Shown here piece after piece: positions 1 to 64,000 of a stretch of DNA of 64,000 nt (positions within the stretch are counted from its first letter, which is position 1; every line of letters starts with the position of its first letter). This stretch comes from Auricularia sp. M13 (taxonomy: Eukaryota > Basidiomycota > Agaricomycetes > Auriculariales > Auriculariaceae). Where the stretch lies: assembly GCA_037042915.1 (NCBI GenBank), contig CM073200.1, forward strand, positions 1,178,001 to 1,242,000. The letters run 5' to 3'. Made by a program: the position numbers and the translations under genes. The notes beneath the pieces were generated by a model, which saw nothing but the letters and a program-made list of their open reading frames with translations, did no database searches and was not told the origin of the DNA.

Positions 1-206
1 CGTGCGATGACCCTGGCGGCGTTCTTGCCGTCAGATTCGAGCGCGATCAGCGACGGTTCGGTCGGGACGGGGTCATGGAGGAAGTCATCAATGCCCAGCC
101 GGAGGGCCTCGATTTCGAGCTTGGTGCGCCAGAGAGTGTAGGTCTCCATCCCATTCAGAATGGGGACGTGAGAGTTGGGGACGCTCGAGTCAGTGGTGGA
201 CGCCAT
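1..206 (-). CDS. Copia-type retrotransposon gag, N-terminal fragment cut by the window edge
   Basis: Reading the minus strand from the ATG at 206-204 gives an open frame of 68 codons that runs off the left edge. It opens MASTTDSSVPN, then ILNGMETYTLWRTKLEIEAL and DFLHDPVPTEPSLI. The pattern 'L-N/D-G-x-x-Y-x-x-W-x-x-K/R-x-E-x-x-L' near the N-terminus is the usual start of Ty1/Copia Gag polyproteins (capsid precursor, cytoplasmic particle assembly). A primer-binding site about 95 bp upstream on the same strand supports this. The rest of Gag-Pol lies outside the window. Seen: frame, motif, primer site. Inferred: family. No stop or frameshift is present in the visible part. Confidence 0.65.
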   Translation of the reverse strand, partial: MASTTDSSVPNSHVPILNGMETYTLWRTKLEIEALRLGIDDFLHDPVPTEPSLIALESDGKNAARVIA

Positions 207-300
207 GGCAGTCAGAGGCAACGACGTCTGGGACAAAGGAGAGCGGAGTTCGAAATCGCGTTGTATGCAATAGCAAACGGGGTGTCAGTGCCGACTGACG

Positions 301-312
301 GGGCTCATAACC
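301..312 (-). promoter_or_regulatory. Half-tRNA initiator-Met primer-binding site of the Copia element
   Basis: The minus strand reads GGTTATGAGCCC, the complement of GGGCUCAUAACC, which is the anticodon stem-loop of eukaryotic initiator tRNA-Met. Drosophila copia primes from the 5' half of this tRNA and has the analogous site. It lies between the LTR side (higher coordinates) and gag, where a PBS belongs. The LTR should end just above 312; the bases there read ..TTTCTCA on the minus strand. Confidence 0.6.
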
Positions 313-1215
313 TGAGAAAGGTCACGAATGCGACTGATGGAGCGCGTGCAGCGCGGAATACTCAGTCGCAGTGGGCAAAAGACAGATGCGAACTGTATAT
401 ACCTGATGGAGCGCTTGCAGCGCGGAATACTAGATACAATGAGCATATGAAAAGGAAAAGGGAAAGGAAAACTCGAGTCTCACCTCAGTCGCAGTGGGCA
501 AAAGACAGATGCGAACTGAGGTGAGGTACAGGCTGTGCGGGGGCATATGTAGTCTGAGAGCGGACAATAGAAAAGAGAGATGAGACTGAGAGTGGCACGA
601 AGTGCCACTCGATGGTCAAGTCGTGACAGGCCTCGAGGAAACGTTGTGGAAGTTGCAGTGGGCGCTTGAGTCGACCGGGCATCAAATTGCGGTTTGCGGT
701 TTGTCCACGGTCATCCCGGATACCACAGGCAACCTGCGGCATGCACACGGAGTCTGGGACCCCATGTGGCCAATTAAATATATTTTTCGGAGCAAAAAGG
801 CTGTCATATACCAGAAAAATTGATGAGCTGCGCATTTCCGGAAGAAACCCGGAGGTATATCCGCGGAAATAGGATGGATGGGTCAGGCCTCGGTGGCTTG
901 CAGAGGTTACCAACCCGGTGCCGTTCAATTTGCTTCCGGTGTCCCCTTGCCGCGCGTGTATTCCATGGCCATCGATGTGCGTCGTTGAGCTGTGAGAGAG
1001 AGAGACGTGTCAAACGGAAAGCGCAGGTTATAGCTGGTTTATATATCCGCTGCACGCTGTCTTGAATTATCCAGCTTTCCGAGCTCACACAGCGATTTGC
1101 GCAGCCCGGTGACAACGGGATTCTCCTCGCTGGATGGCGTGATCCCTTGCCGATGATAAGCGGAGAGCGAAAAATGCAGACAGTGGAATTGCTATGGCCT
1201 AAGCAGTTAGTTACA
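313..1215 (-). repeat. Presumed LTR region of the Copia element; outer border not found
   Basis: This stretch lies directly beyond the primer site and should hold the 5' LTR. It contains internal direct repeats. A 33-bp block (minus strand GTTCGCATCTGTC..) occurs at about 363-395 and 487-519, and a 25-bp block containing GCGCTCCATCA occurs at about 337-361 and 399-425. An 8-bp inverted repeat (AGTGGCAC/GTGCCACT) sits at 591-609. I could not see the second LTR or a 5' TG, so the outer border is unknown. The part from about 620 to 1215 shows no gene I can support. Confidence 0.35.
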
Positions 1216-4200
1216 TCACGTCGAGACAGTGTCAGCAAAGGGATGATTCGGCATTGATCTTGGGAGGGTGGGAAGAATGCCAAAGTAGTCGTAGAAGGTC
1301 TGTGCATAGAATTTCCAGACATCGCGTTCCACCTGCAGAAGTTGGTCCGTCGTCAGTCCTTCATGCGTCGTAAAGCGCCTGAAGTTAGCAACTTCGCGGC
1401 ACCTCGGCCAAGCTCGAACGAGCTTCCAAAAATGATATATGGAAGTGAGGCGTTTTGCGGGATCGGGATCAGTCTGCACGGGTGTGGACATCCCGGAAGG
1501 CACAAAGCCGTCATCTCCGCCCCAGCATTGTTGCAGGATAGAATCGCGCTCGGTCTGAATCTCAGGAGTCCAGATTCTCATGGACCTGAGCACGGTGGTG
1601 TCCGTCCGACGAAGCTGGAACCGAAATCCTGCTTCCTCCAACTCCCAGATGAGAAAAGCGCGAATCTCCCGGCGATTCAGGTCAGACGGCGTCAGAGGAT
1701 GCTGGCGGATGACGAATTCCTTCAGGGAATGGCCATTCGGCAGCTCGCGGTTATACCCATAGACGGGATCAGGCGGGGGAGTTCGGGGATGTGACTTCAT
1801 CGAGGGACGCACACCCTGACCGGTCTCAGCCTCCAAGTCGCTCACGGACGGCATCGCGTGCAGTCCTGAACCTCCACGGTCAGATTCCCAATCCTAAGAT
1901 CACGCAAATGTCAGATGATTAGCAGGTTCTCAGCATTCCCGTCACGCACCTTCGCGCGACTGTACAGAACGAGTCTCCCTTCAGAATTCTGCAGAAATCA
2001 TGGGCAACGTGTACTTGTGCGATATACGGGCCCAACTTACCGTCACGAGCGGCGTCAGCGCTTTCCACATGGCCCGAGACGCAGGGCTGAGACCGCATTC
2101 GTCGTCACGTGACTGATGCCACGTGATGACGTCGGTCAGCAGGACCTCCTTGTCGTGTCGATCTTGAATACCGTTGGGGACGCGAGAGAGATGATTGAAG
2201 AGCAAGACTCTCTTCTTATCGTAGTCCCAGTATTCATCCCAGCGAGTAGTCGACGAGGAGATATTCGGGAAGTCCACGGCATCCATGAGTACCATGCGGC
2301 CCGTCGCCACCTCGAAGAAAATATCCAGATTCGGAAACAGGTTCAGCCATCCTTCTGGTTCAACCTCAGCGCGAGATGAGGTCGCAGGAAGGTCGTCGCC
2401 GGGGCATGGGTTTCGAATGTATTTGCCTGCGCTGGATTCCCCCGCGTGAGTATGCTGCTGGGCGAGCGCTACATGTAGCTGCTCGGAGAGACTGTTGACC
2501 CTCTTATCGAGGGCTTCGCGTTCTCCTCGGGTCAGAGGCGCCGGCGTATGAGAGCCCTCGCCACCCGCGGCGGTGCTACCGTCGTCCCCTGGCTCGTGCT
2601 CCTCGATCCAGTGCGCGAGCTCCCGATCGATGTGGTACTTATCGTCAAGGATTTTGCGCCAGACTGAGGCTGAGAGGCCGCACGAATAATCGGCCATTAT
2701 CTTTCGCAGCCAGAAGTCATGCAGTGCGACCCAAGCCATCATGACGAACATGAACCTCTTCTCATGCTTCAATATGAGATGCAGTGGGGGTAATGCGAAT
2801 TCCAGTGGGCGCGTAAATACGCCCTATGGAACTGCGTGCGCGGTATCGTCGGCGCAAAGTCGCCACTCTCGCGTCACCGAGCGATCCACCGAGTTCGCAA
2901 CGTCCGTCATCCAGCGCGGGAGCGGGAGGACCCACTCCGGCAAGGAGAAATGCTCCATCGCCTGATGAGCAGGATCCGTGGACCATGTTCTGGGTCGCCA
3001 TTGCGTGGGCGCGTCGGGGTGTTTCCGCGGCTCGTGATCTACGAAAAACTCAGTCCCGTCACCTGTTCAATGAATGGCAAAGCACGCACCTGAGATCCGG
3101 GCTTGTTCGTTAAGAATATACCGAGGTGGGACATTGTTAAGCGCCACGTCGCCCCGCAATGACGCTCGCGCCGATCTTGGCGATTGAGAGCGGCGAGATG
3201 ATGACAACGACGGCGGCGGAGAAAGAGAACGGCGAGATGGGTGCGGCGTTGGGTCTTGCTCCACATACGCGGAATATCTCGGCTGGCGCCCTCGTGCAGG
3301 AGAGTAGACACGACTGTGACCAGATCGAGCTTCAGGTTCGGCGCGCTCGTCGCGCTTGTCCGTCTCGCGCATCTCAGTCATCGGTGGAGAAACCTCACGA
3401 CGATCCCGATGATGGCGACCGTACGCGTCCCAGTGGTAATGCTCTAAGGAGTCGAGCGGCTGCGTTTCTACTGCTGTTCGCCATAGAGTCGGTTGCTTCA
3501 CATTAGTGCGGCTGATGTTCTTGGGAAGCCCGCGAAGAACACGATACGCGGGAATTCCGAGTCTATGCAACATGTCTGCCATTGTTGCATCTGATGTGAA
3601 AACGCCGACAAGGTTGAACATGCGATCAGACACGAACAGAGGATCGTGTACATGATGCTGCACGTCGAAGCGGAAAAGTCGAAATGCGCAAAGCTCAGCA
3701 ATGCCTCTCTGTACTCACGTGACCAAGAGGGCCGATTCCTTGAATGTCGCGGCCAGCGTATGGAGGTCCGACAAGAGCCTTATGCACTCCGTGATGGTAG
3801 CTGTCGGCAACAGGTGCCGCGTTCGCGCGGCCGAGAGGAGCGGGAGCACACGCAGATGGATGTCGTAGAAGGCCTCGCTGAGTCTTGAGTGAAGCTCTCT
3901 TGAGATCCTTCCGTATGCAGCGCCGTCCGACAGCACTTTCCAGTCGTGAGACTGGAAGACGTAGCCCACAATATTCTTCTGATGCAACTCGCGATGGAGC
4001 TCGTGTTTCTCGATCCAGGCCATATGTGGAGCTGTGCTAACCCACATCTGCGGGGGGTCACGAGAAAACCGTGCGCACGTGCGCGAGGTCCGTGCGCAGC
4101 AGTAATCCTGCCCTAGAAGACTGTTCAGACATCCTAGAATGATTGTTGAAGGTCATTCCAGTAGCTTACACCTACCCGCACATGTCTGTGTGCACAAACC

Positions 4201-5986
4201 TATCAAACCTTAAAAACTGGCCAAGATATTGTCAAATTACTGGTTTCAAGTTCCGCGTGCATGTTGCGCACGTTGCGCACGGATGCGCACGGACTGCGCA
4301 CAGATTTTTCACACTGCGCACGAAAGTTGAAATCATGCGCACGGATTGTAAATCTGTGCGCACGGATGAAGGAGGACTGCGCACGGATTGTGATTTTGTG
4401 CTCACGACATTTTGGACCCTGCGCACAGATGTTAGAATCATGCGCACGGACATGGTAGACATGCGCACGGACATGCTTACACTGCGCACGGATTTTGTGT
4501 GTTGCGCACGGATTCTGTATAAAGCACAACTGCATTATTTTTTTCACTTTGGCACATTTAGGCGACTTGATTGAACTCATTGAAGTTCATTAACAAACAC
4601 CAACAATTTCCATAAGTCTTGTTGCAATTGACTGCTCAAGTACAGTTTGTTAATGCACTACAGAATGTAGTAAACACAGGTAGAGTGCCACAAAATGGAT
4701 GTCTATGACTGAATTTGAACTGAGGGTGTTTTGAATCCATTAAGAACATGTACATGTTAACCACTAGTCCAAACTACAGAAAATACATCCTAGCAACTTG
4801 AGTATAATATGGTGTGGGCGTGCAAGTCCCTCTGTGAGATGGCATGGTGAGGATGAGGTTGGAACCCATCTAATCAACAAGAAGATCTGAAGGGACGGGA
4901 TGGTGGTGTGATGCAGGAAAGTGAGCACCTCTGTACCACAGAGGTGGTGGAGCAGACACAGCAAACTTTGGCTTGTTCCAGGTCCACTCCACGGCCCAAA
5001 ACACGTGTCTCGTCTCTCCTTGACTCAGACAATTCATTTGAGATTTTTTGACCAAACTGGGATCATGGCTTAGAATCTATTAGTAGATGAGTGAATCATG
5101 GTGACTCAGGCTGCAAAGGATATTACTCCTGAATTCATGAACCAAAATAACATAAGTTCTGACCTTAGCAAGCTTAATCTAACCTAACATAACATGACTA
5201 TATGAGGGTAACATCTTTTGAGTTATGAGTACCTACTTAGAGCCTCTTCAGGAAATCAGCTTAGAACACAAACCAACATGCTGGCTGAATATTTCTGATC
5301 CTGTACTAACATGGAAGTGAAATTTCGAACAAATCATGTAGCACAGTAGTTTATCTAAAATAGTTGACACTAGAGATGTGCACCTCTATTAATGCACACA
5401 GTGCCATAAATACATCTATGATATACATCTTCAAAAGATTTTTGATATTTTTCACACTGCGCACGGATTTTGTACTTTGCGCACGGATTGTGAAAACTGC
5501 GCACGGATATCAGGAGCCTGCGCACGGATTGTGAAAATTGCGCACGAGAGCACATTTCATGCGCACGGATGACCAGGACCCTGCGCACGGATTTTGAAAA
5601 GTGCGCACGGACATTTGGACCCTGCGCACGAAAGTTAAACTCATGGGCACGAAAGTTCTAACCCTGCGCACGGAAGTTCTGCGCACGGATATTCTTGCGC
5701 ACGGATGCGCACGGACCCTGCGCACGGTTTTCTAGGGGTCCATCTGCGGGTACAGCATAGGTTCATGAGGCCCAAGGCAGTAATCGATTCGCGGACGCGG
5801 GAATTCGGGCGGCGGGAGCTGGGGTATGGCAGCATTCGCGCACAGAGAGGCTACGTATTGACCATCTCCAATACCGTATGATACCGTCCTAATATCGCTG
5901 GGCCAAGATTCCAAGGGAGTGCGAGGGCGGGACCCTGGGATAAGCTCTGGGGGGCCGTCGAGATCGCGTCGTCGCGAGTGGTACAT
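1216..5986 (-). pseudogene. Unrecognised multi-exon gene, split by a transposon and carrying an in-frame stop
   Basis: I do not recognise the family. The reading frame starts at the ATG at 5986 (MYHSRRRDLDGPPELIPG..) and stays open to 5741. It resumes in frame at 4044 (WVSTAPHMAWIEKHEL..) once the insertion at 4055-5740 is skipped. Donor GTGAGT at 3718 and an acceptor at 3658 join it to HHVHDPLFVSDRMFNLVG.., an Arg/Ser/Pro-rich middle. The 3' part includes FALPPLHLILKHEKRF.. and WLNLFPNLDIFFEVATG... A clean phase-0 intron (1894-2040, GTAAGT..TTAG) leads to the last exon, ending with TGA at 1216-1218. Two breaks are visible. A TGA at about 3069 could be removed only by a 27-nt intron. A TAG after ..DDTAHAVP (about 2825) has no intron to remove it. 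Structured N- and C-terminal thirds flank a low-complexity SR-like middle. It is probably a decayed member of a repeated basidiomycete family. Confidence 0.5.
4055..5740. mobile_element. MULE-like non-autonomous TIR element with motif-rich ends
   Basis: The element is flanked by the 10-bp direct repeat CATCTGCGGG (4045-4054 and 5741-5750). Its ends carry inverted copies of AGAAAACCGTGCGCA (4063-4077 and 5719-5733), with a few less matched bases outside. Both ends are packed with the decamer TGCGCACGGA and variants at irregular 15-30 bp spacing (about 4065-4515 and 5455-5730). The middle (4560-5440) is AT-rich with no supportable ORF. A 9-10 bp duplication fits Mutator-like elements. No transposase is present, so class assignment is inference. 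The insertion interrupts the gene at 1216-5986. Confidence 0.7.
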
Positions 5987-6040
5987 GGCGTCTTAGAAGT
6001 CCAGATCCAAAGACCAGGCGAGAAAAAAAGGAGAACTGGA

Positions 6041-6342
6041 CAAGGGCTCGAATGAGCCCTTGCTTATTGGTGACAGTGATGAGCACGATGGATTCAAGCG
6101 CGGGTTCAGCGCGTGGCGCATGCGAGCGACCAGGAGTTCGCTTGTGCACCCTCGAATGAGGGCACACAAATTATGATTCCAAGGTAAAGGCCTCGAATGA
6201 GGGCTTCACCGTTGTTGGGTGTTGTTTGGTGCCGCGCCAGAGAGAGGAAAAAGACGAGCTATCGGAGTTGTCGGACTTTGAATCATCTTCACCTCGCGGG
6301 CACAAGTCAGCACCTACCGACGCGGGCCTCATTCGGGGCCTG
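6041..6342. repeat. Cluster of four short hairpins around CTCGAATGAG
   Basis: Four near-palindromes share a GAAT (or ATTC) centre but have different arms: 6041-6062 (AAGGGCTC-GAAT-GAGCCCTT), 6142-6169 (..CACCCTC-GAAT-GAGGGCAC..), 6187-6206 (AAGGCCTC-GAAT-GAGGGCTT) and 6323-6342 (GGCCTC-ATTC-GGGGCC). They lie just upstream of the start of the split minus-strand gene. Function unknown. Confidence 0.5.
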
Positions 6343-7701
6343 CATTAGCGCCTGGCTGCTTCCATTCGGAGGTGGCCAATCGTCTTTGACCGCGCGCTGC
6401 CCAAGCACGCGACAGGTCGTGCCAGCCCGCGGAACCCGCGCGACCGCGATGATTGGGCAATATCAGCACCACGCACTCAGCACATTCGAGCTAGATGCGC
6501 TTGTCGCCCGCTTGAAGGCGCCGATGAAGTTAGGCTCTTCGTCACAGCGCATAGGGCTTCAATAACTCCAGCTTTGCAGCTTCAGCGCGCCGTCGCCGCT
6601 GTTCGCTGGATTTAGGATCGCCCATCCAGCTCTGAAGCTTGACGTATCAAGGTGCGTCGCTTCCAGTGCTATGTTTATAATGATATCGCTCACCACTTCT
6701 CATCAGTTGCCCAGGTTATTGTCGAGGGCGGCTTGGGAGGCGCTTCGTTTGGCGTCCAACGCGCCGTGTCTGGTACGCTTGCACTGTCTGGCCAACATCC
6801 TCCCTCGCTGACCTATTTCCACTGAAGGTTCCCTGTTCTGCTGTCTGGTTTTGTCTTAATCTGTTTCACCTGTAACCAGTGTAGTGTCCATCGTGCCGCC
6901 TGTAACATATCACAATCTATTCGTCTCTCGATTTCCTTTCTGCAGACTATGAGCATGCAGTGGCAACATTCGCATTTTTTTCTTGTCAATCTATGATCAA
7001 ACGTCTGGTCCCCGGTGCCGACCAGTATGCTAGATGTTCGCTGAAGACACCACTGACGCTCTCGACCTTTCCAGCGCCCGTTTTCGAACACCCAAGCAGC
7101 CACGTCCTCTCTCTGAATTTCCTTCACGTAGCTAGCCGTCCCATGATGCGCGGGAGCCACAGACCGAACAGGAAGGAACGTCTCAATCTGACCGACGTTT
7201 GCTGATTGTTACAGGAACAGAACTCATGCGCGAGGCAACTTGTGTTTTGGGCGAAGAACTTCCACGTGAGAAGCTGGAGTCGGGCTTCCTCAAGAGTTCT
7301 TGAACTCGGTAAGCGTCTCAGTCTACATCTCACAAGCGACAACTCACTCCGCATAGAAAACGGCCCTGAACTCGTGTGTTTCGGCGGAATGAGCGGAATG
7401 AGCACAGGGTGCGACCCCATTTGCGCAGAAACTCCTACAATGAATACATCGCCGTCTTTGGGGCGTTGCCAAATACAAGTCGCAGTAGACCACGGCCGCT
7501 CATCGGAAATACTGGGAGCGTCGGTGGCGACGTAGATACCTCTCGCTACGGCATCGCGTAATCATCATTGTCGTGTCCGCGGTCGGCGCATGCTCTATGC
7601 CACTATTCGTACTTTGATGCGCGCTCGTCGTCGGCGCGTTCATTTGTGCCCGGTGACGGGTCCTGCTCGGCCCTGAAGTTCTCCTCCCACAGCTCTGGCG
7701 G
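6343..7701. other. No gene I can support
   Basis: Several frames are open for 60-120 codons on both strands (for example plus 6197-6565 and minus 7124-7420). None shows a family motif, a convincing splice pattern or a preferred frame. I leave this stretch as intergenic or decayed sequence. Confidence 0.4.
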
Positions 7702-7944
7702 CTAATATCCCACACCAAATCCACCATCGCCCGCGGAAAACGAGGTGGACAAGGCGTTATGGTGGTAATGGGTGGACGAAAAGGAGGAAAGCGGATGGGG
7801 AATGCGCCGGGACGCCTCCTCGTGCCCGATCGCGTACCGCAGGTTGCTGTCTTCGAGCGCCTGGATCGCCGCCATCTGCCGGTCAAAGTCGGCTTTCACG
7901 CGCGCGCGTTCTTCGGCGAACTCGTCGGGAAGCGCGTGACTCAT
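7702..7944 (-). CDS. Small hypothetical protein, 80 aa
   Basis: The ATG at 7944 opens MSHALPDEFAEERARVKADF and continues DRQMAAIQALEDSNLRYAIG before a Ser/His-rich tail and a stop at 7702. The first 40 residues alternate acidic, basic and alanine residues as in a short helix or coiled coil, which is the only reason to prefer it over chance. I do not recognise it. It may be the first exon of a longer gene, but no clear donor was found. It lies 143 bp downstream of the membrane-protein gene on the same strand. Confidence 0.35.
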   Translation of the reverse strand: MSHALPDEFAEERARVKADFDRQMAAIQALEDSNLRYAIGHEEASRRIPHPLSSFSSTHYHHNALSTSFSAGDGGFGVGY

Positions 7945-8087
7945 ACGCGTTTTCCGCGGAGGTGAACACGAATGAATTCACCTGCTAATCTAAAGGTCAC
8001 ACTATTCTATTGACAGCATTACATAGCCGGGGATAACAAGAAAGCACCAGGACAAAGCGGGGATAACAAGAAAGCTCAAAGTCCATG

Positions 8088-8839
8088 TTACACTCGCCGC
8101 AGCATTGCCAAGACGTAAACCAAAACTATGAGAATCAAGGTCACGTACGCCATATCGACGGGAGAACCGTCGTTCTTGGCCAGAATGTTGAGATAAACGA
8201 GCGTGATGACGATGGCAATCTGGATGAAGACTCTCGCGTGGGTGCGGAGACCGAGGGCGATGATAATGTACGCGTATTCTCGCGCCAAAATCTATCCCAA
8301 GGTGAGAACCTCGAACAAAATCGATAGAAAGATAAAGCTTACGCGTAGTATATCATTGTCTAGGTCAAAAGCGGATTCGGACGCGGCCGGTGCGCCTTCC
8401 TGGTCGGCGGTGTTCGTCGCGCTTGAACCGGTCTGGCCGAGGGCGCTGAGCGTGGCCTCCACGTCGCCTGAATAAAAAAATATCGTAAAAGTCAACGAAA
8501 ACGAATCAGAAGCTGCTCACCAGCGAGGTGATGAGCTCCCTGGCCTGCATGGGTACCTGCAGAGTCAAAGCAGATAGGTGAGCACCTAAAAATGAGGATG
8601 AGCAAGCAGATACTCACCAGCTGATGCCTCAGGATTGCCTGGAGGGTAGGCATGGGAAGGCAGGGAGCCTAGATAAAGAGTGGGGTGAGTACAAGCAGCA
8701 GGACCAGCAGCTCATTGCTGCAGGATGCCCTGCAGGCAGTAGCACCCAGAGCAGCTGTTTACTCACCTATGTGGGCCTCCTGGGAGCTCTGGGAACCCTG
8801 GCAGGCAGGAGTAGAGGCTGGGTGGCCAGTGGCAGACAT
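8088..8839 (-). CDS. Small membrane protein with Ser/Pro/Gly-rich N-terminus, 162 aa, five exons
   Basis: Exons (minus): 8767-8839, 8618-8668, 8521-8556, 8343-8467 and 8088-8291. Introns are 98, 61, 53 and 51 nt with GTGAGT/GTGAGC/GTAAGC donors and AG acceptors. The sum is 489 nt, an exact open frame. The protein starts MSATGHPASTPACQGSQSSQ and passes through an Ala/Gly/Ser-rich linker and SESAFDLDNDILR. It ends with three hydrophobic stretches: YAYIIIALGL, VFIQIAIVITLVYLNIL and MAYVTLILIVLVYVLAML. I expect a membrane-anchored protein with a cytosolic or lumenal disordered head; the family is not recognised. Without splicing, the frame meets a TAG at about 8292, which the 51-nt intron removes. 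Two exons are only 51 and 36 nt. Confidence 0.7.
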
Positions 8840-9634
8840 GGCTGGTGAGAGGGAAGAGCTGGACTGTACAGTCCGGATTCAGACTCAGAAATGGGGCCTT
8901 TTAATGGCTCCCGTGCTACTTTCTGGTACAGCTAACTCTTGCTATGGGTATACAGCGAAGGTTTACCTACGCAGTACGCGCGATCGCGTTTGATCGCGCG
9001 TATTGGTCACATGCTGATGGCCGTGTGTGCGGCCAAAAATCGCCGTCGAATTCGAACGGCCTCCCCGAAAAGGAAGATCTAGAAGCGCTCGAGACCGCGT
9101 CGTCGGCGCGGTCCTGGAAATACCCATGATCAACAAATTTTTATTATCAGCGCGGACGTTGGGTGGCATGAGACAGATAAGCGCCGGCGAGCGCGCACTA
9201 TCCGCGCCGACGCACACCGCCTCGAATCTCGAGACTGTGCTCGTTGACGCGGGTCGAGACCAGGTTACGCTAGCTGCATGTTAGGGCGGATGTCCGCGCA
9301 GTCGGCGGACGTCGAGGCAACCTTTCCAATTAGTTCTATCTGTATGGCAAGGCTGGAACCTCCTCCAAACCTCCTCGACATTGCTTGCAGTGGAAACGGT
9401 GCTCCGATACCACAGATGTAGCACAGATGTTATCTTTGCTTGCGCATGAGACCCCGCACCGACCGGCATTGCTGGTTACACACTGTGTAGTGACTATGTA
9501 CATCCTGCCAGTCTGTGTATTGGCGGCACTTTTGTGTATTGGCGCCGCTCAGATGCTTGCGCTCACGTCGAGTTGCCTTTCCCATGGTGGCCGTCCGCAG
9601 CCTGGTACCTTCTTCAACTCACTGACATCGCTGG
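8840..9634. other. No gene I can support
   Basis: This is the upstream region of the membrane-protein gene followed by sequence with only short open frames. No TATA box, repeat or family motif stands out. Confidence 0.4.
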
Positions 9635-9925
9635 GTGCGCAACTGCCATATTTCTCGCTCAGGAAATTGCAGCCCGTCCCACACCAGTTCCTCAACTCAG
9701 ACTGCCATGATTCTCGCTCAGGAATTTTCCGCCCATCCCGCACCGGTTCCTTTACTGCCACACAAGTTACAAAACATATGTCTTTTGCTCGAAGACACGC
9801 AGCGCGAACTCGAGCATGTTGCGTGGCTGGGTGATGGTGCGGTACCTCCTCGAAGCTGCGCTCAGGCTCTCCAGCTCCGCGTTAAACTCGTGTACCTCCC
9901 GCTCTTCCTGCAGCTCTACCTGTAG
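9635..9925 (+). CDS. Coding-like exon with an in-frame 57-bp tandem duplication
   Basis: One plus frame reads two imperfect copies of a 19-residue unit, AIFLAQEIAARPTPVPQL and MILAQEFSAHPAPVPLL. It then reads LPHKLQNICLLLEDTQRELE, which looks like an amphipathic helix. The duplication has a period of about 57 bp (about 9646 and 9703), so it preserves frame. The exon ends are not defined and no start codon can be assigned. Family not recognised; probably a fragment. Confidence 0.3.
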   Translation: MRNCHISRSGNCSPSHTSSSTQTAMILAQEFSAHPAPVPLLPHKLQNICLLLEDTQRELEHVAWLGDGAVPPRSCAQALQLRVKLVYLPLFLQLYL

Positions 9926-11155
9926 CGATGGTACACTCTCAAGCTGATTCCTGCTACTGCAGTGGCAGGTTGGGCGGCAGGTTGGGCAGCAAGGCGGGCT
10001 TCGTGTCGCAGTTCACTCTTCCGCGGTACGAGGCCCTATTATCCTGATGCTGAGCTAAACCGCGAAAGTTTCCGCTGTGAAGCCTGACTCGGAGAAACCG
10101 GGTGCGGAGCACGTCATCAACTGCAAGAACTTTGCACGGTTGGGGGCAGGTCGTGCGCGGCCCCGTACTGCATCCAGATCCCATATTGCCGGTTGGTCAC
10201 CGTCGCCGTCAATAGCAGACTGACGTCGAGGGCATTCGACGTAGCCGGAGAGAAGACGCTCGTAAATGCAGGCGCTAAGGTGGGACCGTCAGCGCCAGAG
10301 TCGGATTGGTCGACGACGTAAGTGCAGGTTGAATGTTACGGGTGAGCTGACTAGTTTCCTGCTGGTACGAAGATGTGAACAGGTTCATAGTGGCGACGCA
10401 GAGTCTGAGCGGCTCGTCAAAGCGCTTGAGTATCATGAGTCCCAGTCTCCAGAGCGGAACGTCATTTGCAATAGTCTTCGTTGGAAGCTCCATCAGACAG
10501 TCCGACTATAGTCGTGTAGTAGCGCGAGGTGTCAAAATTGAGGGCGCGGAGAATGTTGCACAGGCCTTGGAAACCAGATTGGTGGCTGGCGAGTGTGAAA
10601 GTCCGACTGTTCAGACTCCACCTCCTCCTCTCCTTAATCCCGAATTCCACCATCGTGGCATCATCTTGGACTACTTAATGTCGCGCTGTTTCCTGGTTCT
10701 CTGCTTGAGCTCTCGTAGTGCATCCCAATACCCAGTTGCAATGTGCCTCAGATGTGTTGCCGTGCTCGTCACCGACGATAGCCGACGATCAAGTAGTGGC
10801 GCAACGAGTCGCGACTCCTCGCAAGCACGCAGAACTCTGCACGTCGACCTCTATTTTATGCACCCATGTGCCTTCCCCCTGCTTGCTGCGCATGCTTTAT
10901 ACTCCAATTTTGTTGCCGGCCGCACCAAGCGACGACCGCCGCCTTGAACGATCCGGATGCGTACTCGTAGCGCAACTTTCGGTGGAGCCCGTCGTGCTAC
11001 ATATGTGCGTCCGGATTCCCTGCTCATCTTGCATGTGCTGCCAGTGGATCCCCCACCGCCGGGCGCAGGCAGCGGATTGAATCATTGGTTTTCCATGGTA
11101 GCATGGTCGTCTGGATGGGTCGGCGCGGTCATCTACTGTGTCTCAAGCCAACGCA
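9926..11155 (-). pseudogene. Scattered coding-like minus-strand fragments, no complete gene
   Basis: Minus frames at 10653-10462 (..GFQGLCNILRALNFDTSRYY..) and 10493-10275 (..NDVPLWRLGLMILKRFDEPL..) look coding but lie in different frames with no good splice pair between them. A third piece near 10250-10130 reads ALDVSLLLTATVTNRQYGIW. I take them as remains of one decayed gene. The rest of the stretch shows nothing clear. Confidence 0.25.
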
Positions 11156-11810
11156 ATCCCCCCACCGCTATGGCGGTTGATCCGAGAGATCACCGGCCGG
11201 CCCGGTATCCTGCCACGCACTGGAATACTTTGCGGGCTAACGAGTCTACTGCAAGTGTGTAGAATGACTTATATCGAGCTGGTAATGCATTAAAGATACT
11301 AAATAAATGCTTAAATTCGCGTACATGTATCAATTCCAGGGATATTGTAGAGTAGCTGATCAAAGAGTTGGTATTGTATTGGTCAATCTAACAAGGAAGT
11401 TCATGAAGACACTGGCTCAGTGGATAATATGCAGACGAAGCGAGTCCAGGTCTCTGGATCGATCCCGGCGACGGTCGGTTATATCTGTATTCTTACTTTG
11501 GTTCATTAAACTTTTAATTGCTCTTTATTTTTCATCTTTTGTATATTTCTTCCTGGCCCTGTGTGTCACATTCCATAGCTTGAAGCTGCAGCAGTATTTC
11601 TTGAAGTATTTTGAGTGTGACCTTGGGCATTATACAGTCATCTTGAGAATAGGAGTCCAGGGCCCTCATTATCATATAATTTTACATATACACCACTAGA
11701 AAAAACACAGTAAGACATGCTGTATAATTCTTAGTCTCGGCGTTGTGGGCTCAGACGGCGATTGATAGCGGCCATCACTCGGATCAAAACCGCCATAGCG
11801 GTGGGGGGAT
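11156..11810. mobile_element. 655-bp MITE-like element with about 36-bp inverted ends
   Basis: The left end reads ATCCCCCCACCGCTATGGCG from 11156. The right end, read on the minus strand from 11810, starts with the same 20 bases and continues GGTTTTGATCCGAGTGAT against GGTTGATCCGAGAGAT on the left. No target duplication could be seen. The right end touches the pogo element. The interior holds a tRNA-like promoter (next entry) and AT-rich sequence without a credible ORF. Confidence 0.6.
11413..11467 (+). ncRNA. Candidate tRNA-derived Pol III promoter (SINE-like)
   Basis: TGGCTCAGTGGA at 11413-11424 matches the tRNA A-box and GGATCGATCCCG at 11456-11467 matches the B-box, at tRNA-like spacing. 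The surrounding bases do not fold into a full cloverleaf by eye, so a decayed SINE head inside the MITE is more likely than a functional tRNA. Confidence 0.35.
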
Positions 11811-11811
11811 A

Positions 11812-14800
11812 CAGTCATGGACCGGTCCTTGACACAGAACTTTGAATTTCGACTACCGGACCTTGTAATTTACTTCCCCTTTCAAAATTTCTTCACAGTC
11901 CACTCGAGATATGTCTTGGCCATCCTCTAAAAAAGTTTCAGGTCGGGAGAATCTGTTACAGGTGAGAACGAGCACGATTCTCTGACCGGGTGCAAAACGG
12001 CCAAACCCAGCTCCTTGACACAGGCCTCGTCCGACTCGGTTGCCCGCCACCCACCCGCTACTCGAGCACATCTACGATACCTAGTGCCACGAAATCGACT
12101 GTAATCATATCACTGTGCTATCTAGTACAGACTGCGATATAAATTGCGCTTTATCGACCACTACAAGCTGTCCTCATCGGTATCACCGTCACCGTCATCA
12201 GCAGGCTCATTCTCCTTGTCCTGTGAGTCTAGAGGTGGCAGATCGGCACGCTTAGGGCGCATAGGCTTTTTGGGGAGGTCCTTGACACGAGTGCCAGCAG
12301 ATCTGAGGACTTCGCACCTTGCCTGCCACTCTGCGACATCGGCCGTGTACTTCGCCATCCAACTCGCCCACAACTCATCAATCTCGGCCTTCCGACGGCT
12401 CCTCGTGTCTTTGGCGGCCTTCCGGCGCTCCTTATCACATTGTTCGGCTACCCGTCGAGCCTCGTCGGCCTCCAGAGCCTCAACAAATTGAGAGTCGGTG
12501 AGTACGCGACCGTGACCGTTTGGGAAGTGGCTGCGTGATGCAGCTTGATCTCGGCTCTCCCTGCCGTGCAGAGCGTCGGTGAGCTTTGTCAGGTGCAAAT
12601 GCTGCAAGACCAGCTGCGCGTTGGCATCCTCCAGCATCGAGTTGCGGCAGAAGACGTGATGCTTCGCAAGATCAAGGCTCGCGGCAAGTTCTGCTGCGTG
12701 TCGCTCCAGCTCTGTGCGGCTCATGTCCTTGACCCTTTTTCCAGATGTCAGAGACCAATTGGGCTCGGGCAATTCAGGGGAGCGGACTGTATGACTGGAG
12801 CCTGCAAGGCAGCGCACTTCGGCAGAGGTTGCACGTGCGGGGCGACGAGGTAAGAAGCGCGAGTGGTTGAAAGAGCAGCGGCAAGCGGTCTCATCCTCTT
12901 CGAAGGTGTGAATAGCGAAGGGTCGACGTCGAGCAAAGGCCTCCGCTTTGGTGTGCAAGGCACTGTGATGCGCGATGGGGTCGAAAGGAGGACGGGATCG
13001 ATTGGTGGAGCTGGGCTTGAGCTGGAGCAAGGCTCCGGATTTGCTGGCAGGTGCGTGTCCATGTCAATGTCGAAAGCAGAGCGCGGAAGAGCACTGAATG
13101 CAGCGACAACTGCTCGCACAGGGCTGGATTGGGGCTGTGGGAAGCTACCGCGAGTAGAATTCCCACGGCTGGGGCGCGCCTTCGCAAGCACAACACTTGG
13201 GTTGTAGGGGAAAATTCCGGTCGCAGAGAAGGCCGCCTTCACAGTTTCTGGTGTCAATGCCTCTCGAATAGACTCGCCGAAGATGCCCGCAAAGTCGGAT
13301 TTCTTGACTGGGCCGTACTTCGACTCGAACACGGCAACCTTCTCTGACCAGACACGCTTGAGGACTGAGAAGCATGCAACGTCCAAGCCTTGGGAGACAT
13401 GAGTCGTGTGTGGTGGAAGGGCAACGATCTTGATGTTGTGTTCAATCCCGTAGCGGATGAATGCAGGTGCAAGATGCGATGCGTGGCAGTCGAGAAAAAG
13501 CGTGCGTTCTTCACCGTTGGCCTGCTCTCGGGTCTGATCGTCGAAGGCTTTCAGCCAGCCCAACGCAATCTCTGAGTCGGTCCAGCCGTTTGGTGAATGA
13601 GCAAAGCTGAAGACTAAAGTGAGTGTAAACCATCACAGATTGTGGGCAACGTACCTGCAGTTCGCAACATTATTCTTTCGCCAGGCCTTCTGGAAATTCT
13701 TCGCCTTGAAGATGACCATCGGCGGCAACCACGAGCCATCAGCACAGATCGTCACAATGACCGTCACAGTCTCCCGATTCGCGGTACCCTGCATGTAGGT
13801 CATTTTTTCCCCACGGCGGCCAATGACGATCTGGGAATCATTTGCGCCAGGGGTGAATGCTGCCTCGTCCATACCGAAAACACGATTCGGCTTGACATCA
13901 GGCTCGACGATGTGCTTGTAGATCACTTGCTCGAACCAATGCGTAAGGACCTCGGGATTTGCAGCGTTTGCACGGACCTTGTCCAGGCCTTTGCTCCAAT
14001 GCGTCTGCAATCGTGTGCGGTGCCGCTCAATGAAACGGTCAACCCAGTTCTGGCCCAGCGGCAGAAGATGGGGTGCCATTTCTGTGAGAAGATGTGTAGC
14101 ACAGTCTCGAATGAGAGCATGAGTGAGCGGAAAGCCTCGGTCAGCGCTCAGCTCAGCAAGTTCAACCAGCTTCAGCTCTTGCTCCGGAGAAAGCTTCTGC
14201 TTGGAGCGGTTGAACTCTGCAATGGAGCGCAACCCTTTGGCACGTCGTGCAAGGGTACTAAAGCTGACGCCGTTGGTCTTAGCAAAGTGGCGGACGCCAT
14301 GGCGCTTCTCGCCAGGTGCACGAGCGCGCATCAACTCGGTCTTATACGCTGCAGTGGCCCGTTCCATCCGCTCCGTGGAATCACGGGCTTTTGCGCGTTT
14401 CCGAGCAGTTTGTGACTGGGAACGGCCAACCATTGGATGGCAAGGCGGGATGGCAGCTTTTGACAGCGGGGGAAGATGCAGAAGCGGGTTCAAGATGTGG
14501 GAAGTGTGCAACGGCATGTTCCATGACATTCCCGATCCCGGCCATCAACCAGATGACCTTAAGGTCACGATTCTTTTTTGTAAGGTACACTGTTGGACGC
14601 TCTATGAATATCCTGAGTTTGGTGTAAAAAGGTGCACTAGTGGTCGAGGAATAATTCAAGGAAAAGTGAGCCCACCGGCAACCTCCGGATTTTCGCAACT
14701 GTTGCGCATGCTGCACCGTGACTTCCTAATCAATACCTAAAAAAATGGCATATTCTGGTAGAAGAAACCTATTTACACCTAGAAAAAATGGAGGGATAAT

Positions 14801-14876
14801 TTTGGGGGCCCATTTACAAGCGCAAGAAGCGATTGTGTCAAGGACCGGTGCCGTTTCAAGGACCGGTCCATGACTG
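11812..14876 (-). mobile_element. pogo/Fot-type DNA transposon, 3,065 bp, TA target duplication
   Basis: Both ends carry CAGTCATGGACCGGTCCTTG as inverted repeats, flanked by TA (11810-11811 and 14877-14878). A second copy of GGACCGGTCCTTGA-like sequence follows inside the right end. It contains one minus-strand transposase gene (next entry). TA duplication plus a CENP-B/DDE transposase places it in Tc1/mariner-pogo. It is inserted exactly at the end of the MITE at 11156-11810. Confidence 0.9.
12161..14433 (-). pseudogene. pogo-family DDE transposase with CENP-B-like DNA-binding region, one frameshift
   Basis: Exon 1 runs from 14433 (MVGRSQSQTARKRAK..; an upstream in-frame ATG exists at 14529) to 13655, and exon 2 starts at 13606. 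The 48-nt intron (GTACGT..TTCAG) is clean. The N-terminus shows a psq-like helix-turn-helix (GVRHFAKTNGVSFSTLARRA) and a Tc5/CENP-B-like segment (..GQNWVDRFIERHR..). The DDE catalytic core is visible as FGMDEAAFTPG, LFLDCHASHLAP and HTTHVSQGLDVACFSVLK. A low-complexity linker and a charged coiled-coil C-terminus (MSRTELERHAAEL.. to DGDGDTDEDSL, stop at 12161) follow in another frame. The switch lies between about 12750 and 12850 without usable splice sites, so I call a frameshift. The three catalytic aspartates appear intact. Confidence 0.85.
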
Positions 14877-15646
14877 TAAGGGTTTGTTGTATCTCATTCG
14901 CGTGCTCTGTGCTGGCAGATGCTGGTGCCCGTCTGCGCTGAAGACCATACCGTGCATCCTGTTGGTGCCGTTGGACGTCAATGCCACAGCCGACGACGGC
15001 GGCCCCACGGGTGAAACTGACGCGTCTTCAACGCTGTGCCGCCCCGTCGGCTCGAACACGGGGCTGACTGCTGTTGCGGGCTGCCCGAGCCAAAGCGAAA
15101 GCGCGAGGAATATTGGCTCTCCTCTGCGGCGGCGCCGCGGGCACTGGCTGGTGGTGTGGCTGGTATGGTTGCGGGCCGGCGGCAAACGCGGCGTTGTCGG
15201 AGGCCAGCCGACATCGCTCGACCTGCCGCAGTTGCGCAGCGCATCCTCGGACATCCCATTTTTCACGGTCACCAGTCGCAGTTTGCAGATCCTCAACGTC
15301 AGTTTCGTCTCCAGCTCCGTACGCCGCAGCCATCTGCCCGCTCGGGGCCCAAGCAGAGAGTAAAAATAGGGAGTTAAAGAGCACCCAAAGCCATGATCCA
15401 ACAGACGAGCTGCTGCACCCCACGTATCATCTCGCCAAGCGTAACGTCCCCTGCTCTTCATGTGTTTGCCTCGTTCGCCGCCCGAGTGCAGTTGAACGCG
15501 CAGGTTCTAGTCCCAGTGTCTCATCCGCCGTCGACTGTTTGAGGTGCTCCGCGGGCGCGCTCGCTGTTGCACCGTCGTTGCTTTTGCTGCCATTCCCGCA
15601 ATCACCTGTCCTATCGTGTTTGCAGTGAAGGTCGGGATGTCTGGAC
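14877..15646 (-). pseudogene. Coding-like minus-strand sequence ending at the pogo insertion
   Basis: A minus frame from 15423 includes MAAAYGAGDETDVEDLQTAT and GCAAQLRQVERCRLASDNAA, a charged helix. A second frame includes VSPVFEPTGRHSVEDASVSP and runs into the pogo insertion at 14877. The two frames overlap in GC-rich sequence, so a frameshift or unseen intron is needed. Family not recognised. The pogo and MITE insertions may have truncated this gene. Confidence 0.3.
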
Positions 15647-16067
15647 ATGAGTACCTGCCGTACTCCGGACAACATCTCCTTAAAACGAGATTTCCGCGAA
15701 CGAATCGCCCCGGGCTCACGGCTTCTAAACGCCGCTGCGTACTACAAGCTTGCGAGTGCCCATGGTACAGCATGGACGGCCACGAGTTCCTCGAGTTCGA
15801 CATCGAAGGCGCCTTCAGATGCAAGTACGTTGACACCAAAAGGTACGCCCCGTCCTCCCTCTCACAATTCCTCCTCCTGCAGCTGAATTGCACCTGCAGA
15901 CCACTGGAGTGTCGACTCTCCACATAGGCGAGTCCATGAACGCCGCGACGGCGCTCATCTCCGGCTGCATTCCCGGCAGTCGACGAACGGCAGCTTGGTC
16001 CACCATGTTCTCCACGACATTGAGTAATACTGTACCGTACTGTGATTCCGAAGACTTCGGCTCCTGA
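15647..16067 (+). CDS. Hypothetical protein, 120 aa, two exons
   Basis: Exons 15647-15824 and 15883-16067 are joined by a 58-nt intron with GTACGT donor, CTCAC branch-like sequence and CTGCAG acceptor. The spliced frame is open from MSTCRTPDNISLKRDFRERI to ..TVPYCDSEDFGS. The middle is Ser/Thr-rich. No family recognised. The main support is the good intron and a frame that continues across it. A competing frame starts at 15544. Confidence 0.35.
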
Positions 16068-17161
16068 ATCTTCTCAGCTCTCGTGCAGGCTGTGCAGCGT
16101 ATAACACATGGAATCATCTTAGGAGGCGGTGACTGCCGCTAGCGGCGCTACCATTGTAATAGAGTAAATCGAAATAATATAGACATCAACACTATACTAC
16201 ATGTGAGGGTGAACATCTCACAGGATAATTCTGGTTGACTGAGAGTGTTGGGTGCGCAGGGATTCCGCATGCCATGGCTAGCGCCAGCAACTATGATCGG
16301 CGGGACTGTGTACTCTGATTCCATGCGCAGATAGAGCAGAGGAATCGCAATAGGGCGCGGAAGAACGAAAACGCTGACTCCCTATCTCTAGTTCAAGCGA
16401 CGCTTGGTTGGAAGCTTCGGGCGCAGAATCTTCGCAAGAGTCTGGAGTAGACGCGAGTATGTACGCTCGCTGAGACGCCGTCCGCACAACCAGGAACTCT
16501 AGGCAATTATTCGCGAAAAAAGCCAGCATGAAACAGGATGGATCCGAATGTAACCGTCCTGAACGCAACTTCCGAAGGCTCTAGCTATCAAGAAGTGCGT
16601 CACGGGCTTTCTAGCAAGGAGTACCACGCTATACCACGCAGACGGTCATTCTAGATTTAGTCCCGATGCATGAGATCAAACTGGAGTAGAAGTGGCAGGC
16701 CTACAGCGAGTGACAGACTGTGCAAGTGAGACAACGGTGAGTAGTAACGGCGATGCGCAGATCAAGGTATGACGTAAGGCGTCATTGGAGGTCGCCGGCA
16801 ATGTCGCCGGCGATGCTGGCCGGCGATCTTGCCGGCGATCTTGCCGCCACAATCCGATCCTATTGTTCGCCTCGCACTGGACGATGCCGTTGTCTCCTTC
16901 TAATTGGTCGCGAAGGAGTCGAGATATGCTAACCCTATCCGATCTTGCCCCCTTTGACTCCAGTGCGCGCGCGGATGTTGACCAACAGACGGGAAGGGCT
17001 ATGCCATCATTGCCGGCCTCGCAAGAGTGATTCATGACGACGGCTGTCGGTTGCCGCTAGAAGGGGGACAATGTTGTTCTTTTGCCCGGTTGTCCAAATA
17101 TAAGAGTCTGCATGCAAGGTTCAATTGGAAGTGTGCTTACTTACGTCTTTATACTACCAAG
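16068..17161. other. No gene I can support
   Basis: Mixed composition with only short open frames on both strands. A GCCGGCGAT(C/G) motif recurs at 16790-16845, a small GC-rich cluster about 320 bp upstream of the plus-strand gene at 17162. Confidence 0.35.
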
Positions 17162-18964
17162 ATGGGTTCGGACGATGACTCCGATGCCTCCGCTCGGAAA
17201 CGCTTTCCTAAGCGCTCAGTCCGGAGACTACAGGACGCCCCAAATGCAGGACTAGCCCCAGAGGCCTTGCCGAGTGCCGACGATGATGAAAACGGGTGGA
17301 CGACGGATGAAAGTCACAGTGACCAGGATGTACGCTCTCCCGGGACGTGGCTACTAAACATACGACTGATCGTGCGCAACGTCGTAGGTTACAATGTCCG
17401 ACAATCCTCGGCCGCCTGAGGGGAGCAACCGCGCACGGGCGTCTGTATCCGCCAGCGCCATGCATGCGGATGTACCTATGGTATTGAAAGTTGAAATTGC
17501 CATTGAAAGATCCGACTCACCTCACACTTCATCAAGGACATCGACTCTCAGCCAGTTCGCCGCACTTCGCATGAGCAGGCTGCTGCCAAGGACGCCATGC
17601 CCTCGATACCCGTTCCCAACACAACGTCTACTTCAACAGAGCAAATAACGACAGCTCCTGACAAGCCTCCGACGACTGCGGACGACCTGTCACGTCAGCC
17701 TGTACGTGGATATATGCAAATTGACCAGTATGTGCCATTATTCACGCTAAAGCCTTCGACAGGGTAATGGAAGCGACGATGTCTCCAACGTACGTGGCTC
17801 AGATCATTGTACAACGAGATGTGCCCCTCACTTATCTTCAGCGGATCGACGTTTTGCGTACCTCGGCGAGGGTGAACAAAGAAGCTATCCCAACACCTTC
17901 AACTAGTAAGGCTGTGCGTCTCAGGCAATAATTTCTCACACTTGGGCTGATCGCTCGCAGCGTCCCGATTACTCCATCGACGAGTTGCGTGAACTTCAAG
18001 TGCAACATTTCTACTTGGCGCGCGATTGCTCTCGCAAGTCGAAGCGAGTGGAGAGACATGCAACACCAACGCCTCTTGATCTCCAAGGCCTCCACCAATT
18101 GCACTACTGGGTCGTACAGACTAACAAGATGTTTATTCCACGTGCTACCGCAGTGACGAACAGCAGCGCTCCAACTCTTCAGCAATCCCAGGGTGCTGGT
18201 AATTCTACAGCGGGGCCGAGTAATAGTACTTTGGAGACTGTCGTGAGGTCGTCCCAAGTGTCGGATCCACAGGACGTAGTAGTCTCCTCGAAACCTCCGA
18301 CTGGCACCGGCCTTCCGACACGAAACCCTCAAACACAAGGAGCTGCGCCACAGAGACATGGAAAGAGTCCAGAGGATGATTTTCAACAAAGGCAGACTGC
18401 CGCGATAATGCAGCCAGCGCGGAGCGCCGCTGAGCGAGGTACAGCCCCACGGCAGGAGGTGGCACAGCATCTCAGTGCGACGCATTACGTTCAGGAGACG
18501 CTCCGCCAGCCTCCTCACCCGCAGGGCTGGCAGGCTCCAGTCCATGTGGCCCCGCATTTTCAAGTCGGGTTACAGACTGTCCCAGCCCAATATGTTTCAG
18601 GACATCAGCTGGTATCGCGTGCGTACTATAGGTTTTCTTGTCGAGCTTGAGATATTCTGACCCTGGTCATTCGCTCTTAGAATCTTACCACCCTACCGCA
18701 GGGACAGGGGTGGCAGTAATGCCTGCGGGACAACCATACTTTCCCTTTCCCAGCTCGCAATACTTTACAACTCTGCCTTCTTACCCACCCGTGCCCGGGT
18801 TTACAGGCCCTGCGCTGCCATTTCCACCGCCACAGGGCCACACAACCCCGTACAATTATCCGCCGCCACAGGGCACTACGATGCCATACCATTACGGTTA
18901 CATGATTCCGCACGATCGGTCGTTGAACGGAACGGGGACCCCGGGTGGTACAATGCGTCGATAA
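17162..18964 (+). CDS. Unrecognised Pro/Ser/Gln/Tyr-rich protein, 488 aa, seven exons
   Basis: Exons: 17162-17329, 17388-17480, 17537-17701, 17763-17789, 17842-17913, 17961-18618 and 18681-18964. Introns are 47-62 nt. The first has a textbook CTACTAAAC branch point. Five of six are phase 0 and the last is phase 1. The protein begins MGSDDDSDASARKRFPKRSV and is acidic then Ser/Thr/Pro-rich. It has one folded-looking segment (RPDYSIDELRELQVQHFYLA) and a Gln/Ser-rich stretch. The tail is aromatic and proline-rich (LPSYPPVPGFTGP.., YNYPPPQG), resembling low-complexity RNA-binding or coat-type regions. No signal peptide, no known domain. Exon 4 is only 27 nt. Confidence 0.6.
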
Positions 18965-19502
18965 GACAATGCTCTGACAGCGTATACTTACCAAACGAGT
19001 TAGTCCTCATTCACGCCCGCTGAGCTCTGTATCTTCATGGCTTTATCAATAGATGAATTATCACTGAACATAATTCGCCCAGCTGCATCATTGCCGCGGA
19101 TAGTTGGTCCGCCCCACGATTTTGCCGTGGCCGCTCCGAGATGCCCTTCCGCCGCAGAGCGTCATGAAATTCAACGACATGGCCCTGGCGTCAGATGACA
19201 TGCCCGAAGAGACCAAAGACACTCGTCAGTATCGTTGACCAACGGCCCGGGAGCAGGACCGCGCAGACATCCGGGACTTGTCTGAACTATTAATCGTTCC
19301 CGCTTGAGCTAGCCATGCTTGATGTAGGATGCGTTTTAAAGACCCCTAAGGGAGGATTAATTCTGCACTATGGAATCTAGTGTCTACTGGCGGTTGCGAA
19401 TATCAATGCCCTATGGCGCAGATGAAGCTTCAATAAATCTCGAAATGGCCAGATTTTTTCATAATTCCTCAGGCGTGGGTCCACCTGGCAAGCCTGAGAT
19501 GC
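18965..19502. other. No gene I can support
   Basis: 3' flank of the preceding gene; no supported frame or repeat. Confidence 0.35.
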
Positions 19503-20100
19503 GTGATCAGGTTCAGACAGTGCGTCCATGGACAATATGGCACGGACCAATTCGCAAACAGCGTCGAGTCTGGTGCGATCTTGCTTTGTGTAGGGCTTGG
19601 ATATGTCAAGATGTGCGATGGCCAGTTGATTGACGAGAGTCTGCAGGATATCTTAGGAGTTATCACGTCCAAAGTCGCGAGGCACATGCCTTGAGATTAT
19701 CGAAACGCTCATGACTCCACTGCAAAGCAACGACCAATCTGGACCACCCTCGCCTGATGGGCGTTGCCCAAGCCCCGTTATCCCAAGTAGTAGCCTGAGA
19801 CCCGCTGGCCGAACCGGGGACTTGCGTTTCGTGCGAATCGGCCGGCGCCAAAGTATCATATGGAACATGTATGTACGAGGTTGCCTCGACATCCCGGAGG
19901 GAGACGGTCTTAAAAGAGCGTTAATTGAAAGTCCGGATGCACTATGTGGCCAAGCTTACGGAGATGGTAGGCTCTGCAACCGTCATCGTGGACTCGTCCA
20001 GGGATTGTATGAGGTGGAGAAGAGAATAGAGCATTTCGTGCTTGACCATGACTTGGACATGAACAGGCACAGCGAATACCGCCTACGGAAAGCTTTGTGA
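19503..20100 (+). CDS. Coding-like plus-strand exons, hypothetical
   Basis: One frame (19503-19694) reads ..GQYGTDQFANSVESGAILLC and VKMCDGQLIDESLQDILGVI. Another (19711-20100) ends SPDALCGQAYGDGRLCNRHR then GLVQGLYEVEKRIEHFVLDH and a TGA. The C-x8-C-x2-H spacing is reminiscent of small zinc-binding inserts but is too short to assign. The two parts need a splice I could not place. Convergent with the minus-strand gene at 20102. Confidence 0.35.
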
Positions 20101-20101
20101 G

Positions 20102-21114
20102 TTACGACCGAGACCACGGAAGCAGTGGACTGACCATTGTTACCATCGCCGCACTGCACGGAGAGAGACACCTCTGAAGCTCAAATAAAGTTGAAGCTGA
20201 TGAGTGAGTGACGAGATGTTGTAGACTTACGAAGTCGTTTTCCGTGATAAGATACGGGGGTGCCTCAGCCTGGATCTTAATATCGATGATGGCGAAAGGG
20301 TTGGCATTTCGAAGTAACATTTCCTGAGCTTCGTCAGCAAGGTAACTAATGGCGCTAGGGTTTCATCGCACATGTATTATGAAGTTCACCAGAGAGCGCA
20401 TATCACATTTCTCGTTACGCGACGCGAAGGTCGGACCGAGCAGCTGGCGCGCATGTTAGTCTATGGCCGAAAAAAAAGAGAAACCAAAAACGATCTAACT
20501 GCGCTGACCTGAATTATTTCGTTTCGGAACGCAACTTCTTCACAGAAGACAGCCTCCGGAGATGTATTAAACGTTGGTGTCACGCTTTCCAATCCCAGGA
20601 CGGTCGAGAAGTCTGAATTGGGCGCTAACTGTTCTCCGAGCACAGGAAGGTCGTGAGGGTAGGAATCCGGAATCTGTAACGCCACTGTGAGCGTCGTAAG
20701 ATCAGTGAATAGGGAGCGCGTACATGAAGGGCCTCTTCGAGATCCCAAGCATCCAGGATTTCGGTCGGAGTCGGAGAAAAGTTGGATTCGATAGCTGGTG
20801 GGGAGAACTGAGGGTTTCAGACGGACTAGCGGATGCCAGGGTAGGACACTCACAATTTCGCTCGCGTGCTGATCAGATGCGGCAGGTTTGGAATTATCGG
20901 ACACCAACGAATGGTGACAAGCATCAATTTCGGGTAGTAGGTGGAGATTGAGTGAGTTGAGGTTACGCGCAGACGCCGCCCGCGTCGTGGGCCCACGATA
21001 TGCAACGGACGGACCGGCCCTAGCATCCTTGCGTTTATTCGAACTCTGCGCAGTATCTGAGACGAACGGCAGCAAATACCAAAGTAACCAAGGTAGAGGG
21101 CGCACCTTCGGCAT
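20102..21114 (-). CDS. Unrecognised protein, about 224 aa, five exons, all introns phase 0
   Basis: Exons (minus): about 20854-21114, 20724-20807, 20509-20673, 20231-20323 and 20102-20173. Introns are 46, 50, 185 and 57 nt, each with a GT..AG pair and frame kept at phase 0. Readable protein segments include TPTEILDAWDLEEALHIPDS, YPHDLPVLGEQLAPNSDFS, EAVFCEEVAFRNEIIQEMLL and NPFAIIDIKIQAEAPPYLIT. The acidic, helix-rich middle suggests a folded domain. Family not recognised. The start is uncertain: ATG 21114 (MPKVRPLPWLL..) is chosen, but an early intron is possible. It transcribes away from the GC-rich block at 21.2-21.9 kb. Confidence 0.5.
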
Positions 21115-21199
21115 GGCGTATGGGCGGGAATGCTCGAATGAAAGGGAGGGAAAGGATCGGAGCCTAAATACAGTCCCTAGCAGAAGCAATTGATAGTGA

Positions 21200-21900
21200 T
21201 CAGAGTGTGGCGGCGGCCGTCGGCAAAGTCGAATGGGTTAGATTGAGGCAGGACAAAGGCGAGGAGCGACGGCGGATGACGGCGGCGAGGCGGCAGCCGT
21301 CAGCAAAAGTCGAATGGGTTAGATTGAGGCAGGACAAAGACAGCGAGCGACGGCTGCGGGCGTCGACGGCAAGCTCGCAGTGCAATGATGGCGGCGAGGC
21401 GGCGGCCGTCAGCAAAGCCGACCGTACGAGATTGACGGCGCCAAGAGGCGGCAGGATTAAGACGGGAAGCGACGGCGGCTGGCGTCGACGGCGTGATGTT
21501 GTGAGAGTGATGCAACCGCCGTCGGCCAGCTGAGATTCGACCGTACGAGATTGACGGCGCCAAGATCTGGAAGCGGCAGGACAAAGACGGGGAGCGAGCG
21601 GCGGATTGAGTGGACGGCATGGTCCAGATGATACTGACGGCGGGGAGGCGGCCGCCGTCGGCGAGTCCGCGTCACCGCCGTCAGCGAGTCTGCCGAAATG
21701 AACTGACGGCGCCAAGAGAGCAGCGTGGGACAAGGAACGGCGCGGCGAGGGTGCCGTCGCCGGCGAGACTGCCAGAGTAATGCGCTGACGGCGCCAAGAG
21801 ACGGCGCGGGGCAAGAAACGACGGCGGCGAGACTGCCGTCGCCAGCGGGCCATCGGGTTAATGCGCTGACTTCACCGAGAGACGGCGCTGGGCAGCAAGG
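21200..21900 (-). repeat. GC-rich (GACGGCG)n-like block, copy 1, between divergent genes
   Basis: The block is dominated by GACGGCG/CGCCGTC words with recurring GACGGCGCCAAGAG and CGTACGAGATTGACGGCGCC. Most of it (about 21400-21830) reappears as the reverse complement at about 33690-34080. It sits between a minus gene starting near 21114 and a plus gene starting at 22110. Long open frames here are compositional. A short (TCAAGGT)n tract follows at 21947-21967. Confidence 0.7.
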
Positions 21901-22109
21901 GTGCCGTCGCCAGCATCACATGCATTGCTGGGCGTCAGCGGCTGTTCAAGGTTCAAGGTTCAAGGTTCATGTTCAGGCGCCGTCGCGGCCTCGGCCGATG
22001 CCTTTATTCTCTTGCCCTCCCGCTCCCAGTACAAAATGCGGCACCGCCGGCGCATATGGCTGCCCAAGTCGACCCCATCCGCCTGCGCGCCGCCTAGCCA
22101 CTCAGGAAG

Positions 22110-22960
22110 ATGAAATCCGCCCAGACCGCGACGAAGCAGCGTCGCAGCCCTCGCAGGAAGGAGCCCGTTGCGCCCAAGCCTGCGCCTGCATCCCGTACCC
22201 GCCGCGCTCGTACTGCCCGCAAGGGGCAGAAGCAGGCCGGCTCATCCTTCGAGGATGTCGACATGGCGGTGAGTGTCTAGCAGCCGTCCTAGTACCATTG
22301 CCCGGGAATTGACCATTGAGCTTCTTCAGACTGCAGACTCGCCACGGCCGGACGATGTCGGCCCAGCAGATCAGGGTCAGCACAACACGGGCATGTCTGG
22401 CCCGTGCGCGGACGGTACAGTGTCTCAGCATGGCTCCGTCGGCGAGCTCGTCGTCCAGGTCGGTGTTGTCTCGCCAAATTCCGCCTGCTGACGCGCTGCC
22501 AGCCAACGCTCGACGCAGAGACTGTGGCGTCGTTGTCTCCGCCGCCGCCGCACGTTATCCAGGTCTGTACATAGCCTCTCCACTCGCCCTTCACTCACGC
22601 TCCCCCAGCCCTCAATCGATCCATCGCTTTTATCACATCCTGTGGCCGACAGGTCCTTCCTCATGGACCCGCGACCGGAAGCTAATGCTCAGGTCTGTGC
22701 ACAGCTCACTCCTGTCTGTCCTATGCCCCGTCTCATCGGCCTTAGAATGAACATGTGCGGACTTCGCCGTTTCCTGAGCCGCAGCTTCGTTCCGCCCCGA
22801 CGGATATATTGCCCGTCCCCGCATCGTCTCGCCAGCCATCCTCCCCGCCGCCAGCTGACCCTTCTCCTTGTAACACGGGATCTGTGCGCTCGCTTCGTAC
22901 CCACCGTGTCCTATCGTTGACCATCCTCTATAGCACTGTATCCACATCGACTGGTCCGAC
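22110..22960 (+). CDS. Basic N-terminal protein of unknown function; 3' end unresolved
   Basis: ATG 22110 starts MKSAQTATKQRRSPRRKEPV, a Lys/Arg/Pro/Ala-rich nuclear-localisation-like head, ending GSSFEDVDMA at a GTGAGT donor. A phase-0 intron leads to TADSPRPDDVGPADQGQHNT.. and an in-frame TGA at about 22490. Further coding-like pieces follow (PTLDAETVASLSPPPPHVIQ, SFLMDPRPEANAQ), each ending CAG followed by GTCTGT or GTCGGT. Those are poor donors, so the 3' part is uncertain. Family not recognised. It faces away from the GC-rich block. Confidence 0.4.
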
Positions 22961-23735
22961 AGTCATGTCAACCTCCAAATCTTCAAGACTCCATCGGACG
23001 CGAAAGATTCCTCTAATCAGGTCCATTGCAGTATCAAGTGCGACAATATCAAGTGCGATGAAGTTCGTCCTTCACATTTTCGCTTATGCGCAACTGACAT
23101 ATCCCACAGGAACATCACCTCAACATCAACCTTTACTTCGGCCCCCTCCTCGTGCGCGATTTGACTCTCGGTGCAAATTAAGGCTATCCGACCACGGCTT
23201 CACGGCGCGCGACGTGTTTCTGTATGTTGAATAGAACATGCAGAATCATGTGCGATAGGCTGGATTGATTGGAACCGTGTCGCGCCGCCATGTCCCGACT
23301 GCACCACTTTGATGTTCGTAGGTACCTACTGAGAACTATAGATTCCGCGCCTGCATGATCTATTTATGGTTGCTGATATCCATCGTGTATGGCGGAATCT
23401 CTTGCCGATCTGAACTTTGTTTCGATATTTTATGCGTCAACGCTGAACTGCAATAGCTGGCCGCTGCCAGCTGCAGATGCCCAACGGCTCAAGCGATATG
23501 GCGAGGGCATATTAACGTGAACTTCGTCCAATGGATGACACCGGCGAAGTTCGTGCTCTATGTATCTGCCGCCACCTGTAGCGGCGCAAGAAGCTTCACC
23601 GCCACCAGCGAGTTCCGTCGCTGTCCCGGTCCGGCGCGATGTAGCCAAAGGGTCTATATTCTGGGATAACCCCCACACATTTCTGGGAGCACCCTAACTG
23701 GCCGGTGCCCCACATTTGAGGACTACCTAATACGG
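22961..23735. other. No gene I can support
   Basis: AT-balanced sequence with short frames only. Confidence 0.35.
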
Positions 23736-23807
23736 GGGGCCCCATGATAGTTGGGGTACCACAAAGACGGGTACCCAGATTTGCGTACCCAACTATCGTG
23801 GGGCCCC
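23736..23807. repeat. Long hairpin with GGGGCCCC ends
   Basis: GGGGCCCCATGATAGTTGGG at 23736 onward pairs with its near-complement at 23785-23807 (CAACTATCGTGGGGCCCC), leaving a loop of about 25 nt. It lies 180 bp beyond the 3' end of the KDZ fragment and could be an element end or a small foldback element. Confidence 0.5.
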
Positions 23808-23982
23808 AGATTCGGTATGCCTAAGACACTACCGAGGCCCTCGCATTGTCGTGACACAAGCCGGCGCACAGACCCTCCCTCGCAAAGTCTACTCAGGGAA
23901 GAAAACTGCCTAAGTACAAGATGACAAAGAATAGTTACAATATGGGTCGTGCATTAGAAAAACGCTTGTAACCACGGGAACT

Positions 23983-25105
23983 TTACCGACACCCCGTCCG
24001 AATATTGTGAAGGCGGCGCTCCCGGTTCCAAGTCGCCAAGTATGTATGAATGTAGATGATAGCGTGACGCTGAGTCATGTAACTGAGTGATCGTCGAATT
24101 TTGAGGAGTCCGCGGTTGCCGCACTCTGCCGCACTCGAGTTCACGGCGGCGAGCTCACTGTCGTTCTTGTAACTGCTGATCATGCAGCACTTCGAGCAAC
24201 GTGTATGGCCTTTAGCGTGAAACCCGTCGATCACAAACCGAGTTTTCTTGAAGAAGACTGGCTCGCGCATTACTGCATGGCTCGCGCAACATGCAGTAAT
24301 GCGCGAGTGCACACGCGAAGTCGTAGACGACGGTCTCAGGGGGTGTCTCCCAGCGAGTAAAAAGTGCCGAGAACACGTCGTTCCGTCCCTCCCCCTTGGG
24401 AATGCAATGGAAACCGAGACAAACGAGATGCGGGCACCACGCAGCCATTAGCCCGCCCGTCTGGCCCCTGATACCGTAGGCTTCGAAATATTTCGAACAG
24501 CCAATGCCGCCCGCGCCTCCGTCAGTGACAACAGAGCGGTCCACTTTGGCGTCCCCAGGTAAATGAGGATATTGCGGGCGAAGTCGAACCCGCGGCCGAC
24601 CATAAAAAGCACCGGTCTATGCAAAAATGAGGCCTTCAGACGCACATATGACTGTCTAACTCACCTCTCGCCAGTTCTCACTGTCGTCGAACGGTTCCGC
24701 AGGCTCAAAGTCGTGCTCGCTCAGACTGCACATAACTCGAATCGCGCGTTGCCGCACGAAGCCAACCACACCCCGCAAAGTCTGCGAGTACGACCCGCTC
24801 TCCTTCCACTCATGATACGCAACAGCTCCCAGGGCCGGCACGGTGCGTTTAAGTACGTTCGCCGCGTTCTCCTCGTTGTTTTCAAGACAGCATAATGCCA
24901 CCCAAGTCGATGCCGGCGTGAATAGCAAAACCGATTCATAAGCAAGAACCTGTGTTGCGGTCATCACGGCCGTCGCAAGCTCTGTCCGTTCGTCCGCGGG
25001 TTTTACGCCGCTTCGCCGAGCGTTCGGTCGCTGCTGCATACAGTCGGCGCACTGTTTACCCTCGGACGGAGACTCGGCCAGGGTTATACGCCTCGGGCTG
25101 TTCAA
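23983..25105 (-). pseudogene. KDZ-superfamily transposase fragment (HMGXB3-like), frameshifted
   Basis: A minus frame from 25105 to 24656 reads ..AYHEWKESGSYSQTLRGVVG.. and ends at a GTGAGT donor. Downstream, 24544-24212 reads KYFEAYGIRGQTGGLMAAWC, GFHCIPKGEGRNDVFSALFT and VVYDFACALAHYCMLREP. It then shifts to VFFKKTRFVIDGFHAKGHTR, AVNSSAAECGNRGLLKIRRS and ATWNRERR (stop at 23983). The Y-D-x-A-C and (I)D-x-F-H-x-x-x-H motifs are hallmarks of KDZ transposases (Kyakuja-Dileera-Zisupton), abundant in mushrooms. The frame break falls in a 19-bp duplication at about 24260-24288. The N-terminal CxC-type domain is not clearly present. Family assignment is from memory of these motifs. Confidence 0.6.
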
Positions 25106-25560
25106 CTCGGGATATGATCTGCACGCCGCTCTCTACCCACCCAGAGGGTGAGACGACCTCGGTGCATACCCCAATTCGGCTCGGTGGAGGCTTCCTACCC
25201 TCGGACCAAGGTTCGGCAGCTCTCCCCTCGCTGTATGCGTCGGATATGGGCGTTGTGGTGCTCGGGACAGGCTCCAGGACCACCCTTCTGACCTCGGGCG
25301 GACTCGGTGGGTCACCCTGAACAACCTCGGAGGGTCGGGAACACCTCTATTGGACTCCTCGTTGGTGCGATACCCTCGGATGGATAATAGGCCGGTTATC
25401 ATCGCCTGGTACAAGCTCGGCTACATCCTCGGACCCTCGGCCCGTGGCCTCAGCAGCTCGGCGCTCTCCCTGTGCACTCGGGAGGTGCTCTCCTTCTCGG
25501 TCCGTGCCCCCGGTGGGAGTGTGCGCGGATAGCATACCTCGGCATCTTCGCCCTGTCTCG
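25050..25560. repeat. Array of spaced CTCGG/TCGG motifs
   Basis: About two dozen CTCGG words occur at irregular spacings of 10-35 bp, often as CCTCGG(A/G), between otherwise unrelated bases. There is no fixed repeat unit. The array lies directly upstream of the KDZ fragment on its 5' side, the position expected for a subterminal transposase-binding region. Confidence 0.55.
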
Positions 25561-26706
25561 GATCAGGTTCGATTGGAGGTGTGGTAGGGTGTTGGCATCT
25601 TGGGAGACGATGGTGGATGGACCCTTTAGCTCTGGGATCACCCTGGACCGGATCAGCGGACCTTGGGGATGGGTATATAGGTTGTAGGGTGTAGATGCGT
25701 GTACCCTAGGTTTGGTCTGGTCAATTGTACCGCTTGTCCGTTCTTCCTCGTCTCTCTCTCCTCTCTTGGGCGTCGGTCTCGGCGAGTGACGAGCGCTCTG
25801 CCGTGACACAAATCGCCGCAAGCCGTCCTCAGGCAAGCGGGTGCTGTCGGGTCACCAGACCGGCAACAGCGGAAACCTAGGTCGCGGGCACCAGCCAGCG
25901 CAAGACGTCCGAGTGACAGCCGCGGGCACCAGCCAGCGCAAGTCGCCATCGCCGTGGTGTTGTTGAACGGGGACCACATGCGCCCGTGATCTGGTTGTGT
26001 TAGAATCCGCGCCTCCCGAAAGCCCGGCGCCGATACAGGGATAGACGAGAGCAAGCCAATGTATAATACTGGTTGTCCGTATGTCGTAGGTACACGAGGT
26101 AGCGACTACAGAACGAGACCGGACAACCAGATGAGAAACAAAGGTAAACAATCCGCCGGTCAATATCAGCGCGAAGCGGAAACATAATAAATCCATAACC
26201 CTACATGCTAACACAACTAGCATGTTGGGGCCATAGCCATTTACCATGTCGTGACTCATTGGCCGCTCTGGATTATTGTTGACAGCCTGTCAGGCAGCTG
26301 AACAACAACTGGACGCAGTATTCCCGCTCACATCGAATTCGAAATAACGCTGTCGAAAATATATCGATTGTGAAACAGGCAGTCGCTATGAGAAACTTGT
26401 ATCTGCATGCCCTTTGAGCGAGGACTAGAAAGGATTCTGGGCGTCTGGATCAGGCCGATGTGAAGAATGTACAGGAGAGCATATCTGGGTATCGCAAGCG
26501 ACTCTGTGACCTTTGGACGTCGTGCTGGAATGCTGATCTTCTCGTTAATGGACCGCATGAGTGTCATATGCATAAGCAGGGCGATGTTACGGCACAAGGA
26601 TGGCGAATCATTGACGTAAGGAAACGAGCATTGGAATAGACAGGATACAAAGATGCCCGCGACAAACGGCATCCAACAGTACTACACATCATCGATGGGG
26701 GAAACT
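25561..26706. other. Intergenic; a short tandem duplication and one weak minus ORF
   Basis: A 22-bp block containing GCGGGCACCAGCCAGCGCAA is duplicated at about 25884 and 25922. A minus frame 26259-25852 contains hydrophobic stretches (ACRVMDLLCFRFALILTGGL) but no recognised family or splice support. Nothing else could be supported. Confidence 0.35.
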
Positions 26707-28723
26707 TCAAACGTAAACAAACTCGATTCGAACATCGGTCTCGAAGACAGTCTGGCTCACGGGGTCACACAAGGGGTTGGGATAGTCGGTGGGGGGTGCA
26801 ATAGCATGGGGCTATGTGATAATTAGATACTTGATAAGAGAACGAGACTGACGGAAAAGGTGCATACCATAGGATGAGGCATAGGGGTCTTGAAGTCACA
26901 GCAAGCACATGTGAGGAAAGCCGAGGCGGTCAGCGAAGTAGACGGGCATACCTGAGACGATTGCACGGTGCAATCTCCGCTAGCTACCTGGGGAGGGACA
27001 TCGTCGCGTTGCATACTAAGTCCCAGCTATACATGGGCCAGTGAGCGGCATGCGCTGCAATTCAGTCGCATGGGACAGGTACCTGGGAGGGAGTGGCGGT
27101 ACGACCTTCCGCGCAGGACGGTGAGCAGTCCATTGCCGTTTGGAGCTGCGAACAGGATCAGGCGAGGGCGAGAGCAGCGTCGGAAAACTCACGAGGCGGC
27201 CGTCGGTGTTGGCGTGCGCCTGTACGCCGTGATGAAGCATGGTAGTCTGGGGCTTAAAGTAGCATGAGCGAGCAGACCACTACCAGCATCGTAAACTACT
27301 GTACCTGCGAGGGCGCAGGAGCGCGGCCGTACGCGTTGGACATAGCCCCGTTGGACCTCTGGGACTGCAGAGACGGTCAGATGGAGATGAGAAATATAGC
27401 TGAAAACCTCACGAGAGCGACATCGGCGCTCGCGTGTGCGGGCACACCGTGCTGAAGCGTCGTCGTCTGGGGCTGAGCGCAACATAAGCCAGCAGGCCGG
27501 TACCTGCATTGTACGCTGCCATACCTGCTGTTGAGCGGCAGCGCGGCCGTCCTGGCGGGACATCGCCCCGTTGGACGCCATGTGGGGCTGCAAAGCCGGT
27601 CAGGAAGGGACGAGAAAGACGGAGGGCGGTGAAGTCCTCACCAGGGCGACATCGGCGCTCGCGTGTGGGGGAACGCCATGATGAAGCGTCTTGGTCTGCG
27701 GCATAGGTGAGTAGGCCGGTACCTGCACTGTACACTGACATACCTGCGATGGAGCGACAGCGCGGCCGTCCTGGCGGGACATCGCCCCGTTGGACGTCAT
27801 CTGGGGCTGCAAAGCCGGTCAGGAAGGGACAAGAAAGACGGAGGGCGGTGAAGTCCTCACCAGGGCGACATCGGCGCTCGCGTGTGGGGGAACGCCATGA
27901 TGAAGCGTCTTGGTCTGCGGCATAGGTGAGTAGGCCGGTACCTGCACTGTACACTGACATACCTGCGATGGAGCGACAGCGCGGCCGTCCTGGCGGGACA
28001 TCGCCCCGTTGGACGTCATCTGGGGCTGCAAAGCCGGTCAGGAAGGGACAAGAAAGCTTGAGACGGCCGGTAGACTCACGGGGGCGACATCGGCGCTCGC
28101 GTGCGGGGTCACACCGTGATGAAGCGTCGTGGCCTGCGGCTAAGAGCAGCATAAATCACTAGGCCGGTACCTGCATTGTACGCTGCCATACCTGCTGTTG
28201 AGCGGCAGCGCGGCCGTCCTGGTGCGACATCGAGCCGTTGAACGTCATCCGGGGCTGCAAGCACGGTCAGCAGAAGCGCGGCCGGCACGGGAAAAGGACA
28301 TACGACGTCGGCGTTGTTTGTGACATCCTGCGACTCGAGCACACTTGCACCTTGAACGGGCATGGCAGGATTTGTTGGCTACGAAGAAGTTAGCATTTCT
28401 CGACCTTGAGCTGGGGCGCGCGAGGACTTACGAATCCAAAGTTGGGAAGGTAGCCGTACGAGCGATAGAAACCGAGCAGCTGTGACCAATGTTATCAAGA
28501 TTGCAGCAGAACGGATATGGGACTACAAACCTCATCTACGGTCCATGGGCTCTGCATAGCCGAACCAGGACCGAACGCGGCGGGCTGGAAAGGTGTCAGC
28601 GCTGGCAACACTATGATGTTGAAACTGAACAACGCTCACCGCGGGTGCTTGCCACTGACCTGCCAGGGCAGGTGCCGGTGCAACGAAGTTGGACTCGATC
28701 TCGTTGTTGTTCTGAAGCGACAT
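26707..28723 (-). CDS. Tandem micro-exon gene, about 370 aa, 18 exons, all introns phase 0
   Basis: Head exons: 28640-28723, 28531-28584, 28432-28479 and 28304-28378. Six A/B exon pairs: 28192-28254/28080-28133, 27963-28025/27861-27914, 27744-27806/27642-27695, 27525-27587/27413-27472, 27305-27364/27193-27246 and 27083-27145/26952-27026. Tail: 26868-26888 and 26707-26811. Every exon is a multiple of three and introns are 47-63 nt with GT..AG. The protein starts MSLQNNNEIESNFVAPAPAL and includes LLGFYRSYGYLPNFGF. A-exons read like PQMTSNGAMSRQDGRAVAPS and B-exons like TKTLHHGVPPHASADVAL. It ends ..SQTVFETDVRIEFVYV with a TGA. The A/B modules are low-complexity and polar, with no recognised domain or signal peptide. 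Alternative AG acceptors (CAGCAG type) could change B-exons by two residues. Confidence 0.65.
27588..28026 (-). repeat. 219-bp exon-intron tandem repeat, two nearly identical units
   Basis: Units at 27588-27806 and 27807-28025 are almost base-for-base identical, introns included. Each holds 63-nt exon A, a 48-nt intron, 54-nt exon B and a 54-nt intron. Flanking units (27305-27587 and 28080-28254) are diverged copies with indels. Near-identity of introns implies recent unequal crossing-over or gene conversion. Confidence 0.85.
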
Positions 28724-28813
28724 TGGGGACGTGGACTGAATGGCCGCGCCGACCCGCCATTAAGTACGCGACCCATGCTTGCCGTTGCGCGAGGTTGTGC
28801 GTGCACGCCTTGC

Positions 28814-28990
28814 CCAATGCACGTCGTCTTGATCAATGCACGTCGTCCGGACCAATGCACGCCAAGGAAATCTGGATTATGCCATCGTCGTTCCTGATAG
28901 ATCGACGGCAACGGCAACGGCGTCGGCGACGGCAACGGCGACGGCGGGGGATGGCGGCGGCGAAGGGCGACGGCGAGGGACGGCGACGGC
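28814..28990 (-). promoter_or_regulatory. Upstream region of the micro-exon gene: triple CAATGCACG motif and GGCGAC tract
   Basis: CAATGCACGTCGTC-like sequence occurs three times about 19-20 bp apart (about 28815, 28834 and 28853), starting about 90 bp upstream of the start codon. A (GGCGAC/GGCAAC)n tract follows at about 28907-28990. The regular spacing suggests a binding-site cluster; this is inference. Confidence 0.4.
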
Positions 28991-29158
28991 GAGATCGTTC
29001 GCACTGGGCCGCGACGCATGGTACTTACTCGCCAAGGGTCCACTGGATTCGGCCGATCCGTCCCGTCTTCCGTTTAGCTGCCGCGAACCTGATGTTGGCA
29101 GTTTGCGTGCCTGCCAGGGCAAAGGCGGTTGGCGCTTGAGCACAAGTCTCCGGCGGCG

Positions 29159-29467
29159 CTACTTGTCCTCGAGCTCTGAGGAAATGCTGAACTCATCAGT
29201 GAGCAGACAACCAGGAAACACGAGCAAAACGCCGCCCACCGTGCGAGGCACCAGTTGCTGGCCCCTGACTCTGAGCTGCGAACGCAGCTGCCGCGTGTGC
29301 AGCTGATTGTGATTATACCGGGCGTTCGCTTTCACTAGGCTCAAGCGCTCGACCCACACGTGTAGCGCGCGTTCAACGTCATCTGCCAGATCTCGTGTTA
29401 TGAGATTGTTTCGGACTCCGATTCCAGCCCAGTCCGAATCTGTTTTCTGAGTTGCAGACGGGCTCAT
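29159..29467 (-). CDS. Hypothetical protein, 102 aa
   Basis: ATG 29467 opens MSPSATQKTDSDWAGIGVRN, followed by LADDVERALHVWVERLSLVK and TVGGVLLVFPGCLLTDEFSI, ending at 29159. The balanced charge and an amphipathic helix make it coding-like. It could be a first exon. It lies about 435 bp upstream of, and on the same strand as, the micro-exon gene. No family recognised. Confidence 0.4.
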   Translation of the reverse strand: MSPSATQKTDSDWAGIGVRNNLITRDLADDVERALHVWVERLSLVKANARYNHNQLHTRQLRSQLRVRGQQLVPRTVGGVLLVFPGCLLTDEFSISSELEDK

Positions 29468-30527
29468 TCGTGCCCTTAGTCGACCCGTTGGTCACTCAGG
29501 GCATCCTGGTATGGATTGCAGCTGGTCCGTCGGTCCATCCGTCTGCGTAGCATGGGCTGTCGACAACCCAGCAAAATTGTTGCATCGCTGGCGACTGTGT
29601 CTGTCAGAGCGCCTTGGTTCGTGCTCTTATCCCGATAATCTTGCCTTTGTTCCATGCCCTGGTCTTGATATGACCTGCCTGCTTCTTGCGGCTTTGTTGG
29701 AGCGCGTCGTCGCTGCCCTGACCGTACGTACGTGTGTCTGTTGATCCCACCTACTGGCGCTCTGGGCCTCGTGCCATGCGTCTCCTACCAAGGCGATCTC
29801 ACGGCGGCACTCTAATCTCTTGCTCATTTACTCGAGATCTGGCTTTATCCATACACGTGTGCTCCCTCATGAGCACAATGCCGCCTTCAGGTCCCGACGC
29901 AGTGCTGCGCCCACATCCGCTTCATCGCTCCGTCCCACTCCCCGACGCCTCTTCTGCCCGGGCCCATGCGTACATCGTCCTCTGGGAGCGTCAAGCAAGC
30001 TCGATTCCACAACGCGAGCTCTCCAGGGATGAGGACGGTGCTCGTCAAACCCATTCCGCGGGCAACGTTGCCAGAACCTTGCTCCTGCTCTTTACGTCCT
30101 CGATATCCATTGTCCTCCAATGCATCTGCACGGACGCGACATCGCTCAATGCACCAGTCGTGCGATATAAACATCCGGACGCCTGAGTCCTTGGATCGCA
30201 TACCTCGTATCTCCCCCGCGTCCGTTCGTCTTCACTGCCGGCCCTCGTAATCAATGCCAAAGGCCAGCTCTCCTCTCCTTTCCCCCGCGTCAGCACGTTC
30301 TCACACCCGCCACAGTACACATCTGCCAAGACGTCTTCCCGCGAGACCACCACCGCGCGATACGAACGGCTCCCCCCGCGTCTGGATCAGCTTGCCCATT
30401 CCAGTGCTGCTGACCCTCCACGCGCCCTCTCTTCCGATCTCCATGTCTCGCACGGAGGATTCTTTTTTCCTAATCTTCTTGTCTCGCCCGTATGTCTCAT
30501 CTCTTTGCGCCGATCGAAACCTGATAA
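29468..30527. other. Intergenic, CT-rich upstream region of the 30.5-kb gene
   Basis: Plus-strand pyrimidine-rich sequence rises toward 30530 (TCTCCCCCGCGTC-like words). Open frames of about 100 codons on both strands lack motifs. Confidence 0.35.
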
Positions 30528-31382
30528 ATGCATCAGAAAGCCCCTCCCTCACTCGATCCGGCCGCACAGTATCCATCGTCGCCGTCGCCGTTCACCGTCT
30601 CGGAGGACTTGCAGGATGACTTGCACGTAAGCCCTCAGGATCTACTTCTCCTCGCCTTACTCATAGCCACGCACAGCCCGGAAACCTCCGCCGTCGTGTC
30701 CCTGAACGTCCCGTACGTTTCTACTCGTTCATCTCTGTCAGAGTTTGAATCAATGTTCATAAAGGACTTTAACGGTTTGTGCGACGGGCACGACGGCGAG
30801 CCATCTACGGTGACGGCTATAGGGATCGCGGCCTCTGTGAGCCGGTCATTTCCGCTTCGAACGCTGCTGATTGCGTCTGTGCAGGATGATTCTCTTTGGG
30901 ATTTTGCCGTAGGATTGCAGGCCGTGCATTTTCCCCCTTCTCCCGCGTCTCTTGTGCCTTCCCCTGCCGAGCGCCTCGCCATTCCTAAACCCCGAGGTCG
31001 ACACTCCCGGCCAAATGGTGGTGGCTACAATCTTCGACGGACCTTGGCATGGACTGATGAGCGCTACAAGGACGTGAGGGTAAGAGCTCATTCGTTAAGC
31101 CATTGTCAGTATGGACATGACCTCCTATAGGAAATGATATCCCGCCTTGCCGCTCAGCACCTCGACATCTCCCAATGTTACAGCAAGCAGGAAAAGGCGA
31201 ATATACAGGTCGTCTGCAACTTGGTGAGTGCAACGCCGTGGTATGCAATGCTGTTAACCACCTTGTTTGGATAGGCGTGTGACGAGGATGAGATGCTCAG
31301 GGATTACGTGGGAACGTGGCCCGTTCACATTATGTTACAGATTTATCTGCATCGCTCATCTTTTTCCATTCGCCATATGTAG
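30528..31382 (+). CDS. Unrecognised protein, 250 aa, three exons, phase-0 introns
   Basis: Exons 30528-31079, 31131-31223 and 31275-31382 are separated by two 51-nt introns (GTAAGA..CTATAG and GTGAGT..GGATAG, the second with a TTAACC branch-like site). The protein starts MHQKAPPSLDPAAQYPSSPS. A central region reads SLSEFESMFIKDFNGLCDGH and LLIASVQDDSLWDFAVGLQA. The C-terminal helical region reads TDERYKDVREMISRLAAQHL, DISQCYSKQEKANIQVVCNL and DEMLRDYVGTWPVHIMLQIY. Exons 2 and 3 encode the most fold-like part. I believe similar C-terminal regions occur in other mushroom hypothetical proteins but cannot name a family. Confidence 0.6.
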
Positions 31383-32660
31383 ACTACAATTTTATCCAAG
31401 CTACCGAACCTTCTGTGTCATCTCAGCGAATGATCATGTCCGAACGGTCGTTTCTAGTACTAGTCAATGTGCCGGTCGAAAGGAAAGTCAAGAACCGCGT
31501 ACGAAAACTAAAATATCTCGGGGCATAATCATAATGTATCGTGCCGAGGCATCGTAACTCGCACAAAGAAACATTAAGATGCCGCATTCTCTCACGTACA
31601 CTCCGGGAAGCTTCGAGATTTGCTCAAAGCACTTCCAGAGTGCCACCTAGCGGAGATTGGTAATGTTGTTCCGGAAGAGTGAACTGGACGGCAGAGTTAG
31701 AGTATACGGCAGGAATGTCATCCTAGGCCTATGATGTCATCCCATCGCTCGAATCACGCTGCAGTACTAAGCATACTTATGGGACCGCGGATAGTCGGCG
31801 AAGCAGCAATGGGTAAGGTTAGAAAAGGAGGTCACTCCTGGAGTGCAGGATGCCAGAACGTGCTAGCACTAGTACTGTGAGAAGCGCCAGAGCAGGCCTA
31901 TGGACAGCGATAGGAGGCGGTACTGTTCCACGAAAACTCGAATGCCTACGGTGTGTACTGACCTCTGTTCCAACTGAAACGTCTCCTCCTGACGTAACAA
32001 CATACTTCTCCCTGACGTGCCGCGGGCTAGGATCTCACTTCGCGATGCGACCTCGTCGAGCCCACACATCTAGCACGTTGTCGAAGATTGCCAGCCGGCC
32101 CCTCATTTTCCCCCAAATTTGTCCCTCAGATCACTGGATCAGATATTGAGGAGGACGGAAAGGTCGGGTGATGCACGTCGAGCTAATAGTGCTACGTACT
32201 TGGGAGCCGCATATATATGGCTTGACATACAGTACAGATTACTTAGTAGATGCTTTCCGTACGATCTCAGATGCCCGGCAGTGCCAGATAGCCAGAAAGC
32301 TCGTTCGAAGTATCTAGTCCGCGGTCTTCAATCCATTGATCCTCAATACTACTGTTTCCCTTGTCCTCTTTCATATCGCCGTTAAGGCTGTCTAAGAGAA
32401 CCAGCTATTTCAGATCGATCTCCTGAGAGGGCATCCAGCTTATCTGGCGATTCCGTTCTGGAATTAAGCAAAGGGAATGCAATTATTCCCGCGTGAGCTA
32501 ACTTGAGCGCTTAAGACCATGCCGTCCCTCAACTTCAGCGATCTCCAATGGACCTGCGCGTCAATACACAAACAGGCTCACTGCACTTCAAGACTGTTTC
32601 CAGTGGATAACTGAATATGATATTCATCGCTCTCTAGCACAAGCCCTTGCCAATGCCTTC
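31383..32660. other. No gene I can support
   Basis: AT-balanced region with short frames, no repeats and no motifs. Confidence 0.4.
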
Positions 32661-33402
32661 CTACACTTGGTTGATGGTCATGTAGTGAATGGTGCCGTTA
32701 AAGTTGTTCACGATGTTCACCGTCTGCCCACTCTGCGACTTGCGTAAATTCTCGGGGGTCCTGGATAGATCAGGGATTCTGCCTTGGACGACGGGGGACC
32801 TCGGAGGATGCACATGAGGAGTCTTCTGAGAGTGAGGTTGATGTTCGACTCCACAGAAGGAGAACTCATACCTTGGCGGGTTCCTTGCGTGCACGTGTTG
32901 TAGGGATGTCCTTATTGGCACCCTGGCCACTATGGCTCTCAGATTCCTTCCAATCTGGACGCGTGGTAGTATGGAGTTCACTTGTTGTGCCAAGTTCTCC
33001 TGTATGAACCGTGGGGCATCCAATGGATAGGATGCTTGAGACGAGTCGTCTATCCTCTTCATCCACGGAGAGAGATTCCTGGGTCCAACTAGGTGAAGGG
33101 GACACCGATTCATGATCATTCTCTGTGGCCGTCACCTAGGACTATGAGTATCAAATGTCGTGATGTAGTCCCGATGTACTAACAAAAGAACGACACTCGG
33201 AAGGCGGAGTGGCTGAGATATGGACGCGCGGCTGGTGGATATATGTCAGTGTCAAAGCTACCTGAGTTACTGACTGCTGTTGCGCCGCGGTACCTTCTTC
33301 AATGCCTGTGACGTTAGGGAGAACGATGCGCGACGCTTCAAGTTGATGGACGACGACATAGACGCAGTGTGACTGAGAAATATTCATATGAGCGACGAAC
33401 AT
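32661..33402 (-). CDS. Unrecognised protein, 215 aa, three exons, phase-0 introns
   Basis: Exons (minus): 33184-33402, 32872-33135 and 32661-32825, with introns of 48 (GTTAGT) and 46 nt (GTATGA), both phase 0. The N-terminus reads MFVAHMNISQSHCVYVVVHQ; an ATG at 33387 is a possible alternative start. The middle is Ser/Thr/Glu-rich (SPSPSWTQESLSVDEEDRRL). The C-terminus GQTVNIVNNFNGTIHYMTIN is beta-like and resembles the short Asn/Thr/Ile-rich tails seen in fungal innate-immunity-like proteins, a loose analogy only. It reads away from the second GC-rich block. Confidence 0.5.
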
Positions 33403-33639
33403 TTGGGCGAGTTAAATACACAGGTACGGGGCAAAAGTTGTCTATTTGCCCGCTGCATTGATGGGCGAAGCCGCCGAGGACATTGGCTGTGTCCGCCAAT
33501 CACCTTCCGCGGAAGATTTGAATCGGTCCTATCGGCTGTATCGGAATTCAACTTCAGGACTTCTTTGAACAAAATGCGGGGGCCTGTCGGTGCGACAGAT
33601 GCCGGAAGACCCGTGCCCAATTAGCACTCCGACTGGTGT

Positions 33640-34100
33640 GGCACCTTGCCCCCACCGCCCGCGCCGTCGTTTTACCTGCGCCGTCTCTTGGCGCCGTGTC
33701 AGCGCATTACTCTGGCAGTCTCGCCGGCGACGGCACCCTCGCCGTCGCCGTTCCTTGTCCCACGCTGCTCTCTTGGCGCCGTCAGTTCATTTCGGCAGAC
33801 TCGCTGACGGCGGTGACGCGGACTCGCCGACGGCGGCCGCCTCCCCGCCGTCAGTATCATCTGGATCATGCCGTCCACTCAATCCGCCGTCGCTCCCCGT
33901 CTTTGTCCCGCCGCTTTCAGATCTTGGCGCCGTCAATCTCGTACGGTCGAATCTCAGCTGGCCGACGGCGGACGCCAGCCGCCGTCGCTTCCCGTCAATC
34001 CTGCCGCCTCTTGGCGCCGTCAATCTCGTACGGTCGGCTTTGCTGGCGGTCGCCGCCTCGCCGTCTTTGTCCTGCCGTCACTGCGCAGCCCCACATTCCT
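33640..34100 (+). repeat. GC-rich block, copy 2, inverted relative to 21.4-21.8 kb
   Basis: Words such as CGCCGTCAATCTCGTACGGTC and CTCTTGGCGCCGTC match the reverse complement of copy 1 over about 400-480 bp with small indels. It lies between the minus gene starting at 33402 and the plus gene starting at 34309, so both copies occupy divergent intergenic space. Confidence 0.7.
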
Positions 34101-34308
34101 GGCAGTCTTCCCTTCGTTTCGCTCTCTGACGTCCGCCACCTTCGCGACGTTAGCCGGATGCTTTCCCACCTTGGTCCCTCTGCATCCTGGTCCCGTGGCG
34201 CCTCTCCGATTTGCTTAAAAAGCCGCGCTCGCCTGTCTTCGGGCTCTTCCAACATCCACACATCCCACACGCCGAATATCTGTCTTCCCTCTCCTCGCAT
34301 AAGGCTTC

Positions 34309-35699
34309 ATGACTCAGGTCGACATCACCCGCGATACTCCTTCTCACGCTCCGGGTTCCTTTGCCAAGAGCATTATCGACCTGAGCCTCGCTGAAGGTCA
34401 TGATCGTGCACTCGCTGCCCTCAGGCAAGCACACCCGTCCGTTGATATGGACGATGTCAGTCTCTGGCTGGCCTACATTAAGGACTGTCACTCAGCGGGT
34501 GTCGAACCTTCGGCCTTCATCATGCAATCCTTTCCGCTCGTCGCGTGGACAAAGTTCCTTCGCTCTGGACACGGTGCGAGGCTTGTGGTCAGTCCTTGCA
34601 CCTGTTATAGACTCGCACAAGCACTGATCTTCCGTACCATGCAGCCCGATCTTGCACGATTGCTTCCAGAGTCGAATGTGAGTCTAGTCGCGCAGTTTCC
34701 TTATTTGAGCTCAGCATCTGCTCTCAATCTCAGTCTAGAACTATTTCTGGACTCGATATTCCGGCCGTCGTTCATTCAACTGAGAATCACGTACTACCCC
34801 CACATTCGCCCGCGTCCGAACCGAGTCAAGAGCCCGAAATGCCGCCCGCTCCGCCACCTTCCCCTCAGACTCCTCACAACTGTTTCATCTCTGGGGTACG
34901 AAGAGCGTGCTCGTTGATATTGCCTTCACACTCCTGACACATGTGTTGTACAGCAGCAGAAGGATGAAGTTCCAATTTCCTCCGCCGCCATGGCGACCTC
35001 GCTGCATATGTCCCCTCTGCTGCCTGTCGAGGTAATTCGTTCATTTCGTCCTATCTTGTACGATCTGACTCACGCGTAGACTTCCAATGAGCCTTCGGAA
35101 GAATGCCTTGTTAGACCGGCTCCTGGTGACGACACCGTTGCACCCGTAGCCGAAATTCTGGTGGGTAAACTTGAGCGTCTGTCGCATTACCTCTTGTTCT
35201 GTTCTGATTATAGATCTTGCAGCGAACTCGCTTTGATACCCACGGAGTTATCAACATGGTATTTGGCAAAGTTACCATCGGCACCTTGAATACGCATACA
35301 CTTCTTTGACCCTCTTTCGTCTTGGTTGATGATCATAGGTCCCTGATGTACGTTCCTAAATCATTACAACTTCAGTGCACCTCCATTTCGTCTACTCCCC
35401 CAAACGGACGCTATCCAGAGGATTGAGATCGTTCGATTTGCCGAGGGCTTTGAGTTTCTGGTACACATGCCAATGACCACCCAGTGTATGTGATATCGTC
35501 CAACAAAGAAATTGTGATGAACCATCTTCGCGCCGCTAGAGCGTCAGTCAAAGACCCACACAGGAGGCATTACCAAGTCGAACGGGATTTTGCGTTCAAT
35601 TATATTCTGAAAGAATGGTTACTCTTAACGCGCTTCTCAGAGCACCTTGAGCGAGGACAAGGTCCAAATGAGTGCAGGGATAACTCGAACAAACCATGA
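34309..35699 (+). CDS. Unrecognised Ser/Pro-rich multi-exon protein; 3' part unresolved
   Basis: Well-supported exons: 34309-34587, 34645-34677, 34734-34895, 34960-35031, 35080-35160 and 35214-35258, all multiples of three. The five introns joining them are 48-64 nt, all phase 0. The protein starts MTQVDITRDTPSHAPGSFAK, with LAALRQAHPSVDMDDVSLWL, a Pro-rich stretch and RTRFDTHGVINM. Beyond 35258, coding-like segments continue in two more frames (..LNHYNFSAPPFRLLPQTDAI, RIEIVRFAEGFEFLVHM, then NHLRAARASVKDPHRRHYQV to a TGA at 35697-35699), so the tail is either mis-spliced in my model or frameshifted. Exon 2 is only 33 nt. Family not recognised. Confidence 0.5.
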
Positions 35700-36660
35700 G
35701 CGTTTTCGTTACGAGTAGGTATCCGGCGCGAGACAGCTTGCAAGGCGGTCGTGCGGTGCCGCGCGCGGGCCGTAGTGCGCTCCGTTTGCAGTTGTCACGG
35801 TGGCCCGAGCGTCTGGTGCAAAGCCGCGGCCTGGGCGCCTTCTAATTGTACTTGGCTGGCAGAAGAGCCATGTGTCGGTGCTGGGCGGATACCAACTTTG
35901 AGTGAATGACCTGGAAGCGCGCCTTGTCGATGCCGCATTCGGTGGTGGCTTCGAACGGCGGCTCGGCAGCAACGCAGGATCAAACTAACGATTCTTCCGA
36001 GGACAAGTCTGCAAGGGAGACTACTCTTGGCGCGTGAAAGTCGAGATGTACCAGTACACGCGCTTGTCGACTCCGCTCCCAGATCTCTTCCTTCTGCAAC
36101 TTCAAAATTTTCGTACCTACGGAAAAAATGCCGCCAGGAGGTTTTTAGGCAGACAGCGAGGATTGAGACAAACACATTCAAGACCAAACACTGATAATAC
36201 GGCACGTATTTATACCAGCGACTAACACATTGAGACAGAAATACAGACAGGACAGCGACAGAGGGCAAAACGCGAATGGTGGTGCGGGGAGGGGACACGG
36301 ACAAAAAGCTAGTAATGCACAGGGGACGCGGGAAGTGGTAACGCAAAGGGAACAAAAGCAGGAGATAGACAGAGATGGACAGAGAGACGAGAATGCATGA
36401 TGTGCGGCGCGCAGGCGACCGCGGTCTATAATACGTTAGCGCCAGCGTGAGAGCGAGGGCGTCGCTGCAGATGCTGCAGCGCGGCCGTGTCCCGCGCACG
36501 GTGGCACAGGGACTCCTTCCTTGACGATGATGCGGTGTTGAGACGGGGAAAGCAGAGAGGAAAGCGACGATAATCCAAGACTGCGGGAGAGCGATGAGAA
36601 CGCGGTCGTATAATGCAATAATGACTGTACCCAAGGATGGAGAGCCCAGCATGTGCTGGT
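35700..36660. other. No gene I can support
   Basis: Open minus-strand frames here lack motifs. A GC-rich run at 35730-35850 gives compositional ORFs. Confidence 0.35.
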
Positions 36661-36669
36661 CAGCGCGGC

Positions 36670-37600
36670 TCATAGCCGGCGTCGGCGCCGAGCTCCCACA
36701 GCATCTAGCGCAACGCGATGCACAGCGCGCCGATGCTCCCGCAGGGAGAACTGCCGGGCGCAGTGGGCCACTCGAGCACGCATGCGGCGAGCTCGATGCG
36801 CTTGTCCTCGGTGACGGTGCCCGTCGCGGGCTCCATCAGGATCGCAAGCTCCTCGAGCGCGCCCGCCGTGTGCCGCGGATAGTCGATGCGGCGCGCGCCG
36901 TGTGCGGGAACAGGCGTCGAATGCTCTCGGGCCGCAGGAAGGGCGACTCGTCGGCAACGCTCATCCCCGTCTGCGCGTGTCGCGCATCGTCCAGCGCCTG
37001 CTTCAGTGCCTCCATCTCGCGGCGCGTGACGGCCGCAGCGTTTACTGTCTTGGGCGCTAGGAGGCGTGTGCGCAGACGCCGGCGAGGGAAGCGTCGGAGG
37101 TGTGGGCGGGCGGCGGGATTTGCTCCAGGCCGTGAGGCAGAGTTTTCTGGCCGCAAGGTTGAGACTCTGAGATTGCGTGTGTCCGCCCACGACGCGCGAG
37201 TGATCACCGAGCGGAATTCCGCGGCTGAAAATTTGCTTTGATGAAACGGTCGAGTCGGCGGACCAAGGCTTTGAATGGCTACGATTGCAATCTCTCGCGG
37301 AATTCAGGCAAAGTCGGCTGGCGATTCGTGATAGCAAGCTGATAGCAGCGAAAAATTGACCTGAGAGACCGAATCCATGGGCTGGAGAGCGCGCCAATGG
37401 CAGTTTGACCAAGAGCGTTGCGATCTTTCCTGTTCTTCTGGGCGACCTCGAGTCAGTAGCTGCTGAATAATTGGCAAAGTTATCGACGTACGAATTGCTT
37501 AATTCGATAGAGCCCAAATTGAGGTTGTTGTTCATGCGGTCCAGAGTGCTGAGTGTGGAACGGCCGAGTTCGAAGCGAGTCTGAGAGACGCGCATGAGCC
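36670..37600 (-). pseudogene. GC-rich minus-strand gene fragment with frame switches
   Basis: Coding-like text appears in alternating frames: KTVNAAAVTRREMEALKQAL and DESPFLRPESIRRLFPHTAR in one, then RRIDYPRHTAGALEELAILM and TEDKRIELAACVLEWP in the next. The switch falls in a GCGCGC run, which suggests a dinucleotide slip (mutation or assembly error). The helix around MEALKQALDDARH is the only structural hint. Family not recognised. Confidence 0.35.
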
Positions 37601-38024
37601 GCCCACTCTCGTTGGACTATTGCCCTCTGCGTTTGTGATCTTAACCAACGGGCAGCTGCTGCCGGGCTTCACTAGTGCGTGACTGAATTCGTAAGACAAT
37701 GCCGCTGGTGTGCTTGAGGACGGACGACTCTGTCGTCGGTGGCGACGGCGGGCAACGGGGACGCCGTAGTCACGCGTGCGCTCTTGTTGGCGCTGTCCTC
37801 ATCGGGTTCATGCTTCCGCTTGAGGCGGGGAGAAGGTCCCTGGACGGCGGCGGCGACTGCGGAAAGTCGGGCAGGATGAATGCGGACGGAATGGATTCGA
37901 GGATCTAGCACAATATGATGAGCAATGGTTCATCAGCGTGACTTGTGCGGCTTACCGCGAGATTCTTAAGTAGCTGTTAATTTGAAATGCGGGCCATTGG
38001 CTGAGAGTTTGAGGCCATTATGGC

Positions 38025-39689
38025 TTGTACAAGCAAGGAGGATGGAGGCTCGGGATCCGGTGCCTGGGTCAGAGCTGGGCTCGGCGGACAATAGCACGCC
38101 ATGTGCCCGAGGATTTATCGCTCTGTAGTCGTGGTGCGCGGATATTGCGCAGGCGGCCAATCGTTGGTGGGTGGTCGGCGGCGGGAGGCAAGAGGCCCGG
38201 AGCGAATCAAGCCGCTGGCAGCTCGACAGCGCCGCAACCCGGCAACCCTTTCCGCCCGCTCGCACCGCACTGTTCCCTCACCCACCATCTGCATTGTAGC
38301 GCGTCTCCGAGTGCAAGTCGCCGGCGCCCGGGCCATGGCGCGAGTGATGGAATCAACCACGCTCCTTCTTGCACTTGCACCATCTCCGTCCACCCGCGGC
38401 GCGAGCGCGAAGCGCTCGCGCAGCACTGGCCAGCTTGCTCGTCGCGTCCCCCGTTCTCGAACGCGCGCCCGACGCCGTCATGCGCGTCGCGGCCCGCACT
38501 CTGCGCGCTGCCTCGGACGCGCTGCTCAAACTCTTGGCCGCCGCCTATCACGACGCCCGCGGCTGGTCTTGCACGCTCGCGCAGTGTCCAGCCTGCTCGT
38601 CGCGTCCGCCATTCTCGAACGCGCGCCGGGCGCCGTCCTGCGCGTCTCGCAGCCCGTGCTCTGCGCGCGCGCGAGCTCGTCAAAAAATTCGTCATCGCCG
38701 AACACGACGTCTGCGCCCGGTCTTGCAACGCCGTCAGCGTTGCGCGGCGCATCCATGGCTGGCACGTCGTCAATGCCAGCCATAACCTGCTCATCGCCTA
38801 CCCCGTCCCCGCCCTGCGCCAAATATTGACGCTACTCGCTGCCCGCGTCTGTGGACCGTCTGCGGACCTTGCACGCGCGCGCGCGCAAGCCCCCTCCGAC
38901 ACCGACAGTGCGACCGACCCGAACGCGCTCAGAAGCACGCTCGGCGCTGTTCCATCCGCCTGGCTTGCTCGTCGCCAACGCAGGCCTGACCCCGACCTCG
39001 ACCTGGGCGCAACCTTCGAACGCTCGCGAGCCGCATTTTTTGGACCGCGTCGACACTGGGTGCAGGCTTTCTCGAGGCGCTCATCCCGCCGCGCTGACGC
39101 CCTTGGAACGCGCTCGTCGTGCTCCGCGCCGTCTGCGCCGACTGGCTCGTCTCCGACGCCAGGACCGCCAGTCAGCATTGCGTCCACCGTGTGCGTACGC
39201 ACCCGCACGATCCAACTTGCTTCTATCGCATCCGACCATGACACCTGCACCCGGTCAAGATGCCGGACCAGCTTGATGCTCGCCGCTGCTGACCGCGCTC
39301 GTACACTGGCCCACGTCCGACCTCAGACTCTACTCGACGCGTCAGTGAATTGCTCATCAAGACAGAAATACCATTACCCCAAATCACCCCGTTCCTCGAT
39401 TTCGTGCATGCCAGCGGCGCCCTGGCGCGGCGTGAGTCGGCTGGTGTATCGGACACGGCCGACACCGCGACACACTTGCACCTCGACGGGATCATCGCGC
39501 GCATTCAGAAACAAGATATCAGCCATCGCCTACCTCATAGCTACCGGTACGTACCTTTTTCTTTCGATTCGGACAACATTTTTTCAAAAGTGTTTGCTCA
39601 CCGTCTCGCCCGTAGAGCGCGCATTTCACATTAAATCTTCTCCTGGCTCCCGCTGCATGCTCTCTTGGATATGCCCTATCGATTGGTAA
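38025..39689 (+). CDS. Long GC-rich open frame, 554 codons; true coding probably shorter and multi-exon
   Basis: This is the longest uninterrupted frame in the window, but only part of it looks coding: ELVKKFVIAEHDVCARSCNA and HNLLIAYPVPALRQILTLLA (about 38665-38850). Elsewhere other plus frames look better: LASLLVASPVLERAPDAVMR, SSLLVASAILERAPGAVLRV and PWNALVVLRAVCADWLVSDA. Two direct repeats of about 85 bp, 158 bp apart (about 38421 and 38579), encode the LLVAS..ILERAP segment. The second copy leaves frame at a (CG)n run. I read this as a gene with duplicated exons plus a possible frameshift rather than one protein. Confidence 0.25.
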   Translation: MYKQGGWRLGIRCLGQSWARRTIARHVPEDLSLCSRGARILRRRPIVGGWSAAGGKRPGANQAAGSSTAPQPGNPFRPLAPHCSLTHHLHCSASPSASRRRPGHGASDGINHAPSCTCTISVHPRREREALAQHWPACSSRPPFSNARPTPSCASRPALCALPRTRCSNSWPPPITTPAAGLARSRSVQPARRVRHSRTRAGRRPARLAARALRARELVKKFVIAEHDVCARSCNAVSVARRIHGWHVVNASHNLLIAYPVPALRQILTLLAARVCGPSADLARARAQAPSDTDSATDPNALRSTLGAVPSAWLARRQRRPDPDLDLGATFERSRAAFFGPRRHWVQAFSRRSSRRADALGTRSSCSAPSAPTGSSPTPGPPVSIASTVCVRTRTIQLASIASDHDTCTRSRCRTSLMLAAADRARTLAHVRPQTLLDASVNCSSRQKYHYPKSPRSSISCMPAAPWRGVSRLVYRTRPTPRHTCTSTGSSRAFRNKISAIAYLIATGTYLFLSIRTTFFQKCLLTVSPVERAFHIKSSPGSRCMLSWICPIDW

Positions 39690-40450
39690 GCGCCGATTTG
39701 CTTGTTTTACATGGAACGGATGCTCACGTTTTCTTGCCATTAGACAACTTGCACGACGTGTCGCGTTCGCGACAGACGCCGCAGCGCCGCTCGACAACGA
39801 GACCGTGACCATCATTGGGTTATTACAAATTACATACAACCGTTCAATCGCGCGCGTGGGACCCATTTCGACTTCGGCGGTCTTGGACGGCATGTTACGG
39901 TCAAAACGCACGATCGCGACGATCCGATGTCGGGCGCCCTCCACAACGCCCACAGACATCAGGGCCCCGATGACGCCAGAGTCGTTCAAACGCGCGCCCA
40001 AGACGCGTTTCGATTATGGTGGCCTTCGGTGTGATTCTGTCGAACGTGAGTTTTCCTTATTGAATCTCGAGCGCCGCAAAGTCACTTACATCATCATTTC
40101 TTGGAATCCAATTAGGATTCTTCGACGCGAGTGACGCGCGTCTGCCGTACGTTGTCCGCCGTCGTCAGGACGCGATCTTTCTTGAAGGCCGGACTCGCGC
40201 ATTCGATCGGCTCCCGCTCCTCCAAACGCAGTCAATCCCGCACCCGACTCCATTTCGGGCGATCCCATAGGACCATTCAACTCGCCCGGCAGGCCAAAAT
40301 TGTGCTGCATCGGCCTGGAGGCCGTTGGGTCGGTGAGTGTCGCTTCCGAACAACCGCCGGCATGTCCGACGATACGCTCCATATTGCGCTTTTTCGTGCT
40401 CACAGTCGCATTCTAGATTATATCAGCAATGGCTCGCGAAAAGGTTAGCG
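39690..40450 (+). CDS. Coding-like plus-strand exons, hypothetical
   Basis: After an AG near 39751 the frame reads LARRVAFATDAAAPLDNETV, TIIGLLQITYNRSIARVGPI and STSAVLDGMLRSKRTIATIR. A GTGAGT..AATTAG intron (about 40047-40115) leads on to HFGRSHRTIQLARQAKIVLH and RPGGRWVG before a GTGAGT donor near 40334. It may be the 3' part of the 38-kb gene. Family unknown; a competing frame exists in the second exon. Confidence 0.35.
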
Positions 40451-41880
40451 CGCGCGGATCGCTCGTCGAGCCCGGGCGGTCCAGTCATCGCGCACGTTCG
40501 ATACGCGGGATTCTTCGCTTCATCGCTCGGAGTGACGACTCCGCGCCGAGCGTCAGAATGCCGCGAATCGGCCGCGATGCCGTTGGACGACCCGAACCAG
40601 CTCGGACACGCCGCAACGACTGCGGCGAGTGCGCGTCGAAATTCGGGCAGGGTGGCGTGCTCGTGGAATGGGGGATGGTGTACGGGTGTTTGGGAGTGGG
40701 GGGAGGGCGGAGGGAGCGTGTACGTACCAAAGTGCCGTTCGCGATAATAACACCGTTTTGCTCGTCCAACATGCGATTGGCTGCGTCACTCGCAGCAGCG
40801 ACTGGATATGCACTGTTGAGACGGTAGTCGCCTGCGATAGGAAATGAAGCGAAGCAAATGGAAAATGAAAGTTACTCACCCATCGACAGCGTGTGCAACT
40901 TGAAGTCAGACGTTCCGAACGCGGCTGGAGAACATCTGCGGCAGCATGGATGGCATGATAACGACGGCAGCATACGTGCATCGATGTGAATGGCCTATGG
41001 GTGGTTTTTTGGGCGGGAACGGCAGTTTGGGCGGTTCGGGCCGTTCGGCAGACGGTATGGGCAGAGTTGCACGCCGACTGACGCTTTCCTGAATGCATTC
41101 CAGGAAATGATGATCTATCAGTGGCATTCTAGATAGGAAGAACTGAAATTGATCACCGTATGCGATGATATGGATAGCCTGCAAACCGCGAGGAACGTCG
41201 AGAGTGGTCGATGAATGCGTCGATCGAGACAGCGGTGACCTCGTTGTACAACAACGGGCACATACCAAAGGAGTTCTGCGATAGGAAGACTAATTAGCAA
41301 GGCGTTTAATGGACAAGGGGACGGTTCTCTCACCGTGTTGGCGGTGGGACACAACGATCGGGCGTCTGAATCTGGAACGTCTCGAGCCGCGTCCTATCAG
41401 GAATCGAAGCTGCGGAAGTGTATTAGTGATGCACACAGTCGTAGGTCACAGACTGTACCCTGGTCATCGATGAGCACGGTCTGCAGACGCGGGCGACGAC
41501 GGTGAGAGTCGCGGAGGCGGCGAGCCGCAGGCATGCGACTCTGTCAGGCGGCGACGAACGGTGCTTGGAGGCAGCGAGCAGCACATCGATTGATAACGAG
41601 AGAGCGAGGTGAGAGTGAGGTACGACGGGAAGAGGAGGGTGGAAGGCCGATGGAGGCTTGACCCGTTTTCCCGGCAGCCTTTATGCACACGCAGGGCGCT
41701 CGTTCCGCCCGTTCCTGTTCCGACGACTGACTGCACAGGCTTACTAGCACGATGTAGTACGACACGGCTTGTGGGAAGCGCAACGACGCGGTGCCGAGAC
41801 CGGCCAGTGTGCCTGTGCACTGGGTTTAGCCCCCCCCCCAACCTCGGCGACGATTTCGCGCCGCCCGACCATTCCTCTCC
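40451..41880 (-). pseudogene. Minus-strand coding-like pieces, unresolved
   Basis: Segments such as MLDEQNGVIIANGTLVRTRS (from 40772), FGMCPLLYNEVTAVSIDAFI (about 41265-41205) and LDVPRGLQAIHIIAYGDQFQ look coding, but lie in different frames without a satisfying splice chain. The DNA at 41245-41266 shares a 19-mer with the KDZ element at 53.4 kb. Confidence 0.25.
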
Positions 41881-42699
41881 CGCCAATTCTTTGCTGGGCT
41901 CGTCATATTAGGCGCCCATAGTCGAATTAAGCGCTCCTAGTGCATAGAGGGAGGGATAGGGGGCCCCTATACCCCCTGGACGTCGAAAATGTGCTAGACT
42001 CTCGTTCCAGAACAAAATTATGAGCAATTCAGCTCGTTTCAAAAGCATATTACGCATGCAGATTCAGCGGGCGCCGGTTTCCCAAAGCTTGTTCTGGGCC
42101 GCTGTCCGCTGGGCGAGCGGAGTTTCCACGGACGTGCGAGCGAGATTTCGACGCTCGCACGCGTTCAGACGCCTCTCCCGCTGACTAATCATGTCACACG
42201 GGGTCATAATACATGCGTCTAGATGGTACTGAGGTCGGAACAGCAAAATCTGAAGAAAAACTTGTCCACTGAAATGCACAAAAAGACGCATTCTGGACGC
42301 AATGGTTGCTCATCGGCGCTCTGAACCACACCGATATACACAGGGTACTCTCTCCTGCTTCTATAAGCGCCCGTTAGGTGGTGTCCACCCAGGGTGCATG
42401 CTCTATAGCATGCACTTTGGGCAGAGAATCATCCCATGACGATCGGCGGGCTCACTGCGCCGCTTCTACTACCCAAAATCTGTTTCCTCATGTTCAATTT
42501 CCCCACGTTGACTTTCCCTTCCTGCAAGATCTTTGTAATTACCCTTCTTACGCGTTAGACATACCTATCCCACACGATCTTTATGCCTTCCTGCACGTGC
42601 AGTATGCCTTCCTACACGTCCATTATTACCCTTCCCACACGCTCCAATACCCCTTCTAACACGTCCTTATAACCCTTCCTACATGCCGGTATTACCCTT

Positions 42700-43062
42700 T
42701 TTTTTTTTTTTTTGTGGAAGCATCAGACCGGCAAGCATCCAACATAGTTGTCCTACACCGAATCCTGCCCAACCAACCGGAGCTGGTGGGCGCTTAGTTG
42801 TGGCTTGCCTTTCGGCTGCCAAACCCGTACCGGATCATGTCCGGCGGAAGAATGCAGTTATGCAGACTGGGAATGACGTATTTGTCAACAACCAGTACTG
42901 TGGGACTCGGCCCGAAGGCCCCTACCCACTAAACTTCCGAAGTGGCTGAACCACGGGCACAGAGCCCGTGTTGGGGGACGGGCGAGATTCGAACCCACGA
43001 CCTGCTATATTGTCAGACCGCGGGTTCACGCTTGGAGTGGCTGCCACTAAGCCACCGCGTCC
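42700..43062 (-). mobile_element. tRNA-derived SINE with poly(A) tail and 14-bp target duplication
   Basis: The minus strand starts at 43062 with a tRNA-like head (42973-43062), continues through an unrelated body of about 255 bp and ends in a 15-16 nt A-run (T-run at 42698-42713). The 14-bp sequence CCGGTATTACCCTT flanks it at 42686-42699 and 43063-43076. This is a textbook LINE-mobilised insertion. The body has no ORF of note. Confidence 0.9.
42973..43062 (-). ncRNA. tRNA-like head of the SINE (Pol III A and B boxes)
   Basis: It begins GGGGACGCGGTGGCTTAGTG and ends CGTCCCC, so the acceptor stem pairs. TGGCTTAGTGGC is an A-box and GGTTCGAATCTC a B-box. At about 90 nt it is longer than a standard tRNA, as with class II (Ser/Leu-type) parents. 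The anticodon could not be assigned with confidence. Confidence 0.75.
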
Positions 43063-43140
43063 CCGGTATTACCCTTCTTACACGTCCTTGTAACCCTTCC
43101 TGCACGTTCTGGTATCCCTTCCTGCACGCTCCCAGGGATA

Positions 43141-44769
43141 TCTTGCTTCTACTACACAGCACATCAAAATGCCGCAAACATTGGAGATTGCTTCTGCCGA
43201 AGTACCGGGCAACGCGATTCGGACGGAGTACGGGCGCACGTTGCGCTGCTGCTCTCAGCACGGATATTTCTCAAGTTCCATTCAATCGTCCATCAGATTC
43301 GAAATTTGCAAACTGACTGTCTGCGGAGCACCTGTGTCACATTGCAGGTACCCATGAGCATCTGAGCGTGACCGCATTAAGTGGTCACCCCGTGGCACAA
43401 CGGCATTCTCCGCATCTTTCCCTCGAACCTATAACATCCCCCTGCCGCGCCACCTGTTTCGCCGCTCCTTGTCTGTGATTCCCCCACACAATGCTGCGCC
43501 ATTGCGCTCTACTCGAAACGCCGTGGCTGTGGCCAGAAAACGGTCAATTTTGCCGTTTTCCTTTGGAGCGCATCGTCTGACCGGTTTGCGTTGCAGAACA
43601 CGACGAAGGTCAATCGTCTCCCGGATACGCGCTGCACGATGGCATACGTGAGTGCATTTTGTGCGTAATCCTTGGTGAGTTCAACTTCCTATCGGTTTTT
43701 TCAGCACTTCTTCTCCTCCCTATCCGTCATCCCCACGAGCACACCGTTGCTGCGGGGCAACTCTCTCCCCACAGCATGCTATCTGGGGCCTTTTCATACG
43801 CATGTGGCATGCCAGACCGCATTCGTCATCCCGTCCTCTTCTGCCACCGTCCTTTTCGCCCTTCGCTGTTTTCGCCTCGTCCCACCCACGGCCACCCAGC
43901 GCATTTTCTGTTGAATGGGAGATGCCTGGAACATCCTCCAATGATGAATCTTTCTTCTAAACGGACAATATTCTGAAAGTTGCCTTTGCTGACCCGACTC
44001 ATTTGCAGTGGATTCGTTCCCAGAGACGAGCAAGTAGCACTGGTCGGTTGAGCTCGCAGCACGCACCGCGCACCTCTCGCCGCACATTTGCGGTAGAAGG
44101 TCATCCGCGATAACGCTGAGGCGTTACGCGCCGTTGCGTCGGGAGGCGCGGCGGCACAACGGTCTGCATGACCGACAGGTGCGTCCCAGTAATGTCGACC
44201 ACAGTTCTGCGGGCTGACAATGCTCCTCCGCAATAGGATATGTATGGATGCATATGTGCACTTGATGCACATGTGAGGGCCTAAGGCTGAAACTAAATTA
44301 AATATAAGTACGCCTCGCCGTACTTTATTTAGATTCAGTATTTATACTCGGTGTATACAACTGATGACTACATCATACACGCTTATATAACTACATATCC
44401 TGGGCATACAACGTCCTAGACGTGTTGGAATGCATGCAAATTGGAGGGTGAAGCAAGAAACCCGTTTCAGTGAGAGTATTACCAAATTGGGAAGGAGGAT
44501 ACAAGATGCAGCATGACTGATGACTGGGATACCATACATGCTCCTCATGTATATGATTGGTCAATAGGACTCTCTATGGCTTAATACTGGATGCATTACT
44601 ACGTCAGAATACTGCAGAAAATGGGTATGGAAACTTGTGAGAAGCTTGGTGGTCTGACTTACCCTCAAGGACCTCCACTGGCAGGGCATGAAGGTCTCCA
44701 TAAAGGTGCCTTGGCTGCAAAACACCTCTTCCTAGATGTATCTCAGTTGATCTGAGCCTCATCAAGTCG
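43141..44769. other. No gene I can support
   Basis: Frames up to about 150 codons (for example plus 43659-43976 and minus 43826-44272) overlap and lack motifs. The stretch from 44280 to 44800 is AT-rich and approaches the end of the DIRS element. Confidence 0.35.
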
Positions 44770-44969
44770 GCATATAGATACAATTAATTATAATTAATTA
44801 CTCGAAAATACACATGCCTGTACTCTAATTATATTTATTCTGTGCCGGAGTCGCTTGGAAGATGAAGGAGAGGAGAGAGACGGACTGGGGTCCGCATAGA
44901 CGGCATTAGGGTGAGGCAGATGATGATTGCCGAAGCCTGCGCTCTCGCGCGACCCAACTGGGGGGCCGC

Positions 44970-46070
44970 TCAAGCCAACCATGGCGCGAGGAGGTCAGGA
45001 TGACCGGGAGCAGTGCCAGGCGGAGCCAGCCAGTGGTGAAGTTGTCTTGAAACCTCCAGAGCTCGCGGCAAGGCAACGTTGATATAGAGAAGGTAGGCAT
45101 CGGATTTCCAGCGACCGAGGCGTTTGACCTCAACACCCTGAGCTCCAGCAGCAGATGCAATGGTAGCGGCGCCGCGGCGGTAGCTGTGACCCGAGTATGC
45201 AGATGGATCGATGCCAATAACGACGAGCTGTGCCTTGAGATTGGCGATGAATTGCGCGCGTGTGAGGGGCAAAGTCACGTCGTTCCGAGAGAACAACGGA
45301 GCCGTAGGCTCAGCGGGAAAGTGTGTGAAGTAGTCCTTGAGGGCGGCAACTGGACAAGTAGATGTTCCCAGCGCCACAGCAATGTGAACGCGGATACCTG
45401 CGCGAAAGGGATCAGTTTTGGATGCAGGGATAGTGAGAATATTATGAGTGGGATTATCAAACGATGGGAGAAACTCGATGCAGTCGCGCGTCAAGCAGAA
45501 GCAAGTATCGAAGTCCGAGGCCTTGCCGATGGTGAATTCTCCGCAGCGAAGGAAACCAGAGAATGCAATGCAGAATTTGGCACGAAGAGGGCAGCCGTGG
45601 GGCGTAGTTGTGTCGAGGGAATCGACGAGGCGGCGTAGGATATCGATTGTGATTGGCATTTTGTGGTGCCGTCCCAGTTCGCCTTGTGCGCGTTTGACCC
45701 CGCGGCAGACGCGCTCGACGATGGGGTTATCCAGGCCGGCGAGAGAGGTGCCAGATTCCCTGTGGAGCGATCAGACGTGCGTGAGATAGGACTTGATTGT
45801 GGCGACCTTGATGCGGCGATTGACTGCGAGCCATGTGACGAACTCGGCAGCGCCGAGGGCTGAGATTCCAAGCATGCTGCCGTCAGGTGCGCGGAACTGT
45901 GGGAACTGGAGAATGAAGTCGGTGTATGCACGCTGGCCGGTTTGGTAGGTGAGGCGTGTGGATGGGGCAAGGGCGAGCCAGAGAAATCGAACGATGTCGT
46001 GGGAGTAGCCAGCATGCTCCACAGTGAACCAAGGTGGGGGTTGGAACTCGTTTGGACCCGGGAGAGCCAA
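44970..46070 (-). pseudogene. Tyrosine recombinase of the DIRS element
   Basis: The N-terminal core-binding part (46070-45771) reads LAPSTRLTYQTGQRAYTDFI and GAAEFVTWLAVNRRIKVATI. The catalytic part (45659-44970) reads AFSGFLRCGEF, containing the first Arg, ASKTDPFRAG, then SGHSYRRGAATIASAAG (H-x-x-R), LGRWKSDAYLLYI with the Trp and candidate nucleophile Tyr, and a short tail. It would cut and join the circular cDNA into the genome. The two parts lie in different frames across about 45660-45770, where coding text continues (KCQSQSISY and its alternatives), so at least one frameshift is likely. Catalytic residues R..HxxR..Y appear present. Confidence 0.75.
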
Positions 46071-46908
46071 GGGGCGAGCTGAAAAAGGCGTGAGTACTCG
46101 AAATGAGACGCAGCATCGGCAATGGCATTATCGGCAGAAGAGAGCCAAGAGGCAGAGAAAGTAAAGTGCAAGCAGGCGGCGAGTGAGAGGATGGTGCGCA
46201 AAGATCATCCACCACTTGATGTCAGCGTGGATGGAAGCGGGGATGCGGCGTAGTGTAAATGGGTTGGAAAAAGACTGGGAGAATGTGAACATCTTTCTGA
46301 GAAAGGCTCGTGAGTATGGAACAACTTGAGAAATAAATTGTAAATAGCCCGTGAGAGACTGCAGCTCCGCAGTGAGCAGTGCGAGTGGTGAGACCAGCTG
46401 CGTAGCAGATCTGAGACGAAAGCAAGTTTGTCCGCGGGAACATGGGCCTCCATAGCAACAGAGTCAAGCTCAAGGCCGAGGTACTCGATGGATGTGGATG
46501 GCCACACCGTCTTCTCAGGCTGGAAGCGGAGGCCGAGAGTTTGACCGAGGGACATGATCCACTCGACCGCGGCTGTGGCGTGAGCTGACTCTGTGCCGGG
46601 GGCGAAGAGTTGCAGAAAATCGTCGAGATAGTGCCAGAGCCAGGCAGGAATGTGGCGCTATATTATCCAATGTAGCACTTCAGCAAAGAGATTGAAGATG
46701 TAGGGGGCAGAACTTAGCCCAAAGATCAGGACAACAGCGTGGTAGAACTCATTCTCCCATTGCCATCCCATGAGACGCCAGTCGGCCGGTCGAATGGGGA
46801 TGTGGTGAAAAGCACTCTTGAGGTCCAGTTTGGACATGAGTGTGCCGGGCCCGGAGGGGCGCAGGTTAGAGACGGCCTTGTCGAACGTATTGTACGTACT
46901 GTAGAGCT

Positions 46909-47374
46909 AATAATTATTACCATGGACGTTGGACCGTGACATGTCGGAGACATTACCTTGGGGCACCCGTGACACGTGACATTGCCAGACATACAAGAGA
47001 AATTTTGGCTCAATCAGTGCTTCTCAGCAGAACAAGGCACAACTGGACAGTGAGAAAGAGTATTTGATACAGTTATCTCATTTCTAGGCTGTTTCTGGGG
47101 CCTCCTCAGGCCCTCAAACACTTTATCTAGGCAATACATCGACCATCGGGATGCTGAACACTGTGTTTCTGCAGAGATTCTGTGAGATTTTGCTGTTATT
47201 TAACTTGTACAATATGCGCGCCGAAGGCGCGCCGCTCCGGACGGTTACCGGTGAGAAATTCAGTGTTCGAACACCGTGACACCCTATTACCATGAGGGGC
47301 CCGTGACATGCTACAAAACACGTTTATTACCGGGCCATGAGGCCTCCGTGACGCGTGACGCGGTAATAATTATT
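46909..47374. mobile_element. 466-bp MITE with AATAATTATTACC ends and AGCT target duplication
   Basis: A perfect 13-bp inverted repeat AATAATTATTACC forms both ends. AGCT flanks it at 46905-46908 and 47375-47378. Removing the element with one AGCT rejoins the RT frame (..HINVK/LYSTYN..). Inside are repeated CCGTGACA/CGTGACG words, a GCGCGCC palindrome near 47218-47233 and no ORF. Superfamily unknown. Confidence 0.85.
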
Positions 47375-47780
47375 AGCTTTACATTAATGTGCACTTGATC
47401 GTCGGGAATGCCGTCGTTGACTGATGATCCGGAAGGCCAAGACAAATGATTGATCAGACGTAGCTTGCCCGAATGTTTGCGCGCGGCGCAGCCAAGTGGC
47501 GATGCGCAGAAGTCTGGGATTGGCGGGCAAGGGAAGGGGCCGAGAGCAGTACCGTTCTCGACGTGAGTACGCACAGCGTCTGCAACGAAGTCAGCGTGGT
47601 CACGTGCAGAGGATAAGTTGGTACAGCCCTGGCTGTGTTCCGGGCCTGAGAAACCAATGTTGCATCCGTGGTCGATAATATGAAGAATTGCATCAGTGAA
47701 ATCACGGTCAGGGTATTCGGAAAGAAAGTACTTCCAAGCGAGCCAGTTGAGGGGAGACTTGATAAATGGTAAAGAGGACA

Positions 47781-49216
47781 TCAGGAAAACCCCGCTGCTC
47801 GGGAGCGGCCGACCGGTCGGCCGTGCTCCCGGAACAGCGAAAGCAATCAGGAGTGTGCAGGAGCGATGAGGAGCAAACCGCTCTTCCCGACCTAGTTGCA
47901 GGAGCACTGTGGAATACAGTGCTGGCGACATCGGCGAAAGGGCCGCAGAAGCGGTTAATAACCACCCGTTTTATGTGCTGGCAGAATATATTGAGGTCGT
48001 ATCGAAATTCTCATTGTAACTCGAGTTGTACAGAGCTTTGTAGCGCACATTCATGGTGCCAAGGCTCTGATAGTCACTAAGTACTTCTGTATTTTCTTTA
48101 TTTTGACCCATGCTCATAATTTGATTAAATGCTGTTTTATTGGGTCAGTAGACCCTCTATTAGGAATGGCTACAAGGATGCAAGGATTCTGCATCGATTT
48201 TCTCGTCGCCATGATGGGGCGAGCATGGCGGGATGATGGGGATGAGCGGAGCTTAAATTGACCCAACCACTTTTCGCACAAGTCCCCGCGACGACCACCG
48301 CTACCCAACGCTAGTCACTGTGCGCTGCTGCTGGTCTTGCGCATGTCGTCCGGCTTATGGAGGTACAGCGCGCTCCTCGAGGGCCGCTGTGCATGCCAGT
48401 TTGCTCCGAGTGCCGTTGGCATTCGGCGATGTGTACGCTATTCCATGGCTGCTCGGGTGCCTGGCGGTGTGCCCACTCTTCGAGGCCTGTCGACCTCGAT
48501 GCCCATTATGATTGGCCCGCGAGTTGCGCTTATGAGCGTGTGCTCGTATGTCTCTGAGCATTCCAATGCTCTGGATGGATACATTGTCGTTCACACGTCA
48601 CCTCGCGGTCAGCCCATCAAGGCCATGTCGGTGCTTTTGAACCAAGGCATTTTCAACGAAGGTATGTGTATTCTGTAGACTTCCGGGCTATGCTCATGGC
48701 AAGGATTAGGCCTCATTTGTCCACGCTGCGCTTCCCGCATTTTTGGCTGCTCTCTCCGCGCACATCGACAAACTTGTTTCGTTTCGCGCGGCCGTCCGCT
48801 GATGGCTGAGCAAAGCACTGTCTCAACCGCTCGCTATGCTTTGGCTTCAGCAGCCCAGAGGACGGTGCTTTGCTCAGCCATTTATTCCCGTCGTGCTCTT
48901 GATGTTATCTTGTAGCTAGCCTTTCTCTCAATATACCGTGTTCTATTCTTTTTACATGTCTGACTTTTGGCATGGCACAATCGAAGAATATCAAAATAAG
49001 CAATTAATTGTAGCAAGCTACTGCAACAGAGCTCCTGCTAACTCTAGCACGCTTTCAGTCGCTCCTGACCGCTCCCCAGTCGCTCCGGAGCGACTCGGCG
49101 GATTGCCTGATGCTCTTGATCTGCTCCTGATTCTGAGGACCGGGGAGGGTCGCTCCCCGGCTCTGGCCGTTCCTGAGCACGGAGAGCGCTCCGGAGCGTC
49201 CGCGGTTTTTCCCGAT
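47781..49216. mobile_element. 1,436-bp TIR element with GGACA target duplication
   Basis: GGACA flanks it at 47776-47780 and 49217-49221. The ends are imperfect inverted repeats, TCAGGAAAACCCCGC on the left and, read inward from the right, ATCGGGAAAAACCGCG. Subterminal zones are full of palindromic GCTCCGGAGC/GGGAGCGGCC words. Excision with one GGACA restores the RT frame (APQDVS/SLPFIK). Interior ORFs (for example plus 48337-48678) are not recognisable as transposase. The 5-bp duplication leaves the superfamily open. Confidence 0.8.
48802..48881. repeat. Foldback: 21-bp inverted arms, 38-nt loop
   Basis: ATGGCTGAGCAAAGCACTGT at 48802 pairs with GACGGTGCTTTGCTCAGCCA at 48861-48881 with one mismatch. 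It sits inside the 1.44-kb element and may be a tiny nested foldback element or a structural part of it. Confidence 0.65.
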
Positions 49217-49411
49217 GGACACATCTTGCGGTGCGCGGTTGCAGCAGGGATCGCTGTTCGGACGTGCGGGAGGTGGATCGCGTGCCGGGAACAGGTCCGA
49301 GTGAGCAAGAGAGATGTCTATTGCGTGAACCATGCCAGATACAGAAGAAACCGATGATGGCGACGAGAGAGCGCCGCCCGCGAGCGGCGCCATGCCCGCT
49401 GCCGGTGGACC

Positions 49412-50634
49412 TCATTTGGTGGCGGGGCCAGAGGGGCCGACGTGCAGGCGGCGGTTGGGGCACTCACCTTGGGCATTGACCGTGCATTTTCCGTCGCGGT
49501 AGTTGAAGCATATCTGCTCCGACCGTGGGGTAGTTTTCTGCGACGAAGAACGAGAGGTTGAGGTGCCCGGAGTGGTGCTCGAGTGTGCAGCGGGCGCGCG
49601 GATGCGGGGAGTGTGCAGATATAGTGACTGGAGGTCATGATCGGGAGCCCACCAACCGCTGTACGTGCTGCTCATCATTTCGGCGCGGCGGCGGAGGTAA
49701 GCTTGATCGACATAGTTTAGAAGGTCTTGCCACTCGTAAATGGCGTGGTATTGAAGTATTTGCTGCTGGAAGAGTGACCAGCCGTGCGAGAGTGTCCACA
49801 TGGACTCGAAACCGCGAGACGCACCGAGCTGGAAGCACAGTATGTCGAAGTAGACCCCAAACAACGCCAGGAGTGACGGGAGGTTGGGGAAACTCTTCCC
49901 GACTGCCCGGTTGACGATGCTGAGCCTGCCATCTGAAACGGCGAAGACCTGCTCAGGTGCGGACTGAGCGTAGGCTGGGTTGAGGCACGCCAGCGTCCGG
50001 AAGTCCGCAGTGTGCAGCATCACCTCTCGCAGCACCGCCTGATCGACACCGGGGAAGCGAAGCACGGCCTGCTTACCTGCAAGAGGATCTGCAGCGCCAG
50101 CATTCAAGGCGAATCCAGGTGCAAGGTGAGCAGCGGGGGGAACATTGGAGGAGCTGGAAGATCCTCCGCCAGCTGCAACCTGTAGCTCTGCCGGTGTAGC
50201 GGTTGCAGGGTCGAGTGTGGTGGTTGCCGTCGTCGTTGTGGGAGGTGGCGGCGGAGGTGGCGGTGGGCCGGACTGGGACGGCTGGACGGAGGCTCGGATT
50301 ATGTCTTTGAGATCGGCGAGCTGCTTTGCGAACATAGCGTCCAGCGCAGACTGCTGGTCCGAGGTGAACATCATGGGAGCTGGTGAGGGTGGTAGTGGGA
50401 TGGTAACGGGGCTCGAAGGACATGGAGGGGTAGCGGGCGGCGTGCCTGGGCGCGATGGCGGAGCTGGCGTGCTACGAGGGGTGTTTGCAGTGGTTGCGGC
50501 AATGAGCTCCAGGAAATCCCGAACGGCAGAACATCGGCGTCGTCAGGCGGGGGCGAGAGACGCTGCAGGCGGCTATTGTCTCGTGCCCAATGCTCAGACA
50601 GTTTTGGAGGGGGCTTGATCTTGCGTCGTGACAT
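49412..50634 (-). pseudogene. DIRS gag-like protein with Cys-rich C-terminus, one frameshift
   Basis: ATG 50634 starts MSRRKIKPPPKLSEHWARDN. Near 50520 the frame shifts by one (PPDDAD / AVRDFLELIAATT), and from about 50374 (MMFTSDQQSALDAMFAKQLA) it is open to 49412. A Pro/Thr-rich linker precedes the capsid-like core (GVDQAVLREVMLHTADFRTL, AVGKSFPNLPSLLALFGVYF, YEWQDLLNYVDQAYLRRRAE). The C-terminus EQICFNYRDGKCTVNAQGEC / PNRRLH has the Cys/His pattern of DIRS Gag zinc-binding tails. It lies about 20 bp upstream of the RT frame. Confidence 0.7.
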
Positions 50635-51359
50635 GGTTGAACAATGGGTGGAGCCGCGAGGTCACACCTCAGGTAGCTGCAACCAGGTGACGCTAACCCT
50701 ATTTTAACCCCCCCCCCCCCCCCCGGAAAATAGGGTAGCGTCAGCCCGCGCCCGCGCCCGCGTCTGTAGCGGGTGGGTCGCTGGGACTGCAGCTGGTGGT
50801 GCGGGTTTTGTTGCGGCTGCCTGTATAGTAGTGCGGTGCCCGTTGCGGGTGCGTGAATGCCAGTGCGGTTGCCGTTGCGGGTGTGTGAATGCCAGTGCGG
50901 GTCCCACCGCGTCCCTGGGTGCACCTGCGGGTCCCATTGTGGGTCCCTGGGTGCGCCTGCGGGTCCCATTGCGGGTCCCTGGGTGTGCCTGCGGGTCCCA
51001 TTGCGGGTCCATGGGTGCGCCTGCGGGTGGCCCTGCGGGTGCTGCTGCGTGCGGCTTATCCCGGTTGGCCCCCGCCATCGCCGGCATTGGCCGCCGCCGC
51101 GCCTACCGTCGGCATCGGCGCTTAAATCTCAAAAACATTTTCTTTCCCAAACTACAATATAAATCGAGGCAACATTTAATATGTACATCAATTTCATTTA
51201 AAAGCGCCGACACAAAAATTGTATGGGAACAAAACTTAAATCATTAATCCCACAAATGTAACCGCAGCTGCAGCCGCAACTCAAATCACTCAAAATCATT
51301 CTCATTTCCAGTCACCTCTGTTATGTTTACGCGCCAGTAACTCTGTTGGCAGATAGCGG

Positions 51360-51545
51360 TTCAGGGCACAGGTGCACCTGCGGATGCGGCCGTGGGTGCG
51401 ACTGCGGGAGCGGCTGCGGGTGCGGCTGCGGCTGGGGGTGCGACCGCGGGAGCGGCTGCGGGTGCGGCTGCAGCTGGGGGTGCGACCGCGGGTGCGGCTG
51501 CGGGTGCGGGTGCGGGTGCGGGTGCGGCCGCGGACATGGGCGGAG
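51360..51545. repeat. GCGGGTGCG/GCGGGAGCG minisatellite inside the KDZ element
   Basis: About 20 units of 6-9 bp, reading (GCGGGTGCGGCT)n and variants. ORFs of alternating Ala/Gly or Cys/Gly across it are compositional. Related tracts lie at 53290-53340 and 53620-53680. Confidence 0.8.
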
Positions 51546-51949
51546 CAGACATAACAAAATCAGCACAAATCCGGTGACAGCCTCTGCCATCAGACGACTG
51601 ATTTAAAATATGCTAAATGCCTGATTATTTAATTTCAAGCATTGGTGCTATGTACCTGTTGTTGTACATGCACAAAATAAAAGCGGCACAAATTTGCAAT
51701 CGGAGAAGCAGAGAATGCATGGAGTGTCTCTCAATAGTGCTGTAGTTCCCTTGGCTGGGTACATACGGATGTGTTGATGTGAATGTCGATGTTCTGTTTC
51801 GAGAAATGTGCATAATGTCCAATGTGACAAGTACTTTTCACATTCTTTTCATCAGATGTTGCACAATCTCCAAGGCCCCAGATAAGGTATTACATTCAGA
51901 TGCATAGGTGTAAATGAGCCTATGTCTGAATTCCAATTTCCCATTGGGA

Positions 51950-53114
51950 CTCAAGTTACACATAAACTTCTGCACCCGCACCCGCGCCCGCGACCACGCT
52001 CGCCAGCGATGGATACAGCACGTCTTGCCGGCCTCGAAGAATGCACTTGGCAGTCCCGGCCTCCTGTCTGGCACGAACGAGGTCGTACCACAGGAGCGCG
52101 TCCGTGAGCGCCTTCTTGAATCCCTCCTTGATCGGTTTTCCCTGAAACGGAAAGAAATTAGCGACTGGGCTGTACTTCGCGCACTATTGTTACCTTCTTT
52201 GTCCGCAAAATGTAACCATTGCTTCGATGCTGATCTCTGAGCGATGCGGCGAGAGACTGAACAGAATTGGAAGCATTCCGGATGAGGTCTAGAAATAGAT
52301 TCAGCAAGTTGATACTAAATGCGTAATGGGGATTGCAAGGAGATGAGGGAAACAGGCCACGCTCAGCTAAATAGACTGCATAGCTCATGTGGCTACACGT
52401 CCTAACTTCCCGGGTTTCACAGTCTGATATTGTGTGTGAGTAACATCCAAGCATGGCAAGAAAATTTGCACGCTTCAGGTACACCAGATTAACGCGATGC
52501 AGGCGCACTCCACTTGTGCACGCGTCGCTGGGGCATTCTGATAAAGTACATTCAGAAAACATCTTCTGTTGTAACTGCGACATACCTTCAGAGCGCGAGA
52601 AGACATCGCAGCTGCCGCTACCGGTCCCGCTGCGGGTCCTGCTACCGCTGCTGCCCATCGCATCGCCGTAGCTGGATGCGAGATAATGGAGGATCAGGTC
52701 GACCAGCTTCGGTAGCAGCTCGTTCCAATGAAAGAACTTGCGCTCCGTCTTCAGCGTCGGTGGACCTGCGACCCGCTTGCGTTTCGGGGCCGGCGTATAG
52801 TCGTAGTCATCTGCCGGGCCAAACGGAATAAAGTCGTCCTGCACCTCCGGAGCAGCGGCGGCCTGTGGAACGGGTGACTCGCGATGAACAGCAGTGCGGG
52901 CGCGAACGACACCTGACGCGATTTTGGGGACGACAAACAGCAGCGTCATGTGCTGCTCGCCGCTTTTCCGCCTTTTTGTGAGCTTTTTCATGGCCTGGGG
53001 TATACCCAGGCCAATGGATGTCACAGCGCCGATTTTAAGGCTCGAATTGCGTCGCTGGGCACCGGACTTTTGGGTGCGCTTAGGCGCGGCCGACGAGCCA
53101 GGTCTGTGGGACAT
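51950..53114 (-). pseudogene. KDZ transposase N-terminal half (CxC-type domain), catalytic part absent
   Basis: ATG 53114 starts MSHRPGSSAAPKRTQKSGAQ, a basic tail. RKFFHWNELLPKLVDLILHY follows, then a 48-nt intron (52538-52585) and CPSDACTSGVRLHRVNLVYL, CETREVRTC and LAERGLFPSSPCNPHYAFSI. A 52-nt intron (52142-52193) joins LRTKK to GKPIKEGFKKALTDALLWYD and ASVVAGAGAGAEVYV, then a stop. The Cys pairs followed by G-L-F-P-x-x-P and an SxxLLxxFxxL helix match my recollection of the zinc-binding region before KDZ catalytic domains. The DNA after 51950 lacks YDxAC/DxFH motifs, so the element is non-autonomous or truncated. Confidence 0.6.
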
Positions 53115-53274
53115 TATGTGGTGTGGTGGCGGCGGGTGGGTGAAAAAAAAAAGTCGGCCTTCCCCGGATACTTCCGTAGGTCCGCAGCACCCGTCATGTA
53201 ACCCGCAGGATCAGCCGCAACGGAGATCAGCCGCACCGGACTTGACTGTTGACAGCTGACAGGTCCCGCGCGGC

Positions 53275-53800
53275 GACACCCGACACGGGCACGGCCGCGG
53301 GTATGGCCACGGGTGCAGGTGCGGGTGCGTGCGCGGGTGCGCGTCTGGGGGCGTGTACCATAAATACTTGTGATGAACAACAACGGGCACATACCGCGAT
53401 TAAATGATATTTATTCGTCTATGTGCCCGTTGTTGTGCATTCCTTTATTTTGCGTCTGACTTGGTGATCCTAATCTCTGGATGTACAACAACGGGCACAT
53501 AGAGGCTCTGGGTCAATATTTTACCCCGTAGAGCTCGCGCGTAGACGTAGCAGAGGCAACGCAAACAATTTTGCATGCATCAGGACATGGCGTTCCATTC
53601 AATGTTCGTCACATCTACGGGTGTGGCCGCGGGTGCAGGTGCGGGTGCGGCCGCGGGTGCGTGGATGTCGATGCATACATCCATAATGAACAACAACGGG
53701 CACATACCGCAAAGTATCACTGGTCTATGTGCCCGTTGTTGTGCATTGAATTATTATATCGTTGTTGCACATCCAGACACATAGAGGCTGCAAGGGAACT
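53275..53800. repeat. Two tandem units each with an ACAACAACGGGCACATA hairpin
   Basis: Two copies of a unit of about 320 bp start with GCGGGTGC-rich DNA. Each holds ACAACAACGGGCACATACC then CTATGTGCCCGTTGTTGTGC about 30 bp later (53375/53418 and 53687/53723), an inverted pair of about 17 bp. A third, single copy of the word lies at 53484. Confidence 0.7.
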
Positions 53801-54839
53801 TAGAAGGGAATTCCTATCACCTCTGCTATGTCTGCTCTTGATAATCCTTGCGTAAGTTGCTCGCTTGTAGACATAGCAAAGGTGATACCAAAGCATCTGC
53901 ATGCATAAAAATTATGTGCTCGAAATTTGTCACTGCTTTTGAATGGTACTATAGTACATATTAAGTGTTGCCTCGATTTTGTAGTTTGGGAAAGAAAATG
54001 TTTTTGAAATTTAAGCGCCGGCGGCGGCGGCCGATGCCGACGGCGGTGGCGGTGGCGGCGGCCGATGCCGACGGTAGGCGCGGCGGCAGCCAATGCCGGC
54101 GACGGCGGGGGCCAACCGGGATAAGCCGCACGCAGCAGCGCCCGCAGGGCCACCCGCAGGCGCACCCATGGACCTGCAATGGGACCCGCGGGTGCACCCA
54201 TGGACCTGCAATGGGACCCGCAGGCGCACCCAGGGACGCGGTGGGACCCGCACTGGCATTTACGCACCCACAACGGCAACTGCACTGGCATTCACGCACC
54301 CGCAACGGCAACCGCACTGGCATTCACGCACCCGCAACGGCAACCGCACTGGCATTCACGAACCCGCAACGGGCACCGCACTACTATACAGGAAGCCGCA
54401 ACGAAACCCGCACCACCACCTGCAGTCCCAGCGACCCACCCGCTACAGACGCGGGCGCGGGCGCGGGCTGACGCTACCCTATTTTCCGGGGGGGGGGTAA
54501 AATAGGGTTAGCGTCACCCGGTTGCAGCTGCCTGAGGTGCGAGGTCAAACCGAGACGATGAGAACGTGAGACGCAAGAGCAAAATCAAAAGATGGGGAGA
54601 GGAGATGTACATGGGGTGAGCTATATAGAAAGGCCGTGCCACTCTGTGGCGAGAACAATGGAGAAAGGAACCACCCGGAGTTCCGGTGGTCGGTGGTCGG
54701 CACGCGTACCGCACGCCTCACCACCACGAGAGCATGCTCCTGGGGCGCAGACTGCTCGTAGTGGTCCACTACGCTCTCAATAGGCTGTTAATTAGTTATA
54801 CTTAGTATTTAATTAATTTAGTTGCAGCCTTACATTGTG

Positions 54840-56631
54840 AGCGCAACGACAGGCTGTGCGGACGCTCGGATCAGGGCCCCAGCTTATCCCGATATATGTC
54901 CGATCCTCCACCCCCCACATCACGCCCTCCCAGAGGGCGCACCTCCGATCCTCCTGCCCCCAGATGGCCGGCGTGCAGCGCCGAGCTCCAATCTTCCTGC
55001 CCCCAAATCATCCTCCAGACGGCTGTGGTTGCAGACGGCCCTGCATCCTCGGACCCAATGAGCTATGAGTTGTGTCATCAACTGCATTTGCTACAAAGAT
55101 CTTCTGCTATCTCTGTACTTACTTGAACCTCTCTATGCACTTGAAGGCCATACTGGCAACAACATATTGACACTGGTTGCTACTGTATGTGCTGTTGCTA
55201 TTTGACCTCCATGGCTACTCTCTAGCATCGGAATACACCCAATCTATGTCTTGTCATGCTCAACTCACCTTTCTGTGACTGCTTCGTTTGCCTATAGGCC
55301 GGATATTGCTGATAGCTCTGCGGAAGGATGCTCGACAGGGTCAGGGGTATACAAGAATCAAGGAATCAAGGACTTTAGCACTCATATAAACAGCTTCATC
55401 AGTTCTATGCTAATACAACACCTGCCTAGGCCAATTTATGCTTCGGGATTTTTTCCCCAGCCCAGCCAGCGGAATTCTGAACCGTGGGAAAGCATTCGGC
55501 AATTTCCGATGTTGATCTTCCGCCCCCCCCCTGAATTGGCCCTTGAGAGCGCTTTTTTCGCCCCCCCCCCAAATGGGCCCCCGTCCGGATCGGACCTCTC
55601 ATAGGATAAGCCGGGGGCCTGTTTGGGTCGGTCATAGGTCATGCCCCACAGCTCGCTCAGAGCCGTGGCTCCTCCGACCTGGCTGCGGATCCTCTCATCC
55701 GCCATTTATGAAGACAGAAATCACCTGTAGACATATGGCATGAGTCTCTAGCCTGTATCACCCAGGCCTTCTGGGAAGGCGCACAACGTTCGACTGTGAT
55801 GTTTGTCAGTGTTTGGTCGAACAGCTGCACGCGTTACCAGAAGGCTTGGAAGCTTCCGATGGTGGAGGGACCCGTTGCCGACGTACGCTCACCTACCGTC
55901 GTGTTCCTACCTACGCTATGCTACTTTGAGGACTACTTACTGTACTCACTTGACACGCTTTTACGATGTGTGGCGCCCCGGCTGTGTTCGACAGGACCAC
56001 ATACCGCGATCCTGCGCCGCTCGTTGACTTTCATGACCTAGATGCCGTCCTGGATGATATTCCACTTCACACCATCCCTCTTTCATACTCTACTACCACC
56101 AAACGCGGTATTCTGCGTGAAGCTCCGCATAAAACGCTCACAAAACTTGCAAGGGGTGTCCAAGAAAAAAAAAGTTACACAGGGTCCAAAAAACGAAATA
56201 AGCTCTCCAGCGGACCCCTCCCTCCCTCCCTCCTGCCTAATCCGGTAATATATTCCCACGCATTTGCCTCCGGATATCCAGAGCCACTAACTCCGGGCTC
56301 ATCGAGGTAATCCCAGGTCTTTTTACCATCCCCACAAGTATTCAAGTCATAAAATTGACCTCTCAGCTTATCAGACACACAAGATCTGAAGCAATTCCTG
56401 AATTGGACCGTCAAGGAGTGGATGGTCTCTAATGACCGCTTCCGGATAGTATGGTGTATGTCTTGGTTCAAACAAGGCTCAAACCTCAATTTCAGGTGGT
56501 CAGACAGGACTGAGGACCTTCTATGCAGCATCCGGACAAATCCCGGAGGCAAATATTCATTTTTCAAAAAACGAAATAAGGTCCTCATCGGACCCCTCCC
56601 TCCCTTGTCCTCGTGTTATCGGATTTTGCCG
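54840..56631. other. Mostly non-coding; short repeats
   Basis: CCGATCCTCC(A/T)(C/G)CCCCCA recurs at about 54899, 54944 and 54989. CGCCCCCCCCC(C/A)AA(T)..GGGCC recurs at 55520 and 55558. A 42-bp block (CAAAAAACGAAATAAG ..CGGACCCCTCCCTCCC) occurs at 56187 and 56567 as direct repeats about 380 bp apart. A plus frame at 55966-56160 (PLVDFHDLDAVLDDIPLHTI) is coding-like and could be a lost 5' exon of the helicase gene. Confidence 0.35.
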
Positions 56632-58168
56632 ATGGGCACCCCTTGCACAAAACCTGGTCCACTGTTGTATTACGACGCCATGCTTTATGACTGCATGACA
56701 CTGACTGGCCTTACTCCACGTCCCTGGCAGCTTGAAACAGCTGATATTCTGAGATGCGGTCGTGATGTCCTTGTCCAGGCTACTGCAGGCGCTGGAAAAA
56801 GTCTCCTGTTCGTTCTACCTGTCCTTACCAAGTTCGTCATAATCGCATCGCCGCTGAACATCTTGCAGTCCTGTATGGTAAGTGTGTGCGATATTCTCAA
56901 GCTAAATCCACTACTTAAATCCATGAAAGGCCACTGCTTACGCTGAGATGGGACTGAAGTGCCTCATCTACAATGCCGACAACCGCACAGCTGAGCAGGC
57001 CGTGGTGTGTTCCTTGATCCAGAATCTACATTATCTCCCATATTGAAGGGCTATGTCCTTATTACCTCGCCCGAGAACCTGACCAAATACGGCGCCCTTC
57101 GGCCGTTTCTATCAGACCCAGACTGGAGCGATGCATTCGGGCTTCTTGGCATTGACGAGGTGCATTTAATCATTGACTGGGGACTGCAGAACTTCCGGCC
57201 TGAGTACGCTAAACTTGGCCAGCTTCGTTCGTACTTCAATGCACCCATTCTCACTGTGTCTGCGACGCTGCCGCCTGCTACTGTCTCCAAGCTGTCCGAG
57301 CTGCTGCACTTTTTGTCTGACTTCGAGTATCTCAATCTAGGCAACACACGTCAAAACGTCTTCTGGGAGGTTCAGGAAATCGCTGGTGCTGTCCAGGGTC
57401 TTGAGTCGCTTTGTTTCCTAGTGCCGCAGACTGTGGAATCGCATCCTTCTGCAGACCATCGTATTTGTTCAGTCTCGTGTGCTGGCCCATCGTGTCACCA
57501 ACAAAATTCGATCATTCTTGCCGAAGGCCCTGCAGCCTGATGTCGTTATGCCCCTTCATGCCTTTATGCGGATGCGGCGTAAACAGCGTATTCTAGCTCA
57601 GTTCGACGCTGGTCTGACCTGCATCATGGTTTGCACAACAGTCACTGCTCTAGGACATGACTTCAGCTCTGTAACACGGATCGTGGGCTTTCATTTGCCC
57701 GAAAACCTCGAAGCTTGGGTGCAACAGGTCGGACGTGGTGCTTGGCACCCTGGGATGACCTGCCATGCTCTTCTCTTGGTTCAGAGCTCTGCATATAGAC
57801 TCAAATCTGGCCTTGCTATCGGTACTGATAACACAGACAACGACGACTCTGACTTCGAACCAGCCGGTGGCGTGAACTCTAGCGCATCTCAGTATCCGCA
57901 GGACGCCTCTGCCGACAGGTTTATGAAGGTTCTCCCCGCAGCATGGCGTGCATTCATCGCACTGCTGTCATCGTTCTCAGATACCTCCCCATGCCGCTGC
58001 AAGATCAGTTTCGACTACTTTGGCAACCCCGGCACTGTTGTGCTTGGACTGTGCGATGTCTGCCGTGCACGTGGTGTTCAGACAGACGTGCAGCGTCCCA
58101 ATATAATCCTTGACCTGACAATTGCCGCTGGTGCGCAGCCCGCTCCCGAGGCACAGCCTGTGCAATGA
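56632..58168 (+). pseudogene. RecQ-like superfamily 2 helicase, decayed
   Basis: From ATG 56632 the frame reads ALTPRPWQ-type motif 0 (GLTPRPWQLETADILRCGRD), Walker A (VQATAGAGKSLLFVLP) and IIASPLNILQ. A GTAAGT donor follows at 56879. EMGLKCLIYNADNRTAEQAV is in another frame, then VLITSPENLTKYGA, the DEVH box (LLGIDEVHLIIDWG) and SAT motif (LTVSATLPPATV). A further frame holds IVFVQSRVLAHRVTNKIR, MPLHAFM, FDAGLTCIMVCTTVTALGHD and WVQQVGRGAWHPGMTCHALL (motifs IV-VI), with a Cys-rich end CRCKISFDYF..LCDVCRARG. At least two frame changes (about 57000 and 57440) lack good introns. All helicase motifs are still readable. Telomere-linked or mobile RecQ families are common in fungi. Confidence 0.75.
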
Positions 58169-58349
58169 CGCACCCCTACTAAGTGCCACAGAAATGATCT
58201 GGCCGTTGCTCACCGTCTCGAAACCTGGAGGCTGTCTGTGTTCAAGGATACTTTTCGTTTCTTGGGCTATACCTTGCAAGTGCTGATGCTGGACGCCGTA
58301 CTTAAAGCAATCACATCCAGTGTTACGACCATGCATCCAAGATACCTCC

Positions 58350-58930
58350 AAGCCCTGTTCCGGTCTAGATGTTCTGCGATGTTCCGCTATGTCCGACAAG
58401 TTCCGAATATGTCTTGCCTGTTTCGCTATGATCCCTATGTTCCAAATCCTGTTCCGTATGTGATTGCTTCTTTGTAATAGTCTCGTACCACTTCTGAGAT
58501 CCGACTCTAGACCACTTTGTAATCCGACTGCGCACTATGTTCCGGCGCAGCTTGGACTTAGCCTCGCCATGTCTGGAATGCTCTTCGGAGTTCCGGACCT
58601 AGACTCATTTTCCGACCCGACTTAGTATATAGCTTCCGACTACTTGTACCGTAGTATCCAGTTTTGAAATCAAACTCGATCCTCTCCTAAGTCCGAACCC
58701 CAAGTCCGACTAAAGCTTAAGTCCTACTTCGTCCTCCGATCCTCCTCGCTTCCGGAGTAGAAGTCCGAGCATTGTCCGCTCAGGCTTTTGCTAGTTCCGA
58801 CCTCCGGACTTCCGGCCTCCGGCCTATACACTTGCGCGTGCCGGTGTGCTCAATAACGCACCGAGGTCCGCAGTGTCCGCAAATATTTCCGAGCCGGCTC
58901 CGCGGATCACCCCCAGTTCCGAGAGGGCAC
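58350..58930. repeat. Array of spaced TCCGA/TTCCGG motifs
   Basis: About 30 copies of GTCCGA, TTCCGA or TTCCGG occur at 10-30 bp spacing in otherwise non-repetitive DNA, starting just after the helicase gene. There is no fixed period, and the words are mostly in one orientation. Confidence 0.65.
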
Positions 58931-58946
58931 GATCGTAACATCCAGC

Positions 58947-59709
58947 TTGAAACTCTTCCATCTCTCGGACCTTAGCAGCATCACTCCTCTGTGGTATTTG
59001 CGCGCAAAGTTTGGCTCACAGGTGCGTGACATCATGCACGAGATCCAGTCTGACGAGGCTGATGCTCGGGAGAAACATCGCCTCGAAGGAGCTGAGAGGA
59101 AGGCGGCGGATGCTGCAGAGGAAGCAGCGGCTCGCATCGCACAGGCTGAAAGGCTCCAGCGTGCCCGTGAAGCTCATCAAGTGCAGAACAAACTTTGCAG
59201 GGGCTCTACCAAAACCAAAACCGGAACCTGTCAGCGGTGCTTTGGGTACCCGTGCACGTGTCGCTGCGGCTTCCTCTTCCAGGCTCGCCCCTCTACCGCC
59301 GTTACCGGCGCTCCCTGCACTCGCCTTCTCTCTCCTCAACGGTGCACCAACAATTCCGTTTACCATGCCCTTGCTTTCCTCAACGGCTGTTCCGCCCAGT
59401 ACTCCAAGATTGGGGAAACAAAAGGCGGCTATGCTTTCTCCCACAAAGCGCGTGCCAGGCGTGTCTCTAGCTGATCTCACGAGCTCGCCTACCAAAGCGT
59501 CGCCTCGCGCCAAGCCACCACCCAGGAAGCGCGTCAAACATGAGGCTCAGAGCCTGCTGTCTAATCAAGTGGGTGAACGAGTCGACAACTCCTCTGGCAC
59601 CGTCAGGGCTGGCGCGGTGTCCATAGACATCTCCTTGCCATTCTCCTTGCTGAAGCCAACGACAACTTGGCAAGGTCGTGTCACGGAGAGCACCATAAAC
59701 CGACCATGA
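58947..59709 (+). CDS. Coiled-coil / basic Pro-rich protein downstream of the helicase
   Basis: One frame from 58947 reads VRDIMHEIQSDEADAREKHR and LEGAERKAADAAEEAAARIA, a strong coiled coil. A second frame (to a TGA at 59709) continues FAGALPKPKPEPVSGALGTR, LSPTKRVPGVSLADLTSSPT and KASPRAKPPPRKRVKHEAQS, with SP/TP sites and a nuclear-signal-like KRVKHE. A frame change near 59175 could be an intron (AAG/GTG region) or a frameshift. Same strand as the helicase and just past the motif array, so possibly a second gene of the same mobile unit. Family unknown. Confidence 0.45.
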
Positions 59710-60445
59710 GGGGTACTCAGGAGGAACGGTCAGACACATAAGGGGCTACATAATGGACCAGAACCAACCTGAGGTACATGGATCAGCGATAGCCGGCAAC
59801 TATAGTGTGACCAGAAGCAAGGGGAGCGCAGCCACAACACCCTACATAAAGAACCGAGCTGTGGAAGGGAACAGGCGAAGACTGAGGTGACAACCGAGGG
59901 GAGATACATAAATAGGAGGAGGCTGAGGTGCAGCGACAATGGGAGCGGACAGCGGCGAAGCCAACAAAGGTGGAAACACTGGGGGTGGTAATGAAGCGAA
60001 AGTGAAAGGAGAACCATACTAGAGTCCAGGCCTACGGGGATATTGTGCAGGTATCAGAGAGAGGCCAAAAGCGAGGGGTGCAGCAGGAGCTGCGCGGCGA
60101 GGGGCCGAGACCGAGGGATACCGCGGCGGCGGCGCGGCGTGGCCAGAGACCAAGGTCAACCACCAGTAGGCTTGGAGCGCGAGGTCAACCGACCGAAGAT
60201 AGGAATAGGAGGTATTGGGCCTGCCATGGTCAGGGAAGGTGTAGTGGGGGTCGCCAACAACATAGATGGTGCACCAACAAGGACCGAGAGGTGTCTACTG
60301 GCTCTGAGGCATGTTGCGAGGCTGCGCCTGCATGGAACACGTTGGCTTGTGCATCGCCAAGCTCTGTTGCGCCGGCACCGTCCGTTTCGCCCCCGCTAGC
60401 ACCACACTCCTCGCCGCCTCTACCTCTCTTTCCTACGAGGTCCTC

Positions 60446-60630
60446 TGTCAAGAACTGTCGTTGGACAGTGACGCGGCGCCTGGGGCTCAGGTTGTTGGAC
60501 ACTGTGAGCAAGCCGGCGAGGGTACTTCGTGTTCGCGGCAAAGACTACCTACGGCACATCCCGGTGTACTATACAGCGAACGGAGGTTGCCGAGGGCACT
60601 ACAAGCACGCAACCAGAAGACATTCTGACA
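60446..60630. repeat. Left LTR of the TRIM
   Basis: 185 bp, TGTCAAGAACTGTCG.. to ..ACATTCTGACA. No convincing primer-binding site follows it (CCCTCCCTCGAGCG). Confidence 0.9.
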
Positions 60631-61652
60631 CCCTCCCTCGAGCGAAGAGAGTGCCGAGGCAAGAACGGCAAAAGAAAACAAAAGAGCGAAGCAACAGGAA
60701 CACAGAAGAAAAGAACACAGCAAACAGAACAACAAAACCCTCCCTGAATCCAGCAACCCTCCCTGAAGGTGCATGGAGTGACCAGAGGCGGTCACGGCCA
60801 CAATGGCATGGCGGCAGTGTTGGCACCAGCAGCAGGCACAGCGGGCAGTGGCCACAACAGCGATGGCAGCAGCGATGGCAACAGCAGTGGCGAAGGTATT
60901 GGCAGTGGCGGCAATGGCGGAGGTGCGCTGGTGGTGGCTGTGGCGGAAATGCCATCGGGCTGGACTGGCTGGCATTAGGATGACTAAGCATGTGGCAGTG
61001 CCAATCCTGATGGACTGCAGGTCCAAGGAGCAAGCAGGGAGTCCAGGCCAAAGGAGGTCGAGGTGGGGCATAATGGCCCAAGGTTGCCGGCGTTGGTGGG
61101 TGCTGACACCGAGCAGGGTTGGCAACAAGATGCGAGGAGGATGCCGCGGGCAAAGGTGCAGCGAGTCGAAGTGGAGCCCAAACGAGTGAAGAGGAATGAG
61201 GGCAAGCAATGGGCAAGTGGCAGCCCAGAGAGTGTCGTGAGTCAGCGGGTCCAGAAGCGGGGTGCTGACTGCGGAGGACAACGGGGGGATGGACGAGGTG
61301 GCGGAAGGGACCACCAAAGAACGAGGATGAACGGAGGTGCGGGACCAGCACCAAGATGCACAGCAAAGTGTGCGGAGGACGTGCATAGAAGCACAGATGC
61401 GCCAAAGGATGCACAGAAACTCAACTGCAGGGCAGGAGCGGCTCACAATTCCACAAGCCCGAACACCGGGCAAACCCTGCATGCCAGCCACACACCACAG
61501 GGTGGCAGCAACCACGTGCTGCCTGGCTTGGTGACGCAGTTGCCCATCCTGCGGCCGAGCGGTCAGGCAACGGCGGTCACGGCAGTCAAGCCGAGGAGGT
61601 TGGTGTGCAGGCCTCACTGCACCGCGCTGGGTGGCTGGTCACCGGCCGCGAA

Positions 61653-61837
61653 TGTCAAGAACTGTCGTTGAACAGTGACGCGTCGCCTGGGGCTCGGGTT
61701 GTTGGACACTGTGAGCAAGCCGGCGAGGGTACTTCGTGTTCGCGGCAAAGACTACCTACGGCACATCCCGGTGTACTATACAGCGAACGGAGGTTGCCGA
61801 GGGCACTACAAGCACGCAACCAGAAGACATTCTGACA
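61653..61837. repeat. Right LTR of the TRIM
   Basis: 185 bp, same ends as the left LTR, three substitutions relative to it, all within the first 45 bases. The bases before it (GTCACCGGCCGCGAA) are not a good polypurine tract. Confidence 0.9.
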
Positions 61838-62015
61838 TCCTCTACCCCGCACATACCTTTCCAGCAGTTCAAGCAGTCACCTATGCCGCCAACGCTCGCG
61901 CCCATCCCGCCCATGCCCATTTTCAACCGTAGGTTCCCTCCCACGGTGGCCAAATATTTGTATATGATGGGTGGGAATATTCCCTGCTCTGTGTTACACA
62001 TTACCAAGTACAAGA

Positions 62016-62602
62016 TCATTCGCAGACCACGAAAGCGTTACATCGTGGCACATCATCTGCATTTAATATTTGTGTTACATCCGGTGAGAACGCGGTGAGA
62101 ACGTGCACCAGCCATGGTGCATGAAAGTCGTGGACGTGGTGGAACCGTTTGTATATAAGGACTTGGTGTAAGGTGACGTGCCGTCCCCAACCAGCAATGC
62201 TTCCAGGCATAATCACGCAGTTGGAGTAGACGACCCATGTCGGGTCATCTCTGGATGGCCAGTAGTACTGGTATGGCGTCCATGTCGACATCGTGTCCTC
62301 CGTCTCCCCCCAGATTAATGCCAATTCTGACGGCAGTGAAGGCGCTGCGGTTTCGCTGGCAGTTTCCTCGCTTCCCACAGCTCCCAAGCCACACCGACGA
62401 GATGTTGCAAGCCGGCATCTCTCTGGACAGCATCGATAGTCGGGATCACGCCTTGGTATTTCTTCAGCACAATCAGCTGAAACACAGGCTGAAACGAGCG
62501 ATCGCCAAAGACCCGGGCGCCCTCGATGTATTGACACTAAGTCATTGGCGTGCCCACAACGAAACCCTTTGTGCCATGGCGCTTGTTGGGGCTGTGAAAT
62601 AG
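62016..62602. other. Overlapping coding-like frames on both strands, unresolved
   Basis: The plus frame 62237-62602 ends DEMLQAGISLDSIDSRDHAL and IAKDPGALDVLTLSHWRAHN. The minus frame 62537-62016 reads TMSTWTPYQYYWPSRDDPTW and YKRFHHVHDFHAPWLVHVLT. Each looks coding over part of its length and both cannot be right throughout. I cannot choose without expression or homology data. Confidence 0.3.
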
Positions 62603-62696
62603 GCCGTCAGATCTGTTTCACAGGTATGGTTGAGCGACTCATTCATAGCCCACCAGGTCTTCAACAGTTAAGTCTTCTGGGCATTTCACCGGCTCC

Positions 62697-64000
62697 CTAC
62701 GTACATTCAGGACATTCGAATATACATCTCCAGCAGCGCTTACGCTTCGGTTCCGAATTTGTCCTCACTGGCCCATCCAAGCCGCTCACTGCGCCGACGT
62801 TAGCTGTGTTGAATCGCGAGTCGACAGACACGCACCGCTCATTGTTCCCGTGGCTCAGCTCGTCCGCCGTGCGAGCTCTGTTGCCGCTGCTGCCCTCGCT
62901 GCCACACCATAAATCTGGGTCATTGTGCCAGAGTCATTGATGTTACTTACCCTCCAGACCGAGTGGCGCGTTCCCGGCGCTTGGTCTCAACGCCTCCTGC
63001 TCCTCCCTCTGTCGCTCGAGCTTGCCCCTCTCGCTCTGCTCCCTTCTTGTTCTCCACGCCTCCATTTCCGCTTGGTTCATCCGCCGTTTCTTCCACTTTG
63101 GCATTGCGCTTCCCGAAATTCAGTCTGTATCGGGCAGTGTAGCATCAATGAGCATGACTAGTCTCATTCGACGACCAGCTGTACTCACATCCGTAGTATG
63201 AGCTGATCTGGGCTGCGACGCCGCCGCTCCAACTTGAGCATTGTCTCATAAATGTCTTCGCTTTGTACTCACAGTGACACGCCTTGTATGCAGCAGGCAG
63301 CAAGTGTTTTGGTGCGCTGTGAAATATAATTAGCCTCGAAGACAATGGCTTTGAGCATAGGCAAGTTTCGCCTCTGCATGGATGCGCGACTTGCTATCTC
63401 CAACCGCGAGTGAAGCACTCACCGCAGAGCAGGCCGTACAGCCGATCGCCAACATCTGGCCTGCGCCCCGAGCTTCGCTCTGTGGCAAGTGACATCTCGT
63501 CTACGACCGAGCCATGCAGGATGGCAGTAAAGAAAAATGTACTCACAGTTCGCCTCGCGGTGTTTCTCCTTGTGCTGCATGATGTCGACAGTGAGGGGAG
63601 TGCTCTGCAGAATTTGATTAGCTTCGAAGACAATGGCGTCGAGCCCAGGCAAGAATGGTGACTGCATCGACTCTCAACTTGCTGCAGAGCTTGCCGCGCG
63701 ACCTGATCTCCCACGTCCAACATGGGCCTCGCAACCGGCACTGCAGCAAGTCTCCAGTGTCATGCAGCCACAGAAACTGAGTGTCCACTGATATTGTCAA
63801 CAGCGAGTGAAGTGCTCGCCGCAGCGCAAGCCGTACACCCAATCGCCAACGTCTGGCCTGGGCCCCAAGCCTCGCTCTATGGCAAGCGACATCTCATCTG
63901 CGAGCCAGGCATGCAAAATGACAGCAAAGAAAAATGTACTCACGGTTGGCCTCGCGGTGCGCAATGTGGACTGGCAGGGGAGCACCCACGTCTGTGCGTG
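62697..64000 (-). CDS. 3' part of a gene with tandem exon modules, running off the right edge
   Basis: The last exon (62697-62877 or -62914) encodes ELSHGNNERCVSVDSRFNTA and ends KRKRCWRCIFECPECT, a C-x2-C-x3-C-x2-C knuckle. The exon before it (to donor GTAAGT at 62950) reads either AKVEETADEPSGNGGVENKK (joined upstream through an AAG acceptor) or MPKWKKRRMNQAEMEAWRTR from an ATG at 63104. Upstream, two modules of 397 bp (63150-63546 and 63547-63943 by their shared GTGAGTACATTTTTC donor) each hold an exon ending HREAN and one reading MSLATERSSGRRPDVGD / MSLAIERGLGPRPDVGD. A third, shorter module lies at about 63195-63345. Exon phases in the modules could not be fixed. Confidence 0.4.

Follow-up and report, generated by a model that had tools for sequence, protein, structure and literature searches.

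Genes assembled from short exons of a single phase are otherwise known from a few fast-evolving animal and ciliate families. The window, a stretch of 64,000 nucleotides on chromosome C8 of an Auricularia genome, contains a block of about 18 kb in which genes of this design were suspected, raising the question of whether the pattern is real, where else it occurs and how it might be maintained. A sequence-only reading had considered such a fungal locus new, in agreement with the literature searched, where no fungal case of uniform-phase short-exon genes was found. That reading was partly supported by the present analysis; it missed the recurrence of the genes at six other loci and the age of their introns. 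Our preferred explanation, to which we assign a probability of roughly 55%, is that the block is part of a ~250-kb cluster of real, fast-diversifying genes on C8, that the proteins are probably intracellular, that the cluster is one of seven paralogous loci, and that the symmetric exons are frame-neutral.

Gene models of the block

The predicted genes and associated elements, in window coordinates, are:
17162..18964, plus strand: 17.2 kb gene, family C; 7 exons, 485 aa, intron phases 0,0,0,0,0,1
19942..21114, minus strand: 20.1 kb gene, relative of family A; 8-exon model, phases 0,1,0,0,0,0,0, 3' end uncertain
21209..22109, no strand: GC-rich repeat between the head-to-head genes at 20.1 and 22.1 kb
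22110..23181, plus strand: 22.1 kb gene; 7 exons, 256 aa, 6/6 introns phase 0, basic N-terminus
26707..28723, minus strand: 26.7 kb gene; 17 exons, 384 aa, 15/16 introns phase 0, tandem exon-pair copies
27181..28368, minus strand: 219-bp tandem unit of two exons and two introns within the 26.7 kb gene
30254..31382, plus strand: 30.5 kb gene, family A; 8 exons, 258 aa, 7/7 introns phase 0
32661..33359, minus strand: 32.7 kb gene; 3' part firm (reading of the type 33135-32872 plus 32825-32661), 5' part uncertain
33662..34063, no strand: inverted second copy of the GC-rich repeat, between the genes at 32.7 and 34.3 kb
34309..35309, plus strand: 34.3 kb gene, family B; 6 exons, 239 aa, 5/5 introns phase 0

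Several of these models required decisions at their ends. Forced to the stop at 18964, the 17.2 kb model scores -22.5, so that its coding statistics are weak; left free, it ends at 17767, contains three phase-0 introns and scores -2.2. The 20.1 kb gene is not well ended at 19942, because A-type sequence runs past the model to ~19.39 kb with one further phase-0 intron (19494-19547). It resembles the A gene of L027, another C8 locus (26/72 identical, E 6e-7), and a search match lies at C8:1197545. The last two exons of the 30.5 kb gene were placed by comparison with the paralogue in L027; without it, the gene finder stopped at 31282. For the 34.3 kb gene, the stop at 35309 was chosen because the genes in L022 and L026 have the same C-terminus, although an end at 35426 has a small advantage in score (8.4 versus 6.3); its first exon encodes a helical-looking N-terminal domain and its C-terminus is strand-like. 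The 32.7 kb gene had been read as another phase-0 gene, which stands for its last intron (46 nt, phase 0), whereas the automatic model forced to a stop gave phases 2,1,0 with a negative score and the rest is uncertain. At 29.2 kb, where a gene had been suspected and left aside, the gene finder called none.

The genes are arranged head to head, and two of the three pairs flank the GC-rich repeat. Six further copies of the repeat at 21209..22109 lie on C8, with 98.2-99.6% identity, and the inverted copy matches at 89% in a gapped alignment of 438 nt, rising to 97-99% within blocks free of gaps. The repeat is nearly identical among copies and the neighbouring genes differ; its position suggests a promoter-like element.

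Intron phase and exon length

Genes were called with a GHMM whose score contains no phase term, self-trained on 20 other regions of the genome (L001-L020), where it found 76 genes and 241 introns (102/70/69 in phases 0/1/2). With default settings, 20 of the 21 introns called in the block were phase 0 and one was phase 2, all from two genes only; elsewhere in the window the count was 5/10/10 (5/25 phase 0), bearing out the observation that genes outside the block use other phases. A sensitive prior gave 38/2/2 inside the block versus 11/20/17 in the window outside it.

Fixed-start models of six genes, excluding the 32.7 kb gene, refine these counts to 47 introns with phases 44/2/1 (Fisher test against 102/241, p 1e-11), so the share in the predicted genes of the other regions lies below that of the block. 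Collapsing the 219-bp tandem units leaves 38/41 in phase 0 (p 3.6e-10, Fisher). Omitting the doubtful 20.1 kb model gives 38/40. The sequence-only reading had counted about 35 introns with one exception; the bias persists, but with three exceptions, namely intron 6 of the 17.2 kb gene, intron 2 of the 20.1 kb gene (a doubtful call of 220 nt) and intron 14 of the 26.7 kb gene. The 22.1 kb gene, which had escaped earlier testing, follows the same rule throughout. Among genes of L001-L020 with at least four introns, 0/23 were entirely phase 0 (0/26 at the sensitive prior) and one reached at least 80%.

Exon lengths are similarly unusual, as had been claimed: 28/41 internal exons of the six models have a length that is a multiple of three and does not exceed 93 nt (median 72 nt), compared with 23/177 in L001-L020 at default settings and 28/210 at the sensitive prior. 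The introns are mostly 44-67 nt and lie nearly always between codons. Choosing splices that keep frames open could in principle create such a pattern, a caution voiced in the sequence-only reading. Dinucleotide shuffles of the block (n=30) yielded in total three genes with five introns, and genes made to start at an ATG of shuffled sequence (n=60) had 5/19 introns in phase 0. Together with the phase-free gene finder, these controls rule out a frame-keeping artefact as the source of the excess. Coding scores of the 17.2, 20.1, 30.5 and 34.3 kb models are weak, and three choices were made by hand before counting (the last two exons at 30.5 kb, the stop at 34.3 kb and the forced stop at 17.2 kb). 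The phase-0 short-exon observation is confirmed for predicted gene models, and the block is an outlier in short symmetric phase-0 exons relative to the 20 other regions.

Recurrence across the genome

Three mutually dissimilar families are represented in the block: A (20.1 and 30.5 kb), B (34.3 kb) and C (17.2 kb). Families B and C occur together in this C8 cluster and at six other loci, and A at six of these seven. Family B has 20 matches at E <1e-7, all at these loci and on C12, plus one weak match elsewhere; family C has seven, one per locus, that on C6 reaching only E 0.056. For family A, 9/9 off-C8 matches in one search fall at these loci, as does every off-C8 match in a second, most at E 0.0001-0.5. 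Two of the loci are on chromosome C1; the searches of C3, C5, C9, C10 and C11 yielded none.

The phase-0 introns are old. Two introns of the A C-terminal domain keep their place and phase across loci at 33-48% protein identity, and both lie directly after a complete codon in copies drawn from several loci. The other C8 loci (L021-L029) have 69/80 introns in phase 0 (99/124 at the sensitive prior), many of these being copies; family B includes exceptions on C4 (phases 0,2) and in L029 (0001002). Local duplication extends to the remaining genes: the 22.1 kb gene has copies in L022, L023, L024, L028 and L029, too alike for Ka/Ks, and the 26.7 kb gene in L021 and L025.

Selection and divergence between copies

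Ka/Ks ratios of 0.15-0.41 show purifying selection on family B and on the C-terminal part of A. The spliced B gene gives 0.23 over 223 codons, the B domain 0.15-0.16 where Ks is unsaturated, the comparison of C7 with C12 0.16, and the C-terminal part of A 0.41. In the N-terminal part of A, 15 replacement changes face 2 silent ones. The 32.7 kb gene (Ka/Ks 0.67 against L023 over 142 codons) and the 26.7 kb gene (0.62) are weakly constrained. Four of the seven introns compared between paralogues differ by 1 or 4 nt (57/58, 56/52, 51/50, 46/47), and each of the six exons compared shows a length difference of 0 or 3 nt. Conservation in family A is much the same for introns (0.68-0.84) and exons (0.76-0.83).

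The 30.5 kb gene is a mosaic: it is 98.7% identical to L027 up to 30740, within an intron, and 77.7% identical from 30778 onwards. A segment containing three exons in L027 and L021 is missing from it, yet the frame is kept. At 26.7 kb, whole exon pairs have been duplicated in tandem.

A proposed model of exon-wise diversification

In our preferred explanation each gene would be a string of mostly short exons that start and end in phase 0, so that gain, loss or exchange of a whole exon leaves the frame intact. Recombination among near-identical local copies could then swap, add or drop whole exons, and the locus would diversify by exon modules. Head-to-head partners might be re-paired by recombination within a common two-way promoter, the GC-rich repeat. 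Exon symmetry may persist because shuffling is thereby harmless, or may be a legacy of a small number of founder genes.

As to function, our guess is that the genes act in nonself recognition or in some other genetic conflict. We find it rather unlikely, and offer it tentatively, that the genes form a hitherto undescribed basidiomycete system of recognition or drive spanning several loci. In it, seven loci would encode modular intracellular proteins from at least three families, head-to-head pairs would have a homogenised promoter in common, and symmetric phase-0 exons would allow specificities to be rebuilt, with no frameshift, through exon loss, duplication and exchange and through re-pairing. 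The somatic incompatibility loci of mushroom-forming fungi would be natural candidates for such a system; we know of no gene identified for them. If the models hold, one fungus has seven loci with the same unrelated families, all of frame-neutral exon design, exon-level diversification would become testable in genetically convenient organisms, and mushroom-forming fungi would gain specific loci as candidates for drive or for recognition within the cell.

Domain and origin searches

The genes had been described as lacking known domains, and no tested protein reaches the Pfam cut-off. Sub-threshold Pfam matches are RM2_Med14 for the 22.1 kb protein (E 0.13), DUF5817_CT (0.0033) and LacZ_4 (0.0063) for the repetitive 26.7 kb protein, and DUF7889, Cdd1 and Phage_integrase (0.18-0.25) for single B members; no LRR is among the Pfam matches. 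The best NCBIfam match for A is 0.077, and PDB profile matches are 0.043 for B and 0.083 for A. B and the 32.7 kb protein terminate in a short strand-like motif centred on a glycine, reminiscent of the motifs of amyloid or RHIM-like signalling proteins; Pfam gave no amyloid-motif match up to E 10 for the 34.3 kb, 32.7 kb and C6 B proteins. Profiles of A and B gave 23 and 5 pattern matches in IMG/VR, none confirmed, and the best PHROGs match was E 0.044 for B. A viral origin was rejected, with no relatives in either database.

Alternative explanations

The presence of one gene set at seven chromosomal places could also reflect the copying of a giant mobile element or block of genes, like Starships or Spok blocks, that carried A, B and C and passed on a founder's phase bias of no functional role. 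Recent movement did take place: the B genes of C1:5.61, C1:5.68 and C2:2.54 score identically and the B-C spacing is ~6 kb on both C1 and C2, which indicates recent segment copying between chromosomes, and the B genes of C7 and C12 are 95% alike. Most loci are nevertheless old, with ~30-50% protein identity between them, and the transposons at 44-62 kb of the window are dispersed, 1/67 among the matches listed lying within the C8 cluster span; we regard this explanation as unlikely. The same dispersal, the two loci on C1 and the five chromosomes without one leave a centromeric identity unsupported, even though several chromosomes have one locus each with repeats nearby. STE3 genes occur solely on C7, at 1.495 and 1.537 Mb, which places them ~0.2 Mb from the locus on that chromosome and rules out the mating-type receptor locus; that the loci mark either structure is very improbable.

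Uniform phase might instead stem from introner-like insertion or a site bias, which by itself could favour one phase in every family of a locus, with no part for exon shuffling. Against this, 839 pairs of introns from different genes show no similarity beyond that of shuffled pairs (maximum 22 versus 22), by which introners proper are ruled out, and the genome's other genes are 42% phase 0; we consider it improbable. Hardly credible is the suspicion that the models represent, for the most part, artefacts or the remains of pseudogenes, prompted by weak codon scores, GC-rich repeats, the broken ends at 20.1 and 32.7 kb and fragments of kinase and other genes in neighbouring copies, since family B shows Ka/Ks of 0.15-0.23 over old divergence, shuffles yield almost nothing and introns are kept between loci. 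A likeness to secreted host-manipulation genes, drawn in the sequence-only reading and favoured by uniform-phase short exons, clustering and rapid divergence, was not supported: the seven predicted N-termini have no hydrophobic stretch (simple hydropathy, highest 11-residue value 1.27, judged against a threshold for signal-peptide-like stretches). This argues against secreted effectors, makes that reading quite improbable and suggests that the proteins are intracellular.

Comparison with known systems

Schistosome micro-exon genes share the short symmetric exons and differ in encoding secreted flatworm proteins. Aphid bicycle genes (PMC9168663) likewise have many small internal exons of one phase, diverge fast and lack relatives of known function; they are putative plant effectors with phase-2 exons, whereas 44/47 introns of the block are phase 0 and the proteins here have no signal-peptide-like N-terminus. 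Within fungi, Podospora Spok blocks are reported (PMC6660238) to place genes of one system at different chromosomal positions, as here; Spok is, however, described as one family tied to spore killing, against several families in this case. The Trichoderma gene Xlr2 provides a microexon in a filamentous fungus, which is reported (PMC11121469) to be a single regulated exon of one transcription-factor gene and not a short-exon family. Ciliate LRR genes are reported to number in the thousands and to be young and fast-expanding with one-phase symmetric exon arrays, and the youngest lie in particular chromosome regions; their authors proposed exon shuffling. Their exons are exactly 90 bp, in phase 2, and encode an LRR domain, whereas the fungal genes combine varied exon lengths, phase 0 and no LRR in three unrelated families at seven loci.

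Phase bias and short exons in the block

Intron phase was analyzed in the 52.1 Mb genome (14 contigs) using a generalised hidden Markov model whose score has no intron-phase term. The gene finder was trained on twenty 10-kb stretches (L001-L020) at round coordinates on nine contigs, excluding C8, the contig on which the window spans positions 1178001-1242000. It predicted 76 genes there, with 241 introns in phases 0/1/2 of 102/70/69. The splice signals learned (GTRMGT donors, a CTGAC-like branch site, CAG acceptors and a median intron of 56 nt) and two STE3 loci fit a basidiomycete. These two receptor genes lie at C7:1494922-1537722, about 0.2 Mb off the C7 locus of the families described below. 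Default and sensitive-prior settings were used, and six block genes, named by their position in kb, were also modelled from fixed starts.

The sequence-only reading had described a block of short, symmetric phase-0 exons, and the fixed-start models confirm it: 44 of 47 introns are phase 0 (44/2/1), and, of the 41 internal exons, 28 measure 93 nt or less with a length that is a multiple of three, versus 23/177 in the control stretches at default and 28/210 at the sensitive prior. That all but one intron would be phase 0 was too strong, since three depart from it, but the excess stands. When a tandem unit in the 26.7 gene is collapsed, phase 0 still accounts for 38/41 introns (Fisher p 3.6e-10). 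Default settings recover two genes in the block (22110-23181 and 26707-28723) with 20/21 phase-0 introns, versus 5/25 in the window outside it; with the sensitive prior the counts are 38/42 and 11/48.

That reading had itself cautioned that splices chosen to keep frames open could create the bias, and had proposed a comparison with the genome at large. The share of 102/241 in the control stretches is well under that of the block. Thirty shuffles of the block gave 3 genes with 5 introns in total, and 60 genes forced in shuffled DNA gave 19 introns, 5 of them phase 0. The phase-free gene finder, the control stretches and the shuffles together show that the bias is not made by the method. The finding also extends further than that reading had described.

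As for single models, 17.2 forced to its stop scores -22.5, and the free model ends earlier with three introns, all phase 0. The 20.1 model includes a doubtful 220-nt intron; family-A sequence runs on beyond that stop as far as about 19.39 kb and shows one further phase-0 intron there. The 5' half of the 32.7 model is uncertain, and paralogues guided the choice of the final exons in 30.5 and of the stop in 34.3. The gene finder found no gene at 29.2 kb, a gene place named earlier; the interval 28724-30253 would then separate the two members of a head-to-head pair.

Related families elsewhere in the genome

Three families, A (20.1 and 30.5), B (34.3) and C (17.2), recur at seven loci, this cluster included. 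Queried with its C12 member, family B gives 21 rows, 20 of them with E <1e-7: C12 (1), C7 (3), C1 near 5.6 Mb (2), C2 (1), C1 near 9.2 Mb (3), C6 (3), C4 (2) and C8 (5); the weak extra row is C1:1.253 Mb (E 0.003). The C7 member of family C finds seven rows, one each on C7, C2, C1 (5.68), C1 (9.19), C4, C8 and C6, six with E <=1.1e-7 and C6 at 0.056. The C8 member finds C7 at 5e-8, C6, C2 and C1 (5.68) at 0.002-0.006, and a stray row at C8:2.97 Mb (E 0.03); the C7 and C8 domains share 27/68 residues. Family A has 9 rows off C8, all close to B/C loci (E 0.002-0.12), and a second query adds more, all at those loci. The A queries found no member on C2, and C12 has family B alone of the three. The gene 20.1 is an A relative, 26/72 identical to the A gene of L027, another C8 cluster locus. 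Searches with 22.1, 26.7 and 32.7 matched C8 only. Scores are identical for the B matches at C1:5.612, C1:5.676 and C2:2.542 Mb, and some 6 kb lie between B and C on both C1 and C2; this points to recent copying between chromosomes.

The phase is old: two introns of the A C-terminal domain, placed by eye using frames and candidate splice sites, sit at matching positions. The C1 (5.54), C4, C6, C7 (GC donor) and C8 copies have the first intron directly after a complete codon, and those of C1 (5.54), C1 (9.24), C6, C7 and C8 have the second one so placed; the proteins are 33-48% identical to the L027 gene. From a fixed ATG, B genes give phases 00002 (C12), 00000 (C7), 0000 (C6) and 02 (C4), and on C8 0000, 0000 and 0001002, later exons being uncertain throughout. 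In the other C8 cluster loci (L021-L029), 69/80 introns at default and 99/124 at the sensitive prior are phase 0, counts that include copies and non-family genes.

Selection and divergence between copies

Among the matches listed, most of the block has duplicates within C8:1.01-1.26 Mb, and comparison with older copies indicates that its genes are real. Against an older copy, Ka/Ks of the B gene after splicing is 0.23 (223 codons; Ks 1.69, near saturation). For the B domain, Ka/Ks is 0.15-0.16 in the three C8 pairs whose Ks is usable, another three being saturated. B of C7 compared with that of C12 gives 0.16, and B within C6 gives 0.29, a value based on four changes. In family A, Ka/Ks is 0.41 over the C-terminal part, and the changes in the N-terminal part number 15 replacement and 2 silent. 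Against older copies, 26.7 and 32.7 give 0.62 and 0.67; the 22.1 copies differ at one site.

Between paralogues, all six exons compared shift in length by 0 or 3 nt, and four of seven introns by 1 or 4 nt (57/58, 56/52, 51/50, 46/47; the others 62/62, 51/54, 48/48). In sequence identity, exons and introns are only partly distinct: B exons 1 and 2 stand at 0.74 and 0.70 versus 0.53 and 0.62 for introns 1 and 2, but both reach 0.63 at the gene end, and A exons (0.76-0.83) overlap A introns (0.68-0.84).

The variable tails of B-type and 32.7 proteins keep a short, hydrophobic, strand-like motif centred on a glycine (GVINMVFGKVTIGTL; ALSIIIGNITADRL; VNIVNNFNGTIHYMTI), found at the C-termini of 34.3 (35223-35309), L026, L029, L031 and 32.7 (32661-32720).

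Exon modules and a candidate shared promoter

The 30.5 gene is a mosaic, 98.7% identical to L027 up to 30740, a breakpoint within an intron, and 77.7% from 30778. Three L027 exons between these points are absent and the frame stays open; L021 also carries them, so the window copy has probably lost them. The 26.7 gene contains tandem copies of a unit made up of two exons with two introns. Both are events that symmetric exons permit.

Six genes form head-to-head pairs (20.1/22.1, 26.7/30.5, 32.7/34.3), and two of the three gaps contain a GC-rich repeat. The first copy has at least 6 others on C8 at 98.2-99.6% identity among the matches listed, the second 89-90% with gaps. The genes beside the repeat vary: 22.1-type and B genes (L022, L029), B (L026), or 22.1-type and 32.7-type (L023). 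The repeat may act as a two-way promoter shared by neighbours and could also serve recombination.

Protein-kinase-like exons lie beside cluster copies at L022:1518-2873, where the gene finder merged them with a 22.1-type gene, and L026:5772-6753; they probably come from an adjacent gene, parts of which were copied together with the cluster.

Comparison with known systems

Seven protein starts have no hydrophobic stretch, which would place the products inside the cell and leaves the earlier likening to secreted effectors unsupported. The nearest exon designs are those of Tetrahymena LRR genes (PMC6564038; 90-bp exons, phase 2) and the bicycle genes of aphids (PMC9168663; phase 2). The block genes resemble both in exon design but fall outside them, differing in phase, exon length, domain or N-terminus. 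Functional microexons in filamentous fungi are given as undescribed before a Trichoderma gene in PMC11121469, and our searches of open-access papers showed no fungal locus of this exon design.

Other elements in the window

4265-5706: degenerate tandem repeats of 20-21 bp in two groups, core TGCGCACGGA
23638-24952: stretch adjoining the next element; among the matches listed, dispersed copies at 98% (C8:2211584, C4:966839)
24953-25808: LTR-like element of 856 bp with TG...CA ends; at least 28 further copies (92-100% identity), at least six pairs of which are spaced by about 3.4 kb, like the paired ends of a single element
44970-47970, minus strand: reverse-transcriptase-like and tyrosine-recombinase-like frames, taken to be DIRS-like; relatives of about 75% at C13:57-61 kb
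50715-51119 and 54061-54497: arms of an inverted repeat with 95-96% complementarity, separated by about 3 kb
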